64,000 nt of DNA, taken from contig JANCYW010000007.1 in the NCBI GenBank assembly GCA_026184775.1, forward strand, positions 372,001 to 436,000. Reading direction: 5' to 3'. Positions 1 through 64,000 of the stretch are shown here, piece after piece. Source of the DNA: Cyanidium caldarium (lineage: Eukaryota > Rhodophyta > Bangiophyceae > Cyanidiales > Cyanidiaceae). The notes below the pieces were generated by a model, which saw nothing but the letters and a program-made list of their open reading frames with translations, searched no databases and had not been told where the DNA came from. The position numbers and the translations under genes were made by a program. The stretch's first letter is position 1. The number at the start of each line of letters is the position of its first letter.

Positions 1-168
1 CTGGGTCCGGTTGGCCACCACGGCATCGTGGTCGGCGGTCGCCGACGACGGCAACAACAGCGACGCCTCCGGAGCGCCGACAACGGCCGACCGTTTACCC
101 CGAGCGCCGCGGGGCCACCGCTCGGTTTCCATCGACACAGATACGTGCACCCGTCGTTTCCGTGTCGG

Positions 169-2166
169 ATGACCATTGCCAGCGAGCCATTGAGTGCCGC
201 GCCCGGTGTCAAGGCGGATACGGCGCACGTCTCCGCCCTCTTTCCGGAGCGCTTCCGGCCGTTCCTCACCGAACTGGACGACGGCAGCGTCGCGTCACGG
301 GATGTGCCCCAATTTCACGCGCGGCGCACCAAGATTGTGTGCACGATCGGGCCGGCCACTGCGAGTTATGCGGAGTTGTTGAAGATGGCGGCGCTGGGCA
401 TGAATGTGGTGCGCCTGAACATGTCACACGGTGACTACACGTTCCACAGCGAGGTCATTGCGCACGTGCGACGCATCAATACCGAGTCGCCGTTCGTGCT
501 GGCCACCATGCTGGACATCGGTTCGTTGGATTCGGTGCGGCTGGGCCAGATGCCCGGCAACGAGATGGCGCTGTCGCCCGGCGACCGGCTGATCATCACC
601 ACCCGACACCAGGCCGAGTACCCCGACATGATGACCGAGGTGAGCGACGACGCGTTCATGGCGGTGGTGCAGAGTGGCGATGTGATTGAGGTGCGCGGCA
701 ATGCCGACGGCAGCGTGGTGCTGCTGCGCGTGGCCGAGGTGACTGCCGATGGCACCGATGCCGATTGCGTGGTGATGGAAGGCGGCACAATACGCAGCCG
801 CGCCCCGATTGGCGTACGCGGCAAGAGTCTGCGCTCGCCCATACTCAACGCCGAGGAGATGGAGCGCGATCTGGATTTTGCGGTGCAGGAGCGCGTGGAG
901 GCAGTGGCGCTGTCGTTTGTGGAGGCGCCTGAACACATCTGGGACGTGAAGCGGCAGCTGAAAGAGCGCGGTGCCAGCAATACCGCGGTTGTGGCCAAAA
1001 TCGAGAGCGTCGCCGCCCTGGAACGACTGAGCGACATCGCCGAGGCCGCCGACGCGGTGATGATCGCCCGCGGCGACCTGGGCGCCGCCGTCCGCTACGA
1101 TATGGTGCCGTACTGGCAACAACGTATCGCGCAAATGTGTCGGGCGCACGGCAAGCCGTGCATTGTGTCCACCCACTTTTTGGAGAGCATGGTGCTGTAT
1201 CCGACGCCGACGCGCGCCGAAGTGACCGACATCAGCGAGGCGGTGAAGCAGCGCGTGGACGCCCTGATGCTCACCACCGAGACCGCCAGCGGCAAGTATC
1301 CGCTGCGAGCGCTGTCGCTGATGAGCACAGTGGCGCTGCGGGTGGAGGGCAAACTGGCCGAAGACTGCCGACTGGCGGAGCTGCCACCGCCGCTGGTGTC
1401 GCATCGACGATGGGCGCGCGGCATCAGTCTGGTGGCGGAGCGGGTGTGCTCGTCGGCCACGACAATCGCCGAACGGCTGAACGCCGCCGCCATTATCTGC
1501 TTCACGCAGCGCGGCTTTATGGCCAACCTGCTGGCGCGCTGTCGACCGCTCTGCCCCATATACGCGTTCACCAACAGCGTCATTGCGCGCAACAAGATGA
1601 GCGTGCTGTTTGGCGTGCGGCCGTTCCGCATCCTCTTCGATGGCGATCCGGAGGTGACCGTGCAGCGCGCCATCGATGAGCTGCTGGATCGGCAGGCACT
1701 GACGCGCGGGGACCGCGTCGTGGTGGTGGCCGATATTCTCGGCGGAAAGAATCGCGCCACGGAGGAGGAGATGTTGTTGGTGTTTGGCGGGCTCGATCCG
1801 GAGAACCGCGGCTACATCAGTCGGGAGCTGCTGCGCAAGGGACTGCGCGAGATGGGTTTGAAGGCCGGCGACGATGTGGAGCTGGAGACGTGGCTCGATG
1901 AGTACGACGAGCGGCAGGGACTGGTGGAGGAGTGCTTTACGGCTTCCGACGTGGATGCTTGCGTTTTGGATCGGCAGCAGCTGTGCGGAGATATGGAGGG
2001 AGAGGGAGACGGGGTAGCGACTGGTGCAGGAGCGGACGCTGGTGGCGATGGAGTGCCGTCGCGCGCGCGCCGACTGCAGGCGGAGATCGACTACCCCGCT
2101 TTCCGACAGCTGGTTCAGGACAGTGCAGAGATCGTCCAGACCATCCAATTCCGACGGATAGAGTGA
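169..2166 (+). CDS. Pyruvate kinase-like protein with C-terminal EF-hand-like tail
   Basis: Pyruvate kinase converts phosphoenolpyruvate and ADP to pyruvate and ATP in glycolysis. Family signatures seen are RLNMSHG near the N-terminus, the VVAKIE segment with the catalytic lysine at about residue 277, MIARGDLG, LESM, PTRAEVTD and LMLTTETASGKYP. The barrel strand that normally reads DTKGPEIR is instead DIGSLDSVR, so the usual Thr, Lys and Glu of that loop are absent. After the C-terminal PK domain there is an extra ~120-residue tail. It holds a calcium-loop-like segment (DPENRGYISREL, from residue ~543) and ends in a short helical stretch. The protein is 665 aa from this ATG. An in-frame ATG at 28 would add an Arg-rich 47-residue N-terminus, and because the window begins just upstream the start is unsure. 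The family call is firm; the activity of this paralogue is not. Confidence 0.88.
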   Translation: MTIASEPLSAAPGVKADTAHVSALFPERFRPFLTELDDGSVASRDVPQFHARRTKIVCTIGPATASYAELLKMAALGMNVVRLNMSHGDYTFHSEVIAHVRRINTESPFVLATMLDIGSLDSVRLGQMPGNEMALSPGDRLIITTRHQAEYPDMMTEVSDDAFMAVVQSGDVIEVRGNADGSVVLLRVAEVTADGTDADCVVMEGGTIRSRAPIGVRGKSLRSPILNAEEMERDLDFAVQERVEAVALSFVEAPEHIWDVKRQLKERGASNTAVVAKIESVAALERLSDIAEAADAVMIARGDLGAAVRYDMVPYWQQRIAQMCRAHGKPCIVSTHFLESMVLYPTPTRAEVTDISEAVKQRVDALMLTTETASGKYPLRALSLMSTVALRVEGKLAEDCRLAELPPPLVSHRRWARGISLVAERVCSSATTIAERLNAAAIICFTQRGFMANLLARCRPLCPIYAFTNSVIARNKMSVLFGVRPFRILFDGDPEVTVQRAIDELLDRQALTRGDRVVVVADILGGKNRATEEEMLLVFGGLDPENRGYISRELLRKGLREMGLKAGDDVELETWLDEYDERQGLVEECFTASDVDACVLDRQQLCGDMEGEGDGVATGAGADAGGDGVPSRARRLQAEIDYPAFRQLVQDSAEIVQTIQFRRIE

Positions 2167-2545
2167 AAGCCATCACCGACACTCCTGCTGGTGCGTGCGT
2201 GGAACAGGATCCGCTGCGTGGAGGTGCCGCGAGGCAGCAAGGATGGTAGCACAGCTTCCACGTGGGGAGCGTGCGCTAACGCTGCCTGATGTATTCTATC
2301 GGAGGGCGACCGACTGCTCGGCGCAGATGCATATGCAAGTCGACGGTAAATTGCTACGATATGCGCATGCTGGAACTTTCCCTCGCAGGAGTTGCCACCG
2401 CGATCGCGCGCGGCGACGTCAGCGCGACTGGCGCTCGTCCCTCCGCGAGAGGTGTTCGAAACGAACGGTCACTCCCTGCGACAAAAACTATCTCACAAAA
2501 CTGACGCTCTCACTTTGCTCCCTCCTCGTCCTCCCCGCAGCCGCC
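2167..2545. other. Spacer between pyruvate kinase and SmE genes
   Basis: There is no convincing gene here. The last ~40 bases before the SmE start are pyrimidine-rich and end in CCCCGCAG just upstream of the ATG. That resembles a 3' splice site, but no matching donor or branch point could be fixed, so this is treated as a promoter/5' UTR. Confidence 0.4.
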
Positions 2546-2818
2546 ATGACCGCGACGAACCAGGACACCCCCACTGACCTGCGGTTACCCGTGCACCTGC
2601 TCTACTCGCTTCTGCAGTCGGGCGCCCGCGTCGAAGTGTGGCTCTACGAAAATCGAAAGAGCAAGCTACAGGGGCGACTGCTCGGTTTCGACGCGTACAT
2701 GAACTTGGTGCTGGACGATGCCGCCGAAGTGCACACCGGGCTGCCGGCCCGACCGCCGACCCCGTTGGGCCGATTGTTGCTCAAAGGCGAGAACGTGGTG
2801 CTGGTGCGAGCGTTTTAA
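2546..2818 (+). CDS. SNRPE: Small nuclear ribonucleoprotein E (SmE)
   Basis: SmE is one of the seven proteins of the Sm ring that assembles on U1, U2, U4 and U5 snRNAs in the spliceosome. The predicted protein is 90 aa, the usual SmE size. The Sm1 motif region contains VWLYEN followed by GFDAYMNLVLDDAAEVH, which is almost diagnostic for SmE. The Sm2 motif is LLKGENVVLV near the C-terminus. The chosen ATG lies at the family-typical position; longer in-frame starts upstream only add non-conserved sequence. It converges with the PGES2-like gene, with only 22 bp between stops. Its presence implies that the organism keeps a spliceosome even though no introns are evident in this window. Confidence 0.95.
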   Translation: MTATNQDTPTDLRLPVHLLYSLLQSGARVEVWLYENRKSKLQGRLLGFDAYMNLVLDDAAEVHTGLPARPPTPLGRLLLKGENVVLVRAF

Positions 2819-2840
2819 TCCTGTGCAGGCCTCTTCCACG

Positions 2841-3890
2841 TCATCCCTCGCGGTTCATCTCCGACGCACCGGTCACTCGCGCCGAAGCTGGCACTTGCTG
2901 CTTCATCGCCTCGTACCACTGGATCATGTCGGGCACGTTCCGGGACAGATCCTCGAAGGCGACAAAGTGCTCGATGCTGCGCAGCACGCCGAACATGGCC
3001 ACGTCGGCCGCGTCCGGTCGGTCGCCCCCCATGAAACGGCGATGCGGCCAGCCGACCGCCTGCAGCCACGTGCGACAACCGTCGTACAGCGCCTGGCGCT
3101 CGTCCTCGATGCCGTACTTTTTCTTCAGCCGCCGGCTCACAAAATACATCGCCGCCGCCCCGAAATACCGCACCCGCAGGCGCTGGAACGGTGTGAAGTT
3201 GCCCTCTTCGGTGATGTAGTCGAACGTCTGCAGTGCCTCCTGGCGGGTGCGATAGATGTTGGGCGGCAGGGTGTGCACGAACCAGTCGTCGATCCATCGG
3301 AACCACTGTTCGTTGTACCGTGCATCCGGCACCGCTATACGTTCCAGCTGGCGGATGATCTCACCCGAGTCGTTCAGCTGCACCGCGTTCACCACCAGCA
3401 CGGGCACTTTCTTGTAGGTGCTAAACTTGAGCTCTCCCTTGCTGAGCGGATTCACCTCCACCACCCGATAGGGTATCTGACGATAGTCCAGGTACGCCCG
3501 GAGCTTGTTGCAGAATGGACACGTCTCGTACTGGTACAGTACCACCTCGGCGCGACGCAGTTCTGCCAGGCTGTGCGGCAGCCGTTCCACCGGGGCAGCC
3601 GCCGGCGGCGGATCTGTGGACGGCTCGGTGTCCACCACCACGCCGCCGGTCCACGATTTCGGTCGCTGCTCCACGGACGCCGCCTCGGATAGCGCCCGGA
3701 GAGACACGCTGGTGGCAGCGGCGGTGAACGCCGTGCCCGAAGCCACCAGGAACATCATCGGGCGCAGCCAGATCGTCCTGCCCGCGGACACACCGCGCCA
3801 AGCACGCGGCATAGTGGCAGCAGGGCGCGTCACACCCGGCAGCCATCCTCCCCATGCCGATCGTAGGCGTGAGAGCACCCGCAGGCTCAT
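2841..3890 (-). CDS. PTGES2: Prostaglandin E synthase 2-like membrane glutaredoxin/GST protein
   Basis: PTGES2-family proteins combine a glutaredoxin-like thioredoxin fold with a GST C-terminal domain and are membrane-associated. In algae their physiological substrate is not established. The 349-aa product starts with a basic, hydrophobic segment (Arg-rich presequence, then a probable membrane helix around residues 45-70). The glutaredoxin motif CPFC is at residues 124-127 within [16 protein letters not shown]. The VPVLVV and [10 protein letters not shown] glutathione-site elements follow, and then a GST-C helical domain that includes the conserved [15 protein letters not shown] segment. Length and order match the animal and plant family (~380 aa). 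The ATG at 3890 is 128 bp from the divergent eRF1 start, so the two genes probably share a promoter region. The family is confident; the enzymatic role is unknown. Confidence 0.85.
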
Positions 3891-4017
3891 GGTCGCTCTC
3901 TGTCGTTTCCGACTGCCGAAACGCCGTTCACGTCTCTGCCCGAAACGTCCGGCGCGATGCCTTCGCGGCGGCTGCAGGCTTCGGGTCGTCCGCTTTCGTG
4001 CGCCCGGCGCGCTCGCC

Positions 4018-5436
4018 ATGACCTCCATCAGCGCAGTGGCCGCGGCGGCGGTCGGTTCGGGCAACGGCAACAACGCCAACTTGGATGAAAATAATGACGA
4101 GGATAGGGCAGTGCGCCTGTTCCGCATCAAGAAACTGTTGAAAGGGTTGGAGGCGGCGCGCGGCAACGGCACCTCGATGATATCGCTGTTGATACCGCCC
4201 GGCGACCAAATCGCCAAAGTGGGCAAGTTGTTGGCGGACGAGGCGGGCACCGCGTCGAACATCAAATCACGGGTGAACCGGCTGTCGGTGCTGTCGGCCA
4301 TCACGTCCACGCAGCAGCGGCTGAAGCTGTACAATCGGGTGCCGCGCAACGGGCTGGCCATCTACTGCGGCAACATCGTCACCGAGAAGGGCGAGAAGCA
4401 GGTGACGATCGACTTTGAGCCGCACAAGCCGATCAACACCTCTCTGTACTATTGCGACTCGCGCTTTCACGTCGAGCCGCTGCTGGGCCTGCTGGAGGAC
4501 GACGAGCGGTTCGGTTTTATCATCATGGACGGCAACGGCGCGTTGTATGCGGTGCTGGCGGGCAATACTCGCGAGATTCTGCACCGATTTAGCGTGGAGT
4601 TGCCCAAGAAGCACGGGCGCGGTGGGCAATCGGCGTTGCGTTTCGCGCGCCTGCGCATGGAGAAGCGACACAACTACCTGCGGCGGGTGGCCGAGGAGGC
4701 CGTCCGCCTGTTCATCCCCAACGGCGACAAGGTGAACGTGAGCGGTATCGTGCTGGGCGGCTCGGCCGACTTCAAGAACGAACTCGCCCAGAGCGACCTG
4801 TTTGACCAGCGGCTGCAGGCCAAGGTCATCAGCGTGGTGGATGTGAGTTACGGCGGCGAGGTGGGCCTGAATCAGGCCATCGAACTGGCGGCGGACAGTC
4901 TGTCCAACGTCAAGTACGTACGGGAGAAGCGATTGCTGCAGGAGTTTTACGAGCAGATCGCCCTGGACACCGGCAAGTACTGCTATGGCATGGAGGACAC
5001 GCTCAAGGCGTTGGAAATGGGCGCTATGGAGAAGTTGATTGTGTGGGAGAATCTGCCCCACGAGCGGCTGCTGCTGATGCATACACAGAATGGCGAGGAG
5101 AGCGTGCAAGTGCTGCCGCCGGAGAAGCTGAACCAGCAGAGCCATCTGGTGGACAAGAAGACCGGTGCGGAGCTGGAGGTGAAGGACAGCGAGCCGATGG
5201 TGGACTGGCTGGCGCAAAACTACAAGAACTTCGGAGCGCACCTGGACCTGATCACCGACAAGACCGCCGAGGGCAACCAGTTTGTGAAGGGGTTCGGCGG
5301 CATCGGCGGTATCCTGCGGTATCAGGTGGATCTGAGTCTGTTGGAGCGCGACGAGGAAGACGACGAGGCAGCGGAGGAGGAGGAGGAGGAGGACGGCGGT
5401 GGCGCAGACGCCGAAGACGAGGATTGGGGCTTGTGA
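4018..5436 (+). CDS. ETF1: Eukaryotic peptide chain release factor 1 (eRF1)
   Basis: eRF1 recognises all three stop codons in the ribosomal A site and triggers peptide release, working with eRF3. The 472-aa product shows the NIKS stop-recognition motif (from residue 81), a YYCDSRF segment in domain 1, and the universal GGQ motif (residues 202-204, within KKHGRGGQ) that reaches the peptidyl-transferase centre. The C-terminal eRF3-binding domain follows. It ends in a strongly acidic run of Asp and Glu, as in other eukaryotes. About 20 extra residues at the N-terminus, rich in Ala, Gly and Asn, shift the numbering relative to animal eRF1. Stop recognition looks canonical, consistent with the standard code and with TGA, TAG and TAA stops in this window. 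Confidence 0.96.
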
Positions 5437-5478
5437 GCTGGGCATCGCGCCACGGAGTGTATAGGTGGCGGTGGCGGC

Positions 5479-6102
5479 CTAGGCGTAATACAACTCGTGC
5501 ACCCGCTGATCGTGCTCGGCCATGGGGACGCAGTCGACGATCTGACACGCCAGTGCTAAACCGACCCGACTCGGCAGTGGCATTCCGTGTTGCCGGTGCA
5601 GCGCATCACAGCGCCGGAGAAAGTGGTCGTAGTAGCCCTTGCCGCGACCGAGCCGTCCGCCTTGCAGGTCGAACGCCAGTCCCGGCACCACGATCACATC
5701 CAGCGGGCATTGCTCTCGCTGCACCAACTGTTCCACGTCGGTGCGAGTGGCGGCGGCCGGCGGATCCGGTATGTCGAATACGCCGCGCGGCCACCTGGCC
5801 AGGTCGTCGGCGTCCACCGCCTCGTACATCTCCATGCGGGATGACGGCCCGCCCTCCACCTTGGGCAAAAACACCCGTTTGCGCAGCGCAAAGCACTGCT
5901 TGATCAGCTCGGTGGTGTGCAACTCGCCGGACGGCATGTGGTGGAAGAGTGCCACGGTGCGGGCGCGTTGAAAGGAGTCGGAGAGGATGAGTTTGCGACA
6001 AGCGGTTGACGATCGTTGCACAAGTTCGTCGGTTGGAAGGGCCTTAAGAGCAGCCCGTATTCGCTTGCGTAGCTCTCGCTTGATAACCATTGTGTCCGCC
6101 AT
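5479..6102 (-). CDS. MTHFS: 5-formyltetrahydrofolate cyclo-ligase
   Basis: This enzyme converts 5-formyl-THF to 5,10-methenyl-THF with ATP, recycling a storage folate. The 207-aa product matches the family length (~200 aa). It carries the basic N-terminal helix (VIKRELRKRIRAALKAL), the substrate-site phenylalanine/histidine region (ALFHHMPSGELHT), the LDVIVVPGLAFDL strand and the strongly conserved GRLGRGKGYYDHFL nucleotide and metal loop. The start at 6102 was chosen because family similarity begins immediately. The frame stays open upstream to 6366, but that extension is low-quality sequence. The gene converges with eRF1 across a 42-bp gap and lies just downstream of the phosphate-transporter gene on the same strand. 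Confidence 0.93.
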   Translation of the reverse strand: MADTMVIKRELRKRIRAALKALPTDELVQRSSTACRKLILSDSFQRARTVALFHHMPSGELHTTELIKQCFALRKRVFLPKVEGGPSSRMEMYEAVDADDLARWPRGVFDIPDPPAAATRTDVEQLVQREQCPLDVIVVPGLAFDLQGGRLGRGKGYYDHFLRRCDALHRQHGMPLPSRVGLALACQIVDCVPMAEHDQRVHELYYA

Positions 6103-6414
6103 GGGGAGGACATGAAATTGGGAGGAAGATTGAGAAGCGCACCCAGCGACACGAACAAGCACTGTGACTCGCGTCCCCGCCAGTGCGCGAGGGTGGAAGT
6201 GACAGCGCGTCGATCGACAGGGCGCACGAGCATGTTGCAGAGTCCTCTGGGCGCGGCATTCGGCGGCACGGACTTTTGACAGTATCGACGATAACGAGCG
6301 AGAGACAAGAAAGACAAAGGAGAGACGCAGCACGGCAAATTCCATGACATGAGCGCCTTGACGCACTACGAAAATTACAGGCTTGTGGAGGCCCGTTGCG
6401 CCATCCTTACGCGA
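6103..6414. promoter_or_regulatory. Upstream region of MTHFS
   Basis: This 312-bp gap separates the transporter stop and the MTHFS start, both on the minus strand. It should hold the transporter 3' UTR and the MTHFS promoter. The frame of MTHFS remains open through most of it, but without recognisable protein similarity. No RNA gene or repeat was seen. Confidence 0.35.
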
Positions 6415-8382
6415 TCACATCGCAGCTTCCTGCTTCCCCTCGCTCCCAGATATCCTGGCGAGACGCTCCTCCCTCCTCCGCTTCTCCCGATGCACCCGCA
6501 ACCAGTCCGGCCGGTACGCCTTTCCGCGCCCGAGCCACCGTTCACACATTGACAGATGCCGTGGATTGGCCGCCTCGCCGCCGTATTCCCGGCGCCGACC
6601 GCCCGTCACCAGCTCCCATTCGCGGTCGTGCTCGCGAAGGCACATGCCGGTCACGTCGGGCAGGAATATTGCGGTGATCAGCGCGCCAAAGGCGCCGGCC
6701 GCTGCGGACACGATGAAGATATTGCGGATGCCGATGGCGCCGAACACCAACGTCGACACCAGCGCGCCGGCCTTGCCGCAAAAGGCACTGAAGCCGTGTG
6801 CCCGTGCACGTATCTCACTGGGATACAGCTCGGCGGCGCTTACGTAGGTCACCACATTCGGACCCACTTGGGAGAAGAACGATGCCAGTATGTACAGGGC
6901 GATCAGGGCGCCGTGGTTGCTGCTCGCCAATCGGTCGTACGTCCCGGCCAGCATCGCGAAGAACACCGCGATCATGATGAAGCCGAACAACTGGAGGCGG
7001 CGGCGGCCGCACCAGCGTCGATCGATCACCGCCGCCGCCACGTAGTAGCCCACCAGCGACACCGCATTGTTGAGCAGAATGCAGGCGTTCTGCGTCAGCA
7101 AGTTCTCGTTGCGATTGATGCCGTTGAAGATCGGTCCCGAGTAGAGCTTGTTGCCGTACAGGATCACATCGTTCATGCACCAGGTGACGCCGGTGCCGAT
7201 CAAACGCGACCCGTAGTGCCGGAAGATAGGAGCGTAACCGGAGAGCTGACTGGCCGCCGGGGTCTGCTGGCGGCGCTGCCGCTCGGCACGCCGCGCCGCC
7301 GCCTTCACATACGCCTCGTTCTCGCGCGAGAACAGCACTCGATAGGTGAGCACCGCCGCCAGCCACAGAAAACCCACCAGGTACACGGCGCGCCAGGCAA
7401 AACTCAGCGCGATAGTGGAAAAGCCCATCTCGTCGTTGCTCGAGTTGCTGCAGTTGGGCGTGATCTGTCGGGCGGCCGCCACTGCAATCACCACAATGAG
7501 CGAGCCGAACACAATGCCGATACCCTGCATGCTGAACACCACGGTGACGGTGCGGCCGCGTTGAGATGCCAGGGTGGTGGATAGCGGTGGTGAGGGCGTT
7601 TTGCCAGATATCGGTGGCGTGCTCTCTGACGAGCGCGTTTGTCCGTTGGATCCGTTCGCCACTGCCGCACTCGCCTCTCCTTCCGCCTCCTCGTTGCGCT
7701 TCTCGGCGGCGTTCGAGGCGGCAATCGGGTATTCGCCGCCCACGCCCAGTCCCAGCACCCCGAAAAAGGAGCTAATCACAATGAACATGTCGCTGATGGA
7801 TGGCGAATATACAAAGGTCATCACCGCTGCACCGGTGGCCATGACGGCCATCGTAGCAATGCCGCCAAAGCGCCGTCCCATGCGGTCGCCCACCGCCCCG
7901 AAAAAGAGCATGCCCAGCATGACGCCGCCAAACACCACGCCCGACGTGGCCACTAACACACTCTTGCTGCATACCTGACTGGCCGGATATCCGCCGTCGG
8001 CGCCAGTGCAATAGCCCGGCTGGTACCCGCCACACGGCGCGGTGCTGCACTCGGGAAACAGCCCCGGGCACTTGATCTTATCGGGGCAGTTGACCGAGTT
8101 GCCGTTCGCGCCCAGCCAACACGTCGGATACGCCGCCTCCCACACCGTCTTCAGTTGCCCGGTGGTGATCAGGAAAAAGGCGGCGATGAACATGCCCGCG
8201 CCAGTCACCAGCAGCCCGGCGATGCGCCGCAGCGACCATCGGTTGGAGGTGCGGGAGTCGGATGCCAGCGACTCCTCCCACAGGAGCGAGTCTGCCTGTT
8301 GCAGAGAGCTCGTCGAAGAGGAGAGGCTGCGGCGAGGCGAGTGGGATGGCCGCAGCGACGACTCTACCTTGTGCAGATTCAT
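6415..8382 (-). CDS. Major facilitator superfamily transporter, phosphate:H+ symporter type
   Basis: This 655-aa protein has about 12 hydrophobic helices. MFS signatures are GDRMGRR in the loop between helices 2 and 3, and GLGVGGEYPIAAS, which is typical of the PHS/Pho84/PHT1 phosphate-proton symporters. A late AELYPSEIRARAHG segment matches the family's helix-10/11 loop. Unusual features are a Ser-rich cytosolic N-terminus of ~60 residues and a Cys-rich extracellular loop after helix 1 (eight cysteines between residues ~95 and 150), which may form disulfides useful in harsh media. The central loop is long and low in complexity, and the C-terminal tail is basic. Inorganic phosphate is the likeliest substrate by family, but sugar or other organic anion transport cannot be excluded from sequence alone. 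It is divergent from the unknown gene starting at 8612. Confidence 0.85.
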   Translation of the reverse strand: MNLHKVESSLRPSHSPRRSLSSSTSSLQQADSLLWEESLASDSRTSNRWSLRRIAGLLVTGAGMFIAAFFLITTGQLKTVWEAAYPTCWLGANGNSVNCPDKIKCPGLFPECSTAPCGGYQPGYCTGADGGYPASQVCSKSVLVATSGVVFGGVMLGMLFFGAVGDRMGRRFGGIATMAVMATGAAVMTFVYSPSISDMFIVISSFFGVLGLGVGGEYPIAASNAAEKRNEEAEGEASAAVANGSNGQTRSSESTPPISGKTPSPPLSTTLASQRGRTVTVVFSMQGIGIVFGSLIVVIAVAAARQITPNCSNSSNDEMGFSTIALSFAWRAVYLVGFLWLAAVLTYRVLFSRENEAYVKAAARRAERQRRQQTPAASQLSGYAPIFRHYGSRLIGTGVTWCMNDVILYGNKLYSGPIFNGINRNENLLTQNACILLNNAVSLVGYYVAAAVIDRRWCGRRRLQLFGFIMIAVFFAMLAGTYDRLASSNHGALIALYILASFFSQVGPNVVTYVSAAELYPSEIRARAHGFSAFCGKAGALVSTLVFGAIGIRNIFIVSAAAGAFGALITAIFLPDVTGMCLREHDREWELVTGGRRREYGGEAANPRHLSMCERWLGRGKAYRPDWLRVHREKRRREERLARISGSEGKQEAAM

Positions 8383-8611
8383 TTTCAGGCAGCAATTGCC
8401 TGACGTGGCTCTTCAATTGTCGGTGGATCAAGTCATCGATTCATGAGAGTGCAGTGGAGCGTGATGACGCTAGTAGCCGTGATCGGCAGTGCTGTCGTGG
8501 AAACCGGAGACGCGCGAGGTCGTCACGCCGGCTCTGCTGTCCTCCCAATGGCGCGCATGGGTCTCGCGCGCTTTTCCCCGCCACCTGAGCACACACACCA
8601 TCTCGACCGTC

Positions 8612-9544
8612 ATGGCCACCTCTCTGCCCTCTCGCGTGCGACAAGTGTCTCAGGTGGCGGAGCAGGCATATCAGAGGCTGGATCAGGCGCTGGGGATGTT
8701 GGAGAAGCGGCTGTACGCGGCGGAGAGGCGTGTGGAGGTGGTGGGCAGGGTCACCAAACGCTACCGGAAATATGGCCACCGCGACAGCCCGATGAAACGC
8801 TTGTGGCGGATATTTGTGGCAGACAAAAGCCCGGCGAAAGCGCGCCAGAGTGGCGACCGGAGCGGCCGGTCGGGCAAGTCGCGGCCGTCTGGCGCCCAGC
8901 CGCCCAGCGCACCAACTGCGACGACGGCAGCGACGACCACAGATGGTGGGGCACGAGATGTGGTGCCGCGGCTGTCGACTGGTGCCCAGCCGGAGATCAG
9001 CATGCCCACCAGAGTGTCGTTACCGTTTCGAGACCTGCCACCGGCATCGCCCACAACCGGCGTGCGCCTGTTCCGGTGGTCGGAGGTGCTCGGCGCGTCC
9101 GAGGAACGTGGGGAAGAGGGAGAATCGGAGCAGCAAGGGACAAGGGGGCAGGCGAGTAGTGGAGAGCAAGATCTCCAAGCGGACGGGGCGACGGCATCGG
9201 TCGAGATGCCGGACATCGAACACATCCTCCAGAATGCGCCGCCAGCGCCGGCGCTCGCATCGGAAGAGGAGCAGACGGCACCACCGACGCCGCAACGTGC
9301 CTCATCGGAGAGGCGCGCCGACGCGGACACCCGGGCCATTTTCGAACAGACACCGCGTCGCAATGTGGATGCGGCGCTGGCGTTTCTGGAGAGCCGGCGG
9401 CGGCAGACACGCGGAGTAGAGGGTGGGAGGGTGGATATGAAGGCAGTCGCCGAGGTGGCGGATGAGGGGGTTGCGCCGCACGCGGACAAGATTGTGCGAC
9501 AGCCGGCGTTTCTGGCTGCGGGCAAGGGGCGATTCCGTAGATGA
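8612..9544 (+). CDS. Uncharacterised basic protein
   Basis: I do not recognise this 310-aa protein. The N-terminal 60 residues form a likely amphipathic helix rich in Gln, Ala and Arg (around QVAEQAYQRLDQALGMLEKRL), followed by a very basic patch (VTKRYRKYG). The middle is low-complexity, rich in Ser, Pro, Thr and Ala. The C-terminal third has two helical segments, one around MPDIEHILQ and one around DAALAFLESRRRQ, and ends with a Lys/Arg-rich tail. There are no membrane segments or cysteine motifs. An in-frame ATG at 8489 would extend it by 41 residues. It is kept as a gene because it fills the space between the transporter and the helicase in one long frame with sensible compositional domains. 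It converges with the helicase gene across 76 bp. Confidence 0.55.
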   Translation: MATSLPSRVRQVSQVAEQAYQRLDQALGMLEKRLYAAERRVEVVGRVTKRYRKYGHRDSPMKRLWRIFVADKSPAKARQSGDRSGRSGKSRPSGAQPPSAPTATTAATTTDGGARDVVPRLSTGAQPEISMPTRVSLPFRDLPPASPTTGVRLFRWSEVLGASEERGEEGESEQQGTRGQASSGEQDLQADGATASVEMPDIEHILQNAPPAPALASEEEQTAPPTPQRASSERRADADTRAIFEQTPRRNVDAALAFLESRRRQTRGVEGGRVDMKAVAEVADEGVAPHADKIVRQPAFLAAGKGRFRR

Positions 9545-9620
9545 TCGGATGAAACGTCTCGGAGAGGCATGCCGCTGCCAAGGATTACGGAACAACCAAG
9601 TTCATGCCAGCCTTTTGCTC

Positions 9621-12600
9621 TTAAGAAAGTTCTCCCTGCGGCACCAACTTCTTGCCGACATCGTCGCCGAAGAAGACGACCGATACCAAACCGGTCTTGC
9701 GCGGCCTGGAAACGATCACACCTTTCCCGTACTGCTCGTGATGCACCACGCGGCCAACGCTCATCGACGACGGTCGGGGCCCAGCAGACGACGACGACGA
9801 CGACGACGACTTCAGATAGGACGACGAGCGTTTTCCATACTTCCCACCCCAATTCCCACGGTACTCGCTGGCGCGTTGAAAGTACGGCGGTGCGTTGCCA
9901 CGGCCGCCGGACGCCTTGTACGGGCTGCGACTCGACGATGTCGCCTCCGCCGCATCCACCCGCCGCAGAAACGCGCTCAGCATACCGTCCAGCTTGGGTG
10001 AGCGGCGCGCCCAATCGTGCGACCGGGCGATCTCCCGCATCCACTGCTTCGCCTGGCGGCGCTGCAACAGCTCGGTCGGCACGGACATCAGGAATGCCGA
10101 CAGCGGACGCAGCGGCCGTCCGCCGCGAAAGCGCTGCATCTCGAACAACGCCCGGTCCTCCTTATCGTCGCCAGTGCTTAACGGCAGGCCGTCCCAGGTG
10201 ATGAACAAAAACGACTTGGCGCGGGTCACGCCCACGTACAACAGCCGCCGTTCCTCGTCCATGCGGTCCGGCTCGTCGAGGCACCGAAAGTGCGGCAGGG
10301 TGCCGTCCTCCGCGCCGGCGATACATACCACCGCAAACTCCAATCCCTTGCTGGCGTGCAGCGTCATCAGCGACAGACGCCCTTGCCATCCCTCGCCGTC
10401 GGGCTGTTGCGACAGGTACTCCTCCTCCGAGCGCGACACCAGCGCCACCTCCTCCAGATATAGCTGCAACACCTCTTGCAGCGTCTGGGCGTCGCCGCCG
10501 ACGGTGTCCTCGAATTTGGTGATCGCCTGCAGCAGCGCCTGAATGTTCTCCAGGCGCTCGCGATGCACGTCATGGGCGCTGCGCAGTGCCGCATTGCCGG
10601 TCGACTGCGACACCGTCTTCAGATGCTCGCGGTAACCCACGTCGTCCAGCATCTGGCTCACCACGTGCGTCAGCGTGGCGACCGCCTCGCCACCGGGCGC
10701 CTGTCGTTTCCGCTGCAACAGCGCGCGCCACCCACAGTACTGGCCGTAAAACTGCAGGTACGCCGTCAGCTGCCGATTGTTCAGGGCGCTATCCGCCAGA
10801 CACACCTCGCCGCGCTGCAGCAGCTGCGCCACCGGGGCACTGGGCGGTAGCTGCTCTGCCGCCAGCCCGGCCTCGGTGGCGATGGCGCTGTCGCTTGCCA
10901 AATGCGCCAGCAGTTCGAGCGCCCGCATCGGACTCAGATGCAGCTGGTGTGCCCACTCCAACAGCCGGTTCACCGACACGTCGCCCAGACCGCGCGGCGG
11001 CGTGTTGATCACCCGCTCGAAATTCACCACGTCGTCCACGTTGCCCAGCAGTCGCAGGTACGCCAGCGTGTCCTTGATCTCCAGACGTTCGTAAAAGCGC
11101 ATGCCGCCCAGGATGCGGTACGGGATGCCGGCGCGCACGCACTCCTCCTCGATACCGCGGCTGCGGCTGTTGGCGCGATACATGACCGCCATGTCATCCC
11201 ACGAGATGCCGTACTCCTCCACGAGGTACTGCGCCATGGTCACCGCAAACATGCCCTCCGCTCGCGAGTCCGGGCAGTGCACCACCGCTGGTAGCTGCCC
11301 TTGGGACCAATGCGTCTTCATCTGCTTCTCCGGCGCCAGCCGCTTCGCGTCCTGCTCGATGATGTGTTGCGCCAACCGCACGATCGGCTCGGTGCTGCGG
11401 TAATTCAGCTCCAGGAAAAACACCTGACAGTCGGGCAGTTCGTCGCGGATGCGCACAAACTGGTGCAAATCGGCGCCGCGCCACCCGTAAATGCTCTGAT
11501 CAGCGTCACCGACCATGAACACCGGCGAGACCAGCGCACCGCTACGCACGTCGGTCGACGCCAACCGCACAAAATCGTACTGAAAGCGATTGCTGTCCTG
11601 CGACTCGTCGACCAGAATGTAGCGCCATTTGCGCTGCAGCGCCACCCGTACCGACGGACACTGCTCCAGCAAGTTGACGCACTCCAACAGCAGGTCGTCA
11701 AAGTCGAGCGCGTTGGCCTCGCGCATGCGCAGCTGGTACGCCTCCATGATCGCACGCACCCTCCTCTCATAGTCCTCTATGGCAGGGTCCTCCAGCGAGC
11801 TGAACGGATTCGGCGCGTCGGTCTTGAGTTTGGAGACGGTTATGCGCACCGCCGACGGTTTCATTACCGTCGACTCCAGGTGAAACTCCTGCTCCATGAT
11901 GAGCGCGATGAGCTTCTCGCTGTCGGAGGTGTCGTAGATCACGAAATCGCTCGGCAGTCCCATCTGGTGGCCATACAGCCGCAACACGTGCGCGCAAGTG
12001 GAGTGAAAGGTGCCGATGCGCAGCGATGCCAGCTGCTGCTCGGAGGCGTCGTCGCCGCCCAGGCCGAGCTGCTGCTGCTGCAGCAGCATCAGCACCCGTG
12101 ACTTCATCTCGTTGGCCGCCTTGTTGGTGAACGTCACCGCCAGAACTTGCCTCGGCGCCACGCCGTGCGCTGCGATGAGATAGGCGATGCGGTAGGTGAG
12201 CACGCGGGTCTTGCCCGAACCGGGTCCAGCGAACACCAGAATGGGCGCCTCCGGCGACGCGGTGACCACCGCTAGCTGCTCCTCGTTGAGTTGACCATGC
12301 AGCCAGTCGGGCACTTGATCGTCGGACGTTGCCTGCGCCTGAAGCGATAGCGGCTGCGCTGCGGGCGACGGTTTGGATTCCGACGCCGTTGGCGGCGGCG
12401 GCAGCTCCGGTTTGACGAATTTGGCCGCGCGCGAGCCGAGCTGACCAGACGTGCGGGCCGCCAGCTTGAGCGCCGATCGCGAGCACGAAGCTGCTACTGT
12501 CTGGCTGCGGTCGCTCTTTCGCGCGGGCATCGCTCGCTTCAGCGCGAAACCGAGCAGCGGCGGCAGCGAGAAAGCCAAAGCAGCCGTGAAGACGCCCTTG

Positions 12601-12857
12601 CGCTCACGAAGAGGTGCTCTCGAGCTCAACGCTCTGGTGCCTTCAGCGATCTGTCTTCGCATCGGCCGCTGCCAAAGTCTCAATTTCCCGATGGCTTCCT
12701 CGGCACCGCACAGGTTTGCCTTTGCAAGCGGGTGCACCCTGGTGTGAAGCTCTGTCGGTGAACGCTGTGCTGACCAGCGCGCCTCCACCGCCGTGTCGCG
12801 CACCGACCCAAAGTTCGACTGCGAGCTGCTCGGGCGCGCGCGTTCAGAAAACGCCAC
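9621..12857 (-). CDS. PcrA/UvrD/Rep-type superfamily 1 DNA helicase
   Basis: This is a 3'-to-5' ATP-dependent DNA helicase of bacterial type, probably serving organelle DNA. The 1078-aa product has all SF1A motifs: Q-motif region (LNEEQLAVVTA), Walker A AGPGSGKT with its lysine at residue 216, the TFTNKAANEMKSRV motif Ia, the VDESQDSN Walker B, GDADQSIYGWRGA, LNYRST, the LMTLHASKGLEFAVV motif V and EERRLLYVGVTRAK motif VI. It ends with a PcrA/UvrD-like Tudor-type C-terminal domain (VGRVVHHEQYGKGVIV onward) preceded by a Ser run. The first ~150 residues are basic, Ala/Ser-rich and non-conserved, which fits a transit sequence; alternative ATGs exist, for example at the MPARKSDRS segment. The cyanobacterial-like architecture suggests a plastid (or mitochondrial) repair helicase. 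Targeting is inference. Confidence 0.92.
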   Translation of the reverse strand: MAFSERARPSSSQSNFGSVRDTAVEARWSAQRSPTELHTRVHPLAKANLCGAEEAIGKLRLWQRPMRRQIAEGTRALSSRAPLRERKGVFTAALAFSLPPLLGFALKRAMPARKSDRSQTVAASCSRSALKLAARTSGQLGSRAAKFVKPELPPPPTASESKPSPAAQPLSLQAQATSDDQVPDWLHGQLNEEQLAVVTASPEAPILVFAGPGSGKTRVLTYRIAYLIAAHGVAPRQVLAVTFTNKAANEMKSRVLMLLQQQQLGLGGDDASEQQLASLRIGTFHSTCAHVLRLYGHQMGLPSDFVIYDTSDSEKLIALIMEQEFHLESTVMKPSAVRITVSKLKTDAPNPFSSLEDPAIEDYERRVRAIMEAYQLRMREANALDFDDLLLECVNLLEQCPSVRVALQRKWRYILVDESQDSNRFQYDFVRLASTDVRSGALVSPVFMVGDADQSIYGWRGADLHQFVRIRDELPDCQVFFLELNYRSTEPIVRLAQHIIEQDAKRLAPEKQMKTHWSQGQLPAVVHCPDSRAEGMFAVTMAQYLVEEYGISWDDMAVMYRANSRSRGIEEECVRAGIPYRILGGMRFYERLEIKDTLAYLRLLGNVDDVVNFERVINTPPRGLGDVSVNRLLEWAHQLHLSPMRALELLAHLASDSAIATEAGLAAEQLPPSAPVAQLLQRGEVCLADSALNNRQLTAYLQFYGQYCGWRALLQRKRQAPGGEAVATLTHVVSQMLDDVGYREHLKTVSQSTGNAALRSAHDVHRERLENIQALLQAITKFEDTVGGDAQTLQEVLQLYLEEVALVSRSEEEYLSQQPDGEGWQGRLSLMTLHASKGLEFAVVCIAGAEDGTLPHFRCLDEPDRMDEERRLLYVGVTRAKSFLFITWDGLPLSTGDDKEDRALFEMQRFRGGRPLRPLSAFLMSVPTELLQRRQAKQWMREIARSHDWARRSPKLDGMLSAFLRRVDAAEATSSSRSPYKASGGRGNAPPYFQRASEYRGNWGGKYGKRSSSYLKSSSSSSSSAGPRPSSMSVGRVVHHEQYGKGVIVSRPRKTGLVSVVFFGDDVGKKLVPQGELS
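9785..9808. repeat. (GAC)n trinucleotide run inside the helicase gene
   Basis: This short perfect GAC/GTC run encodes a Ser tract just before the C-terminal Tudor-like domain of the helicase. Similar GAC/GTC runs occur in the WDR6 gene (near 30,730) and before the glucosidase gene. Confidence 0.8.
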
Positions 12858-13118
12858 GGCTTCGGTCCGCGGACTGGCTGAACGCGGCGGCGGGCTAGAG
12901 CGATGCGGAGGGGAAAAGGAGAAGTGGTTGAGGGAGGCGGGCGATACTGGCTGAGGAGTCGTGGGCGCGGAGGAAGCATCGGTTTATGGGATGGAGAGAG
13001 TGAGGTGGGGCGAGAGGGATCTGGGGAGGAGGACGAGACGGACGCAACACGACGAGCGGAACTCGCTGGACAAGACCCCGAGGAGGGACCTGCGACTCAG
13101 GAGCGACTTGCAGCGGGA

Positions 13119-13862
13119 ATGTCGTTGGCGCTGTCTCGACGCGTGTTACGGGCCTTTCTGGAGGCTCACCGGCGTAAGGCTGGGCCGCTCCGGGCGTTCC
13201 CGAGCGGGCCCGCCGGGGCAGTTCACCAAAACGGTGACGAACGGCTGTGGGGACGGGATGGAAGTCAGGATCCCGTTGGCGTTGCCGTCCGGCAAACCCG
13301 TGAAGAAGACATCAACGCCACCGATGGTCTGGAGCGCTCCGCGTGCCCTTTTCGGATGCCGCCGCCGACAACTCCTCTGGCTGCAGAAGCGCACACTGAC
13401 GCCGCCGCCGCGTCTTCGGACGCGTGGTCGTTCACGGCTGTCGCTGGACTGGCCGAAACGCTGCGCACCGTCGGGCGTCTCCTCCAAGATAACCCTCTGT
13501 GCGGTGAGCAGCTGCGAGGATGGCGAAAGCGATACCTGCTGTTGTACGTGGTGGTGGAATACCACCTGTTTTACGCGGTGCTGCTGGCCGCCATCGGCGC
13601 GGCATTGGCGGTGGCCAGTGCCGTCGGCTCATGGCTAGAGACGTCCCGGTGGGCCCATGCGCTCATAGGCATCGGTACCGTCTGGGGCCTCTTGCGCCTC
13701 TTCGAGTTGCATTCGGCGGTTCGCCGCTCGGCCATCGCCTGCCTGCCCGCCGAGTGGCAGCGCGTCCTGCACCAGGAAGAGAGCGGTTGTCGGAGGCCGT
13801 CTCCGTATGGAGGTGACGCCCGAACTTGTCAAGGGCTCAATCGGCCGCGGTACCGCGGATAG
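13119..13862 (+). CDS. Putative small membrane protein of unknown function
   Basis: I do not recognise this gene. From this ATG it encodes 247 aa: a hydrophilic, low-complexity N-terminal half, then a region that looks like real protein, GWRKRYLLLYVVVEYHLF followed by an Ala/Val/Leu-rich helix. A second hydrophobic helix (HALIGIGTVWGLLRLFEL) and an amphipathic tail follow. Two membrane-spanning helices joined by a short loop are predicted. The frame is open from 12903, so the start is uncertain; an internal Met at MPPPTTPL is another option. Its last codons (PRYRG, stop) run into the AsnRS fragment on the other strand, overlapping it by about 34 bp. The gene was probably the convergent 3' neighbour of AsnRS before the Fanzor element arrived. 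Confidence 0.5.
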   Translation: MSLALSRRVLRAFLEAHRRKAGPLRAFPSGPAGAVHQNGDERLWGRDGSQDPVGVAVRQTREEDINATDGLERSACPFRMPPPTTPLAAEAHTDAAAASSDAWSFTAVAGLAETLRTVGRLLQDNPLCGEQLRGWRKRYLLLYVVVEYHLFYAVLLAAIGAALAVASAVGSWLETSRWAHALIGIGTVWGLLRLFELHSAVRRSAIACLPAEWQRVLHQEESGCRRPSPYGGDARTCQGLNRPRYRG

Positions 13863-14140
13863 AGGCAGACGTCGCGTACGTGCGCGACGCCGAGCATGTA
13901 GCAGCAGAACCGCTCCAACCCCAGACCGTAGCCACCGTGGGGGCAGCTGCCAAACTTGCGCTGGTCCGTGTACCAGTAGTAGGCGCTGGCGTCCATCTTT
14001 TCCCGCTCATACGCCTTCACCAGTTCGTCGTGGTCCCACATGCGCATGCTGCCGCCGACGATCTCGCCGACGCCCGGCATGAGCAGGTCGACGCTCTCGG
14101 TGAGGTCGGGATCGTCGGCACACGGTTGCATGTAGAACGA
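13829..14140 (-). pseudogene. Detached 3' fragment of asparaginyl-tRNA synthetase
   Basis: This fragment encodes the last ~104 residues of AsnRS (from SFYMQPCADD through the class II motif 3 GGYGLGLERF) and its own stop codon. It has no catalytic core or start of its own. Positions 13845-14140 are identical to 17930-18225 of the complete gene. The final codons differ: this copy reads GGC CGA TTG AGC CCT TGA, encoding G-R-L-S-P-stop. The frame happens to stay open upstream into the Fanzor element (to an ATG at 14398), which would make a chimeric ORF of doubtful meaning. It is most simply the original end of the gene, displaced when the element inserted. Confidence 0.85.
13845..14140. repeat. 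296-bp direct repeat, distal copy (AsnRS 3' end)
   Basis: I compared this stretch base by base with 17930-18225 and saw no mismatch. It begins with the 14-bp perfect palindrome CCGCGGTACCGCGG (13845-13858). It ends where the sequence switches abruptly from AsnRS coding sequence to unrelated sequence. The two copies are in the same orientation, with a 4085-bp offset. Confidence 0.95.
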
Positions 14141-14709
14141 CGATGCCGAGGTCACGGAGCCGCGCGAAGGCGTCTGAAACGCGTGACGTAGCGGCGGGCG
14201 TCCCAGGCTCCACGTGCAAAAAGCGCCGCAGACTTGGGCAAGGGCGCACGGTAGGCGGCTCGGCGTTGGGGACGCGCCGGGCCTTTGGAGAGAGGCTCCC
14301 AGGTGGGCTCTGCTGAGGGTGTGGGGGGTGAACGCGATGTGCAACACTGAAAAGACCACCGCAACAAGCGATTCCGGCTCGTTGGCGACAGGGACCATTG
14401 GAGGCGCTCGCGCCTACTCTCCGTGCTCTCCGCGACGTGTACCCTGCGGGTGGTAACCAGCACAGGCGAACCGTGAAGGTTTTCCTCTGAGACTTACACC
14501 GACTTGTATGACCACGATTGCCGTGCATCAGTGTCTCCGACAAGTCCGAAAAGTCTCATCTCCGTCGTACACGTTGCACCTTGCACCTCGCGGCGTTGGA
14601 GGTGCCGCCCTGCGGCAGCTCGTCGCAGCGCAGTGGAGGTCGTCTGTTTTCTCTTCGCCTTGTGGCAACCCGTCGCGGACCATGCGCACCGCGTAACTCG
14701 CTTCTTCCC
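14141..14709 (+). promoter_or_regulatory. Leader region of the Fanzor element
   Basis: This stretch runs from the left border to the chosen Fanzor start. No second gene is convincing. It contains an imperfect inverted repeat at 14489-14557 and probably the Fanzor promoter and 5' UTR. Confidence 0.4.
14489..14557. repeat. Imperfect inverted repeat upstream of Fanzor
   Basis: GAGACTT (14489-14495) and GACTTGT (14501-14507) face ACAAGTC (14540-14546) and AAGTCTC (14551-14557), so RNA or DNA here could form a two-part stem. It encloses an in-frame ATG at 14518, which is one reason to prefer the later start. Confidence 0.6.
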
Positions 14710-17700
14710 ATGCCACCTCAAACCAGAGGCGGGCACGTTACCCGCGAGGAGATGTGGGAGAGGCTGCGGGGCACCGCCAAGGGTAGAAGATTCTACACCA
14801 CGCTCTCAGAGCAGGAGCGCAAGGAGTGGCCCATCATGCTGCTCCTCGGGTACTGCAAGAAGCTGAGGTTGCTCACTCCGCTGGAGGAGTTTGAGACGAC
14901 GCCCAAAGTCTACACCACGGTCGCCTCTTACCTGGACAAGTTTCTGCCGCCGCCGCTGAACACCTTCAGGGTCGTCTGGGCCATCTGCTCGCTGGTGTTC
15001 CTACTGAGCCTGCTGTTCCACCGCGGGTCCGTTATACTGAATCTGCGGGCGATGCTGGAGCTGGGCGGCATGAAGCGGCGGCCGTCGGAGGCGTTTACGC
15101 TGGAGGGCGCGGAACGTGAATACGGCTCGTTCGTGGACTATCTACAAATCGACAAACCAACCACAGCAGAGGCGAAGCAAGCATTCCTACCGGAGTTGTG
15201 GCCCACCCGGTGCACGCCGCGCTCCTGGAGACTGCGCGACCTGTTCGGCAATCGCCTGTTGGGATGGGCGGTGCCGCCGTTGCCGTGGGCGCCAGCTCTC
15301 GTGCACCTATTCGGCATGGGCATCACGTGGTGGGGTCTGATGGCGAGGACCGGATGGCACCAGGCGATGATCCTTTTGTACACCGACTACACCGGCGATC
15401 TCAAGGTCATGGTGACGCAGCGTCTGCTGGAACGCACCTACGATTTCCTGAACCGTAACCCCACGTGGAGCGATGCGCAGTGCAAGGCGGGCAAGAGCAC
15501 CCTGTTCAGCGACATCTGCCGCACCGACCTGCCGTCCGTGCTGACGCCGCTACAACGTCTGATGATACTCGCCTTGCGCCGCATTTTGCGGGGCGGTGGT
15601 GCGAACGCCGACGATGGCAGAGCGCTGGAGCACCCCACCGGCTTTCGCATTCCGTTCTCGCGCGAGGCGCTGCTGTTGCATCTGTTCCTCACCGCGCAGC
15701 CGTTGCTGAAGACGCCGGAGGAGCAGCGGCGCCGGGAAGAGCGGGAGGAACGGGAGCGGCAGCGTCGGGCCGAGGCGGAGGCACGTCGGACGGAGCATCC
15801 GCCGAGGCGTCGGCGTCGGCGCCGGCAAGCAGCAGCGAGTGGCGAAATGGACAGGCCGCAGGAGACTGGACGCGACTACCAGAACAAGCACGGACGCTCG
15901 CTGTACCTGCCGTTTTCGGAACGCAATCGCAAATTTGTGCGCATCGATGCGGTCATCTGGAAGTGCCTCATGGCGATCTGCGGCATCGTGGTGAACGTGC
16001 CCGCCGAGGCGCTGCAGCCGGCCGGCCGCTCGCCGATGCTGAGCGACTGCATGGGCTACAGCGCCAAGGTGTGGAACCGGCAGCAGCGCCGGGCGTGGCA
16101 CACGCAGGTGACGCAGCTGAAGCGCCGCATGCAGCGAGGCGACCAGCGTCCGCGCACGCGGCAGCGCCTGAAATCGCTGCGGCGTTACGGGCCGGTGCTG
16201 TTCTCAGCGGTCACCGGGCCGTTCCTGTTTCAGTCGTTTCTGACCGATGGGGTGAGTGTGCGCATCCTGCTTTTCAAGTTGCGCAACCTGGCGGCGTACG
16301 TGCAGGATCCGCCGCGCACACGGGCGCAGGTGGACGCCATTCTGGGACGTGGGCAGTGGCGTCCCCTCACTCCGGCACAGCGTCGGGCGCTGCAGGCGCA
16401 GCGACAGGCGGAGGTCGAGCAGTTGCGGCAGGAACGAGAGAATGGACCCATGCCGGTGGGTTGCGGCCTCGACCCGGGTATGGCCAAGATCTACACGGTG
16501 TCACGCCGGGACACGCGAGATCCGTCGGAGCGCCCGCGCACCCTGACGTACACCCGCAGGCGGCACTACCACGACATCCACGTGGACGTGTTCAGTCAGT
16601 GGCACCAGCGGCGCCTGCGGAACAACGGGCGCGTACAGTCGGTGCAGGACAAGATCGCCGAGGTGGGCGGTTTCCGGCACCTGAACATCGACAAGTTCTG
16701 TGCGGCGATGTGCGTATTGAACAACAACCGGGACCTCTGGGATACAGAGTATCTGTATGCCGAAGAGCGGGCGTACTGGCGCATGGACCGCTTCCGTGCC
16801 AAGCAGTCGGCGCTAGACCGCGCCTGCAACCGCATATTCCGCTTCTGCACCGACAGCAAGTGTTCGGGTGGTGATTTGGTGATCGTGAGCGTGGGCGACG
16901 CGAAGTTTGGGCGCACGCCCAAGGGCAGCAGGTCGGTGCCGACCTCCAAGTTTACGCGCACGCTGTTGCGAGTGCACGCGGAGTGGGTGGCTCGCGGCTG
17001 GGACATCCGGCTGCAGTTTGTGGATGAGTATCGCACGACGAAGTGTTGTTGGCGGTGCGGTCGGGAGACCGTTCCGATGATGGTGTGCAGGGAGGACGAC
17101 AGGACCGGTCGATCACACCATGCCCCGAGCATGCGTTTACGCGTATGTCCCGACTGCTCTACGCAGGCACTTGATCAGAACTCGCGTGGTGGGTTGGTTG
17201 ACAGAGACGTGAACGCATCTCGGCACGGCGCCGGTCTCTCTTTTTGCACACACTACGAAGGGTCTCTGACGGCACGTCCCGACTGTCTGAATCGTGCACA
17301 TGTGGAGCAGCAGCGCCGCGAGGCGGAAGCTGTTGCGAATGCGAATGCCCACCGGCGCCGGAATGCGCGGGGCGGAGGTGCGGCTGGTGGCACGACGACT
17401 GGCGCTGATGATGGTGCGACGGCGCCGGCCTGGAGGTGGCGTATGCGGGCGCGTCGGGGTGGCAATCGCGACGGCATGCACCGCGGTGGTGATGCTGCCG
17501 CGGGTGCGGAACGCGGAACTCGCGCCAATGTGAGGTTGCCGCGACGCCGCACGGAATGTGAGATGAGACAAGCTTTGACAGGCAGGGATGGCCGTCCGGC
17601 CCGGCGCGCAGTGGAGATCGTCGGCGCGCTGGCTCGGGTTCGTGCCCGCACTTGGCGCCTCCGCCGTTGCACACCGCGTGCGACATGGGAGCGGGGGACC

Positions 17701-17841
17701 GGGACAGCAGGGACAGAGTGGATAGGGGAAGGATTCGGGGGAACAGGGGCAGAGGGAACAGACGGAGACCCAGGAGCCTTTCACACACGTGGTAGAGCGA
17801 GACCGGCGGCAGATGCGCGAACGCACACGGCGTCCTCGTGA
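14710..17841 (+). CDS. Fanzor: eukaryotic TnpB/OrfB-type RNA-guided RuvC nuclease
   Basis: Fanzors are eukaryotic relatives of IS605 TnpB that cut DNA guided by an RNA made from the 3' side of their own element. This 1043-aa product has a large helical N-terminal half (REC/WED-like, with basic linkers). A RuvC-I motif CGLDPGMAKIYTVSRR follows with Asp588. VIVSVGDAKFG lies at the usual RuvC-II strand without the standard Glu. FVDEYRTTKCCWRCGRE carries Glu773 immediately before the zinc ribbon, and CPDC (813/816) completes the ribbon. VDRDVNASRH supplies the last catalytic Asp833. The Glu moved next to the zinc ribbon is typical of Fanzors rather than bacterial TnpB. The ~200-residue C-terminal tail is Arg/Gly-rich and low in complexity and may overlap RNA-coding sequence. 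The frame is open from 14518, and the ATG at 14710 gives the more protein-like start. All catalytic residues are present, so it looks potentially active. Confidence 0.9.
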   Translation: MPPQTRGGHVTREEMWERLRGTAKGRRFYTTLSEQERKEWPIMLLLGYCKKLRLLTPLEEFETTPKVYTTVASYLDKFLPPPLNTFRVVWAICSLVFLLSLLFHRGSVILNLRAMLELGGMKRRPSEAFTLEGAEREYGSFVDYLQIDKPTTAEAKQAFLPELWPTRCTPRSWRLRDLFGNRLLGWAVPPLPWAPALVHLFGMGITWWGLMARTGWHQAMILLYTDYTGDLKVMVTQRLLERTYDFLNRNPTWSDAQCKAGKSTLFSDICRTDLPSVLTPLQRLMILALRRILRGGGANADDGRALEHPTGFRIPFSREALLLHLFLTAQPLLKTPEEQRRREEREERERQRRAEAEARRTEHPPRRRRRRRQAAASGEMDRPQETGRDYQNKHGRSLYLPFSERNRKFVRIDAVIWKCLMAICGIVVNVPAEALQPAGRSPMLSDCMGYSAKVWNRQQRRAWHTQVTQLKRRMQRGDQRPRTRQRLKSLRRYGPVLFSAVTGPFLFQSFLTDGVSVRILLFKLRNLAAYVQDPPRTRAQVDAILGRGQWRPLTPAQRRALQAQRQAEVEQLRQERENGPMPVGCGLDPGMAKIYTVSRRDTRDPSERPRTLTYTRRRHYHDIHVDVFSQWHQRRLRNNGRVQSVQDKIAEVGGFRHLNIDKFCAAMCVLNNNRDLWDTEYLYAEERAYWRMDRFRAKQSALDRACNRIFRFCTDSKCSGGDLVIVSVGDAKFGRTPKGSRSVPTSKFTRTLLRVHAEWVARGWDIRLQFVDEYRTTKCCWRCGRETVPMMVCREDDRTGRSHHAPSMRLRVCPDCSTQALDQNSRGGLVDRDVNASRHGAGLSFCTHYEGSLTARPDCLNRAHVEQQRREAEAVANANAHRRRNARGGGAAGGTTTGADDGATAPAWRWRMRARRGGNRDGMHRGGDAAAGAERGTRANVRLPRRRTECEMRQALTGRDGRPARRAVEIVGALARVRARTWRLRRCTPRATWERGTGTAGTEWIGEGFGGTGAEGTDGDPGAFHTRGRARPAADARTHTASS

Positions 17842-17929
17842 CTGCGCCCGATTGCACAACATGTAGCGGGTTGGAGACGGATCTGCCCCTGTCATCACTG
17901 TAGCGTGCGGTGCTCACGGCGTTAGCCGT
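17842..17929 (+). ncRNA. Candidate 3' end of the Fanzor guide RNA (scaffold)
   Basis: By analogy with TnpB omega-RNA and Fanzor fRNA, the scaffold should overlap the end of the ORF, end at the right element border and run into the flank as the guide. The border here carries the stem-loop ACGGCGTTAGCCGT (17916-17929: 5-bp stem, 4-nt loop), which abuts the repeat. The guide would then start at 17930, within the antisense of the AsnRS 3' end. The 5' end of such an RNA is not determinable here. This is inference from position and the hairpin. Confidence 0.45.
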
Positions 17930-19485
17930 CCGCGGTACCGCGGATAGAGGCAGACGTCGCGTACGTGCGCGACGCCGAGCATGTAGCAGCAGAACCGCTC
18001 CAACCCCAGACCGTAGCCACCGTGGGGGCAGCTGCCAAACTTGCGCTGGTCCGTGTACCAGTAGTAGGCGCTGGCGTCCATCTTTTCCCGCTCATACGCC
18101 TTCACCAGTTCGTCGTGGTCCCACATGCGCATGCTGCCGCCGACGATCTCGCCGACGCCCGGCATGAGCAGGTCGACGCTCTCGGTGAGGTCGGGATCGT
18201 CGGCACACGGTTGCATGTAGAACGATTTCAGGTAAATTGGAAAGCGACACAGCAAGATCGGCTCGCCGATCATATCGGTCATGCGGCGCTCGGGCGCCTC
18301 GGGAATGTCGTCGCCAAACTCGAACGGCGTCCGGCTCTCCTCGTCCTTGTAGATGCGATGTTGGCGGCAAAACTCGATGGCGTCCGCATAATCCATGCGC
18401 TTGAACGGTCGCTTGGGCGGCGCCGCGTTTGGATTCAGTTCGCGGAACAGCTCCCCGCCGCGGTGAATCACCCGCGCGTACACGTCGCACACCAGCTCCT
18501 CGATGGCCTGCAGCAGCTGTGCGAACGTGATAAACGGCATCTCCGCCTCCAGGTGGTGAAACTCGGCCAGATGCCGCCGGGTGCTACTCTTTTCCGCCCG
18601 GTACGACGGCAGAATGCAGAAACAATCGCCCACCGCCGGTATGGCCGTCTCCAGGTACATCTGGCTGCTCTGCGTGAGGTATGCCTGTTCGCCAAAATAG
18701 TCCAGCGGGAACAGCGTGCTGCCGCCCTCGCACATGGTGTTCACGATAGTGGGCGGGGCCAGCTCCACGTAACCGCGGTCAAAGTAGTGCTCGCGGAAGC
18801 ACTGCGTGATGATGGAGCGCATCTTCAGCACGCTGGACGTGTGCCGGCCGCGGATCACCAGATGGCGATGCGTCAGCAGCACGTCCGGGTTGGACTCGTG
18901 CGTGAGGATCATTTCGATGTCGCGGTGCGACGGCCCGATGATACACCAGTAGTCGGCGTGCAACTCCAGACCGCCTTTGGCGCGCGCGTCCTCGCGCAAC
19001 GTGCCCCACAGGCGTACCGATGCCTCGCGGAACAGGGTGATGGCCTCGACGGTCATGCACAGCTTGTCGGTGAGCACACACTGCAGAAAACCGGTTCCGT
19101 CGCGCAGATCCAAAAACGCCAGCTTCTTGCTCTCGAATCGGATGTTGTGTACCCAGCCCTGCACCAGCACCCGGCGGCCGATCCACTCCGCCGCCTCGCT
19201 CGCGAAGACGTCGCGCAGCTGGCACGACTGCGGCGGCGGCAGTCGCGGATCCAGCTCGATGTGGATCCGTCGGGCCTCTTCCAGTCGTCGTTGTTGTTGC
19301 AGTTCCGCATCGGCTTCCAGTTCGACGGCTTTGGCGGCCTTGCGCTCTGCCAGCGCCGCCAGCTTCTGCATCTTCTTCAGCCGCGCTTTGGGCAGCGCCT
19401 GCCGCTCCTCCTCCGACATGGCCAGGAAGTCTTCCAGCCGAAGGTTGGAAAAGTCGCGCGATGAAGTTTCCGCCTCGTCCGCCAT
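17914..19485 (-). CDS. NARS1: Asparaginyl-tRNA synthetase, cytosolic type
   Basis: This class II synthetase charges tRNA-Asn for cytosolic translation. The 523-aa product has a Lys/Ala/Glu-rich helical N-terminus and an OB-fold anticodon-binding domain (VLVQGWVHNIRFESKKLAFLD). The catalytic core carries class II motif 2 (SYRAEKSSTRRHLAEFHHLE) and motif 3 (GGYGLGLERFCCYMLG), and the typical CLYPRYRGRLTP terminus follows. It is complete. The last codons, GGA CGG CTA ACG CCG TGA, lie across the border of the Fanzor element and differ from the displaced copy at 13829, yet encode nearly the same peptide. Its 3' end now faces the Fanzor gene, with only 72 bp between stops. The 3' UTR must therefore come from the element, and a Fanzor guide RNA reading outward would be antisense to this gene. 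Confidence 0.96.
   Translation of the reverse strand: MADEAETSSRDFSNLRLEDFLAMSEEERQALPKARLKKMQKLAALAERKAAKAVELEADAELQQQRRLEEARRIHIELDPRLPPPQSCQLRDVFASEAAEWIGRRVLVQGWVHNIRFESKKLAFLDLRDGTGFLQCVLTDKLCMTVEAITLFREASVRLWGTLREDARAKGGLELHADYWCIIGPSHRDIEMILTHESNPDVLLTHRHLVIRGRHTSSVLKMRSIITQCFREHYFDRGYVELAPPTIVNTMCEGGSTLFPLDYFGEQAYLTQSSQMYLETAIPAVGDCFCILPSYRAEKSSTRRHLAEFHHLEAEMPFITFAQLLQAIEELVCDVYARVIHRGGELFRELNPNAAPPKRPFKRMDYADAIEFCRQHRIYKDEESRTPFEFGDDIPEAPERRMTDMIGEPILLCRFPIYLKSFYMQPCADDPDLTESVDLLMPGVGEIVGGSMRMWDHDELVKAYEREKMDASAYYWYTDQRKFGSCPHGGYGLGLERFCCYMLGVAHVRDVCLYPRYRGRLTP
17916..17929. repeat. Border hairpin that is also the AsnRS tail
   Basis: ACGGC (17916-17920), GTTA loop, GCCGT (17925-17929). 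The same bases read on the minus strand are the codons for the last AsnRS residues. The displaced original tail near 13829-13844 does not form this stem. Confidence 0.8.
17930..18225. repeat. 296-bp direct repeat, proximal copy (inside intact AsnRS)
   Basis: This is the partner of 13845-14140, with no mismatch seen. It begins with the palindrome CCGCGGTACCGCGG at 17930-17943, directly at the element border, and ends inside the AsnRS coding region with no visible feature there. Confidence 0.95.
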
Positions 19486-19662
19486 GAGCCGCTAGGAGAA
19501 GAGGCGGGAGATGAGGGGCGTCGTCGTCTCGATGCGTAGTCAGGGGCGCCGCGGCAGAGGAGCGCAAACCGCGGAGGTGCCGCGGCAGGGGAACGCGAAT
19601 CCGTCTGACTCGACGTGCGCGACATGCATCCAGGAGTTTGCAGCTACCCGAGGTGCTCGCAT

Positions 19663-20559
19663 TTACAGGTTGGACAAGTTAAAGGCGCTGGCAGTGAGTT
19701 GGGCCGCACTGCGGATGACTCGGTTGCGCCGCAACCGCGCCCAGAGGGTGTCTCGGAGGGACAACTCGGACGACGGCCGATGGCGTCGCCAGTATCGGTA
19801 CAGCAGGAATGCTCCGACGAGGCCCGCAGTGGCATACGCCAGCACATCGGCCGCCATGTCGGGATCATGGCGGAGTCGCTGCATAAGAGCACTCACCGGC
19901 GAATGTCTCGTCGCAGTGCTCGCCGGCGTTGCCTCACCATCGGCTGTGCTATGGGTGTCGGTTGTGTCTCGTTCGATATCCCGTTGCAGATGCATCACCC
20001 GCCTCTGCATCTCGGCAAGCCGTTGCTCGCTGAGCCATTCTGCTGCCGACGCTAGCACGCGCTTCACCTGATCCAGATGGGCGATGCCCCATTCGTGCCG
20101 CCTCGTCGCGTCATCCCCCGGCAACGCGTCTCCCAGCAGCAGACCCTCGATCCACACGTCCAGCACCAACGCCGACACTTGCTCGCGACTCCACTCCATT
20201 GCAATATAATCACGTTGAAGTTGCGGCCAAGCTGCCGCCATCCGCTCGCAGGCGCGTTTCGCAGCACCGCCACTCACCAGCACGCTCAGGCAGCAGCGCA
20301 CCGCCTCCGGCCGGTGCCACGCCAATCCCAACTTGCCAGTCTGCACGTCCGTCGTTAGTGCCGACTCGGCCACGCGCTGCGCCTCCTCCAGTCGGTCCAA
20401 TTCGCACAGCGCCTGCACTTCGACGCCCAGCAGGGCGGTTCTCTCGGCGGCGCTCCTCTCCGCGTTGGATTCCAAGCGACACACGTCCAACGCGTCCGAG
20501 TAGTCGCCCGAGAGCAATAGTCGCCGGGCGTCGTCCAGCATATTGGCTGAATGCTTCAT
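19663..20559 (-). CDS. Putative tail-anchored protein with TPR-like helical domain
   Basis: This 298-aa protein is not firmly recognised. Residues 1-180 are predicted all-helical with TPR-like spacing (ARRLLLSGDYSDALDVC, ALCELDRLEEAQRVAESAL). An Arg/Gln-rich helix and a short polar linker follow. A single hydrophobic segment near the C-terminus (VLAYATAGLVGAFLLYRYW) is followed by a basic luminal or matrix tail. A helical cytosolic domain plus a C-terminal anchor is the layout of peroxisomal PEX26/PEX15/APEM9 proteins and of some mitochondrial outer-membrane proteins. PEX26-like is a guess from topology, not from motifs. It lies between AsnRS and ELP3 on the same strand. Confidence 0.65.
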   Translation of the reverse strand: MKHSANMLDDARRLLLSGDYSDALDVCRLESNAERSAAERTALLGVEVQALCELDRLEEAQRVAESALTTDVQTGKLGLAWHRPEAVRCCLSVLVSGGAAKRACERMAAAWPQLQRDYIAMEWSREQVSALVLDVWIEGLLLGDALPGDDATRRHEWGIAHLDQVKRVLASAAEWLSEQRLAEMQRRVMHLQRDIERDTTDTHSTADGEATPASTATRHSPVSALMQRLRHDPDMAADVLAYATAGLVGAFLLYRYWRRHRPSSELSLRDTLWARLRRNRVIRSAAQLTASAFNLSNL

Positions 20560-20767
20560 GGGTGCAAGCGGCCCGGTTGCCGATCCTCAAGCCGGAACAC
20601 GAATCCGAAACGTGCGGCGTCCGCCCAGGGCGGTCTGCGTGTCGGGATTTTTTCCGCCACCCATCCGACGGGTGACCCGAATGCTTCACCCAGCGCAAGC
20701 ACCTGTCTCCATCCTTATTGACACCCGCGTCCCTTTTCCTAGACAACGCTCATCGCACGCGCTGCCT

Positions 20768-22405
20768 TTACAACTGTTTCACCATGTACGGCCCCTCCAA
20801 CGCGTAGCCCAGCTTGCGGTAATAGCCGCGCGTGCCCACTCCGGAGATGACCGCCACCTTGCGGCTGCCGTGCTCGTCGCGGGCGATGCGCTCGGCCTCC
20901 TCCATGAGCAGCGTGCCAAAGCCGCGGTGCTGAAACAGCGTCGGGTCGCGCTCGTGCACCGGAACCACGGTGCCGTACACGTGCAGCTCCCGCACCATCG
21001 AGCAGTGCGGCTCCAGGGCGCTCGGTTCCGCCGCGGCGCACAGCTCCAACCGGTACGTCTGCTCGGCGGAGAGTCGACGTAATCGCAACAGACCCACCAG
21101 AATGTCCTGCTGCGGATCCTCATACGACAGAAACGTCTCCCAGCCGCCGTTGGCCACATAGTCGCGCCGCACCAGTTCCACCTGCCCCGGCCGCACCGCG
21201 TGGTGGATCTCGCGGATGCCCACTTCTCGCGTGCGCACATCGCGACACGGTAGACCGAGCTCCCGCATGCGCGCCAACACCAGCTCGCGCAGATTGCCAA
21301 ACTGCACGCCGCTGGTCACCAGGGGCATGGGGATGTCGCGCTGCACCCGGTACACCCGCACCCAGGGCGGCACCAGCGACATCAACTCGGCCACGTGATC
21401 CACCAGCTCCAGCGGCGGCATGCTGCGGTACTTGCCGGCGCGCCACAGCTCGTACAGACCGGTGTTAGCCAGCGTGAGCGTCGGATAGATCTTGAGGCCG
21501 TCGGAACGGAACGCCGGGTTGTCAAAAAACTCCCGAAAACACTCCACGTCGCGCTCGCGGTCCATGTCCGGCAGGTTGGGCATCAGATGCGCCACGATCT
21601 TGTAGCCGGCATCTTTGGCCACGTGGAAGCAGTCGGCCACCGCTTGCACCGTGTGTCCGCGGTTGGTCAACACCGCAATGTCCTCGTACACGCTCTGCAC
21701 CCCGATCTCCAGCCGCGTGCAGCCGTACGCCAACATCGCGTCCAGATGCGGCCGCTGACAGTAGTCCGGGCGCGTCTCAATGGTCAGCCCGATGCACTTG
21801 AGGCGCGCGCTGCGCTCGCCGTATCGCACCGCCTCGGCAACACTGGCCGATCCGTGTCCCGACAGCGCATCGTGCAGGTTGCGGATGAACCAGTCGCGAT
21901 AATCGGCTGGCAGGCTCATAAAGGTGCCGCCCTGCAACACAAACTCCACCTTATCGGCGTGATGGCCGAGCTGCTGCAACTGCTCCACCCGCGAACGCAC
22001 CTGCACATACGGGTCGTAGCGAGCGCGTATGGCCCGCATGCTGGTCGGCTCAAAGCCGGTGTACGACTGCGACGAGTAGGGAAAGGCCGAGTCCGGTCCG
22101 CCCGGGCAGTAGATGCACACGCTGCCGGTGGTGTAAATGTGCGGGCAGCGGTGCGGCTTGGACATGACCGCCACGATGACAATACCCGACGAAGATCGCA
22201 CCGGCTTGACGCGCAGTTTCGGCGCCAGAGCGTCTTTGTAGGCTGGCGGCACCGCTGCCAGGATGTCCATCAGCTTGGGCACGCTGGTCAGGCGGTGCCG
22301 CTTGGCCGCCTCATTCTTCAGTCGCTCCAATGACACCGGCCGGTTGTCCTCGTAAGCTTGAATGAGAGACTGGACGATATCGCGCACTGCCCGTGCTTGC
22401 TCCAT
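20768..22405 (-). CDS. ELP3: Elongator complex protein 3 (tRNA uridine-modifying radical SAM/acetyltransferase)
   Basis: Elp3 is the catalytic Elongator subunit. It installs the carboxymethyl group at the C5 of wobble uridines in cytosolic tRNAs. The 545-aa product has the radical SAM cluster motif C87-x9-C97-x2-C100 ([17 protein letters not shown]), the SAM-binding barrel ([33 protein letters not shown]) and a C-terminal GNAT acetyltransferase domain. That domain includes [17 protein letters not shown] and ends [19 protein letters not shown]. Length and domain order match Elp3 from yeast to human. The start at 22405 gives the usual N-terminus; the frame is open to 22588 without family similarity. 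It is divergent from SGF11, about 230 bp between starts, and this gap carries a perfect 10-bp hairpin. Confidence 0.97.
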
Positions 22406-22500
22406 AAGCGGCCTACTCTCACCAACGTGTAACCCGATGGTGTCGTGAGCACCAGGCGCCTGCGAACGTCTCGCGGTGGCGCACGAGACCGGTGTGTTCG

Positions 22501-22528
22501 CTCGGCGGTGGAACTGCACACCGCCGAG
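22501..22528. promoter_or_regulatory. Perfect 10-bp inverted repeat between ELP3 and SGF11
   Basis: CTCGGCGGTG (22501-22510) and CACCGCCGAG (22519-22528) are exact reverse complements separated by 8 bases. It lies in the ELP3/SGF11 divergent spacer and would be in the ELP3 5' UTR if transcription starts upstream. It could be an mRNA hairpin or a palindromic operator. Confidence 0.6.
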
Positions 22529-22634
22529 CCGATTATGTAAACCGGGAAGGGAAGTGGTCACGTTGCCACCACTCGATTGAGAAGACATCCATTAGACTAG
22601 GCTGTTCTGACTCGAGACGGTCGAGCACTGCGCC

Positions 22635-23645
22635 ATGGCACCGCGGAGAAAGACGAGGCGCTCGGGTAGGCGCGGACGACCGCCCGCGTCGCGGGAACCG
22701 ACGGAAGCAGTGGAAGTGGGTTTCCATGGGCCGGACGCCGCCAGCGACTCGGACGAAAACTCGGAAGACAAGAATGAAGTGCTGGCAGAGCAGCCGGCGG
22801 AGGAAGAGAGAGCGCCACCGCCTCTCCCGGTGCGACGACGAGGGCGGCCGCCGCGCGCGGGTGGCCCGGCGACGCGAGACCGACCGCTGCTCCATGCGGA
22901 CGAGCTGCAGCAGCACCGCAACGGCCGGCGCGAGGATCATCCGGACGAGCCGGTAGGGGAGAGTATGGTGGACGAGGAGGCCGTGAAAGGCAAACTGACC
23001 GATATTCTGGCGCGGCTGGATGAAGAGGGGCATGGGGCGCGCGTGGACCCGACGCCCAGCATGTCCGCGCGCTTACACCTGACGCTCGGTGTGTACGGCG
23101 AGCTGCTCGACGCGGCAATGCAGGAGGCGTGTCGGGAGGCGCATCGGGAGGAGATCGTACGCGGATGCATGCAGGACACGGTGTGGGAGCGGCCGCGGGG
23201 GTGTGCCTTGCGCGACATGGCGCCGGCCCCGATGGCGGCCACGGAGAACAAACCGTCCGCCGGTCGCGGCGGTGCCCGCGAGGTGGTGCTCACCTGCTCC
23301 CATTGCAATTCATCGGTGGCAGTGTCGCGATACGCGCCACACTTGGAAAGATGCGTCGGCAAGGGCGGGCGCCAGAGTTCGCGCGCAGCGACGGTACGCC
23401 TGCGGAATCACGCACAGAGCAACGGGCCGCTGCAACGAGTCGATGAAGGTGGCGAGGCACGGGAGGGAGATTGGAGAATGCCCGATAGCAACGGAGACAG
23501 AGAGGCGGCTGAGGAGGAGGAGACATCGAGCGCTGCCAGCGATAACGACGGCGATTTTGAAGAGACGCCGCGGCCGTCAAACGTAACCAAGCGCACGCGA
23601 ACAGCCGCAGTACCGCTGCGCAAGTCGAATCGACCAGCGCGATGA
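22635..23645 (+). CDS. SGF11: SAGA deubiquitinase-module subunit SGF11/ATXN7L3-like
   Basis: SGF11 helps activate the Ubp8/USP22 deubiquitinase, which removes ubiquitin from H2B in the SAGA complex. The diagnostic part is the single zinc finger around residues 215-240: CSHCNSSVAVSRYAPHLERC, with the C-x2-C...H-x3-C spacing, followed by GKGGRQSSR. An upstream helix (YGELLDAAMQEACREAHREE) corresponds to the Sgf11 N-terminal helix that packs on Sgf73/Ubp8. The protein is 336 aa, longer than yeast Sgf11. The N-terminal extension has two AT-hook-like motifs (RRGRPPAS and RRGRPPRAG), and the C-terminal tail is acidic then basic and low in complexity. AT-hooks would allow direct DNA contact; that role is inference. 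It diverges from ELP3. Confidence 0.85.
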   Translation: MAPRRKTRRSGRRGRPPASREPTEAVEVGFHGPDAASDSDENSEDKNEVLAEQPAEEERAPPPLPVRRRGRPPRAGGPATRDRPLLHADELQQHRNGRREDHPDEPVGESMVDEEAVKGKLTDILARLDEEGHGARVDPTPSMSARLHLTLGVYGELLDAAMQEACREAHREEIVRGCMQDTVWERPRGCALRDMAPAPMAATENKPSAGRGGAREVVLTCSHCNSSVAVSRYAPHLERCVGKGGRQSSRAATVRLRNHAQSNGPLQRVDEGGEAREGDWRMPDSNGDREAAEEEETSSAASDNDGDFEETPRPSNVTKRTRTAAVPLRKSNRPAR

Positions 23646-23849
23646 CTCTTGGGGGAATAGGCGGTGTACTGCAGAGGCACGAAAGACGAGCTGTTTATGG
23701 GTGGACATGCTGTGCGGCTCTGTGTGCCCGGTTCGACCGTCGTGTCCGGAGCATTCGGCGCGCGCCCTATTCCCGCACCGTTTCTCTCGTCGTCGTCGCT
23801 TTCTGCACACGCTCCAGCGTGTGATCCCGCGCCCTCCACCCGGAGCTTC

Positions 23850-24665
23850 ATGTTCATCGCGACGAGCAACACCGCGCGGTTTCGCCATCACACTGCGCGG
23901 CACGTGTCGCTTACGGACGTTCACACAGACTCTGCACAGGCACCACTCAGCTGTCACGCTCCGGCAAACCGCGCGGGTGTCCGCCGCGACCGCCGCTTTC
24001 CCGCACTCCGCCTGAGCGCCTCCACGCCTTCCCCCTCCACGCCCTCCTCCCGACTCGACACCGCCCTCCACACCCATCCGAGTGGATTCGAAAGCTGTGC
24101 CTTCCTCTCGTGGAGTGATGTGGAACGCCTCACCATGCTCTTGGCGGATCGGGTGTGGCAAGCGGTGGAGGCGAGCGGCGAGGCGTGCCATCGCTCCGGA
24201 TCGCGCCCGCGCGTCCCGTACGATGTGCTCATGGGCATCACCCGCGGCGGTTTGATACCCTGCGCCCTCCTCTCCCAGCGGTTCGAGCTGCGCAGCATAT
24301 TGACGGCGTCGGTGTTCTTCTACGACGACCGGGGCGAGACGTTTTACGGCCTGACCGAGCCGCGCACGCTCACCTTTCCGGACGCGCAGCTCATCGAGGG
24401 CAAGCGGGTGCTGGTGGTAGACGACGTGTTTGACACCGGGCGGACGGCGCGCGCCGTGCGTACCCGCTGTGAGCGCGCCGGAGCGCGTTCGGTGGATGTA
24501 GCGGTGTTGCATTACAAGCCGGACAACAACCGCTTCGGCGACGCGGAGGCACCCCGTTATTTCGCGCAACAGGTAGCGGGATCGGAGTGGATCGTATACC
24601 CGTGGGAGAATCTGAGTCCGGCGGGCATCGAACGACGACTGGCCAGTCCTGGGCCCGACGCGTAG
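23850..24665 (+). CDS. Type I phosphoribosyltransferase (xanthine/hypoxanthine PRT-like)
   Basis: Type I PRTases transfer ribose 5-phosphate from PRPP to a base, or act as regulators. The 271-aa product has an ~85-residue Ser/Thr/Arg-rich N-terminus, suggestive of a transit peptide. The compact PRTase fold follows: DVLMGITRGGLIPCALLSQ, a flexible-loop region, and the PRPP-binding motif VLVVDDVFDTGRTA. The C-terminal hood contains EWIVYPWE, resembling microbial xanthine/guanine PRTases and yeast Xpt1. The base is not predictable with certainty. The frame is open from 23664, so a longer product is possible. It converges with BRAP2 across 40 bp. Confidence 0.82.
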   Translation: MFIATSNTARFRHHTARHVSLTDVHTDSAQAPLSCHAPANRAGVRRDRRFPALRLSASTPSPSTPSSRLDTALHTHPSGFESCAFLSWSDVERLTMLLADRVWQAVEASGEACHRSGSRPRVPYDVLMGITRGGLIPCALLSQRFELRSILTASVFFYDDRGETFYGLTEPRTLTFPDAQLIEGKRVLVVDDVFDTGRTARAVRTRCERAGARSVDVAVLHYKPDNNRFGDAEAPRYFAQQVAGSEWIVYPWENLSPAGIERRLASPGPDA

Positions 24666-24705
24666 GCGGGGCAGGAATGCGCGGCGCCGGGCGTCACGGC
24701 ACGTC

Positions 24706-26829
24706 TCATCGCTTGCGTCCACGATGCACCACCAGGGAGACATTGGCGGTACTGCCGGGAGCACTCCGAATGGCGCGCTCCGCTTGCGTCTGCGCCTGGA
24801 GGTGGTGCATCAGGTCGCGCACTTGTTCGCGCAAGTCATCGCCCTCGTCTTGCAGACGCTTCACTTGCGCACGGTAATCCTGGACGTCGCGCAAGAGGCG
24901 CCGGTTGAGGGCGTGCAGGCGTTGCAGCTGGGTGCACGCTGACGGGTCGTCGCCATCGCCGCTGCCGGCCGGTCTGTCGGAGCGCATATCCGGCGGCTCC
25001 TGACGCTCGCGCTGCTGCTGCTTCTGCAATCGATAAATCTGTTGCTGCTGTCGATGCAGCTGCAGCTCCAGTTCGCGCACGCGCTGCGCCCAGTTGGCTT
25101 TCGCGGCGGCGGCCTTGTCCTCGTACCATATCCGCTGCGACTCCAGCTGCGACGCCAGCAACAGCTCGTACTCTTGCGACACCGAATCCACCTTGCTGGC
25201 AATGGTGGCCGCCAACATGTGTGCCTGCTCCTCCTCCAGGTCGGGCTCGCTTGTGGTCGGGTCGCGACGGCCGTTCACCATGCTGCTTGCGGCGTGCGCA
25301 TCGGGCGATGCCGACGGCCGTAGCGGCCGCCGGACAGTCTCCTCCGATAACCGAGCCGCATGCAGTCCGGCGCGCTCGGAGACCGCGGCTGTCGTCGAGG
25401 TGGTCGCCGCGCCTGCCAATACAGGCATTCCCCGGACGTTCGAGGCGTGTTCCATAGCGGCCTGTTTCCCGTCCAGGTGATCCATCACCACCCGGTGCAC
25501 GTACTGGTCGCCGCTGTAATCCCACACACGCTGGGTGTCTAGCTCCACACTAAACACGTGATGCGTGCGCTTATAATGGGCGAGCGCGTGATGCTGCACG
25601 TACCGGCCACAGCCGACGTGGCCACACACCAGACACATCCACAGCTGTTCGGTGGTGCCGCACACGCTGCATGCCGTGATGGCCGGCTCCACCGACGGCA
25701 GCGTGTATCGGCACACCGGACAGGACGGGTCCGCCCAGCGCGCCAGGCACTTGGAGTGCAGCTCGTGGTTGCACAGCGAGGTGGTGATGGACTCCAGGTC
25801 AAGCCGGTCCAAGCACACGGGACACGTGGGCCATTCGTGCGCTTGCGGTCCCGGTTCAAGCGCTTCCGATGAAGATAGGTCTCTGCCATCCGTACGGGCA
25901 GCTGGGGTGTTGCCTCGGCGGCTGCTGGATACCTCACCGCTTTCGCTTTTGTCGTCCTGCCCTCCGGCGGCGAACGACGCCTCGAATCGCCGTCGCTGTT
26001 TCTCCTCGCAGCAAAACTGCACGCCGGCCACCGGCAACACCCGGCATACGTCATCGCCGAGGGCGGCGCAGAACTTGCGTCCGTCGTACTCGGCGCTGAA
26101 GAGTATCGCGTCGTCGGCACAGCGGAAGCGCAGCAGCGCCATGTAGCGGTGCGGATGGACGGCATCACATAAAATGCGCATGCGGCGGATGCGGCTCGCG
26201 AACGGCGCCACAAAATGCGCCAGGTCGCCCGGCGCCATGTACGACGGCACCGCCAGCACGCCCACCACGGTGGTGTTGCCGAACGCACGCGATGCCACCG
26301 CCAACCGTCGGCCAAACGCTGCCGACGAGGAAACCGTGGAGCTGTGTCCATTGGAGGCCATAGCGGAATGAGCGTCTAGGGAGCACGGCCCCGATTTGGT
26401 AGCGGCAGTATCCTCCGACGCCGACGGCGTCGCGTCTTGCTCCGCACCCGTGGCTGCCGATTTGGCCTGCAGGATGGCCCGCGCCACCTCGTCTCCGTTA
26501 CTGAGGTTGTCGGTTGGCGCCGGCTTGCTCTCCCGTAACGCTGCCGCCGCCGCGTCCCCGCGTCGCCCGTCGGTCGCCGCCTCCACGATCCGGTACAGGT
26601 GCACTTTGCCGGTGATGATTTCCGAAGGTATCGCCGGGTTACCAGCGCGGAAATTCACCCAACGAGTCTCCAGCCGAGGTGTGGCCGTGTTGACGCCCTC
26701 AGAGAGCGACTGGAGCGCGCCGCTCCACCAGGTATACGCGTAAGGCGACGAGGGCCCCTCGTCTGAGGGTGATTCGCCGGGGCGCGAGCGCTCGCGCTTG
26801 TCTGCGACGTCCACGCGCACCTGGAACAT
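24706..26829 (-). CDS. BRAP: BRAP2-type RING/UBP-zinc-finger ubiquitin ligase
   Basis: BRAP2 proteins are E3 ligases that bind ubiquitin and act as cytoplasmic adaptors (in animals, in Ras-MAPK signalling and nuclear-import retention). The 707-aa product shows the family order. First is an N-terminal RRM-like BRAP2 domain (VVGVLAVPSYMAPGDLAHFV through MALLRFRCADDA). Then come a C3H2C3 RING (CPVCLDRLD...CNHELHSKCLARW...CPVC), a UBP zinc finger (CSVCGTTEQLWMCLVCGHVGCGRY...HHALAHYKRTHHVF) and a long coiled coil rich in Gln, Arg and Leu. An insertion of about 150 low-complexity residues separates the start from the BRAP2 domain. All zinc ligands appear intact. It diverges from the SWIB gene across 338 bp. 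Confidence 0.94.
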   Translation of the reverse strand: MFQVRVDVADKRERSRPGESPSDEGPSSPYAYTWWSGALQSLSEGVNTATPRLETRWVNFRAGNPAIPSEIITGKVHLYRIVEAATDGRRGDAAAAALRESKPAPTDNLSNGDEVARAILQAKSAATGAEQDATPSASEDTAATKSGPCSLDAHSAMASNGHSSTVSSSAAFGRRLAVASRAFGNTTVVGVLAVPSYMAPGDLAHFVAPFASRIRRMRILCDAVHPHRYMALLRFRCADDAILFSAEYDGRKFCAALGDDVCRVLPVAGVQFCCEEKQRRRFEASFAAGGQDDKSESGEVSSSRRGNTPAARTDGRDLSSSEALEPGPQAHEWPTCPVCLDRLDLESITTSLCNHELHSKCLARWADPSCPVCRYTLPSVEPAITACSVCGTTEQLWMCLVCGHVGCGRYVQHHALAHYKRTHHVFSVELDTQRVWDYSGDQYVHRVVMDHLDGKQAAMEHASNVRGMPVLAGAATTSTTAAVSERAGLHAARLSEETVRRPLRPSASPDAHAASSMVNGRRDPTTSEPDLEEEQAHMLAATIASKVDSVSQEYELLLASQLESQRIWYEDKAAAAKANWAQRVRELELQLHRQQQQIYRLQKQQQRERQEPPDMRSDRPAGSGDGDDPSACTQLQRLHALNRRLLRDVQDYRAQVKRLQDEGDDLREQVRDLMHHLQAQTQAERAIRSAPGSTANVSLVVHRGRKR

Positions 26830-27167
26830 GGCGATGAAGATGCAGTGTAAAGGAATTCACGACCCCGAGAATACCAGTGCAGATGCCATCGCGTCGAGTC
26901 CCTGCGGTCCTGCCTCTCCCCGAACGAGGGGAGGAAACGTGGCCCCCGTCGTCGCACCCCCGACCGTTACGTTGCCGCAGCGCGCATCCGTCGGTGTGTC
27001 TCTTGCGCGCGATCGGGCATCGCGCGGCATGCGGTGGGCGCTGGGTCGGTACGCGCGGAGGTCCTGTCTGGCCTCCACGCGACGCTCGGGTCACGCCCAC
27101 ACCTACACACACCTCGAGGGCCGCATTCCCTGCCGCGGCATTGCCTCCCTCTGTCTCGTCTCTTTCC
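26830..27167. promoter_or_regulatory. Divergent spacer between BRAP2 and the SWIB gene
   Basis: This 338-bp spacer should contain both promoters. Frames from both flanking genes stay open into it, without conserved protein. No RNA gene or repeat was noticed. Confidence 0.35.
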
Positions 27168-28307
27168 ATGAGTCCGTCAGCGACACCGCCCGATGCGGCG
27201 GTACTGCCGGTGCTCGAATGGCTGGTGAGCTGCGTGGACCTGAGGCGGGCGTCGCTGCGGAGCATTATGGACGATTTGTCCGACAAGTTTGGCGGTCACG
27301 ACTTTACGGATCGCAAGGGGTGGATTCGCGAACAGGTCATGGGTTGTCTGCAGAAGCGCGCCGAGGCCGAGGGACAGGCCGCCAGTACGTCGGACGGCGG
27401 TGCGGCCGGCAAGGCGGAGCAGCCGGCTTCCGTCGGGCCTGCGGAGAGCACGCCGCCGAAGAAGAGGAAGAAGCGCACGTCCAAGGCGGACGCGCACTCG
27501 CCCAACCAACTCGCGACGCCGAGTCCACCGCGGACCGTGCAGACGCCGCTGCGGTTCCGGGGACTGATGGCGCCGCTGATGCTGTCGCCGGAGTTGTCGG
27601 CCATCTGCGACGACGAGCCCATTCTGCCGCAGCCGTGGGTGCTGAAGAAGCTCCACGCGTACGCCCGCGTGCACCAGTTGAAAGATCCCCACGACGGACG
27701 GCGGCTGTTGTTGGACGATGCGTTGCGGCGGGTGTTGGGCGACCACGACGGCCTGTCGTTTTTCGGGCTGAATAAGCACCTGCAGCGACACATGCGCTCC
27801 GCCGAGCGGTGCACGGAAGAGGAGCGTCAGCGCCTGGAGGCATGGCGACAAGAATGGGAGTCGAAGGGGCTCATGCAGAACCGCAAAGAACACACCCCAA
27901 CCTCGGCGCGCTCTCGCAAACGACAACGACTCCTGCTACCCGAAGGGGACGAGGAGCACAGTGACAAGAAGGGCGGTGCCGCTGAGCGCACCGCTTCCCA
28001 GTCGGATAAGCCATCGTCACCAGCACCCCCATCGGGCATCTCGCAGCCGATGTGCTTGTCAGCGGCACTGCGCGAGGTGTGCGGCGGGGCGCGCCAGCTC
28101 AGCCGCTGCGGAGTGGTCAAGGCGCTGTGGCAATACATCAAGGAGCATCAGCTGCAAGACACAACGGACAAACGCGTCATTCTCTGTGACGACAAACTGA
28201 AGCAGGTGTTCAACGGCGAGTCGCGCGTCACCGCCTTCAACATGAACAAGTACCTCAAGTGGCACCTGTTCGACCCGGCCACCGCCCAGAGCGATGTGCC
28301 CGAATAG
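27168..28307 (+). CDS. DEK-C and double SWIB/MDM2 domain chromatin protein
   Basis: The 379-aa product has an N-terminal DEK-C-like helical domain (ASLRSIMDDLSDKFGGHDFT...REQVMGCLQ). A basic nuclear-localisation patch (PPKKRKKRTSK) follows. Then there are two SWIB domains, residues ~125-205 (LSAICDDEPILPQPWVLKKLHAYARVH...LNKHLQRHM) and ~300-370 (LREVCGGARQLSRCGVVKALWQYIKEHQLQD...MNKYLKWHL). DEK-C plus SWIB is the layout of yeast Tri1/Uaf30 and plant SWIB proteins, which act in Pol I transcription or chromatin remodelling. Two SWIB domains in one chain is less common. The start at 27168 was chosen because the DEK-C domain begins 15 residues later; the frame is open to 26877. The exact complex is unknown. 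Confidence 0.88.
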   Translation: MSPSATPPDAAVLPVLEWLVSCVDLRRASLRSIMDDLSDKFGGHDFTDRKGWIREQVMGCLQKRAEAEGQAASTSDGGAAGKAEQPASVGPAESTPPKKRKKRTSKADAHSPNQLATPSPPRTVQTPLRFRGLMAPLMLSPELSAICDDEPILPQPWVLKKLHAYARVHQLKDPHDGRRLLLDDALRRVLGDHDGLSFFGLNKHLQRHMRSAERCTEEERQRLEAWRQEWESKGLMQNRKEHTPTSARSRKRQRLLLPEGDEEHSDKKGGAAERTASQSDKPSSPAPPSGISQPMCLSAALREVCGGARQLSRCGVVKALWQYIKEHQLQDTTDKRVILCDDKLKQVFNGESRVTAFNMNKYLKWHLFDPATAQSDVPE

Positions 28308-28509
28308 GGGCGGACGAGTGGAGGTGGGCACGCAAGGAGGGCATCGTACGGCTAAACAGGGTTATGCGATAGGGCGATACACGCAGGCAGGTTCTCGGTG
28401 CGGGATCCACGTCGGTCCTCCTGCCGGACGTTCTCGGTTCCGACGCGACCATCTTCTCCTGGGCGATTCTGGTCCTCGGCTCGTCCGATCTCATGGCCGC
28501 TGAGCGCGC

Positions 28510-31500
28510 ATGCCACCGGTGCGAGTGGTTGCGCGCGTCGAGGCCGTCACCGGCGTGGCGTGGCTGCATCGACGTGCTGGCGGAGGCGTGGAGTCGGGGG
28601 GCGGCTCGACGGACGCGAGCAGCAGCGCTCTGTTGTTGGTAGGCGCCGGGCCGGTGCTGGAGTGTTGGGCGGCGGAGAAGCGTCAGTTGATCTGGCAGCA
28701 AGTGCTGCTTCCGGGCCACAAGTTGCGCGGAATCGTGGCGAGCGACGATGACGAGCCGGTCGTCGGCGTCTGGGGCGGGCGCCACTGGAGCTCCTGCCGA
28801 CTGCGATATTCTTCGGCGGAGCCGGGCGCGTCGAGCGGTGTTTCGGTGGAACACTCGAAGCGCTTTCCCCATAGGATCTTGGCAGCGGTGTACTTGCCGG
28901 GGTCAGCAACCTATCCCGCAGCCCGCAGCGTTGCCCGCTTGTGCTTGGCCGACGGCCTGGCGGTCGACATCCATCGCATCGAGTCGCCCGCCGCGGCCAC
29001 CTTTGAGGAACACGTCTGGCGGGCGTTGCCCCATTGCGTCTACCGCTCGGCGGCCTGGGACGCCACCGGCACGTTATTGGCGGCGGGCGACTCGATGGGC
29101 CGCGTCCGCTGTGCGCGCGTTCCTTATCGAAATGCGGCCGAGCCGCCTCTCGAGGTGCCCTTCACTGAAGCGCGCCTGCATCGGGGACCGGTGTTCGGGC
29201 TAGCGTGGTGGCATGAAGCGAATGCTGACAACAACGACATGCTCCATGCGCAAGAGACTCCATCGCGCACCTCCAACTCGATGCTCGCCTCGTGCGGTGA
29301 GGACCGCATCGTGCGCATCACCGACGTGTGCGAGCGAGCGGCATCGGCGTTGGAAGACAAGCCCGACGCCCCGACGTACTGCTCATGGACGGCGATGACG
29401 TCTTTGCGGCTGCAACCGCGTCATGCGCTGTTCGGACATACCGCCCGTCCCTGGGCGGTGATCGTGACCGACGACCGCACCGCCTCACCGCATCCGATCG
29501 TGTTGAGCGTGGGCGAGGACGCCACCTGTCGTCTGTGGTGCCCACAGCGGGGTGCCGAGGTGGCGGTGCTGCGCGGACACGCGTTACGATCGGTGTGGTG
29601 CGTGGCGTGTTTGCCATCGGCATCGAGCACTGGCGGCGAATCCAATGTACGATGGGTGGCCACTGGCGGTGCCGACGCCACGGTGCGGCTGTACGACTTG
29701 GTGCACGAATGGCGGCGGGCAACGCAGCAGCCGTCGGCGTTGCGCTCTTGGGCACTACCACCGCTGACGGCGGTGTCCGACAGCCGGCCTCTCCTTCCAG
29801 ATGCGTCTCGCGAATTGGCCAAGTCGGTGCTGCTGTGGCCGCGCTACGCAGACTCCATCCTGGTGGCCACCGATCGCGGGCGGGTGTTGATGGTGTCGCG
29901 CGCGACAGGCGCCTGGACAGTGCTGCATGAAGACAGCGCTCCGGCGCTGTTTGTGCCAGCCAGCGCGGCCATATCGGACGACGGCCAGCTGGCCTGTTTC
30001 GGCGTCGGTTCCAGCGGCGAGGTGTTGGCGCTGCAACTGCAGCGGTCGGCAGCTGGTGCGGTGCGCGTGCTTCACCGATGGCGTTGGCGCGCCAGCGACC
30101 GAAGCGCGTCCATCGTGTATCTGCATCTAGACGAGCGTCGACGGCTTTTTTGTGCCACGCCCGATGCGCATGTGTCCATCTGGCAGTGGTGGGATTTGCG
30201 GACGACGACGACGACGACCGCCGCTGCCGCCTCGTCGCCGACTCCGGCAGCTCACTGTCTGTGTCCGTCGACCGTGCATGCCAAACCGTCGGCGGTGCTG
30301 TGCCTCGATACGCAACACGACGAGGTCGGCCTGGCGCACCGTGGTGTCGTGCTGGTGGGCCATCGATCGGGACATGTGCGCGTGCACGCCCTGCTCGAGA
30401 CCACGCCCGACGCCGCACCCTTCATGCCCTGCATCGCTCTGATACACGTCCACACCGACCGCGTGGCCGCCATGGCCTGTGTGCGACGCTACGAGAGTGG
30501 TCATGCAACGGGACGGGCGAGCGGTTTTGCCGACATCCTCGCTTTCAGCATGGACGGTCGCCTCTCCACCCTGCGACTGCGATGGCGCTGGCAGGGACCG
30601 CAGCGCCGACTGCAGCAGCTGACCGCACAAGTGATTCGCCTGCAGTCGGGCGGCACCGAGTTCACCGTGGCCGATCGGTTGGTGCCGATGCGGTCGTCGA
30701 GAGACGATCCGGATCCGTTCGCAGGTTCTTTGTCGTCGTCGTCGTCGTCGTGGATTGCCGCCGGCTTTCACGCCGACGCCTACGGCGCCTGGCAGTATGG
30801 CGATGCGCAAGAGCTGTTGCGCGTCCGTTGCGGCGGGTGGCGTCGACCGCACGACTTGGCGGTGTGCACGCCAGATGCGGACGAGTGCTCGGCAACCGAG
30901 AGAGAGGATGCGGTGGGGGAGGCGGTGCTGGCATATTGGAAATGTGATGGCCTCCATGTGTTTACCCAGATGTTGCCCGCATCCATGCGCAGCAACGGTT
31001 GCCATATAGCGGGCAATCGCTTGCGGATACCCGGCCACGGTATGCGCATCAACGCGGTGGCTGTGGTGCCCGCCCGAGCGCCCGACGCTCGACAGGACTC
31101 TCGTTCCCGTCGGTGGCCGACGGACTGGTGGCTGATCAGCGGTGCGGAGGACACGGCGCTCGGTCAGTATCGACTGCGGCAGCGGCCGGGCAGCACCCGA
31201 TTGCAATGGATATCGGCCGACCAGCATGCACACGAGGCGGGCGTATTGAGTGTGACGGCGTGCTGGTGGTGCGACGGCGGCGGGTCTCCGGGCGCGGTAC
31301 CTCGTTGTTTGGTGGCGAGCGCTGGCGGGCACGACGCGCTTTTCTTGTGGCAAGTGCAGCGGACCGGTCTGGTGCAGTTGGGTCGCGGCACCGCCCGCGT
31401 CGAGCGCTGTGATATAGTGCGATGGGCACGGCAGACACGTGGGGAGTGTCTGGCACGGGTGATCGCGGTGGACCTGATCATCGCTGCGGAATGGGGTATG

Positions 31501-32310
31501 TCTGCGACGGATGGGGTGTTGCTGGCGAGCGGCCGCAGCGATGGCACGCTGTGCTTGCATAGCGCGCGACCCAATGGGCAGCAAGAAGAGGTGTCCAACA
31601 TGGCGCGTTGGCCGCACAAGCCATGGCGCATCGACTGCCTGGCGGTGGTGCGCCTGCCACCGAACACCTATCCGCGGTGCGTGGCCTTTGGGAGGTACCC
31701 GAATGTTCTGCTCGTCGGAGACTCGTCGGGCCACATCACGCTGTTCCGGACGACGAGAGCAAGGGATGCCGAGTCGCGTATCTCGCTGGTGCCCGACACA
31801 CAGGTGGCCCAGCAACACGCCTTCACGGTGAACGCGCTGGCGGTGGAGACGGTGACCGATGTGCACCGCCAGCCGGCCGCCCTGATCTGCAGCGGTGGCG
31901 ATGATCAGCGAGTGCGCGTAGCGCTGGTATCACTCCCTGGCCACCGCGTCCTCTGGCGCAGCGAGTGGCCGCCCTGGCATGCCAGCGCAGTGCTCGGGGT
32001 GCACTGGCAGCAGTGTGCAGCGGAGACGGCCGATGCGCCGGAGTGGACATTGCGCGGGCGCCTCTTCTCCTTGGCAGCCGACCAGCGCCTGGTGACGCAC
32101 ACGCTGACGCTATACAACTCGGACAGCGCAACCGATGGGGCTTCTTATCATGCGAACTTGGTGCGAGAGGCACTCCATACTACCTCCATCGGTGATCCGT
32201 CCTCGCTGTGCGTCCGTGAGGCGGGCCGCCTCGTGGTCATCGCCGGCGACGGCTTCGAGGTGTTGCGTGTAGAGGTAGACCCTGCAACCGACTCGCACTC
32301 CACGCCCTGA
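28510..32310 (+). CDS. WDR6: WDR6/Rtt10-type WD40 protein, tRNA 2'-O-methylation partner
   Basis: WDR6 (yeast Trm734/Rtt10) is a large multi-propeller WD40 protein. It partners with FTSJ1/Trm7 for 2'-O-methylation of the tRNA wobble position 34. The 1266-aa length and repeat layout fit. Evidence for WD repeats includes HRGPVFGLAWWHE followed by SCGEDRIVRITDV; FGHTARPWAVIVTDD followed by VLSVGEDATCRLWCP; LRGHALRSVWCVACLP followed by VATGGADATVRLYDL; and late repeats around GMRINAVAVV...LISGAEDTALGQYRL. A Ser run encoded by a GTC repeat lies near residue 740. There are no transmembrane segments. Two proteins of tRNA anticodon modification (this and Elp3) lie in the window, though not adjacent. 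Confidence 0.88.
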   Translation: MPPVRVVARVEAVTGVAWLHRRAGGGVESGGGSTDASSSALLLVGAGPVLECWAAEKRQLIWQQVLLPGHKLRGIVASDDDEPVVGVWGGRHWSSCRLRYSSAEPGASSGVSVEHSKRFPHRILAAVYLPGSATYPAARSVARLCLADGLAVDIHRIESPAAATFEEHVWRALPHCVYRSAAWDATGTLLAAGDSMGRVRCARVPYRNAAEPPLEVPFTEARLHRGPVFGLAWWHEANADNNDMLHAQETPSRTSNSMLASCGEDRIVRITDVCERAASALEDKPDAPTYCSWTAMTSLRLQPRHALFGHTARPWAVIVTDDRTASPHPIVLSVGEDATCRLWCPQRGAEVAVLRGHALRSVWCVACLPSASSTGGESNVRWVATGGADATVRLYDLVHEWRRATQQPSALRSWALPPLTAVSDSRPLLPDASRELAKSVLLWPRYADSILVATDRGRVLMVSRATGAWTVLHEDSAPALFVPASAAISDDGQLACFGVGSSGEVLALQLQRSAAGAVRVLHRWRWRASDRSASIVYLHLDERRRLFCATPDAHVSIWQWWDLRTTTTTTAAAASSPTPAAHCLCPSTVHAKPSAVLCLDTQHDEVGLAHRGVVLVGHRSGHVRVHALLETTPDAAPFMPCIALIHVHTDRVAAMACVRRYESGHATGRASGFADILAFSMDGRLSTLRLRWRWQGPQRRLQQLTAQVIRLQSGGTEFTVADRLVPMRSSRDDPDPFAGSLSSSSSSWIAAGFHADAYGAWQYGDAQELLRVRCGGWRRPHDLAVCTPDADECSATEREDAVGEAVLAYWKCDGLHVFTQMLPASMRSNGCHIAGNRLRIPGHGMRINAVAVVPARAPDARQDSRSRRWPTDWWLISGAEDTALGQYRLRQRPGSTRLQWISADQHAHEAGVLSVTACWWCDGGGSPGAVPRCLVASAGGHDALFLWQVQRTGLVQLGRGTARVERCDIVRWARQTRGECLARVIAVDLIIAAEWGMSATDGVLLASGRSDGTLCLHSARPNGQQEEVSNMARWPHKPWRIDCLAVVRLPPNTYPRCVAFGRYPNVLLVGDSSGHITLFRTTRARDAESRISLVPDTQVAQQHAFTVNALAVETVTDVHRQPAALICSGGDDQRVRVALVSLPGHRVLWRSEWPPWHASAVLGVHWQQCAAETADAPEWTLRGRLFSLAADQRLVTHTLTLYNSDSATDGASYHANLVREALHTTSIGDPSSLCVREAGRLVVIAGDGFEVLRVEVDPATDSHSTP

Positions 32311-32443
32311 ACGGTGACGTGCCGTAAGAGTGTCTCACTCTAGGGCAGCGTATACAGGGAGCGTGTCTCCAGCCCCCGAGATCCAGCGTCCTTGGCGGTG
32401 CGCGCGCCGTCCGCCCATCGCGCGCGGGGAGGATCGATCGATC

Positions 32444-32465
32444 GACGACGACGACGACGACGACG
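32444..32465. repeat. (GAC)n trinucleotide run upstream of glucosidase II alpha
   Basis: Seven perfect GAC units follow a GATC-rich run in the 5' region of the glucosidase gene, about 50 bp before the chosen start. The frame is open through it from 32392. Confidence 0.75.
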
Positions 32466-32517
32466 GCCAACGGTGATCTGGGTGGCGAGGCACGACCTCG
32501 TGCAACCTCCCACGGAC

Positions 32518-35403
32518 ATGGGTCTGGCCTGGAGCAGGTGGGTGGAGGTGTTGCTGGTGACGGCGCTGTGCTTGGCACTGCTGGCCGATGCGGCAGAGTG
32601 GCACAAGTTTCGTAAATGTGATGAGCTGGCGTTTTGTGAGCGGCACCGGGAGGCGGGCCGGCGGGCGGCCGACGGGGAGTACGCCCGGAGGCGTGGAGGG
32701 GATGGGAGTGGATCGTTCCAGCTGGGAAACATCACGCGATGGCACGTGTTGCGCGGAGCACCTCCTGAGGTGGATCGCGACGGTCGGTGGTTGCGTTTCG
32801 TGGTGGCCGGTGGGTCGGAGCGTGCTTCCCAGAATGGCACTGCTGGATCGGTGCGGCTGGAGGTGGCGGTGGCGGCCGCAACGGAGACCATCTTTGCAGT
32901 GCGGGCGTTGCGAGCATACTCGGTGGCGGAGCACGCTCCTAGGAGGTGGTTGTGGCGACGGGAGGCACCGCCGCCGGCTGAGGAGGATCGCTTCCGACCC
33001 ACGGACGACGTGGTGCGACTGGCGGAACCGCCACTGCCATTGAGGCGACGCGGCACCGACGGCGACCCGGCGTGTGCAGTGGTGGACGGCGACGCGGAGA
33101 GCACTTGGATCACCGTGAACGATCGTGCTGCGCAACTTCCATCGTATCCGATGCTGCGCATCCAGCACCAGCCGTTCCGCATCGAGCTGTATGCGCAAGG
33201 GATGCGAGTGGCCCGCGCGCAACGCGGCCAGCTCACGCCGCATGCGGTGGTGAACGCGCGCGACTTGTGGTACATGCACCCGCTGGACGCCAACGACACT
33301 GCATCCGCCTCCGTGGCCGCCGACGTGCTGTTTCCGCGCGCCCAGTGCGCCCTCGGCCTGCCACAGCACACGCTCAACTTGCGTCTGCCCAACACCCACA
33401 ATACCACGCCCATCCGCCTGTACAATCTGGACGTGTTCGAGTACGAATTGGAGAAGGAGCTGGGGCTGTACGGCTCCATCCCCATGGTGATGGCATTCGG
33501 CGGTTCGAACGACACCGTCGGTGCGCTGTGGATGCCCGCCAGCGAGACGTACGTGGATGTGCGGCCGGTGGATCCGTCTGGACGTGACCGCGGCGTCCAC
33601 GTGCATTTCTACTCCGAGCACGGCGTGCCCGAGCTGTTCCTCTTCGCCGGCCCGCACCCACAAGCGGTGGCCCGCCAACTGGCACAGCTGACCGGCCCGC
33701 CGGCCATGCCGCCGCTGTTCGCGCTCGGCTATCACCAGTCGCGCTGGAATTACCTCGACGAGTCGGATGTGCGGCAGGTGAACGCGCAGCTCGACGCGCA
33801 CGACATTCCCTGCGACGTGCTCTGGCTGGACATCGAGCACACCGACGCCAAGAAGTACTTCACCTGGGATGTGCGCAAGTTCCCGCACCCGGATCGGTTG
33901 CAGCGCGAGTTGGCCACGCGCAGCGGCCGCCAGCTGGTCACCATCGTCGACCCGCACATCAAGAGCGAGCCGGGATACTCGGTGCACGAGGCCGCTCGGA
34001 GACACGGCTGGTACGTGAAGCAGGCCGACGGCGTGACCGATTACGATGGACACTGCTGGCCCGGCCGCAGCCACTACATCGATTTCGCGGACGCGGCGGT
34101 GCGGCAGGCGTGGGCATCACGCTTCACCCCCGAGCACTACCCGTTTATGACCGAGCACCTGCACATCTGGGTGGACATGAACGAGCCGTCGGTGTTCAGC
34201 GGGCCCGAGGGCACCATGCCGAAAGATGCGCGACATGTGCGCGGCCGCTGGGCACACGGCCAGCTGCACAACATCTACGGACATTATATGCAGCGGGCCA
34301 CGTTTCAGGGTTTGAAACAGGGCCGCCACGGACGGCAGCGGCCGTTTGTGTTGTCGCGCTCCTTCTTCACCGGCACGCAGCGGTACGGCGCGGTGTGGAC
34401 GGGCGATAACCGCGCCGACTGGGCACACCTGCGCGTCACGGTGCCGATGTTGTTGTCGATGGGCGTGGGCGGGCTGTCGTTCGTGGGTGCGGATGTGGGC
34501 GGGTTTTTTGGCGATCCATCGCCCGAGCTGTTGGTGCGGTGGTATCAGGTGGCCGCCTTTCAGCCGTTCTTCCGAGCGCACGCCCACCTGGACACCAAAC
34601 GCCGCGAGCCGTGGCTGTTCGGCGAGCCGTACACCGCGGCGATCCGCGCGGCCATCGAAGAGCGCTACGCCCTGCTGCCGTATTGGTATACGTTGCTGGC
34701 CACCGAGGGCGGCGTGCCGCCGATGCGTCCGCTGGCGTACGAGTTCCCCGACGACGCCGAGGTGACGGCCGCGCAGTCGAGTTGGATGGTGGGCGCGGCG
34801 CTCTTGGTGGCACCGGTGATGCAGGAGGCGCCGTCGCTGCACCTGGTGGACTTGCCGGGCGACGCCTCGGTGCTGTGGTATGCGCTAGGCGAGCGGGCGT
34901 CACGGTTGCACGCCGGTGTGGTGGCGGTGCACCGCGGCGGCGATCAGGTGGAGTATGCAGCACCGGGTCTGCAGCAGACATTTACGTATCAGCGCGGCGG
35001 TACGGTGGTGGCACGGCGGGAGCGGCGGCGCAAGAGCGCGGCGGCCGCAGTGAACGATCCCTACACCCTACACGTGGCGCTCGATGCGCGGGGAGGTGCT
35101 CGCGGCCGCCTCTATATCGATGACGGGCGATCGTATGCGTATCGGCAAGGGGCGTACTGGCTGGTGGAACTGCAGACGGAGGCGCCAGAGGACCAGACCG
35201 CGGCGGCAGTGTGGTTGTGTGGTCGGCGTACCGACCCGGGCCTCGTTACCGATGCGACGGCATTCGACGGTGCGCCTGCCACCCTCGAGCGCATCGTGGT
35301 GTATGCGCCATGTGGCCAGCGCGCCGTCCTGAAACGCCCAAACGTCACCTCGCTCGCCCAACCGCACTGGCAAGTACGCGTTGCCCTTCCGTGCCGCATC
35401 TAA
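32518..35403 (+). CDS. GANAB: ER glucosidase II alpha subunit (GH31)
   Basis: Glucosidase II trims the inner two glucoses from N-glycans in the ER and drives the calnexin/calreticulin cycle. The 961-aa product starts with a signal peptide (VEVLLVTALCLALLADAAEW) and then the family's Cys-containing FRKCDELAFCERHRE segment. It has the GH31 N-terminal beta-domain and the (beta/alpha)8 barrel with the nucleophile motif WVDMNEPSVF (Asp553). A later segment, FVGADVGGFFG, supplies barrel-end residues. There is no ER-retention tetrapeptide, which is normal because the beta subunit provides retention. Starting at 32518 places the signal peptide correctly. The gene converges with the amine-oxidase-like gene with only 24 bp between stops. 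Confidence 0.95.
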   Translation: MGLAWSRWVEVLLVTALCLALLADAAEWHKFRKCDELAFCERHREAGRRAADGEYARRRGGDGSGSFQLGNITRWHVLRGAPPEVDRDGRWLRFVVAGGSERASQNGTAGSVRLEVAVAAATETIFAVRALRAYSVAEHAPRRWLWRREAPPPAEEDRFRPTDDVVRLAEPPLPLRRRGTDGDPACAVVDGDAESTWITVNDRAAQLPSYPMLRIQHQPFRIELYAQGMRVARAQRGQLTPHAVVNARDLWYMHPLDANDTASASVAADVLFPRAQCALGLPQHTLNLRLPNTHNTTPIRLYNLDVFEYELEKELGLYGSIPMVMAFGGSNDTVGALWMPASETYVDVRPVDPSGRDRGVHVHFYSEHGVPELFLFAGPHPQAVARQLAQLTGPPAMPPLFALGYHQSRWNYLDESDVRQVNAQLDAHDIPCDVLWLDIEHTDAKKYFTWDVRKFPHPDRLQRELATRSGRQLVTIVDPHIKSEPGYSVHEAARRHGWYVKQADGVTDYDGHCWPGRSHYIDFADAAVRQAWASRFTPEHYPFMTEHLHIWVDMNEPSVFSGPEGTMPKDARHVRGRWAHGQLHNIYGHYMQRATFQGLKQGRHGRQRPFVLSRSFFTGTQRYGAVWTGDNRADWAHLRVTVPMLLSMGVGGLSFVGADVGGFFGDPSPELLVRWYQVAAFQPFFRAHAHLDTKRREPWLFGEPYTAAIRAAIEERYALLPYWYTLLATEGGVPPMRPLAYEFPDDAEVTAAQSSWMVGAALLVAPVMQEAPSLHLVDLPGDASVLWYALGERASRLHAGVVAVHRGGDQVEYAAPGLQQTFTYQRGGTVVARRERRRKSAAAAVNDPYTLHVALDARGGARGRLYIDDGRSYAYRQGAYWLVELQTEAPEDQTAAAVWLCGRRTDPGLVTDATAFDGAPATLERIVVYAPCGQRAVLKRPNVTSLAQPHWQVRVALPCRI

Positions 35404-35427
35404 ACCGCGCGATATCACCAGGAAATT

Positions 35428-36867
35428 TCAGGCGCGCTTGTTTCCCTGCCGCGCGCGCCGGCCATACACCACTCGCGTCACCATGTCGTAGAAACGCTTG
35501 GCGTCGGCATCCTCGGCGAACGGATACATACCCGCCGCCACCACCTCTGCATCCCTCGCTGCATAGCGGGCACACATCTCCGCGGCCGCCAGTCCGGACA
35601 CCACCGCCACCTCGTGCAAATTCATCAGCGTCCACGAACCGGCAAACCAGACGTTGTCGTAGCGACCGCCCTGTGCATACCGCATGAAGGGCACGGCGAA
35701 CGCAAAATGCTTCCACTCGTGCGACATCTGTTTCCACCAACGCGTCAACACGGTGTGGTCGGAGCGTATCTCCTCGATGGTCCAGCGGTGACGTTCACGC
35801 TCGTCCAGAAAGATGGTCTGGAAGAGAGGCAGGCGCTTGCCGGAGGCGTCACGCAGCTGCGGCTGGTAGGAGGAGAGCGCAAAGCTCATGTCGATGCGCG
35901 CGGGGTCCTGCGGGTCGGTCCGCACGAAATACATGTCGGCGCGCTCCTCCATATCGATTTCGTAGTACTTGCGCATGTACTCCAGGTCGGTGTGAGTGAC
36001 GGTCACGTCGCGGTAGTAGCGCACGTTGCCCAGCGCCTGTCGCTGCATCCAGGTGGCTTGGCGACCGAGCAGCTGCAGCGCGGTGTCCGCATCGCACGCC
36101 AGGATCACCTGGTCGAACGACTCGCGCACACCGGCGGTATCGGTCACCAGCACTCGGTTGGGCAGCGGTTGCACCCGCTGCGCAGCGCGTCCTAGGTGCA
36201 CCGCGTGCAGATGCGGGCTCTGGAGGGCGCGCGAGTAGATGGCGTGCAGGTTGTCGAACGAGAACATCTGCGGCTGCGACGACAGCAGCCGATCGGGATC
36301 GTATTCGAACAGGCGCAACGTGTCGTCGGTGAACACCTGCGCGACGACGAGGCTGGGCACGCGCGGCGTCTGATTGCCGGTGCCGAAGAAGAGCGCCGTG
36401 AGCGGCAACGCCATGAGGTTGGCAAATTCGCTGGAGAAACCGCGCAGCCATAATAGCGTGCGAATGGGCACCAGTGCGTACAGTACCGGATAGCGGTGTA
36501 CGTGCTGCATGAGTTGGCCGAATCGGCGAATCTCCGGCCGCAGCCGCCGCACCAGCTCGGTCTCCAGCTCGGCGCCGTAGTTGTTCCACCAAGTGGGTCC
36601 TTTGCCGAAATTGATGGTCATGTGCACTGGGCGCGGCTCGAATCCCAATTGGCGGTGCCAGACGATGGTGTTGCGGTACGTAGGCGCCCCGCCTTGCACG
36701 CCGTCGTTGAACCAGTAGCCGTCCCAGTGCCGGGTCGTGGCCACCCCGCCCGGTTCATCCGCGGCCTCCCACACGTGTACCTCGAATGAATCGGGGTATC
36801 GTGACAAACTCCACGCTGCCGCACATCCCGCCGCTCCAGCCCCTATGATGAGCACTTTATCGGGCAT
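35428..36867 (-). CDS. FAD-dependent amine oxidase-like oxidoreductase
   Basis: This 479-aa flavoprotein starts with a classic Rossmann dinucleotide motif (VLIIGAGAAGCAAAWSLSR) and the following acidic strand end (VHVWEAADEPGGVA). It has the amine-oxidase family's central FAD/substrate domain (VLVTDTAGVRESFDQVILACDADTA) and the C-terminal FAD motif VWFAGSWTLMNLHEVAVVSGLAAAE. It resembles predicted NAD/FAD-binding proteins of the COG2907 type more than true polyamine oxidases, and the substrate is unknown. There is no clear signal peptide, but the C-terminus is basic. The Met at 36867 begins directly at the Rossmann motif; the open frame continues to 37065 without similarity. Confidence 0.85.
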   Translation of the reverse strand: MPDKVLIIGAGAAGCAAAWSLSRYPDSFEVHVWEAADEPGGVATTRHWDGYWFNDGVQGGAPTYRNTIVWHRQLGFEPRPVHMTINFGKGPTWWNNYGAELETELVRRLRPEIRRFGQLMQHVHRYPVLYALVPIRTLLWLRGFSSEFANLMALPLTALFFGTGNQTPRVPSLVVAQVFTDDTLRLFEYDPDRLLSSQPQMFSFDNLHAIYSRALQSPHLHAVHLGRAAQRVQPLPNRVLVTDTAGVRESFDQVILACDADTALQLLGRQATWMQRQALGNVRYYRDVTVTHTDLEYMRKYYEIDMEERADMYFVRTDPQDPARIDMSFALSSYQPQLRDASGKRLPLFQTIFLDERERHRWTIEEIRSDHTVLTRWWKQMSHEWKHFAFAVPFMRYAQGGRYDNVWFAGSWTLMNLHEVAVVSGLAAAEMCARYAARDAEVVAAGMYPFAEDADAKRFYDMVTRVVYGRRARQGNKRA

Positions 36868-37142
36868 GAGGCCGCGTGACCCGGTGATCCACCACCGTGG
36901 CGGGCGTGAACGGACGAAATCGCTCGTGCGCTGCGATCTGGCGCGAGCATGCGTGTGCGGCGCGAGCATGTTCACGGTGGACCGCCGTGACTGCTGCTCC
37001 CCACACTCCCAGGCACTCAAAATGCCTGTTCCTGTTCTCTCACAGCTCGGTCCTTTACTGTCCACGAGCCGCGCTCGTCTCTTTCGATGTGCGTGAGGCG
37101 CCGACTCAGCATTCTACCGTTTGTTCTGTTCCGCTCTTTCCA

Positions 37143-37772
37143 TCAATTCTTCGCCAGTCCATCGCGGCACACCTGTTTGTGTTCGATACACTTGGTTTCG
37201 GGCTTGAATTTGACGCACTTCTTCTTGCCCCACTTGTCCTTGGCCCACTCGATGCACACCTCGCTGTCTACGGTCACGTACTTGGCGCACACCGTCTCGC
37301 AGACGCGCGGGAAGTAGCACCAGTTGTACTTGTCGAGGCCGCCCTCCCAGCAGCAGCCGCGGGCATAGCACTGCTCGGGCAGGATGCCGTCATAGCCGCA
37401 ATCGATGCGCTTTTCGTACGGGATGTTCTGGCACTGCGGCTCCTTGCTCTTGATCACCACGCAGACGCCGCTGTATTTGCGCCACTCCTCTTGGAGGCCT
37501 TGCGTATCGCTGGACAGCCACTGGCAGCCGTACTTTTCGCACTTTTCTTGTTCACACTTTTCAGTGTAGTCACCGCACAGGGTGTACTCGCACATCGGCG
37601 TCGGGGTGGGCGTCTCCACACACGGGGTCGGCGTCGGAGTTTCCATACAGGGCGTCGGGGTGGGCGTGTACCACCACTTTTGCTCACCGGCCAGAGCCGG
37701 CTGCACGTGGCTGCTCAGGCAGCCGATAGCCACGAACGCTCCAAACAGGAGCCACAAGTAGCGGGGAGACAT
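37143..37772 (-). CDS. Secreted cysteine-rich protein with a P-type trefoil domain
   Basis: The 209-aa product has a clear signal peptide (YLWLLFGAFVAIGCLSS, cut near ALA). A Pro/Thr linker follows, made of three near-identical PTPTP units each ending in Cys. Then come two Cys-rich domains. The second (residues ~120-160) matches the trefoil pattern: C-QNIPYEKRIDCGYDGILPEQCYARGCCWEGG...WCYFP, with six trefoil cysteines including the hallmark CC-aromatic. One consensus Ser/Thr is Leu. The C-terminal part has more paired cysteines (CAKYVTVDSEVC, KKKCVKFKPETKC) and is Lys-rich. It is probably extracellular or cell-wall bound, and trefoil folds often bind glycans. The function is unknown. Its codon use and lower Arg content differ from neighbouring genes, consistent with high expression. 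Confidence 0.85.
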   Translation of the reverse strand: MSPRYLWLLFGAFVAIGCLSSHVQPALAGEQKWWYTPTPTPCMETPTPTPCVETPTPTPMCEYTLCGDYTEKCEQEKCEKYGCQWLSSDTQGLQEEWRKYSGVCVVIKSKEPQCQNIPYEKRIDCGYDGILPEQCYARGCCWEGGLDKYNWCYFPRVCETVCAKYVTVDSEVCIEWAKDKWGKKKCVKFKPETKCIEHKQVCRDGLAKN

Positions 37773-38728
37773 AGCGGGTGAGGGTCGATCACGATGTCGC
37801 TCGATAAATAGCTCACCGTGGTTTCAAGCGCGGATAGGGTGGGCGGCGGACAACGCCAACGTCACAGGGCGGTGGTGTCGTCCGCGCTGCGCCGCCGAGG
37901 GCCATGCTGGAGAGTTGGAGGGAAAACGGCACCGACGACAGGTGACAAGTTGTCCGCCCGGAATAGCGACAAGGCAACAGGACGGGCAGACGAGAGCGCT
38001 ACACGAGAGGCGTTTCTTAGGCGCCGACCAAGGGGGTGGGCAAATGCGGGAGAGGCGCGGGTGCAGGCGGGGATAGCCCGAAATAGTCCACCAGGACAGC
38101 AGCGACGTGCGAGGTGCGGGCGACGCCTAACACAGAGGTCGGTGAGTGTGGGTAGGTTTCCAAAATAGTCAAACCAGAAAGAGATGAAGAAACGGGAGGA
38201 AGGTCGTCGGTGGTGGTCCTTCGTGGGGGCGCTGAGAGGTTTGGGCGTGATATCCCACCCAACGAGTGGGTGCAGCGTGCTTCTCGTCGCTCTTCCGGGA
38301 GAACGAGGGTGCTCGCGCGGTTGCTGCCCGTGAACGTCCGAGGCGTACCCAGGTTTGCCATCGTTTGTCTCAAGTCCCTCTCCACGATTGCCCCACTTTG
38401 CCTCACTTCCCTCAAACACCCCACCGGCTGAGCCCGCGGTGCACGCAAGCTGCTGACGCCCCCCGCCGTCCCGCCGGCCGGTCATGACGCGACGTGTACG
38501 GGTTTTCGGTTCGCAGCAGCAGCAGCAGCAGCAGCTGGTGCGACGACGCGGGCGCCATCCAGCGACGGAGAACAGAGCGGCAGGACTCTCGAGTGTGGTT
38601 GCAGTGTAGAAACGCTGCGGGCGGTGCCGCGAGACGTGTGCGTGCGCCGTGGAGACGGGCACTGCGTTCGGTGAGACGCGTAGTGGTGGTTGGTGGGTTG
38701 CGTGGCCGCAGAGGACTTCATCCCCGCC
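37773..38728. other. 956-bp divergent spacer, trefoil gene / RRM gene
   Basis: This is the largest gene-free gap in the window. It should carry the promoters of the secreted trefoil protein and of the RRM protein. Long frames exist on both strands, but they read as low-complexity, Arg/Pro-rich translations with no domain. A (CAG)7 run lies near its right side. No RNA gene was recognised. Confidence 0.45.
38514..38534. repeat. (CAG)7 microsatellite
   Basis: Seven perfect CAG units lie in the presumed 5' region of the RRM gene. Confidence 0.9.
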
Positions 38729-39493
38729 ATGGACGTTTCGCAAGGTGTGGGCAAGGCGGCAGCGCCCGTGGATGCAGACGGGCAAGCCGCGGGCCTGAAC
38801 GTGAACGGCGACGGCAACGGTATGGTGAGTGAACGCAGCCGAGCACCCGGCACCAAGTCGGCGCTGGATCCCAACGCCGCCCCTGTGTCAGACGTGGGCG
38901 TGGCGCCATCGCGCCGCGTATACGTGGGCAATCTGGCGTGGTCGGTGACGTGGCAGGCGCTCAAGGATCATATGCGGCAAGCGGGCGAGGTGGCTTTTGC
39001 GGAGGTGTTTACGGAACGCGATGGTCGCTCGCGCGGCTGCGGCGTAGTAGAGTACGCCACCGAGACGGACTCGGCCAATGCCATCGCCACGTTGAACGAT
39101 ACAGAACTACAGGGGCGGCTGATATTTGTGCGTGAGGACCGCGAGCCGCACCAGCCGTTGCGACGTTATCGCCACGGCGGTGCGGCTCCCGGTGGTGGCC
39201 GCCTCTACGACCAGCGGCCACGTCCGCCGCCCTCGTTCCCCACCGACAAGGGTCGCAAAATTATCGTCTGGAACTTGCCGTACTCTTTCACCTGGCAAGA
39301 CTTGAAAGACGAGTTTCGGGCGTGTGGCACCGTCATCCGCGCCGATATCCTGATCGACGCTGACGGTCGCAGCCGCGGCGCCGGCACCGTCGTGTTCGAG
39401 ACCGAAGAGGACGCACAGCGGGCCATTCAGATGATGGATCAGCGGGAGCTGGCCGGACGTGTGATCGACGTGCGCATGGACAAGTACGCCTGA
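38729..39493 (+). CDS. Two-RRM RNA-binding protein (hnRNP M/Gbp2-like)
   Basis: The 254-aa product has a Gly/Asn/Ala-rich N-terminus and two RNA-recognition motifs. RRM1 (residues ~63-135) has RNP2 VYVGNL and RNP1-like GRSRGCGVVEYA. RRM2 (~165-240) has IIVWNL and GRSRGAGTVVFE. Both contain the hnRNP M / yeast Gbp2-Hrb1 style helix-1 phrase (SVTWQALKDHMRQ and SFTWQDLKDEFR). Such proteins bind G-rich mRNA and function in splicing, export or storage. A Gly/Arg/Pro linker separates the RRMs. The start at 38729 has good context; the frame is open 13 codons further upstream. Identity within the RRM families cannot be narrowed from sequence alone. Confidence 0.9.
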   Translation: MDVSQGVGKAAAPVDADGQAAGLNVNGDGNGMVSERSRAPGTKSALDPNAAPVSDVGVAPSRRVYVGNLAWSVTWQALKDHMRQAGEVAFAEVFTERDGRSRGCGVVEYATETDSANAIATLNDTELQGRLIFVREDREPHQPLRRYRHGGAAPGGGRLYDQRPRPPPSFPTDKGRKIIVWNLPYSFTWQDLKDEFRACGTVIRADILIDADGRSRGAGTVVFETEEDAQRAIQMMDQRELAGRVIDVRMDKYA

Positions 39494-39862
39494 GGAATGC
39501 CGTGGCCGCAAAGGGCGCGCGCGCGCGCATGTGTGCGCCTCCCGGGGCCACACGGGGACCGGTGGATATGCCAGAAGACGCAGAAGAGATGGGTTGAACG
39601 TGTGTGTGTGTGTGTGTATTAAAGCCTGCGCTGCCGGCAGGAGGATCCTTGGTGTCGGAGAACAGAGGAAGCGCCTTGGGTGTTGTCGCGACGGTGCACA
39701 GTGTGCTCGCTCGGTGGTGCTGGGCTCGTCGTGAAGAACGGTAGCTTGCCAGACGAAAGAGGAGTGCTGAGGCCGGGGAGGATCCGATGAGGGAGGTGGT
39801 CGCGCCCGCTCACTCCCCGACGCCTCGCTTTCCCTAGGGCGCCCTCTGCTTGCTGCGCACCC
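39494..39862. other. Spacer with (GT)n and a candidate poly(A) signal
   Basis: This 369-bp spacer lies between two plus-strand genes. Soon after the RRM stop there is a CG-alternating patch (GCGCGCGCGCGC). A (GT)9 run follows at 39600-39617, with ATTAAA at 39619-39624, a plausible polyadenylation signal for the RRM gene. The rest should be the TELO2 promoter. Confidence 0.5.
39600..39617. repeat. (GT)9 microsatellite
   Basis: Perfect GT dinucleotide run directly before ATTAAA in the RRM-gene 3' region. Confidence 0.9.
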
Positions 39863-42628
39863 ATGACCCAACCTGCGTCGTCGGAAACGTGCTCCTTTCA
39901 CGCCTCCTTGGCGCCAGAGGTGGAGGCGGCGTGCGCGGAGGGCGCTTCACGGGCGCAAGTTACCGCCGCGTGGCGACATCTGGCGGCGATCCTCTTCGAG
40001 GGCGTCGACGTGACCGATGCCTCTCTCCCATCCTCGACGTGGTCGCTGCCGCCGCCGCCGCCGCCGCCAACGCTCTTTACGGTCGGTGGCGCGTTGGCGC
40101 GGGTACTGCAACGCCTGCTGTTGCACTGCCCCATCGACGCGCTGGAGTATAGCGAAGAGGCCGTGGTGCTGGCCGAGGCGGTGACGCGATATGCACCGCC
40201 GTGGCCGGTGCTAACGGCAGCGGATGCGGCCTTGGGTGCTTTGCGCTCTGCCAAGCGCGATGCTGAGGCACGTCGCACCCGCGCGGCCTTTATTGCTCAC
40301 CAGTTGCTGGAGCGACACTTCTTGCGCGTGCGCGGTCGTCTGCAGCAAGCGCTGCTACAGCTGGCCGACGCCGATGCCTCCTTGCCGGCCGACGCGATCC
40401 CCTTACTGGTGCGGCTGCCGGAGCGCGTGAGCAATGCATTGGAGGAGCAGCCGCCCGCCGAGTCGTTGCTGGATGCCGCAGCGCACGCCATGAACCTCTG
40501 CCTGGCGCTACACGAGGCGGCACTGGGTCGCGGCGCTGAAGAGCACTCCGCATCGTGGATGTCGTTGCTGGACGTGGCGCACACGCTCTCTGAGCATTTA
40601 CTGATGCGCGGGCGCGCCCGCGACTGGTGTCGAGCTGCTCTGATCGCCTATCAACAGCCGCCAGCGCCGCCGCGGCTGCAGGAAGTGGCGGACGTGCAGC
40701 GGGTGCTGCAGGTGAGCGGCGCGGCGTCGGGGAGGCATTTCGGCAAGTTGATGACGCAACTGGCGCAGTTGGCAGTGGAGGCCGCACCCGAGACGGGCTG
40801 GGCAGACGCTGCGCAAGCCATTCTGCTCCATTGGTGTTGTCGATACGAACCGGCGCGTCGTTTCGTGAGCACCGAGCTGCCCGCACACCGACCGGCGCCG
40901 TCGTCGCCGTTGTCGCCGGCAGCTTCACCGACGCAACCGGCGCTGCGTTTCCTGTTGTATGCTTGTCGGGAGGCAGTCCCGCCGGCGGTGTGGATAGAGG
41001 CGTTGCGCTCGAGCCTGCAGCGCTGGAACGCAGTGCCCCTCGCGGCCGAGGCCGTGCTGGACGACGTGCACTTCACTCGCGTGGTGCTGACGGTGTTGCA
41101 ATGGGTGGATACGGGGCCGTTGGATCGTCGCCGCGTTGCGGCCACCGCACCATGGGTGGTGGAGGCGGCGCGCGGTGTCGAGGCGCACCTGCAGAGTGGC
41201 GTTCCGGAGGTGCGCTTTCGAGGCATGCTGGTGGGCGAGATGCTGTCGGCAGCGGTGGATGAACGAGGCGCGCAGTTGCGATTCGACATACCGGAGTACG
41301 AGGAGTGGAAACGAGTGCATGCCGCGGACTTGTATGCGATGCCGACTGCGATAGGCAAGAGGGCAATGACGGGGGCGGATGCAGAGGTCCCGATGGCTGG
41401 CGCGGGGAGCGATACGAGGGGAAATGACAAAACGGCGCCAGGTGGCATTGCGATGACCGATACGCAGGGAGACGAGGACGATTTGATGCCGTATCCGCTT
41501 CCGCCAGAGGAGGTGCGCGCCTTTCGAGGCGAAGATGTGGATACCGCCCCTCACACCTCCTCCCCACCACTGCCCTACTCGTACGCGACGTTGGCGAGTG
41601 CGTTGAATCGGGTGGGCGCCGGGGCATCGTCCGAGTCGTCCGCAACACCGTTGCGTCTGCTGCAATCGCTGGAGGCGCTGCTACGACGGGATGCGCCAGG
41701 GTTGGACCCTCACGCCCGCGCATTGCTGTCGGCGCTTCTGCGACTACACTTGCACGAGAACGAAGCCGATGAGGAGGCATTGCGGGAGCGGCTGCTGCAA
41801 GAGATATGCCGACGCGCATTGCCGCTGCTGGGCGTATCGCTGGCCACAGAGGTGTACGACCAGAGCGTGACCATGAACCGGCGGTTTCGCTTGCTGAATT
41901 TGCTGATGGATGCCGCCCTCCATGCCGAAGAGGATCGGTCGGCGACAGAGGCGGCCAGTGCGACCGCTGCATCGGCAGCGTCGCCGCGGGAGGCCGGCGA
42001 CTCTCCCACTCCCGCATTCGACACGAAAACTGCCGGGCGGGTTCGACGCATGCTCACGCGCTCGTTGCTGGCGCGACAACGACAGGCCACCTCGGCGTCG
42101 CCACCGGGCCGGTCCGTGCAACGGCAGGGCGAGACGGTCGCCCGCCTATTCTACACCCTCACCGCGGGACTGGCACGTCCAGTGCCGTGGCTGGATCTGC
42201 GCGGTACGGACCAGCCGCTGTGGGCGCTTATTCTGCAGACGCTGGCGGTGCTGCTGCACACGCACATCACCGCCTCCGGCCGTATGCTGGACACGGAGGG
42301 CGCGTCGTTGCGCATGGCCCGCACGTTGGCCGCTCTGGCGTATGATGCGCGCACCGCCCACGAGCCAGCGGTGCGCCAGGCGGCCGCGTGGAGTGTGGTG
42401 GCGGTGGCGCAAGCGGTGGCCGCGGCTGCCGGTCAACGTGGCGTGGATGGCCCGGCGGCCGGCATCGCCTTTGAGACCGAGCAGGGTGGAAGCGCGGTGC
42501 GGCTGCAATCGCTGGTGGAGTGGCTGTTGCACTGCCAGACGCAAGAACCGGACGCGGCCACTCGCACGGCGGCCGCCACGGCCCTGTCTTGCCTCGCGCG
42601 GACACTCGAGGTACCGCGGGATGCCTAA
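39863..42628 (+). CDS. TELO2: TELO2/Tel2-like HEAT-repeat protein
   Basis: Tel2 is the core of the TTT co-chaperone complex, which stabilises PIKK kinases (TOR, ATM, ATR, DNA-PK). The 921-aa product is almost entirely alpha-helical with HEAT-like pairs. The most recognisable part is around residues 445-475 (SGVPEVRFRGMLVGEMLSAAVDE), equivalent to the conserved Tel2 segment where helices precede the acidic linker. An acidic, disordered linker (DTQGDEDDLMPY) follows, and then a second helical domain. Near the C-terminus RPVPWLDLRGTDQPLWALILQ resembles the conserved end region. Overall length fits (yeast Tel2 ~690, human 837 aa). Similarity is diffuse, as is usual for this family, so the call is moderate. 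It could be another HEAT-repeat protein. Confidence 0.65.
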   Translation: MTQPASSETCSFHASLAPEVEAACAEGASRAQVTAAWRHLAAILFEGVDVTDASLPSSTWSLPPPPPPPTLFTVGGALARVLQRLLLHCPIDALEYSEEAVVLAEAVTRYAPPWPVLTAADAALGALRSAKRDAEARRTRAAFIAHQLLERHFLRVRGRLQQALLQLADADASLPADAIPLLVRLPERVSNALEEQPPAESLLDAAAHAMNLCLALHEAALGRGAEEHSASWMSLLDVAHTLSEHLLMRGRARDWCRAALIAYQQPPAPPRLQEVADVQRVLQVSGAASGRHFGKLMTQLAQLAVEAAPETGWADAAQAILLHWCCRYEPARRFVSTELPAHRPAPSSPLSPAASPTQPALRFLLYACREAVPPAVWIEALRSSLQRWNAVPLAAEAVLDDVHFTRVVLTVLQWVDTGPLDRRRVAATAPWVVEAARGVEAHLQSGVPEVRFRGMLVGEMLSAAVDERGAQLRFDIPEYEEWKRVHAADLYAMPTAIGKRAMTGADAEVPMAGAGSDTRGNDKTAPGGIAMTDTQGDEDDLMPYPLPPEEVRAFRGEDVDTAPHTSSPPLPYSYATLASALNRVGAGASSESSATPLRLLQSLEALLRRDAPGLDPHARALLSALLRLHLHENEADEEALRERLLQEICRRALPLLGVSLATEVYDQSVTMNRRFRLLNLLMDAALHAEEDRSATEAASATAASAASPREAGDSPTPAFDTKTAGRVRRMLTRSLLARQRQATSASPPGRSVQRQGETVARLFYTLTAGLARPVPWLDLRGTDQPLWALILQTLAVLLHTHITASGRMLDTEGASLRMARTLAALAYDARTAHEPAVRQAAAWSVVAVAQAVAAAAGQRGVDGPAAGIAFETEQGGSAVRLQSLVEWLLHCQTQEPDAATRTAAATALSCLARTLEVPRDA

Positions 42629-42847
42629 CCACCGACTCCTCTTCTCGGGCGTGCCGTGGACGGTGTCCGGTCCGTCGCCGTCCACCAAAGCCACCGGGTG
42701 CGCATTCGAAGGAGGCATCTGCGCTTTACACCACATATAGCCGATGCACATTAGAGCTATTAGAGGTCCCGTAACCCCGTTCGGAACGGGTGCCACCTAG
42801 AGTTACCCCAAATGCCTTACCCGCCGCGCACGCCGACCCGTGCCCGC

Positions 42848-44404
42848 TCATTCCGGTGCGCGCTCAAAGTACTCCGCGTGTAGTTGCACGGCGCGCGCCG
42901 ATTGCCGCAGCTTGGCAAACGCCTGGTAGATGATCTGGCGGATACGCTCCTCGGAGATGGACAACTCCGCGGCGCACTGCTGCAGGCTCTTGGGCGTGCC
43001 ATCCACCAACCCGAACCGCAATGTGACGATGTACATTTCGGTCTCGTCCAGTGTGGACTGCAGCACGCGCAACAGCTCGTCGCGCATGAGCGCATTCACC
43101 ACGCGCTCGTCGTCATCCTCGGTCGACGCTGCGAGATTGTCCAGGAACCGGTCCGCGTCACGGTCGGCGCCTTCGCCTTCATTCATGCGTCGGTCGTACG
43201 AGTAGACCTGCGTGCGGGCGTGATCCAACACGAAACGCACCCGTTCGGGCGTCACGCCCACCTCTTCGGCCAGCTCGAGCACGCTTGGCGCCCGTCCCCA
43301 TTTGGCGGCGAGCACCTCCTGGGCGCGGCGCAGGCGCGCCTCCAGCTCCAGCACCGTCGTCGGCAGGCGAATCAGGCGCGACGAGTCCGCCAGCGCCCGC
43401 ATCACTGCCGTGCGGATCCACATCAGTGCGAAAGTGCTGAAACGGAAACCGCGGGAGCCGTCAAAGCGTTCGGCGGCGCGGATCAGGCCCAGCGTGCCCT
43501 CCTGCATGAGGTCGCCGGCGGGCACGCCCACCATCCGAGCGCGTCGAGCAAACTTCCGCACCGCCGAGCTCACCAGTCGCAAATTGGCCGTGATGAGGCG
43601 GTCGCGCGCATGCTGTCCTTGCGTCACCAGGGCGCGCAACTGGTCGGCGTGGGGCAACTCGGCAGCTCGCGCCCATTCGGGCATGTTCGGCGGCCGGCCG
43701 AGCTGTTGCGTCAACTGCGCTCGCACCTGCTCTAGTCGCTGCAATTGCTGCACGGCGCGCGCCAGCTCAATCTCCTCCTCGTGTTGTAACAGGTCGATGC
43801 GGCGGATCTCTCCCATATAACGCCGAAACGAGTCCGTCGATAGCGGCTGCAGGGCACGCCGGCGTGCTCGTCTTCGCGAGCGGGGCGCGGTGGGAGGCGG
43901 CGTTGCGGGCGTCTGCCCCGCCGCGTCGTGTGTCCGTGCGTCCGTCGGTGCACTGGATACCGGCCGCTCCTGCTGCTGCTGCTGCTGCTGTTGTTGTTGT
44001 TGTCTCCGCTGAGCATCCCGCAGCCGGTCCTTGGCCACTTGTGCCAATTCGCCCAATTCGCTCCGACGCGGTGGTCGCGGCCGGGACGCCGACGTGTTCA
44101 TCTGTCCATTCGAGGCCGCGTGGTCGCTCGCCGGTGGGTGCGCCGCGGCTGGCGGCGCCGGTGCAGACGCGTCGGTCTCGTCGCGCATGACGAACGATCC
44201 GACTCCTCGCGACCAGCCGCTGGACACTTGCGCGCGCTTCTCTGCCGTCGCTGGCGGCAGCATGACCGCCACCGACTCGCGCCATAGCCTTCGCTGTCGC
44301 ACCGCGTAACGAATGCATCGCGCCCGCCCCTCGCGTCGCCCTACTCGACCGCCGCGTTCGCCGCTCTTGCCCGCGGCCTCATTCCAGAACACCGCGAAAG
44401 CCAT
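42848..44404 (-). CDS. Nuclear-encoded plastid RNA polymerase sigma-70 factor
   Basis: Sigma factors direct the bacterial-type plastid RNA polymerase to promoters. The 518-aa product has a basic, low-complexity N-terminal third consistent with a plastid transit peptide, including a poly-Gln tract. Sigma region 1.2 follows (SFRRYMGEIRRIDLLQHEEEIELARAV), then region 2 (ANLRLVSSAVRKFARRA...GDLMQEGTLGLIRAAERFDGSRGFRFSTFALMWIR) and region 3. Region 4 carries the helix-turn-helix KSLQQCAAELSISEERIRQIIYQAFAKLR. The core-binding and -10-recognition residues look intact, so it is of group 1/2 type. It is the strongest evidence that this genome belongs to a plastid-bearing organism. It converges with TELO2 across 219 bp. 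Confidence 0.95.
   Translation of the reverse strand: MAFAVFWNEAAGKSGERGGRVGRREGRARCIRYAVRQRRLWRESVAVMLPPATAEKRAQVSSGWSRGVGSFVMRDETDASAPAPPAAAHPPASDHAASNGQMNTSASRPRPPRRSELGELAQVAKDRLRDAQRRQQQQQQQQQQQERPVSSAPTDARTHDAAGQTPATPPPTAPRSRRRARRRALQPLSTDSFRRYMGEIRRIDLLQHEEEIELARAVQQLQRLEQVRAQLTQQLGRPPNMPEWARAAELPHADQLRALVTQGQHARDRLITANLRLVSSAVRKFARRARMVGVPAGDLMQEGTLGLIRAAERFDGSRGFRFSTFALMWIRTAVMRALADSSRLIRLPTTVLELEARLRRAQEVLAAKWGRAPSVLELAEEVGVTPERVRFVLDHARTQVYSYDRRMNEGEGADRDADRFLDNLAASTEDDDERVVNALMRDELLRVLQSTLDETEMYIVTLRFGLVDGTPKSLQQCAAELSISEERIRQIIYQAFAKLRQSARAVQLHAEYFERAPE
43971..44003. repeat. CAG/CAA run encoding poly-Gln in the sigma factor
   Basis: On the minus strand this reads as CAA units followed by CAG units, coding for a Gln tract in the non-conserved N-terminal extension of the sigma factor. 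Confidence 0.9.
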
Positions 44405-45013
44405 AGCCCCCGAGGGAACCGCTCCAATTCAAGCGCCTGGTACATGGAAGCACGACATCCTCTTGTCGGCGGCGAGAAAGGCTCTCCACGGCGACAGTGT
44501 GTCTCGTTCACCCCGCCTGCGCAGCGTCAGTGCCGAAGCCAGCGCGACGAGTTCGCGATCGGCGGCTCAGCGTGGAGCTCGCACCCGTGACGGAAGCCGA
44601 GAAGACGGGAGCACAGAGTCGATGAGGAGGTTGATACAAGAAAGTGAGTCGTTTCGCACAATTCGGGAGGCTTGATGTAGACTATGTCGCTTCTATAAAG
44701 TCCCTTCTTGCAGGAGATCGCCTGGCGATTTCCCCAGTAGCCCACGACACCGTCAAGGATGCACCAACGATAGGCGCCCGCTGAGGTTATCTCTGTCTCC
44801 CTCCTGCCTCTCGCTCGCGTATCTCTGCTCGACGCTGCCGGTGTGCGCGTGTCCATGGCTCCGGCTCTCCCACACATAGGTCGGTTGGCGCCAAATCGCG
44901 TCGGCGCGCACACGTTCTCGCGCGCGGGGCGTCGCATCAACACGGCGCGAATCGTCCTCCGCAGGCCGACTGCCTCAGCTGGCACCTTCATCCTCGTCTG
45001 TCTACACTCCGGG
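44405..45013. other. 609-bp divergent spacer with an AT-richer core
   Basis: This separates the sigma-factor start from the coiled-coil gene start. Positions ~44,635-44,790 are visibly less GC-rich than anything nearby and include TATAAAG at 44694-44700. Such a change of composition would fit a core promoter or a structured RNA gene, but I could not fold it into a tRNA or match a known snRNA or snoRNA. No protein is convincing. Confidence 0.45.
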
Positions 45014-46756
45014 ATGCGTGAGGGAAGGCGGCAGCGGGAGCCGTTTTCGTCGAGTGATTGGCTGGAGGCGCTGCCCGAGACGGTGACGCCCTCGCCGAGC
45101 CACCGACACCGGGCGGCGCGCCAACGCCGCCAGCGACTCTCCGAGCGCTGGTTGGATGGGGCGGGCGTCGATGCCGGTGAGAATATAATGGACGGGGACT
45201 CCGGCTCCGAATCGAGTGCTGCGGTAGAGAACCAGGTGCCGCTCAAGGCCGTGGCCGCATCGGCCGATGCATCCGTGCCCGCTATGCTGCTGGAAATGTG
45301 TCGACAACTGGGAGCGTTGCGGGGGCGCGTCACTGCCGTGGAACGGGAGTCGCGCGGCATGCACGATCGGCTGCGGGACGTGCAAGACAGGGCGGAGCGT
45401 CAGCTGGGTGACTTGCGCGTCGCCGTCGACACCGCAGCGGCCACCAAGGCGCCCACCGAGGTGTCGCCGCCGCACGCTGCCGGCATTCGGGATATCTGCG
45501 CGGCCATGCTAGACGAGCGCCTCGCAGCCAACGCTCGCACGCATCCCGCAACGCTGGCGGCCGACACCGCCGAGCAACGCGACCGGTCAGAGCTGCGCCT
45601 GGCGCAAGCGGTGGACGTGCGCTTTCACACGCTGGAGGGCGCGTTCCGGGCGGAACTGGAACGTGTGGAGGAGACGATGCGGCGAATGGAGCGTCAGTTC
45701 GCCCAGCGCCAGGAGGGCGACAGCCATAGCGAGCCGGTGCGCCGTGCCGTCGACACGCTGCGAGCCGAGTTGGAGCGAGCCAAGTCGGCCGACGGGACGG
45801 AGCGTTGGGAGCTTTGGCGTCGTCAGTGGGAACATCAGATGTGGCGAGAGTTGGACGAGCGCCTGGAATCGTTCCGGCGGTTGTGGCGGGAGGAGATGCG
45901 TGAGGAACTGGAGCGCTGGGCCGAACAACAGGCCGTCGCTGCCCGAAGGCAGACCCCGCCGAGCGCGGATACGCCGACGGCGATCACCTTGGACGCGCTG
46001 CGCAGCCTGACTCGACTGCAGAGCAGTGCGGAGGAGAATGTGCGGACGGTAGAGCAGGCGTTGCGAGATATCCGCGCCAGCAATGACGAATTGCGCGAAC
46101 GAGTTTACCACCTGGAGCAGAGCGTCGCCGAACGGCCCGTCTCGCACGGGAAAGCGGGCGACGAGGCCATTTCCTTGTTGGCATCCCGTATGGAGCGCTT
46201 GGAGGAGCGATGGGAACGCATGACATCGGCGTCCACGATGGGGGCGGGTGGGGCGCACGCTTCGAGCGCGGTGCCTGAGCAGGCGCGCCGTCTGGATTTC
46301 ATGGCGGATACTCTAGGTCAATTGCGCCAGCGATTGGAGGAGCACGGGCAGCTGTGCAACCGATTGCAGCAGCAAATGCAACAGCGGACACAGGGCGCTG
46401 TCGACACCGCTCGCCTCGACGCTCTGGAGCAGCGGCTACAACAGGCCGTCGATCGGTCGGCCAGCGACCTGGCGTCGCTGCAGCAATGCGTCACTGACGG
46501 CGATCGCAGCGTGCAGGCGTGGACCGGCGGCCAAATCGACCGTCTGACGGCGCGACTGCAACAGCACGAGTCGGGGTTGAAAGAGCTGCAGGACGAGGTA
46601 GAGCTGCTGTTTGAGAGGTACGCGCGGGTCGCCGCGGTGAAGTTGGGCGCATGGAGCTGGCGCGGAGATTCAGGAGGGGCAGCCGCGGAGAGGGTGCAAA
46701 GTCTCTTTCCGGGAGGGGAGCCGGGGGGAGCGCATCCCCCGTCACCTCCATCTTAG
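45014..46756 (+). CDS. Long coiled-coil protein of unknown function
   Basis: The family is not recognised. The 580-aa product has a basic N-terminus (EGRRQREPFSSSDWLEALPE and an Arg-rich patch). Almost continuous predicted coiled coil runs from residue ~95 to the end: heptads rich in Leu, Arg, Glu and Gln such as RVTAVERESRGMHDRLRDVQ, ERVEETMRRMERQFAQR, WREEMREELERWAEQQ and RLDALEQRLQQAVDRS. It ends in a Gly/Pro-rich tail. It has Trp-containing stretches (WELWRRQWEHQMWRELDE) that are unusual for plain coiled coils. A cytoskeletal, centrosomal, tethering or division role is possible, but nothing in the sequence decides. The frame is open from 44843. The stop lies four bases before the MITE at 46760. 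Confidence 0.7.
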   Translation: MREGRRQREPFSSSDWLEALPETVTPSPSHRHRAARQRRQRLSERWLDGAGVDAGENIMDGDSGSESSAAVENQVPLKAVAASADASVPAMLLEMCRQLGALRGRVTAVERESRGMHDRLRDVQDRAERQLGDLRVAVDTAAATKAPTEVSPPHAAGIRDICAAMLDERLAANARTHPATLAADTAEQRDRSELRLAQAVDVRFHTLEGAFRAELERVEETMRRMERQFAQRQEGDSHSEPVRRAVDTLRAELERAKSADGTERWELWRRQWEHQMWRELDERLESFRRLWREEMREELERWAEQQAVAARRQTPPSADTPTAITLDALRSLTRLQSSAEENVRTVEQALRDIRASNDELRERVYHLEQSVAERPVSHGKAGDEAISLLASRMERLEERWERMTSASTMGAGGAHASSAVPEQARRLDFMADTLGQLRQRLEEHGQLCNRLQQQMQQRTQGAVDTARLDALEQRLQQAVDRSASDLASLQQCVTDGDRSVQAWTGGQIDRLTARLQQHESGLKELQDEVELLFERYARVAAVKLGAWSWRGDSGGAAAERVQSLFPGGEPGGAHPPSPPS

Positions 46757-46759
46757 GTG

Positions 46760-47216
46760 TGCGGACGTCGTCTCAAAGACGCCGCGCGCCCTCCCGCTGC
46801 TCTCCTGACCATTCTCGCGCTACTACGTGTCGTGAAGGGTGCGCTTCCTCCGTGCCACATGGCGCTGAGAGTGCTCCTGTCGAAGCGGATCCCCCGCTCC
46901 CTTCGCGACCGCGCGCTGTTTCGGCAGCCGGAGCCGCGCCTCGGAGATACTCCTGTTTTGGCGCGACACCGACGGCTGCGGCAGAGATGGGACCACAGCT
47001 TGGACACGGACAGGTGACCGGGGCAGCCGACTCGGGCGACCGATCGACGGTGGTCACACCAACTGGGATACGTGCCTGCGCAATTCGACTCCCGGGAAGA
47101 ACGCACGTGGATGGAGGACAGGTGGCACACGGACACCCTTCACGACACGTCGTAGCGCGAGAACGGGCCAGACGAGTTGCGGGAACGCACAACGCGTCTT
47201 TGAGACGAAGCCCGCA
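46760..47216. mobile_element. MITE-like element with ~82-bp terminal inverted repeats
   Basis: The left end 46760-46841 and the reverse complement of the right end 47216-47134 align over ~82 positions with about 80 percent identity and one single-base gap. They share TGCGG at the tip, an exact block TCGTCTCAAAGACGC near the ends and TTCTCGCGCTAC...ACGTGTCGTGAAGGGTG at the inner ends. The 290-bp centre is unrelated and encodes nothing convincing. No clear target-site duplication was found. It is non-autonomous; no related transposase lies in this window. It occupies nearly the whole convergent spacer between the coiled-coil and cryptochrome genes. Confidence 0.8.
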
Positions 47217-47262
47217 GATGAAATCAGTAGCCGTGGCGGAGACGGCGTTGGCGACGATGCCT

Positions 47263-50200
47263 TTAGGGGTTCCTTTTGGCTAGACCGTATACGTACGGAC
47301 CGCGCACCCCGCCGTGCGCGTGGCGATCCCATTCGCCGGTGACCTCCAAGTTCAATACCCCGCTGAAGAAGACCTTCAAGCGGTATATTTTCAGCCTATT
47401 TCTCAGCGCGCACTTGGCCGGCCCGAGCCCGCTGCAGTAGTCGTGAAAATCGTCCTTGAGATTCCGCAGACGCACAAAGTCAGTGGCGTGCTCGGTGCGC
47501 CGCACATTCTCCGTGATGACGTACTGCGTCGCCAAGTAGTCGGCGAAGAGGGCAAACTCGTCGGTGCCGCTGCGTGTGCGCTCCAACGCGGCCACCCGGT
47601 CGCGCAGGGTTGCCGGCGGGCGCACTGGCACCAGTGCGGGCACGAGCGCGGCATTCCGGGTGTTGCCTACGGTCGTCTTCGCGATGTCGTGATCGTTGCC
47701 CGAGCTGGATTCGCTGGCGTCGCGTTTGGCCCGCGCCGACGAAGCCGTCGATGAGGCGGCCGACGCCGCCCGATGTCGGCGGGCGCGAGTGTTTCGGGTT
47801 CGAGTGGCGGTGCGCATCTGCAGCGGTGGTGACGAGGAGGAAGAAGTGGATGACGCGTCCGGTGCCACTCCCTGTGGCTCCATAAAAGGAGGCGCTGCTA
47901 CCGACCGGTCGATGCTCTCATGGCTGCCGTTTGGCAGCGGCCGTTTGCGACTCGGCGGCGCATTCGCGTGGAGTGCCGCGACGCCCGATGCCCGGCCCGA
48001 TCGGCTGGTCGGCGAGCGGTCGGTGGTGATGGTGGAGGTGGCCGCGCCCGGCGTGCTGGAGCTGCCATGTCGTGATGACGACGTGGTCAGCGGCGTCGGC
48101 ATCGGTCGCGTGCCTCCCACCGCCGCCGGTCGCGTCGGTGCCCGCAGCGCTGGCGCCCCCGCCTCGCTGTCGTGGACGGCAAATCGCGGTCGCGCGGCCT
48201 CGGGTGACTCGCGTGGCAAGGCGTGCGATGGCGGCGTCGACGTCCCGAAAAATAGTGGCGGCGATGGTCGGTGCGGCGTTGCCGCCGCGCCCGTGCACGC
48301 ACTGGGCGGCATGCTGGACGATGCCGCCGCTGACGGCGCCGGAGCGGCGGCTGGCACTGCCGCCGCCCCGGCCAACACCATCGGCGGCATGGCGAGGGAA
48401 TTGGCCAGCGGTGGCGGCGCCGGCAGATACTCGCCGTACAGCGGGCTCATGCGCGGTCCCAGTTCACGCGGCGGCACGCTGGTGCCCACGCTGGATGGGG
48501 ATGCCGCGCCCTTGATCAACGGCGGCAGAGCAGCGCGTGCGAAGGGCGGCGGCAGTGGCGCAGCTCCCGCCACGTGCATGTTCGGCTGCGGCACCAATGC
48601 GGTGAACGATTCGACGCGCCGCAGTCCGTCGCGAAAACCGCCCTCCTCGTCCAGACTCCCGGCACCACTCAGCGCCACCTCCGGCAGACTGCGATCCGAT
48701 CCCAGCATGCCGTAGTCGTAGTAGGGCGGCGCCGGCTCGTCCTGGCTCAGCGACCACAGTTTCGGCAGCAGACCGAGCTGGTCGCCGCTCAGCGAGTCGT
48801 TGTCACCGTCGGCGGCGGCGATATCCCCGGCCGCGCTGCCCGCCGGTTCGAGCGGCGTGCGACTGGGAGAGGGTGTGGGCACTGCCTCGGCGGCCAGCTC
48901 GATGGCGTCGTACACGTCTTCCTGTTTGGGATCGAACAGGTTGTACACCTCGTCGATGGGCCATTCGCGCATCAGCTCCTCGGCGCCCGGCGGTGCCGCC
49001 GCCGTTGCATCAAGCGGGGAGCCTCGCGATCGCGTCCCGCCGAAACACTGTCGCAGCGTGCGCAGGGCGTCGCGCGCTCGCCGCCGCGCCGTCTGACTGT
49101 CGACCAACGGCAGCGGGTACGTCCGGCCCAGCTCCACCTCCGATTCGCTCAGCACCGACGGCGGCGCTTTCCACACCGAGTGAATGTAGGGCGTGGGCAC
49201 TTTGCGCAGCTCGGGACACCAGCGCCGCACGTAAGTGCCCTCGGGGTCCAGACGCGCGCCCAGCAGGATCGGATTCACCAGGCACACCAGCGGGAAAGTG
49301 TCCCAGGTGCAACCGGCCGCCCACTGCCAGCCGATGGCGTTGCTGGACAGCTCGCCGTCCACCAACGCCTTGAACATGTAGCGCGAGCCGCTCTGCCACG
49401 GCAGCTGCAAGTATTTGACCAGAAACGACGCCACCAGGAAGCGCAGTGCGGCATGCAGCCATCCGGTGGCCGCCAGCTCGCGCATGGCCGCATCCACCAG
49501 CGGGTACCCGGTCTGACCGCGCGCCCAGGCGTGCAGCTGGCGATGCGGCGCGTCGTCCGCGCACGGGGAGCGATCGAATTCGGGCACCGCCGCCGTGTCC
49601 ACCACCGACGGATGATGAAACAGCAGGTGGTAGCCGTATTCGCGCAGGCAGAGGTGTTGCAGAAAGGCGCGCGCCGAGCGTTCGATGGACTCGGATGGCT
49701 CGGCGCGCAACACAAACTGTCGCACGGCGTGATAGAGGCGTCGCGGGGACAGCTCACCAAAACGCAAGTACGGCGAGAGGCGCGACGTGCCGCCCGTGGG
49801 TCGTTGGCGATGTCGCGGATCGCCAAAGAACGGGAACACGTCCTCGAGGAAGCGCTGGATGCGTTCATGCACGTGCACCAGTCCCGGCTGCCAGGCGCGT
49901 TGCATCTCCTCCGCGTTGGCGGACGTTGCCGAATCGTCCGGGCATTCGAACCCCTCGTCGTCGTCGTGCTGGTCGCACCAGCGGTCGGTCGCTATCGGTC
50001 GCAGCAGCTCGTCCAGCGCCATCGTCGACGTCATCCGCGCCTGCAGCGCCTCTTCGACAGGCTCCACGCGGTTGGGCGCGGGTAGCGGTTGCGGCGGCGG
50101 CGGCATGACCATCCAGCGTGCCATAAAATCGTGAAACCGCTGCATGCCTCGCGGGCAGGCGGTTTGCGCCTCCGCCTCCGCCGCCGCTGCGGTCACTTCC

Positions 50201-50637
50201 CACGGTTCCACCAACAATTCTGCCTTGAATGACTCCACCGTAAGATGCAAATCCCGCTGCAACCGTCTCCGCATATCCTCGTCGCGACGCAACACCACCG
50301 GGTCGTAGACGCGGTTCCAGAAAATCGCCTCCGCGTTCACCTCGCGCGCCAACTGCGCCAACACGCCCTCCACTGAGTGACCACCCGTCGCCCTGCGCAC
50401 TACCAGCCCCGTGCGACAACCCAAGCGTCGCAACTCGGTGTCCAACACATGCAGCGAGTGCCGCAGCCACCAGCGAACCGCCCAACCGACCGCCCACACG
50501 CCGTCCTCCTCGGGCGCCCACACCAACACCGGCACCACCGGGCCACCCCGTTGCACCGCCGCTAACAGCGCTGGCATATCCTCCACGCGGAGGTCATGTC
50601 CCCTATACCACACCAGCGACGGACGCCGCTGGAACAT
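47263..50637 (-). CDS. Cryptochrome/photolyase-family protein with very long C-terminal extension
   Basis: Cryptochromes are FAD-containing blue-light receptors related to photolyases. The 1124-aa product starts with an alpha/beta antenna domain (SLVWYRGHDLRVEDMPALLAAV...VVPVLVWAPEE). An insertion-bearing linker follows, then the FAD-binding helical domain: RLSPYLRFGELSPRRLYHAV, QTGYPLVDAAMRELAATGWLH, NAIGWQWAAGCTWDTFPL and DPEGTYVRRWCPELRKVPTPYIH. The core ends near residue ~560. Next come ~400 residues of Pro/Ala/Ser-rich sequence with few motifs. The last ~110 residues are well ordered (LKDDFHDYC...VFFSGVLNLEV...HGGVRGPYVYGLAKRNP) and look like a winged-helix-type DNA-binding fold. Whether it retains repair activity cannot be told from sequence. 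The start at 50637 matches the canonical family start. Confidence 0.92.
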   Translation of the reverse strand: MFQRRPSLVWYRGHDLRVEDMPALLAAVQRGGPVVPVLVWAPEEDGVWAVGWAVRWWLRHSLHVLDTELRRLGCRTGLVVRRATGGHSVEGVLAQLAREVNAEAIFWNRVYDPVVLRRDEDMRRRLQRDLHLTVESFKAELLVEPWEVTAAAAEAEAQTACPRGMQRFHDFMARWMVMPPPPQPLPAPNRVEPVEEALQARMTSTMALDELLRPIATDRWCDQHDDDEGFECPDDSATSANAEEMQRAWQPGLVHVHERIQRFLEDVFPFFGDPRHRQRPTGGTSRLSPYLRFGELSPRRLYHAVRQFVLRAEPSESIERSARAFLQHLCLREYGYHLLFHHPSVVDTAAVPEFDRSPCADDAPHRQLHAWARGQTGYPLVDAAMRELAATGWLHAALRFLVASFLVKYLQLPWQSGSRYMFKALVDGELSSNAIGWQWAAGCTWDTFPLVCLVNPILLGARLDPEGTYVRRWCPELRKVPTPYIHSVWKAPPSVLSESEVELGRTYPLPLVDSQTARRRARDALRTLRQCFGGTRSRGSPLDATAAAPPGAEELMREWPIDEVYNLFDPKQEDVYDAIELAAEAVPTPSPSRTPLEPAGSAAGDIAAADGDNDSLSGDQLGLLPKLWSLSQDEPAPPYYDYGMLGSDRSLPEVALSGAGSLDEEGGFRDGLRRVESFTALVPQPNMHVAGAAPLPPPFARAALPPLIKGAASPSSVGTSVPPRELGPRMSPLYGEYLPAPPPLANSLAMPPMVLAGAAAVPAAAPAPSAAASSSMPPSACTGAAATPHRPSPPLFFGTSTPPSHALPRESPEAARPRFAVHDSEAGAPALRAPTRPAAVGGTRPMPTPLTTSSSRHGSSSTPGAATSTITTDRSPTSRSGRASGVAALHANAPPSRKRPLPNGSHESIDRSVAAPPFMEPQGVAPDASSTSSSSSPPLQMRTATRTRNTRARRHRAASAASSTASSARAKRDASESSSGNDHDIAKTTVGNTRNAALVPALVPVRPPATLRDRVAALERTRSGTDEFALFADYLATQYVITENVRRTEHATDFVRLRNLKDDFHDYCSGLGPAKCALRNRLKIYRLKVFFSGVLNLEVTGEWDRHAHGGVRGPYVYGLAKRNP

Positions 50638-50931
50638 TGGGGCGCCCCGAGCCGCCTACCGGGTGTGCGCACCAGCCCCACCGCCGGTCGGGAGCGCGCG
50701 GACGTCGCCGAAGCGAAATTCGGCGCGCGGTGGCGGCCGCCGCCCGGACGGAAGCGAGAACCGGATCGTCGTGGCGTACGAGCGGTTGCGGAGCGTTGCT
50801 TGCCGTGGGAGGTAACACGCCGTCGAGGAGATGGGATTCAGTCGCTCGAGGAGCATCCCGTGAAAGGGGAGCGGTTGGTTGCTGGAGTGACGTTTCGAGC
50901 GAGCTGAGGTTCGTTATGGGGTGGGGCGGGC

Positions 50932-51507
50932 ATGTTGGAGGACGTCTACCTGTTGCGCACCGTGCTGGCGGACGCGCTCGCTCGGTTGGACGCGACTGAC
51001 GAACACCACCTACACGTTCTGACGCCCAACGAGTACCCGTTGACCGAGTACGTTGCACGCCACGCCTGCACTGGCCGCGCCTCTCCCTCTGTCTCGCTCC
51101 CGCCAGTACGGTCGGTGCAGCTGTCTGGCGGTCGGGTGCGCGTGGACGCCAGCGCCAACTCGGTGCTGCTGTCGGTGCGTTTCGAGTGCCCGGAGTGGCT
51201 GGGCGAGTGGCTGCGTGACATGCACAACGCGCGTGCTGCTGTGGCCGCGGAGCACCCGCGGAATGAGTGGCAACGGGTGTTGCGGCGCTGCACCGATCGC
51301 GCCTTTCACGTGCAGTTCCTGATCACCTCCCGTGCCCTACGACGTGTGCGTGCGCAGCGCGGCGAGCCGCGGACAGCAGACGCCGCTGCCCGAGAGATGG
51401 TTTCATGGCTCATGGACACGGTAACGGAGCTGCAGCGGCGACTGACGCTGGCACAGAGCGAGGTGCAGCGCGACGCCTGGCGCGCAGTGCATCAGCTGAC
51501 CCTTTAG
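50932..51507 (+). CDS. Small protein of unknown function
   Basis: I do not recognise this 191-aa protein. It begins with a helix (LEDVYLLRTVLADALARLDA) and has a central predicted beta region (VRSVQLSGGRVRVDASANSVLLSVRFE). It ends in long helices (REMVSWLMDTVTELQRRLTLAQSEVQRDAWRAVHQL) with coiled-coil character. There is no signal peptide, membrane segment or Cys/His cluster. The layout (short strands, then a C-terminal coiled coil) is seen in small subunits of kinetochore or recombination complexes, but no motif supports a name. It lies 295 bp from the divergent cryptochrome start and converges with the next gene across 34 bp. Confidence 0.6.
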   Translation: MLEDVYLLRTVLADALARLDATDEHHLHVLTPNEYPLTEYVARHACTGRASPSVSLPPVRSVQLSGGRVRVDASANSVLLSVRFECPEWLGEWLRDMHNARAAVAAEHPRNEWQRVLRRCTDRAFHVQFLITSRALRRVRAQRGEPRTADAAAREMVSWLMDTVTELQRRLTLAQSEVQRDAWRAVHQLTL

Positions 51508-51541
51508 GAGGTAGGGGGCACCTCTACAGAAACTCTCACAT

Positions 51542-53599
51542 TCACTGCCACGCGAGCACTGAAGTGACGCTGCTGGTGGTGGAGGTGAATAAATAGTTGA
51601 AGCCCTCGGTGAGCCAACCGGTGAGCGAGCTGCCGTCGCCGGCGTCGCCGTCCCCTTCGGCCGGCAGTTGCACCCCGCGCCACACGCCGATGCGCTTTCC
51701 CGTGCCACACACCGTCAGCAACGCACTGTCCGGACGGCTCATCGCCTTCCAGACGCACGGCCAGGTGGATTGGCGGAATGCCGACGCCGGCCCGAACACC
51801 TCGATGACCACCGAGTGCAGCTCACTGCCACCACCGCCGCTGCGTCGGGGGCCGCGCGGCAGACCGGCAGCAGCATCCGTCGGCAACTGTATCGGTTCCA
51901 CGTGCACCGACTCGTTGCGTTCCCGGTTCGCTGCGCCCGAACGTTCCCCCAGAGATTCTGTATCGGTGCTTTCATCGCGCAAGGTGATGCCCACCACATC
52001 GAACGGCATCGCCGCGCGCAGCATATCCACCGCTTGTAGCGCACCGTCGGCATCGCGCGGCAGGCCGCCACGCAGCGCCAGCAACAGCACGTCTCGCGGC
52101 GGCCGCCCATCGCCGCACACGGCCGCCGGCGTCAGGTACCGACGCACGGCGGTGATAAAATCCAGTTCAGGCGCCACGATGATCACGGTGCGAGGGTCGG
52201 CCTCGTTCACCGCAGCATACATAGCCTGGCTGGGTGCCATGGCTTTGGAGCCGTCGAGGCCGGCGGCCACCGACACCAGCCACGGGCCGGCAGACGCATT
52301 CGTTGCCGTCGCCGAGGCGGCCGCTTCCGTGTGCAGCGCGTGTCGCAACTCGCGCATTTCGGTCTCTAGGCCACCGGCCGCAGCCGTGGTGGCGGCCGCC
52401 GGAGTCGACCAGTCGATGAGCACCAGCGAGTTGCCTATGGCCCGCGACCACCGATCGGCCACGGGTGGTGGGCGCGCACCGTCAGGATCAGGCAGTGGTC
52501 GCGTGGGTTCGCTGCTGTTGATGGTGGTGGTGGTGGCATCGCAGCATGCCCGAAATAGTCGGCGCAGGTGTGCCTTCGCCGCGCCAGTGGGCGCCGCGGT
52601 CTCCTGGACAGCGTCTGCCAGGCGCAGTTGCGGCCACACGCACGACGCCCATTCCGCGGTCGACGCGGACAGTCCGGTGATGTCTGCTTGACGGTCGGTC
52701 GTTACGTTCTGCAGATAGGCAGTCCGGTTCCACGCCCTCCAACTTCGCGGGCGGTCGACGTCATCCCATACGGCAATGTGAGCGTAGCGATCTACGGACC
52801 AACGCCATCCAACATCCGTCATCGATTGCGGTGGCTGCCGCAGCAACGGTGGCGGCAGCTGGTGCAGCCAGGGATCCTGCGAGGGCGGCACCAGAAACTG
52901 CTGCAGCAACCACCACGGGGGCCGTTGCGGCACTCGCACGTAATGCACCGACGAGGGCAATTCCAGGGCGCCCGGTAGCCATACCGAATGTTCCGAGGCG
53001 GCGCCGCCGTCCAACGCCACCACATCCGCCAAGCAACCGCTGTACAAGTGTTGCGCCACCTCGCGAACGTATGCCATGTCCGAGGTGATCACCGCCAGCA
53101 GCAACGGCGGCATGAAGGGTGTTGTGCCTGCCGCTGCGACCCACCCGGGAAAGTGCCGCTGCACAATTTCCCGACATTCCCGTCGCCGGGACGCCGCGGA
53201 CGACGAGGCGTCGGCAGCGCTATCCCACCACCAGCTGGAGTTGGCGACGGCCGATGGCGGCGATACTTGTCCATCGCGATGGCCGGGCCATGCCGTCCAA
53301 CTCTTGAGCGAGGCGTCCAGTCGCAACAGCGCCAGGCGAGTGGCCCAAAGCGTCACCGAGAGGCAGAGCAGCAGCAGCGCGACTCGGAGGGCGACGAAGG
53401 CCCAGTGGCGAGTTTGAAAAGGCCAACTCCAGCGCGGCGCGGCCTGGTCGTGCAGCCGGTTGTAGTCGCTGCTCGGCCGGCTGCGTGCCGAGAGGCGAAA
53501 ACAACCGAGACGAGCAGGTTGGAAGAGGGAAGACAAACGATGGGGTGCGGAGGTGGTGTCGTCTCTCGGCAAGGGAGACGGAGGTGTTTTCGGGTCCAT
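51542..53599 (-). CDS. Type II membrane protein of unknown function
   Basis: This 685-aa protein has a ~65-residue cytosolic N-terminus. A single strong transmembrane anchor follows (HWAFVALRVALLLLCLSVTLWATRLALL), then a large lumenal domain. That topology is typical of Golgi glycosyltransferases and proteases. The lumenal part opens with PPLLLAVITSDMAYVREVAQHLYSGC, which looks like a Rossmann-type beta-alpha start, and contains several Asn-x-Ser/Thr sites. A second ordered stretch is PRTVIIVAPELDFITAVRRYL, and the C-terminus has STWPCVWKAMSRPDSALLTVCGTGKRIGVW. I could not place it in a named family. A Golgi enzyme is the most economical guess. Confidence 0.65.
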   Translation of the reverse strand: MDPKTPPSPLPRDDTTSAPHRLSSLFQPARLGCFRLSARSRPSSDYNRLHDQAAPRWSWPFQTRHWAFVALRVALLLLCLSVTLWATRLALLRLDASLKSWTAWPGHRDGQVSPPSAVANSSWWWDSAADASSSAASRRRECREIVQRHFPGWVAAAGTTPFMPPLLLAVITSDMAYVREVAQHLYSGCLADVVALDGGAASEHSVWLPGALELPSSVHYVRVPQRPPWWLLQQFLVPPSQDPWLHQLPPPLLRQPPQSMTDVGWRWSVDRYAHIAVWDDVDRPRSWRAWNRTAYLQNVTTDRQADITGLSASTAEWASCVWPQLRLADAVQETAAPTGAAKAHLRRLFRACCDATTTTINSSEPTRPLPDPDGARPPPVADRWSRAIGNSLVLIDWSTPAAATTAAAGGLETEMRELRHALHTEAAASATATNASAGPWLVSVAAGLDGSKAMAPSQAMYAAVNEADPRTVIIVAPELDFITAVRRYLTPAAVCGDGRPPRDVLLLALRGGLPRDADGALQAVDMLRAAMPFDVVGITLRDESTDTESLGERSGAANRERNESVHVEPIQLPTDAAAGLPRGPRRSGGGGSELHSVVIEVFGPASAFRQSTWPCVWKAMSRPDSALLTVCGTGKRIGVWRGVQLPAEGDGDAGDGSSLTGWLTEGFNYLFTSTTSSVTSVLAWQ

Positions 53600-54259
53600 G
53601 ACACGCAGCGCAATAGTGCGGGTAGTCGTCTAGGTGCTTGGCTGTGAGTGAGGGCTCAAAATGGTGCGGCGAAATCCATGCTCCCGAGGACGAAAACAGT
53701 ACCGCTCTCGACGCTGACCCGTGATGAAGACGTTGCCCGCCACGTCCGTTCAGCCTATCCAAGTGGCCTTACTGTGAGACCTTGGCACTGTCCTAACACG
53801 AACGAAGAGAATATTTTCGTGTCTGTGAAGACAATGCCCGCAGAGAACTCACGGCCACATCGGGTGGCCAACGAGAGCACCACCACACGTCCCTCGCCTC
53901 GTCGCGATCCCGTTCCATCCACCGGCCGCGCCCTCCTCCGGCCTTCGAGCGCTCTCCCGGCGTGTTTGCGTTCCCCTCCCGCTCACCCATCGGATCCCCG
54001 GAGCGCGCGCGACCCATCACGGTACCAGAGGAATCGAACCCCCACAAGTCATCTTTCGTTGTAGTCTACTGTAAGTCTCGAGGCGGTACGACCAGCTCCC
54101 TCGCTGAGCAGCTTCTCGTTGGGGACTGCCGAAGGCGGGTCGCCTCGCTCACCGGCGACGCAGCACTCCCCCCGAGGGAGACGCCCGGCACTTGCGCGGC
54201 ACCCCTCGCTCTCATCTCTTGCTCTCGTCGAAGGGTAACTTTCCACCCCCCCTGTTCTC
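53600..54259. other. 660-bp divergent spacer before the desaturase
   Basis: This should contain promoters for the type II membrane protein and the desaturase. A pyrimidine-rich stretch precedes the desaturase ATG. An exact 11-bp Pol III B-box sequence occurs on the minus strand at 54030-54040, but no cloverleaf fits around it. No protein gene is convincing. Confidence 0.4.
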
Positions 54260-55666
54260 ATGACAGCGCTGGAGGAAACGAACGCGGCCGCTGCCGACGC
54301 GCCCCCGTCGAGCACCTCGAGCCTCGCCCCGCCTCCCGCCAGGTCGCCCACCTCCGACTCCACCATCGAGTATGACGTGGCGCGTGGCCTCACTTTCGAG
54401 CGCACCCGCTCGTCCAAGTGGATGAGCGAGAAGGAACTGAACGACCTGCCGTTGCTGCAGCGGATCAACTGGCTTTCGACCACGATCATCTTCACACCCC
54501 TGCTGTGCACGTTGATCGGCGCGTACTGGGTGCCGCTGCGCTTCCCCACGCTGGTGCTAGCCATTGTAACGTATTTTTGTTTTGGTATGGGCATCACCGG
54601 CGGGTACCACCGCCTGTGGAGCCACCGCTCGTACGAGGCACACTGGGCGGTGCAGCTGGCGCTGGCGTGCTTTGGGGCGGCGGCGTTCGAGGGCAGTGCG
54701 CGCTACTGGTGTCGCCTGCACCGCGCGCACCACCGTTACGTGGACTCCGACCGCGACCCGTATGCCGTGGAGAAGGGCTTCTGGCACGCGCACTTGTGGT
54801 GGATGGTGTTCAAGTTGCCGCGCAGGCGACAGGGCCGCGTGGACATCTCCGACCTGAACGAGAATCGCATCCTGCGGTTCCAGCACCGCTATTACTTGCA
54901 GATCGCGCTGCTGTTCTCGTTCGTCATCCCGCTCGCCATCGCCACGCTGGGCTGGGGTGACTTTTGGGGCGGGCTGGTGTACGCCTGTCTCGGCCGCATG
55001 CTGTTCGTGCAGCAGTCCACGTTCTGCGTCAACTCGTTGGCGCACTGGTGGGGTGAGCAGACCTTCTCGCGCGGCCACACCAGCTACGACTCGGTGATCA
55101 CGGCGCTGGTGTCGCTGGGCGAGGGTTACCACAACTTCCATCACGAGTTTCCGCACGACTATCGGAACGGCGTGCGCTGGTATCACTACGATCCCACCAA
55201 GTGGTGCATTCGGCTGTGTTCGTGGCTCGGTCTGACGTGGCATCTGGTGCGCTTTCCGCGCAACGAACTGCTCAAGGCGCGTCTACAAGTGAAACAGCAG
55301 AAGCTGGACGACGCCAAGAAACAGGTCGACTGGGGCAAGCCGCGGGAGAGCCTGCCGGAGATGAGCTGGAAGGAGGTGGGCGCGGCCGCCCAAGGCAACC
55401 AGCGCATCCTGATCGTCATCGACGGCATCGTGCACGACTGCACCCGCTTTCAGTTGCAGCATCCGGGCGGACAGCGCATACTGGAGTTTTGGAACGGGCG
55501 CGACGCCACCCAGGCGTTTAATGGCGAGGTGTACAATCATACCAAGGCGGCGCGGAATTTGCTGTCGCATCTGCGGATGGCGCGCCTGCGGGAAATGTAC
55601 GAGCCCGGATGTGATGACGTCGTCAAGGAGGGCAAGGAGGCGGCGACGGACGCTCGGTCGGCTTGA
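54260..55666 (+). CDS. Delta-9 acyl-CoA desaturase fused to cytochrome b5
   Basis: This ER enzyme introduces the first double bond into saturated acyl-CoA. The 468-aa product has four hydrophobic helices and the three histidine boxes that bind the di-iron centre: HRLWSH (117-122), HRAHH (154-158) and HNFHH (291-295, within EGYHNFHHEFP). A C-terminal cytochrome b5 domain follows, with the haem motif HPGG at 401-404 and a second haem-ligand region near FNGEVYNH. Desaturase-then-b5 in one chain is the yeast Ole1 arrangement, also found in red algae; land-plant ADS enzymes lack the fused b5. The b5 domain supplies electrons directly. Chain-length specificity is not predicted. Confidence 0.95.
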   Translation: MTALEETNAAAADAPPSSTSSLAPPPARSPTSDSTIEYDVARGLTFERTRSSKWMSEKELNDLPLLQRINWLSTTIIFTPLLCTLIGAYWVPLRFPTLVLAIVTYFCFGMGITGGYHRLWSHRSYEAHWAVQLALACFGAAAFEGSARYWCRLHRAHHRYVDSDRDPYAVEKGFWHAHLWWMVFKLPRRRQGRVDISDLNENRILRFQHRYYLQIALLFSFVIPLAIATLGWGDFWGGLVYACLGRMLFVQQSTFCVNSLAHWWGEQTFSRGHTSYDSVITALVSLGEGYHNFHHEFPHDYRNGVRWYHYDPTKWCIRLCSWLGLTWHLVRFPRNELLKARLQVKQQKLDDAKKQVDWGKPRESLPEMSWKEVGAAAQGNQRILIVIDGIVHDCTRFQLQHPGGQRILEFWNGRDATQAFNGEVYNHTKAARNLLSHLRMARLREMYEPGCDDVVKEGKEAATDARSA

Positions 55667-55777
55667 TGGAGCACGTCGAGGATGGGAGGCGGGCGGTGTT
55701 CCCGTCACCGCGGAGGGTAGTGGTAGCGCTGGACGCCATGGCATGGCGTGTTGTTGTTCCATAAACTTGGGGTTCGT

Positions 55778-57169
55778 TTACGCCTCCATGCCGCCCTCGG
55801 GGGCTCGTCGGTGCCGCTCCTGGCGCTCGCGGTGCTTTGACCGTCGCCGCTCCTCGTCCCCTGCGGAACGCTGACCGGCCTGATGGTTGCTGCCGGCCGC
55901 CTCTGCTCGCACCTCATCGGCCCCGGCCGCCCCCGCCGCCGCTGGCCGCGACAAATCCGGACATATCGTTCGCCAATCCGCAGGCGTCCGCTCATTCGGC
56001 CGTCCGTGCTTGTCGAGTTCACCGCGCTGCACCATCGCCTTCTTCTTGCTCGCCACCGGCCCCAGACCCCACTTGCGCGGATACAGGTCGCGCTCCATGA
56101 CCACCCGCTTGATGCGCGCCACCACTCCGTGGTCGCAACTGAACATCTCCGCGGTGCTCATTTCGGCGATGGCCAGCGCCACCGCCTCGCCCTTGGTGGT
56201 CATGATGACGCACTCCTCGCCAGCCTCGATGCCGTCCTCGAAGCGCAGCACCCCGGGCAGCATCAGTTTGGCGCCGTAACACACCGCGTTCACCGATGAG
56301 TCCTTGATGACGATGCGTTTGTGCTTCACCAGTAGTGCCTCCAGCGGCTTGATCACCCGCCGCAGGTACGACTCGTCGCGGGTGTTGTCGTACAGCCACT
56401 GCGCGTCCAGCACGTCGTGCATGGTCACCATGCCGTCGTCCTCGGCCTGCACCCCGGAACGCACCCGACGCAGTTCCTGCATGTGGCCGCCTACGCCCAG
56501 CAGCAACCCCAGATGGGCACACAGGGTGCGGATGTAGGTGCCGGCCTCGCAGGACACCCAGAACAGCACCAGCCGCCGCTTCTGATCGTACTCCAACAGG
56601 CGCGACTCGTACACCGTGCGGATGCGCAGCTGCCGCTTCACCGCGCTGATCAACGGCGGCCGCTGAAATAGCGGCCCAGTGAGCATCTCAATGGCCCGGC
56701 GCACGCGCGCCTCATCCAGCTCCTCGCCGCCCGCATGCAGCCGCAGCACCGCCACGTACTCCTTGCCGGACGACTGCTGTGACTTGACCAGCCGAGTCGC
56801 TCGCTCGATGCAGACGATGAGACAGCCGGTCACTTTGGGGTCCAGCGTGCCCGAGTGGCCGGTCTTGTCCACCCGCAGAATGCGCTTGACCCAGGCCACC
56901 ACCTCGTGCGACGACGGGTTGCCCGGCTTGTCCAGGTTGATGACGCCCGAGCGGATGTACTCAAGCAGCGGCCGCTTCAGCGGCGAGCAGCCGGCATCCG
57001 GGATCGGGGTGTAGTGCGCCGTGCGCACCAGCAGCTTGTCGTAGTTTTTGAGCAGCAGCGGCCACTCCGACGTGTCCAGGGTTGTCGGGGTGGTGCTGGC
57101 GGCGGGCACGATGAAGGTGGCATCGCGTTGCCGCTGCCCGAGAGAGTCGGAATCAGATGGTTCAGTCAT
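55778..57169 (-). CDS. CBF5: H/ACA snoRNP pseudouridine synthase dyskerin/Cbf5
   Basis: Cbf5 is the catalytic subunit of box H/ACA RNPs that pseudouridylate rRNA and snRNA. The 463-aa product has the dyskerin N-terminal region ([37 protein letters not shown]) and the TruB catalytic domain with the Asp of [11 protein letters not shown] (residue 110). [23 protein letters not shown] follows, then a PUA domain ([24 protein letters not shown]) and a basic C-terminal tail rich in Arg, Glu and Lys. All family hallmarks are present. The Met at 57169 gives a typical N-terminus. It is divergent from the plastid S1 gene. Confidence 0.97.
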
Positions 57170-57508
57170 AGGGGAGGAGGAGGAGGAGGATGAAAGAGGT
57201 TCACACGTGAGACATGGACTCTCTTCACCGCCCGACCCCCCGACACATACACACACCCATACACAGAGCCGTCTTCGGTGCGCCCGCGGCGCTCTCCCGC
57301 TCGGCGCCGCCGCCGCGCGTCGTTGCGACCGGGCGCGGATGCTCGCGGCGGCTTTGGCGTCTGGGAGGGAGAGTGCGGTGGAGGTGCGAGCGCCTCAGAG
57401 CTGCCACAGAGAATACTACGTCGAGTAGACACGGTGGGGGTTACACGTAGTGTTATCTGCTGAATTTTGGGCTCGCTCTGGTGTTCAGAACACCACTTTC
57501 AACTGGAA
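57170..57508. promoter_or_regulatory. Divergent spacer between dyskerin and plastid S1
   Basis: This 339-bp spacer serves two genes starting in opposite directions. It begins with a (GGA)n run (57173-57190) in the dyskerin leader and includes a CA-rich stretch (ACACATACACACACCCATACACAC, about 57,241-57,265). No gene or RNA was recognised. Confidence 0.4.
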
Positions 57509-58945
57509 ATGCACGCGTTCATTCCCGCCGCGACGACGGCGGCGCTCCGTCGGCGCCTGCCGTCCCTGTGGACCCTTTCAAGGCAGGGCGGCCGCTCGGA
57601 CGGCTGCCGTAGCGCTCGCCACAGGAGTCCCTGTCGCCAGGCGCCGGCAATTCTTTTCATGCAGACCGAGTCGTCGTCGTCGTCCGCATCGGCGGACGCC
57701 GGCGGGAGCACGGCGGTAGCGCCGCCCTCGGCGAACCAGCCCGTGTCCAAAAAGATGCGACGTCTCATGATGCGCTTCGCGCCAGAGCGCGCGGCCGAAT
57801 CCGACGGCCTCACTTACGCCGAGCTGGACAGGGCGCTGGAGAACGTACGCTTACGCTTCAACCCGGGCGATAAAGTGGTCGGGCGTGTGGTGCAGTTCGA
57901 GCCCGACGGCGCGCTTGTCGACATCGGCGCCAAGGCGTCGGCGTTTCTGCCGCTGCTCGAAGTTTCCATGAATGCTGTGGAGCGCGTGCAGGACGTATTG
58001 TCCCTGGGAGAGGAGCGCCAGTTCCAGGTGATCGGCTACGAGGACTCCGACGGACAGCTGCGGCTGTCGGTGCGCCGCCTGGAGTACGCCATCGCCTGGA
58101 CGCGCGTGCAACAGATGCAGGCCGAGGACGTGACTGCCTTCGCGGAGGTGATGTCGGTGAATCGCGGCGGTGCCATGATGCGCATCGAGGGTCTGCGGGC
58201 GTTCCTGCCCGGCTCGCACCTGGTCGTCGGACACTCCAGCACCGAGAAGATGCGCGAGTCCGGCCGCATGGAGGACCTCATCGGCAGCACGCTGCCGGTC
58301 AAGTTTTTGGAAGTCACTCCCGACAAGAGCCGCATGGTGGTGTCGCATCGCCGGGCGCTGGCCGAGCAGAACATCGGACAGTTGGAGGTGGGCGCACTGG
58401 TACAGGGCGTGGTGCGCGGCTCCAAACCGTACGGCGTGTTTGTGGAGGTGGCCGGCGTGGCCGGCCTCCTGCACATCAGCCAAGTTTCGCACAGCCACGT
58501 GGCCGACCTGAACGCCGTCTTCACGGTGGGCGAGACCATCAAGGCGCTGGTGATCTCGCAGGACAAGGAGAAGGGGCGCGTGTCGCTCTCCACCAAAGTG
58601 CTGGAACCGGAACCGGGCGATATGCTGCGGACGCCGCAAGTGGTGTACGAGCAGGCCGAGACGATGGCTGCGCGTTACAAGGAACGGCTGGAGGCGGAGG
58701 AGCGAGCGCGCGCCGAATACGCCAACGATATCGTGTCGGGACTGGGCATGGCATCGTTGGATTCGCTGGGTATCCCCAGCGATCCGGGCGCTTCCGCCGG
58801 CAGCCTGTTGGAGGAGCTGGGTAAGTCGCGCCCGGCCAAGCCGCCCAGCAGCAACACCTCCGCGCTGAACGCCGAAGATAACGGTAATCAGGGGCGTGGC
58901 GACGAGGGGAAACCGAACGGCGCAGGCGGCGGCAGCAGTGAGTGA
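57509..58945 (+). CDS. Plastid-type ribosomal protein S1 (three S1 domains)
   Basis: S1 binds mRNA on the small subunit of bacterial-type ribosomes. The 478-aa product starts with an Arg/Ser-rich transit-like presequence of ~50 residues. Three S1 domains follow: PGDKVVGRVVQFEPDGALVDIGAKASAFLP, ERQFQVIG...GGAMMRIEGLRAFLPGSHL, and VGALVQGVVRGSKPYGVFVEVAGVAGLLHISQVSH. The last is the best conserved. Three domains is the chloroplast and cyanobacterial S1 number, against six in E. coli. The C-terminus is a low-complexity tail. The start at 57509 gives a plausible transit peptide; a Met 14 codons earlier is also in frame. It converges with the next gene across 20 bp. Confidence 0.92.
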   Translation: MHAFIPAATTAALRRRLPSLWTLSRQGGRSDGCRSARHRSPCRQAPAILFMQTESSSSSASADAGGSTAVAPPSANQPVSKKMRRLMMRFAPERAAESDGLTYAELDRALENVRLRFNPGDKVVGRVVQFEPDGALVDIGAKASAFLPLLEVSMNAVERVQDVLSLGEERQFQVIGYEDSDGQLRLSVRRLEYAIAWTRVQQMQAEDVTAFAEVMSVNRGGAMMRIEGLRAFLPGSHLVVGHSSTEKMRESGRMEDLIGSTLPVKFLEVTPDKSRMVVSHRRALAEQNIGQLEVGALVQGVVRGSKPYGVFVEVAGVAGLLHISQVSHSHVADLNAVFTVGETIKALVISQDKEKGRVSLSTKVLEPEPGDMLRTPQVVYEQAETMAARYKERLEAEERARAEYANDIVSGLGMASLDSLGIPSDPGASAGSLLEELGKSRPAKPPSSNTSALNAEDNGNQGRGDEGKPNGAGGGSSE

Positions 58946-58965
58946 GACACTGCCGTGAACGCCGG

Positions 58966-59820
58966 TCACGACTTGAGCTCTTTACGGTGCGCCGGAAAGT
59001 GAAATCGACACGGCCGGTCGGCGGTGTGCGCCAAATTCGCCTGCAAGGCGAAGCCGTCCATGCCCGCAAAGTTGGCCGCGTCCATCGCGCAGAAGACGCG
59101 CGTCAACGCCGGCGCGCCCTCGCTCCTAAACACATCCGCGTATAAGCAACGTTTCACGAACAGCGTGTCCGCCGCCGGCTGCGCCACCCATTCGGTGTCG
59201 AAGGCGGTGCCGAGGTCCTTGACGAACAGCGTCGCAAAGCGCCGCCGCCCGGCGCGGGCGTCGCGCGTCATCATCAACGCCACCCGCATCATCCACCGTC
59301 GCCATCGCGTGCTCGACCTCCACTGCGCATCGTGTGGGGCGTCGTATCGCAGGGAGGACAGGCCGAGGCCGCGGCCGACCACATCCACCGTGCGCGACTC
59401 GTCATTCGCCAGCAGCGGTAGCAGGATGCGGTACGTGCCCAGCGCCAGCGCCGCCAATGACAGGTGCACCCGGGTGCGGCTGTCGATATCCGTGTCGGAG
59501 GTGGAGGTGGTCGGGGCGCCGTCCTGGTCAGAGGTCCGGACAACGGCCTCTGGCGGCGATCGGTCCGTACCGTTCCTCTGGTGCGCGCTCCCACACCGCT
59601 CGGTGACGCGCCGCGTCCATTTGTCGTAGACAGCATCCGCCCGCTCCTCTATCCGCTGCACCAATTGCTTCATCTCCCGGTAACTGATCCGCTGCAACTC
59701 GGGCTGTTTGGCCAACGGCAGCGTGCGCACGTAGACCCACCGCACCGCCTGCAACACACCGGTATCCCATGCGTTCATGGGCGAGGAGGAAGGAGTGTTG
59801 GAGGGTGCCGGACTATCCAA
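58966..59820 (-). CDS. L-2-amino-thiazoline-4-carboxylic acid hydrolase family protein
   Basis: The 284-aa product shows the pattern of the ATC hydrolase family near its C-terminus. TLFVKRCLYADVFRSEGAPALTRVFCAMDAANFAGM contains the expected Cys, the GAP turn and a second Cys-x-x-Asp. It ends with a short beta segment ending CRFHFP. The N-terminal half is helical (ISYREMKQLVQRIEERADAVYDKW) with a disordered insertion of ~40 residues around residues 85-115. Bacterial members open ATC toward cysteine; eukaryotic members are uncharacterised. There is no signal or membrane segment. Confidence in the fold is moderate; the reaction in this organism is unknown. Confidence 0.7.
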   Translation of the reverse strand: MDSPAPSNTPSSSPMNAWDTGVLQAVRWVYVRTLPLAKQPELQRISYREMKQLVQRIEERADAVYDKWTRRVTERCGSAHQRNGTDRSPPEAVVRTSDQDGAPTTSTSDTDIDSRTRVHLSLAALALGTYRILLPLLANDESRTVDVVGRGLGLSSLRYDAPHDAQWRSSTRWRRWMMRVALMMTRDARAGRRRFATLFVKDLGTAFDTEWVAQPAADTLFVKRCLYADVFRSEGAPALTRVFCAMDAANFAGMDGFALQANLAHTADRPCRFHFPAHRKELKS

Positions 59821-60171
59821 TATCCGTCATAGCGAGCCACAGCCACTGCAACGATCTCCACCACGTCCAACGCCCTGGCGGAAGACGTTGGTGCTTGTCG
59901 TCTGCTGGTCGTCGGACGTCAACCGCAGGGACCGGGCGCCCCGCGGAGCACCGCGGAATGCACCGGACGAGTGGCGGAGGTGGCAGGTTACTGGGAGCGG
60001 ATATCGTCGGGGATGCAGTGAATGAATTGGAGGCGATAGTCCGCGCCGATGTGGTTCAGGTGTACGGACGGTGACAGGTGGACACGACCGCTATGAGTAG
60101 AAGAGGCGGTCAGCTCGTCCGCAGACGATACTCGCGCACGCTCGGTTAGGTGCGCACACGGACAGTCCACT
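59821..60171. promoter_or_regulatory. Divergent spacer upstream of the KAR5/GEX1-like gene
   Basis: This 351-bp spacer separates the divergent ATC-hydrolase-like and KAR5-like genes. Nothing beyond presumed promoters and leaders was seen. Confidence 0.35.
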
Positions 60172-61017
60172 ATGCGCTGGGCACTGTGGAGCGTGCTATG
60201 CGGCCTGATATGCCTCGCGCCCGTGGTCTCCTGTCTGGGTGCACGGGACACCGCGCTGGAGGCGGCTCGGCTGGGTGAGGAGCGCTTGCAACAGGTGGCG
60301 CAGTATGCTGCGGAGGACGCGCTGGCCGACGGTGGGGATTGCTGGCGGGCGATCCACCTCTCTTTTCTGCACGACGGCATGGTGCGCGGCGGTTGCTGTT
60401 ATCAGCACGAACACCAAGCGCTGTTTATGTTGGCGTGCCATCTGCGGCAGTCGATGCGGCTCGGTGAGGCGTCCGAGGCGTTGCAGGGCGTGTTGGCGCA
60501 CTTGCCGCGTGCCGGGCGTTTGGCAGCGGCTGGCAACTGGAGCGCCGCAGCCACGGCGCGGCCACCGTTGGAGGTGGCGGCGGTGGCGCGCTCGCTCACC
60601 ACCGACGAGTTCCAACTCTACTCGCTCTTCTTCGCGCACTGCACCTCCATCTGTTACTTTCTGCTGTCGCGCACCCATGCGGAGCGCGTGGAGGATGCGG
60701 TCATTCAGATGCAGCAGCACGCGGCGGCGGCCATGCAGGCGATGCAGCGGGCGCTGCGGCAACCGCCGGACTGTCGCTCGCCATGGGCGTTGCCGCTGGT
60801 ATCGGCGCTAGTCGCACCGCTCCTGCCGCTGTTGCTCCTCCTCCTCCTCCTCCTCCTCGGTGGTTGTGCGGCGCCCCGCGGGCGTCCGCTCCTCTGGATC
60901 CTGCCGCTGCTCTACGCCGGCGGCGGCTGGGTGGCCCTCGACGGCCTACCGGTGCCGGTGCTGCTGCTGCGCGGTCTGTCCTACTGCAAGTCGCTGACCG
61001 CGTCCGCGCTGCCCTGA
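60172..61017 (+). CDS. KAR5/GEX1/Brambleberry-like nuclear fusion protein (candidate)
   Basis: KAR5-family proteins sit in the nuclear envelope and are needed for nuclear membrane fusion after gamete fusion. The 281-aa product has a signal peptide (WSVLCGLICLAPVVSC). A lumenal cysteine-containing domain follows (CWRAIHLSFLHDGMV...CCYQHEHQALFMLACHL), matching the family's spacing of Cys, Ala-Leu and a later Cys. Next is LTTDEFQLYSLFFAHCTSICYFLL, which closely resembles the family's signature of a Tyr-x-x-Phe helix followed by ICY. Two or three C-terminal hydrophobic helices end the chain. The order signal peptide, Cys domain, amphipathic helices, membrane hairpin is that of GEX1/Kar5. It is shorter than animal or plant members. 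The call rests on pattern, not on a search. Confidence 0.62.
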   Translation: MRWALWSVLCGLICLAPVVSCLGARDTALEAARLGEERLQQVAQYAAEDALADGGDCWRAIHLSFLHDGMVRGGCCYQHEHQALFMLACHLRQSMRLGEASEALQGVLAHLPRAGRLAAAGNWSAAATARPPLEVAAVARSLTTDEFQLYSLFFAHCTSICYFLLSRTHAERVEDAVIQMQQHAAAAMQAMQRALRQPPDCRSPWALPLVSALVAPLLPLLLLLLLLLLGGCAAPRGRPLLWILPLLYAGGGWVALDGLPVPVLLLRGLSYCKSLTASALP

Positions 61018-61043
61018 AAGATCCCCTCATTCTCCAAACTGCC

Positions 61044-62303
61044 TCATTCATCCACTTGCGCTTGCGCCTCGGCGCCCAGCTCGCTTTCCATATGCTCGGG
61101 CGTGTCAGCTACCGCGGTCGCCGGATCACCACCTTCTGTTGTCGCATCCGCCTCGGCAACGTCCGGCGCTTTGGCCGGATGCGCGAACGCACAGCCCGGC
61201 CGCGAACACTCCCACCCGTTTCGACACAGCGGCGCGTGGCTGAACATGCAAGTGCCTGGCATGCCCGGCATGCCTCCGCGTGGCTGCCGCTTGCAGTTCT
61301 TGCCGTATCGACAGGTAATCTGCGGGTGCGAGAAACTGCACGGTTTGTTCTGACGTCGCCGCTCGCACGCGTAACCGTACTTGCATGGCGGTGCCATCAT
61401 GCCCTGTGTGTGCATTTGCATCATCTTTTGCATCATCAACAGCTGCGTCGGCATACCGCGGCCGGCGTCGGGATGAATGTAGCGGCAGCGATCGCCGGCA
61501 CGGCAGTTGGGGTAATATATGCACGGCTCGGTGGGGTGAAAGAAGCGACACTGATCGCCGTGCTTGCAATTGGGCCAGAATTGACATTTGGGCACCTCCT
61601 CCCCGGCAGCCTCTTTCCGAGATGCGGATGCAGCGTCCCCGTTGGTGCCCGCGTCGGCAGCAGGAGCAGCAGAGTCGTCTGCATGGTCGGCCGCTGCCGT
61701 GCGTTTGGCAGGCACATGGCGCGGCGCCCGCTTCGCCGCCGCTCGTTGTCCGCCGTGATGTTGAGCGGTGCGCGTTTCCCGCGCCTCTTCGATCAACCGC
61801 CGCGCGTCGGCCTCTGCGGTGGACACCGCAGCTGGTGCGGGCTCCTCCTTTTCGCGCCCTGCGGCCGTCGCGCGTGCCCGTTTGCGCGTCCCCACACCGC
61901 TGGCCGTCGCCTTGCGGCCGCTCGATGTGGCGCTCTCCTCCCGAGCGCTCTTCGCAGCTGCGGCCTCTGCTACTGCCGCTTCGGCACTCGCCTCCGCTCC
62001 CTCGGTTCCCGTCAACAACTGCCCCAGTCGCTCCCATAAAAATTCCACCAGCGTCACACTCATGGCCGGATCCCCGTCGGCCAGCAGCGGCGCCAACTCG
62101 TCGGTCACAAACTTCTTCGTCCGCCGGTTGTCCACCATAGTCAGCAAATATTCCGGCAACATATCCTCCGCCGGGTGCTCCTCGCCTGCCAGCGTCTCCC
62201 GCACCTTGTCCCGCAGCGCCTCCGCCAGGACAGTGCGCTCCGCAGCGGTCAGCTTGCGTCCCAGCGCCCCACCCGCCTTGACTGCGTCTCCGGAGGCGGT
62301 CAT
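61044..62303 (-). CDS. ZC3H14: Nab2/ZC3H14-type CCCH zinc-finger poly(A)-binding protein
   Basis: Nab2/ZC3H14 proteins bind poly(A) RNA and control tail length and mRNA export. The 419-aa product starts with a PWI-like helical fold (KVRETLAGEEHPAEDMLPEYLLTMV...LVEFLWERLGQLL). A basic, Ala-rich linker follows. The C-terminal part has five CCCH fingers of Nab2 spacing (C-x5-C-x4/5-C-x3-H): CQFWPNCKHGDQCRFFH, CIYYPNCRAGDRCRYIH, CKYGYACERRRQNKPCSFSH, CRYGKNCKRQ...CMFSH and CRNGWECSRPGCAFAH. A Met/Gln-rich stretch lies between fingers 2 and 3. Five fingers match human ZC3H14. The start at 62303 gives the family's N-terminus. Confidence 0.93.
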   Translation of the reverse strand: MTASGDAVKAGGALGRKLTAAERTVLAEALRDKVRETLAGEEHPAEDMLPEYLLTMVDNRRTKKFVTDELAPLLADGDPAMSVTLVEFLWERLGQLLTGTEGAEASAEAAVAEAAAAKSAREESATSSGRKATASGVGTRKRARATAAGREKEEPAPAAVSTAEADARRLIEEARETRTAQHHGGQRAAAKRAPRHVPAKRTAAADHADDSAAPAADAGTNGDAASASRKEAAGEEVPKCQFWPNCKHGDQCRFFHPTEPCIYYPNCRAGDRCRYIHPDAGRGMPTQLLMMQKMMQMHTQGMMAPPCKYGYACERRRQNKPCSFSHPQITCRYGKNCKRQPRGGMPGMPGTCMFSHAPLCRNGWECSRPGCAFAHPAKAPDVAEADATTEGGDPATAVADTPEHMESELGAEAQAQVDE

Positions 62304-62824
62304 GGCGGCAGGGAGGAAGGGAAGGACCACCTGATAAGAGTGTATAGAGAAGGATCTGGCTACTGTCGAGGGAATTCCCCAGACTCGCGAGCCGTCCACG
62401 GGTATCAGCAGGTAACGGGTTCAGGTGACGGTCGAGGCGGTGCGCATCGAAACGTCGTGCAGGGGACAACGCCCCTCCGAGCGGGAAGGCGTCTGCAAAG
62501 GTCGGACGCGGCAACCGAAATCGCGAGGGCGCCGTGTCTCGTGGCGGGTGCGAGTCGGGCGAATGTGGTGGATGAACTTCAAAGGAGTTGATGACTGTGT
62601 GCAGCAGAGCACAACCTATTGCTGCAGCGCTTCACCAGCCCTGTTGGTGCATATCGCATTTTGGGGCGTGTTGTTGCAATTTCGTCGAGTTGCCGCCTCC
62701 AGCTGTCACGAAAAGAAACCCCGCATCGAGAACGTGGGCAATGACTCCTTCCCAAATACGGGGCATTTTCGGCTTTGTTCTATGCTCGTCGTCACACTGT
62801 ACGTGGTATGGGTAGTTCTTTACC
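62304..62824. other. 521-bp divergent spacer
   Basis: This separates the ZC3H14-like and glycosyltransferase genes. The half nearer the glycosyltransferase (about 62,570-62,820) is less GC-rich than the rest and reads as a plausible promoter region. No RNA gene or repeat was recognised. Confidence 0.4.
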
Positions 62825-64000
62825 ATGCGACAGGCCGCCCAACGTTGTCGAGCGTCGCTGCGCCGGTGGCGCCTTCCTCGATGCCGCCGCCGCCGACGTC
62901 TTCCCGTCGTCGTTTTGCTCGCGCTCGGCGTCCTGCTCCTACGCCTCTCACGCACGATGCGGCCAGTATTGACCTCCAGGTTCGTCGCTCTCCGCACCTC
63001 TCGTCCTCAGCGGCATCCGTCAGGGTACATCGCGCTCACCGGCTGTTGCGCTCGCGCCGGCCTGGGCCACACGCTGACCGCGTTCAACCGTGTTGTGCAT
63101 TTGGCACTTTTGGACGGCTACACGCTGGCGTACGATCCGGCGCCTCTGCGCGGGCTGGGTCACGGCATCGGCGACCGTGCCGAAGCGGTGCTCAACCTCG
63201 GGCGCGGTGAGATACCTATTGACCAGATACCGAAGCCGCATCAGCGCGTTAACGTGAACGCCGCCATCGGCAGCGATGTCAGCGACACCACCCTCCGAGC
63301 GCACCTGCGCCAATACCTGCGCCGCCATACCGCCTCGCCTGCGGCAGCCTCACCGGTGCTGTTGGAGCTGCACCGCTGGTTCAATCCGGGCGGCGCGCTG
63401 GCCCCCGACTGGAGTCGCACGCTGGATTGGTGGCGCGCCAAGTATGCGCCGCGGCCAGCAAGTTGTCGCCATCACAGTGCGCCACACCGCCGTTACTGCA
63501 TTGCCATTCACGTGCGCCGTGGCGATCAGGCGCCCGGTTGGCGTCGACGCGGACAGCCGCGCTACCTCGAGAGTGGTTTGCGCCGCAACCTGCCGGATGC
63601 GTGGTATGCGGCCGCCGCCGAGGCCGCCTGGCGAGCGCATTGCCGTCGGCAGCGCAGTGCATGCCGTTCTCGCCCGTGGGAAGTCCACCTGCACACCGAG
63701 TCGCCGCTCGTCGACATGGACGGCGCACCGAGTCGCTTACGCCTGTGGCTGGCGCAGCGTTTTCCGCAGGCGTCCATCCATCTGCACTTGGATGGCGATG
63801 CGTTGGGGACATTAGAGTCGCTCACCGGCGCTGATGTGCTCGTCGGGTCCCGCAGTGCCTTTTCCTACCTGGCAGCTCGCTTCACTGCACCTACCAGCAC
63901 GGTGCTGCTGCCGCCACTACTGCCGTCGAGCTTTGCCAATAGCGCCGCGCCCGCCCTGCCGTGTGGCTGGACGCGCGGTTCGTGGCGGCCGTATCGTGCC
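62825..64000 (+). CDS. Type II membrane fucosyltransferase-like glycosyltransferase, 3' end outside window
   Basis: The frame is open from this ATG to the window end (392 codons, no stop), so the gene is truncated by the window. The N-terminus is very basic and followed by a membrane anchor (LPVVVLLALGVLLLRLS), then a lumenal domain. YIALTGCCARAGLGHTLTAFNRVVHLALLDGYTLAYD is the donor-side start seen in alpha-fucosyltransferases. YCIAIHVRRGDQ is the family's H-x-R-R-G-D motif for GDP-fucose. DVLVGSRSAFSYLAARF matches the late Ser-x-x-Phe-Ser motif. This places it with GT11/GT23/POFUT-type GDP-fucose enzymes, the exact linkage unknown. The start has an Arg-rich context; other in-frame starts are unlikely. 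Confidence 0.8.
   Translation, partial: MRQAAQRCRASLRRWRLPRCRRRRRLPVVVLLALGVLLLRLSRTMRPVLTSRFVALRTSRPQRHPSGYIALTGCCARAGLGHTLTAFNRVVHLALLDGYTLAYDPAPLRGLGHGIGDRAEAVLNLGRGEIPIDQIPKPHQRVNVNAAIGSDVSDTTLRAHLRQYLRRHTASPAAASPVLLELHRWFNPGGALAPDWSRTLDWWRAKYAPRPASCRHHSAPHRRYCIAIHVRRGDQAPGWRRRGQPRYLESGLRRNLPDAWYAAAAEAAWRAHCRRQRSACRSRPWEVHLHTESPLVDMDGAPSRLRLWLAQRFPQASIHLHLDGDALGTLESLTGADVLVGSRSAFSYLAARFTAPTSTVLLPPLLPSSFANSAAPALPCGWTRGSWRPYRA

Follow-up and report, generated by a model that had tools for sequence, protein, structure and literature searches.

A Fanzor-like element lies between two copies of an AsnRS 3′ end

The window analysed here (64,000 nucleotides of contig JANCYW010000007.1 of Cyanidium caldarium) contains an insert with a Fanzor-like ORF between two 296-bp copies of the 3′ end of an AsnRS gene (Table 1). 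The working gene matches the Pfam families AsnRS_N, OB-fold and tRNA-synt_2. Its last part, up to a few bases before the stop, recurs on the far side of the insert as a direct repeat that is exact at 296 of 296 bases within the assembled sequence; a second comparison scored the identical pair as 300 nt at 98%, and a genome search found the repeat at these two places only. The convergent neighbour gene has no Pfam match. A preliminary description, made from the sequence, had reported this arrangement as two identical AsnRS ends around an apparently intact Fanzor. The structure is real: the repeat holds base for base and the ORF is uninterrupted over 1,043 aa.

Table 1. Features of the AsnRS locus, in window coordinates.
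Feature	Position	Strand	Basis
Convergent neighbour gene, 319 aa	12903..13862	+	ORF call; overlaps displaced AsnRS end
End of displaced, probably native, AsnRS tail past the repeat (part of GRLSP-stop)	13829..13844	-	Repeat and codon comparison
Displaced 296-bp copy of AsnRS 3′ end	13845..14140	-	Exact repeat
Upstream part of insert, no left terminal repeat detected	14141..14709	.	Single occurrence in genome
Fanzor-like ORF, 1043 aa + stop	14710..17841 (14710-17838 without stop)	+	Uninterrupted; motifs; relatives in genome
Conserved right end of element family	17741..17863	+	Profile matches and alignment
50-bp spacer, right end to AsnRS stop	17864..17913	.	Found once in genome
End of working AsnRS tail past the repeat (part of GRLTP-stop), spelled differently	17914..17929	-	Repeat and codon comparison
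296 bp inside working AsnRS	17930..18225	-	Exact repeat
Working AsnRS gene, 523 aa	17914..19485 with stop	-	ORF and Pfam

Judged from its sequence, the ORF product is Fanzor-like, resembling a Fanzor or TnpB-like RNA-guided nuclease. It carries LDPG at 587, CWRC at 780, CPDC at 813 and DRDVNA at 831, and we read LDPG, CWRC...CPDC and DRDVNA as TnpB-type RuvC motifs and zinc finger. Two copies of the protein match PF07282 below its cut-off of 26.3 bits, the one in the window with an E-value of 7.1e-4 (20.1 bits) and the other with 8.5e-4 (19.9 bits). In NCBIfam the window's protein matched no TnpB entry and the copy C10 one only at E 9.5, and sequence searches of the PDB gave no match to solved Fanzor or TnpB structures.

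Two spellings of the same AsnRS ending

Past the repeat, the displaced copy ends in GRLSP-stop (GGC CGA TTG AGC CCT TGA) and the working gene in GRLTP-stop (GGA CGG CTA ACG CCG TGA), so that the replacement tail codes equivalently. The two tails share none of their five sense codons and differ at 7 bases, whereas not one of 98 third positions is changed in the repeat (Fisher p 1.1e-8). The Gly codon, however, has two of its bases, the first and second, inside the repeat, which leaves R, L, P and stop as the informative part. The difference in the coding end amounts to the 16 bp past the repeat. This bears out the proposal that one ending, apart from a Ser/Thr swap, is written in two spellings.

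In the fetched sequence (both strands), 10 of 307,194 positions begin the frame-specific pattern N-R-L-x-P-stop, and in the window 6 of 127,968 do; these are overlapping sets that both include the AsnRS tails themselves. The agreement had been called hard to explain by chance. That stands insofar as the pattern is not expected at a given point, but, the gene being essential, selection would retain just such junctions. An R-[CIL]-x-P ending is present in 118 of the 119 AsnRS homologues counted. At the swapped position Ser is the commonest residue (41 of 119) and Thr is found in 3; the position varies freely, and the likeness of the Thr tail to animal AsnRS is therefore little informative.

Three further ideas about the junction were set aside. 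Homology between the 60-bp stretches past the two stops is not clear: their ungapped identity of 22/60 is reached by 5.2% of shuffles, their global alignment score by 11% of background windows and their local score by 63%. That the working tail is part of the element's terminal repeat is plausible by eye and not disproved; its alignments to four of nine terminal-repeat units are matched by only 4-5% of background windows and those to the other five by 10-86%, while a profile of the unit gave no match at the tail up to an E-value of 1000. Finally, a palindrome at the repeat boundary, considered as a break site, is not special, as the window holds 11 perfect 14-nt palindromes.

A probably native displaced tail

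Two observations suggest that the displaced Ser tail is the native one. It adjoins the neighbour gene, whose homologue P0124 (82% identical) is on a contig that equals in length (154,413 bases) and source the one bearing P0001, the closest AsnRS homologue (95% identical to the working AsnRS), and Ser is the commonest residue at this position. If these relatives are a good guide, it was probably the working tail that entered together with the insert. This preserves one part of the preliminary idea that the element brings its own version of the last codons: the tail probably arrived with it and keeps the R-[CIL]-x-P ending. The other parts, a recoded cut site and a habit of the whole family, fare worse, as described below.

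We found no donor for the tail or the insert inside the genome, where the spacer and the upstream part (14141-14709) are single-copy and the next best AsnRS-like match is 33% identical. AsnRS had no match in genome_contigs or viral_contigs, nor the Fanzor protein in viral_contigs. Among 8000 candidates scored, the only Fanzor homologues returned were the window's own protein and P0122, a gene model from a second dataset that matches 14337-17838 with a few differences and stops short of the junction.

The element belongs to a family with shared ends

Fanzor similarity was detected at ten other places in the genome, and right ends were found in 11 of the 13 stretches searched, the AsnRS locus included. 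This is a Fanzor-bearing transposable element family with several genomic copies that share their ends. At the AsnRS locus one right-end profile matches 17741-17850 (E 5.8e-10) and a second, whose model includes the copy at this locus, 17809-17863 (E 2.3e-11). Profiles and alignment agree that family conservation at the right end runs out near 17850-17863, which leaves about 50 bp to the AsnRS stop. The left terminal repeat was detected at five loci. The AsnRS copy lacks this end: there is no inverted right-end match in the stretch searched (9001-24000). C10 and C7:494019 have no credible terminal repeat and were left out of the counts.

None of the seven other copies tested carries a displaced host-gene tail (C10, C17, L046, L047 and C7:494019 were outside this test), and no direct repeat flanks any of the nine other loci tested (C10, C7:3153 and C7:494019 outside). 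The AsnRS locus is alone among the tested loci in having a direct target repeat, of 296 bp, on both sides of the element. Fanzor copies inserted without any host-gene tail had been named beforehand as the observation that would speak against a family habit of carrying tails, and this is what the other tested copies, all of them decayed, display.

Nine other loci have a right-end ORF that lies outside the repeat, and in these the right end is 5-61 bp from the ORF stop; a 50-bp spacer thus fits a normal insertion into an AsnRS 3′ UTR. All nine Pfam-supported right-end genes, AsnRS among them, are convergent with the element (the right-end ORFs of C8 and C7:3153, without a Pfam match, are excluded from the nine). 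Six of the seven Pfam-supported left-end genes likewise have their 3′ ends towards the element, and we therefore discarded the idea that the right end aims at gene 3′ ends. Survival of elements between convergent genes may explain the orientation.

Origin of the working tail

Our leading explanation, held tentatively and with somewhat less than even confidence, is a single truncated insertion by break repair that carried along a diverged AsnRS end, not a family-wide device of recoded rescue. A presumed break in the AsnRS 3′ end, caused by the Fanzor or by something else, would have been repaired by inserting a Fanzor-like element without its left end and with a little flanking DNA (14141-17929). 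Repair would have duplicated 296 bp of the native gene and stranded the native tail beyond the element. On the AsnRS side the incoming DNA would have joined in register within the last codons, giving the working gene the tail and spacer of a putative donor: a diverged AsnRS with the element already sitting in its 3′ UTR. Homing introns bring flanking exon sequence along in a comparable way. These steps are listed in a conjectural order.

Several of the observations support this reading: the sharp repeat boundary (5/5 against 0/98 third positions), the in-frame R-L-x-P-stop, a pattern with only 10 chance starts in 307,194 positions, the neighbour gene next to the displaced tail, with its homologue and the closest AsnRS homologue on contigs of equal length and source, the restriction of the Fanzor homologues returned to the window's own protein and P0122, the left terminal repeat present at five loci and absent here, and a spacer within the family's range. 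Chlamydomonas Fanzor1 elements are described with long direct duplications (44, 50, 93, 242 and 443 bp) around some copies, most commonly those with 5′ truncation (PMC3627910). Against it count the failure to find a donor in the genome and the absence of direct repeats at the nine other loci. Moreover, the donor would have to be quite diverged because the spacer is unlike the native downstream DNA, yet the repeat is identical, and the crossover would fall exactly at its boundary.

The main rival, which we regard as unlikely though worth serious weight, is a non-homologous insertion with a 296-bp target duplication, in which the junction DNA happened to read R-L-T-P-stop and selection kept the survivor. 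Almost all AsnRS homologues keep the R-[CIL]-x-P ending, and viable insertions must therefore restore it; the spacer lacks homology to AsnRS downstream DNA, and the long duplications on record for Fanzor1 copies (PMC3627910) fit as well. However, a pattern of about 3 in 100,000 positions is needed at one exact place, and an insertion slightly further downstream would need no restoring pattern at all. The terminal-repeat unit has no profile match at the tail, yet four of its nine alignments are rarely equalled by background.

In a natural home-and-rescue adaptation the element would bear a synonymous AsnRS end and 3′ UTR; the allele carrying it would stay functional, and alleles lacking it would be cut and converted. 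The essential gene, the respelled tail, the foreign spacer, the intact nuclease-like ORF directly downstream and the displacement of the native tail are all in keeping with it. It nevertheless appears improbable, given the family copies without displaced tails and the position of the putative guide. The consensus fold of the right end is weak (8 pairs, one with a double change; z-score -0.11), and an Rfam search of it gave no credible match, the one hit being below threshold (E 0.44). A guide of 15-20 nt that began where right-end conservation stops would read the spacer and miss the tail, because the family right end stops some 50 bp before it. Nine 18-nt candidate guides were searched against the window; apart from the one inside the repeat, which recurs exactly in the displaced copy, none has a second exact match there. 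Home-and-rescue calls for a replaced stretch that overlaps the guide target and for a disrupted native target; with the guide start so placed, the locus has neither, and the native AsnRS end persists intact in the displaced copy. The claim that recoding alters the DNA at the cut site was not sustained.

An old partial tandem duplication of AsnRS followed by insertion of the element, proposed earlier as an alternative, seems very unlikely. Gene conversion can keep direct repeats identical, here the 296 bp, while the tails drifted. It is a poor fit to five sense codons that all differ directly outside a stretch with 0/98 changed third positions, and to a stranded tail that is under no obvious constraint and still encodes the commonest type of ending. 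We give even less credence to a misassembly or a chimera of two haplotypes. Diploidy is reported for walled Cyanidiophyceae cells (PMC13353863), but the insert side of the 14140/14141 junction carries no repeat, and a repeat-driven misjoin therefore does not make it. The published assembly that matches is said to comprise 20 telomere-to-telomere chromosomes obtained from sorted cells (PMC9812998), P0122 supports the insert without reaching the junction, and the two haplotypes of another strain are given as differing by 0.093%, against 7/16 in the tails (PMC13353863).

What the locus seems to preserve, intact and of recent date, is an essential eukaryotic gene that survived having its coding end replaced by an element with a Fanzor-like nuclease gene. 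Should the tail derive from a different AsnRS, as in the break-repair reading, the element would have moved from one allele or species to another with co-conversion, and homing by a Fanzor would leave just such a trace. At the level of titles and abstract openings of open-access papers, no comparable case is described among the matches listed. A second chromosome-level assembly of C. caldarium is reported (PMC13353863), which makes the origin of the tail directly testable.

Comparison with known systems

In phage and plasmid integrase systems the inserted element restores the end of the gene it enters. The AsnRS insert likewise supplies a gene end; the integrase systems rely on a site-specific recombinase and a short identical attachment core. 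Plant cox1 homing introns are described as nuclease-bearing elements that arrive with short flanking donor coding sequence, but as introns with DNA-encoded specificity whose replacement is clean and leaves no displaced copy (PMC3192709). The HomeR drive (PMC7968924) targets an essential gene at its 3′ coding end, with a re-coded tail and a foreign 3′ UTR; it is presented as engineered, with known guide and target, whereas here 16 bp past the repeat differ, the native end is intact and the guide is putative.

Among natural Fanzor1 elements, CMe-1A of Cyanidioschyzon merolae comes from a related red alga and is about 3 kb long; compared by description only, it is reported without terminal inverted repeats, unlike the family here (PMC3627910). 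The Chlamydomonas elements CRe-1/2/3 are described in the same source as flanked by direct duplications of variable, sometimes long size (such as those of 242 and 443 bp), which follow T-rich sites; the passages describing them mention no host gene whose coding end was replaced. In the family studied here no other tested locus has a duplication. Like the AsnRS copy, CRe-1/2/3 keep the right end and have often lost the left (PMC3627910).

The locus: a Fanzor-like ORF between two AsnRS 3' ends

As the preliminary description proposed, two identical 296-bp AsnRS 3' ends surround the Fanzor-like ORF, and they form an exact direct repeat in the window (65.3% GC). Between the copies lie the ORF, the right end conserved in the element family and a 50-bp spacer. 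The ORF is called Fanzor-like for its motifs, which we take to be Fanzor-type, and for a profile match below threshold; searches of PDB sequences with the protein reached no Fanzor. The displaced AsnRS copy ends in GRLSP. It continues the frame of an ORF that begins upstream, at 14398 (13829-14398, minus strand, 189 aa in total) and could be expressed as a fusion with it. A perfect 14-nt palindrome, one of 11 in the window, lies exactly at the repeat boundary (13845-13858 and 17930-17943).

Features of the AsnRS locus
Feature	Position	Strand	Details
Window	C7:372001-436000		genome of 8,787,356 bases, 20 contigs
Exact direct repeat of AsnRS 3' end	13845-14140 = 17930-18225		296 bp
Working AsnRS	17914-19485	minus	protein end GRLTP
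Fanzor-like ORF	14710-17838		uninterrupted, 1043 aa, inside the repeat pair
Right end of element	stops at 17850-17863

Two tails and their origin

Over the 104 codons compared, the working and displaced AsnRS ends differ only in the last five sense codons, and there in every one (5/5); the third positions outside these are identical (98/98). Ordinary mutation after duplication is a poor explanation for so sharp a boundary. The ending R-[CIL]-x-P occurs in 118 of 119 AsnRS homologues (the best 120 of 5420 matches minus P0064, excluded beforehand at 63% coverage). Removal of this ending by an insertion would therefore probably do harm, and for an insertion to be viable it has to put the ending back.

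The displaced tail, probably the native one, is adjoined and overlapped by a convergent gene (12903-13862). P0124, a homologue of this neighbour, lies on a 154,413-base contig, and its source also holds P0001, which comes closest to the AsnRS among the matches listed; we therefore infer that P0124 and P0001 share one contig and that the neighbourhood is conserved. The neighbour gene extends beyond the displaced AsnRS stop (13790-13862), and P0124 ends earlier. Among AsnRS homologues, P0001 ends in RLIP, P0003 in RLSP, and P0002 and P0004 in RISP; the residue at the Ser/Thr place is Ser in 41/119 and Thr in 3/119 of the same best-match set. The relative with P0001 probably has an empty site and a single tail, because a Fanzor homologue search (8000 candidates scored) gave no more than two proteins: that of the window itself and P0122, which belongs to another dataset.

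The likeliest course of events is that element-carrying DNA was used to repair a break in the native AsnRS end. The junction on the AsnRS side keeps the reading frame and so points to homology with a diverged AsnRS end. At the opposite junction the element, which lacks its left end, meets AsnRS at a point 296 bp upstream of where the tails begin to differ, so that these 296 bp were duplicated. A donor was not found in the genome, nor a close AsnRS paralogue in the assembly; the spacer and the upstream part of the insert are single-copy in the genome, and comparison of the spacer with the native downstream DNA found no resemblance. The main rival to repair is a chance junction kept by selection; the pattern N-R-L-x-P-stop starts at 10 of 307,194 positions.

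The rescue reading, by which the element carries a recoded AsnRS tail as its means of changing the DNA at the cut site and keeping the gene alive, is weak. In one fungus, Fanzor RNA runs 14-15 nt past the conserved region, and that part serves as the guide (PMC10432273). By this pattern the guide here would read the spacer, and the native end still stands in the displaced copy. For eight of nine candidate guide starts, the best match elsewhere in the window still carries 3-4 mismatches; the remaining one, which lies within the repeat, has an exact match in the displaced copy (search of the window). Were the native end the target, cutting would be expected to go on at the displaced copy, and cuts between direct repeats would tend to delete the element. 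Among the other family copies, although these are decayed, a displaced host tail was found at 0/7 tested and a flanking repeat at 0/9 tested.

In Chlamydomonas, Fanzor1 copies with long duplications around them have been reported (PMC3627910), and homing introns are known to co-convert flanking coding sequence (PMC3192709). The AsnRS locus resembles, in sequence layout, an engineered home-and-rescue drive (PMC7968924), with cleavage and copying putative here. A defining trait of such a drive, however, is that the replaced stretch overlaps the target, and the AsnRS locus does not show this if the guide starts where conservation ends.

The element family in the genome

Ten other places in the genome are Fanzor-related, each partial or with internal stops. 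With the window and two more from a right-end search they make 13 stretches, at 11 of which a terminal-repeat model placed right ends. By the same model, left ends are clear at five loci (C7:91k, C12, C11, C8, L046), weak at two (L047, C2) and absent at four (the window, C15, C17, C7:3k). Where an ORF lies beyond the right-end repeat (10 loci), its stop is 5-61 bp away. Pfam supports nine of these 10 genes (AsnRS, DUF155, SDR-like, PEP carboxylase, TauE, JmjC, ubiquitin-conjugating enzyme, Iso_dh, Rpb2), and all nine, the window's included, are convergent, with the 3' end toward the right end. Supported left-end neighbours point their 3' end toward the element in 6/7 cases. The family thus lies mostly between convergent genes, a placement that survival alone could be enough to produce. 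At the nine Pfam-supported loci, the right end is often within 60 bp of the convergent gene's stop. L046 (C2:49396-50003) is a short element, about 600 bp in length, that has both family terminal repeats, and the genome search reported no Fanzor similarity there. Two tandem terminal-repeat units occur in the right ends at C2:359815-359926, C15:293447-293558, C7:93804-93910 and C11:48576-48657.
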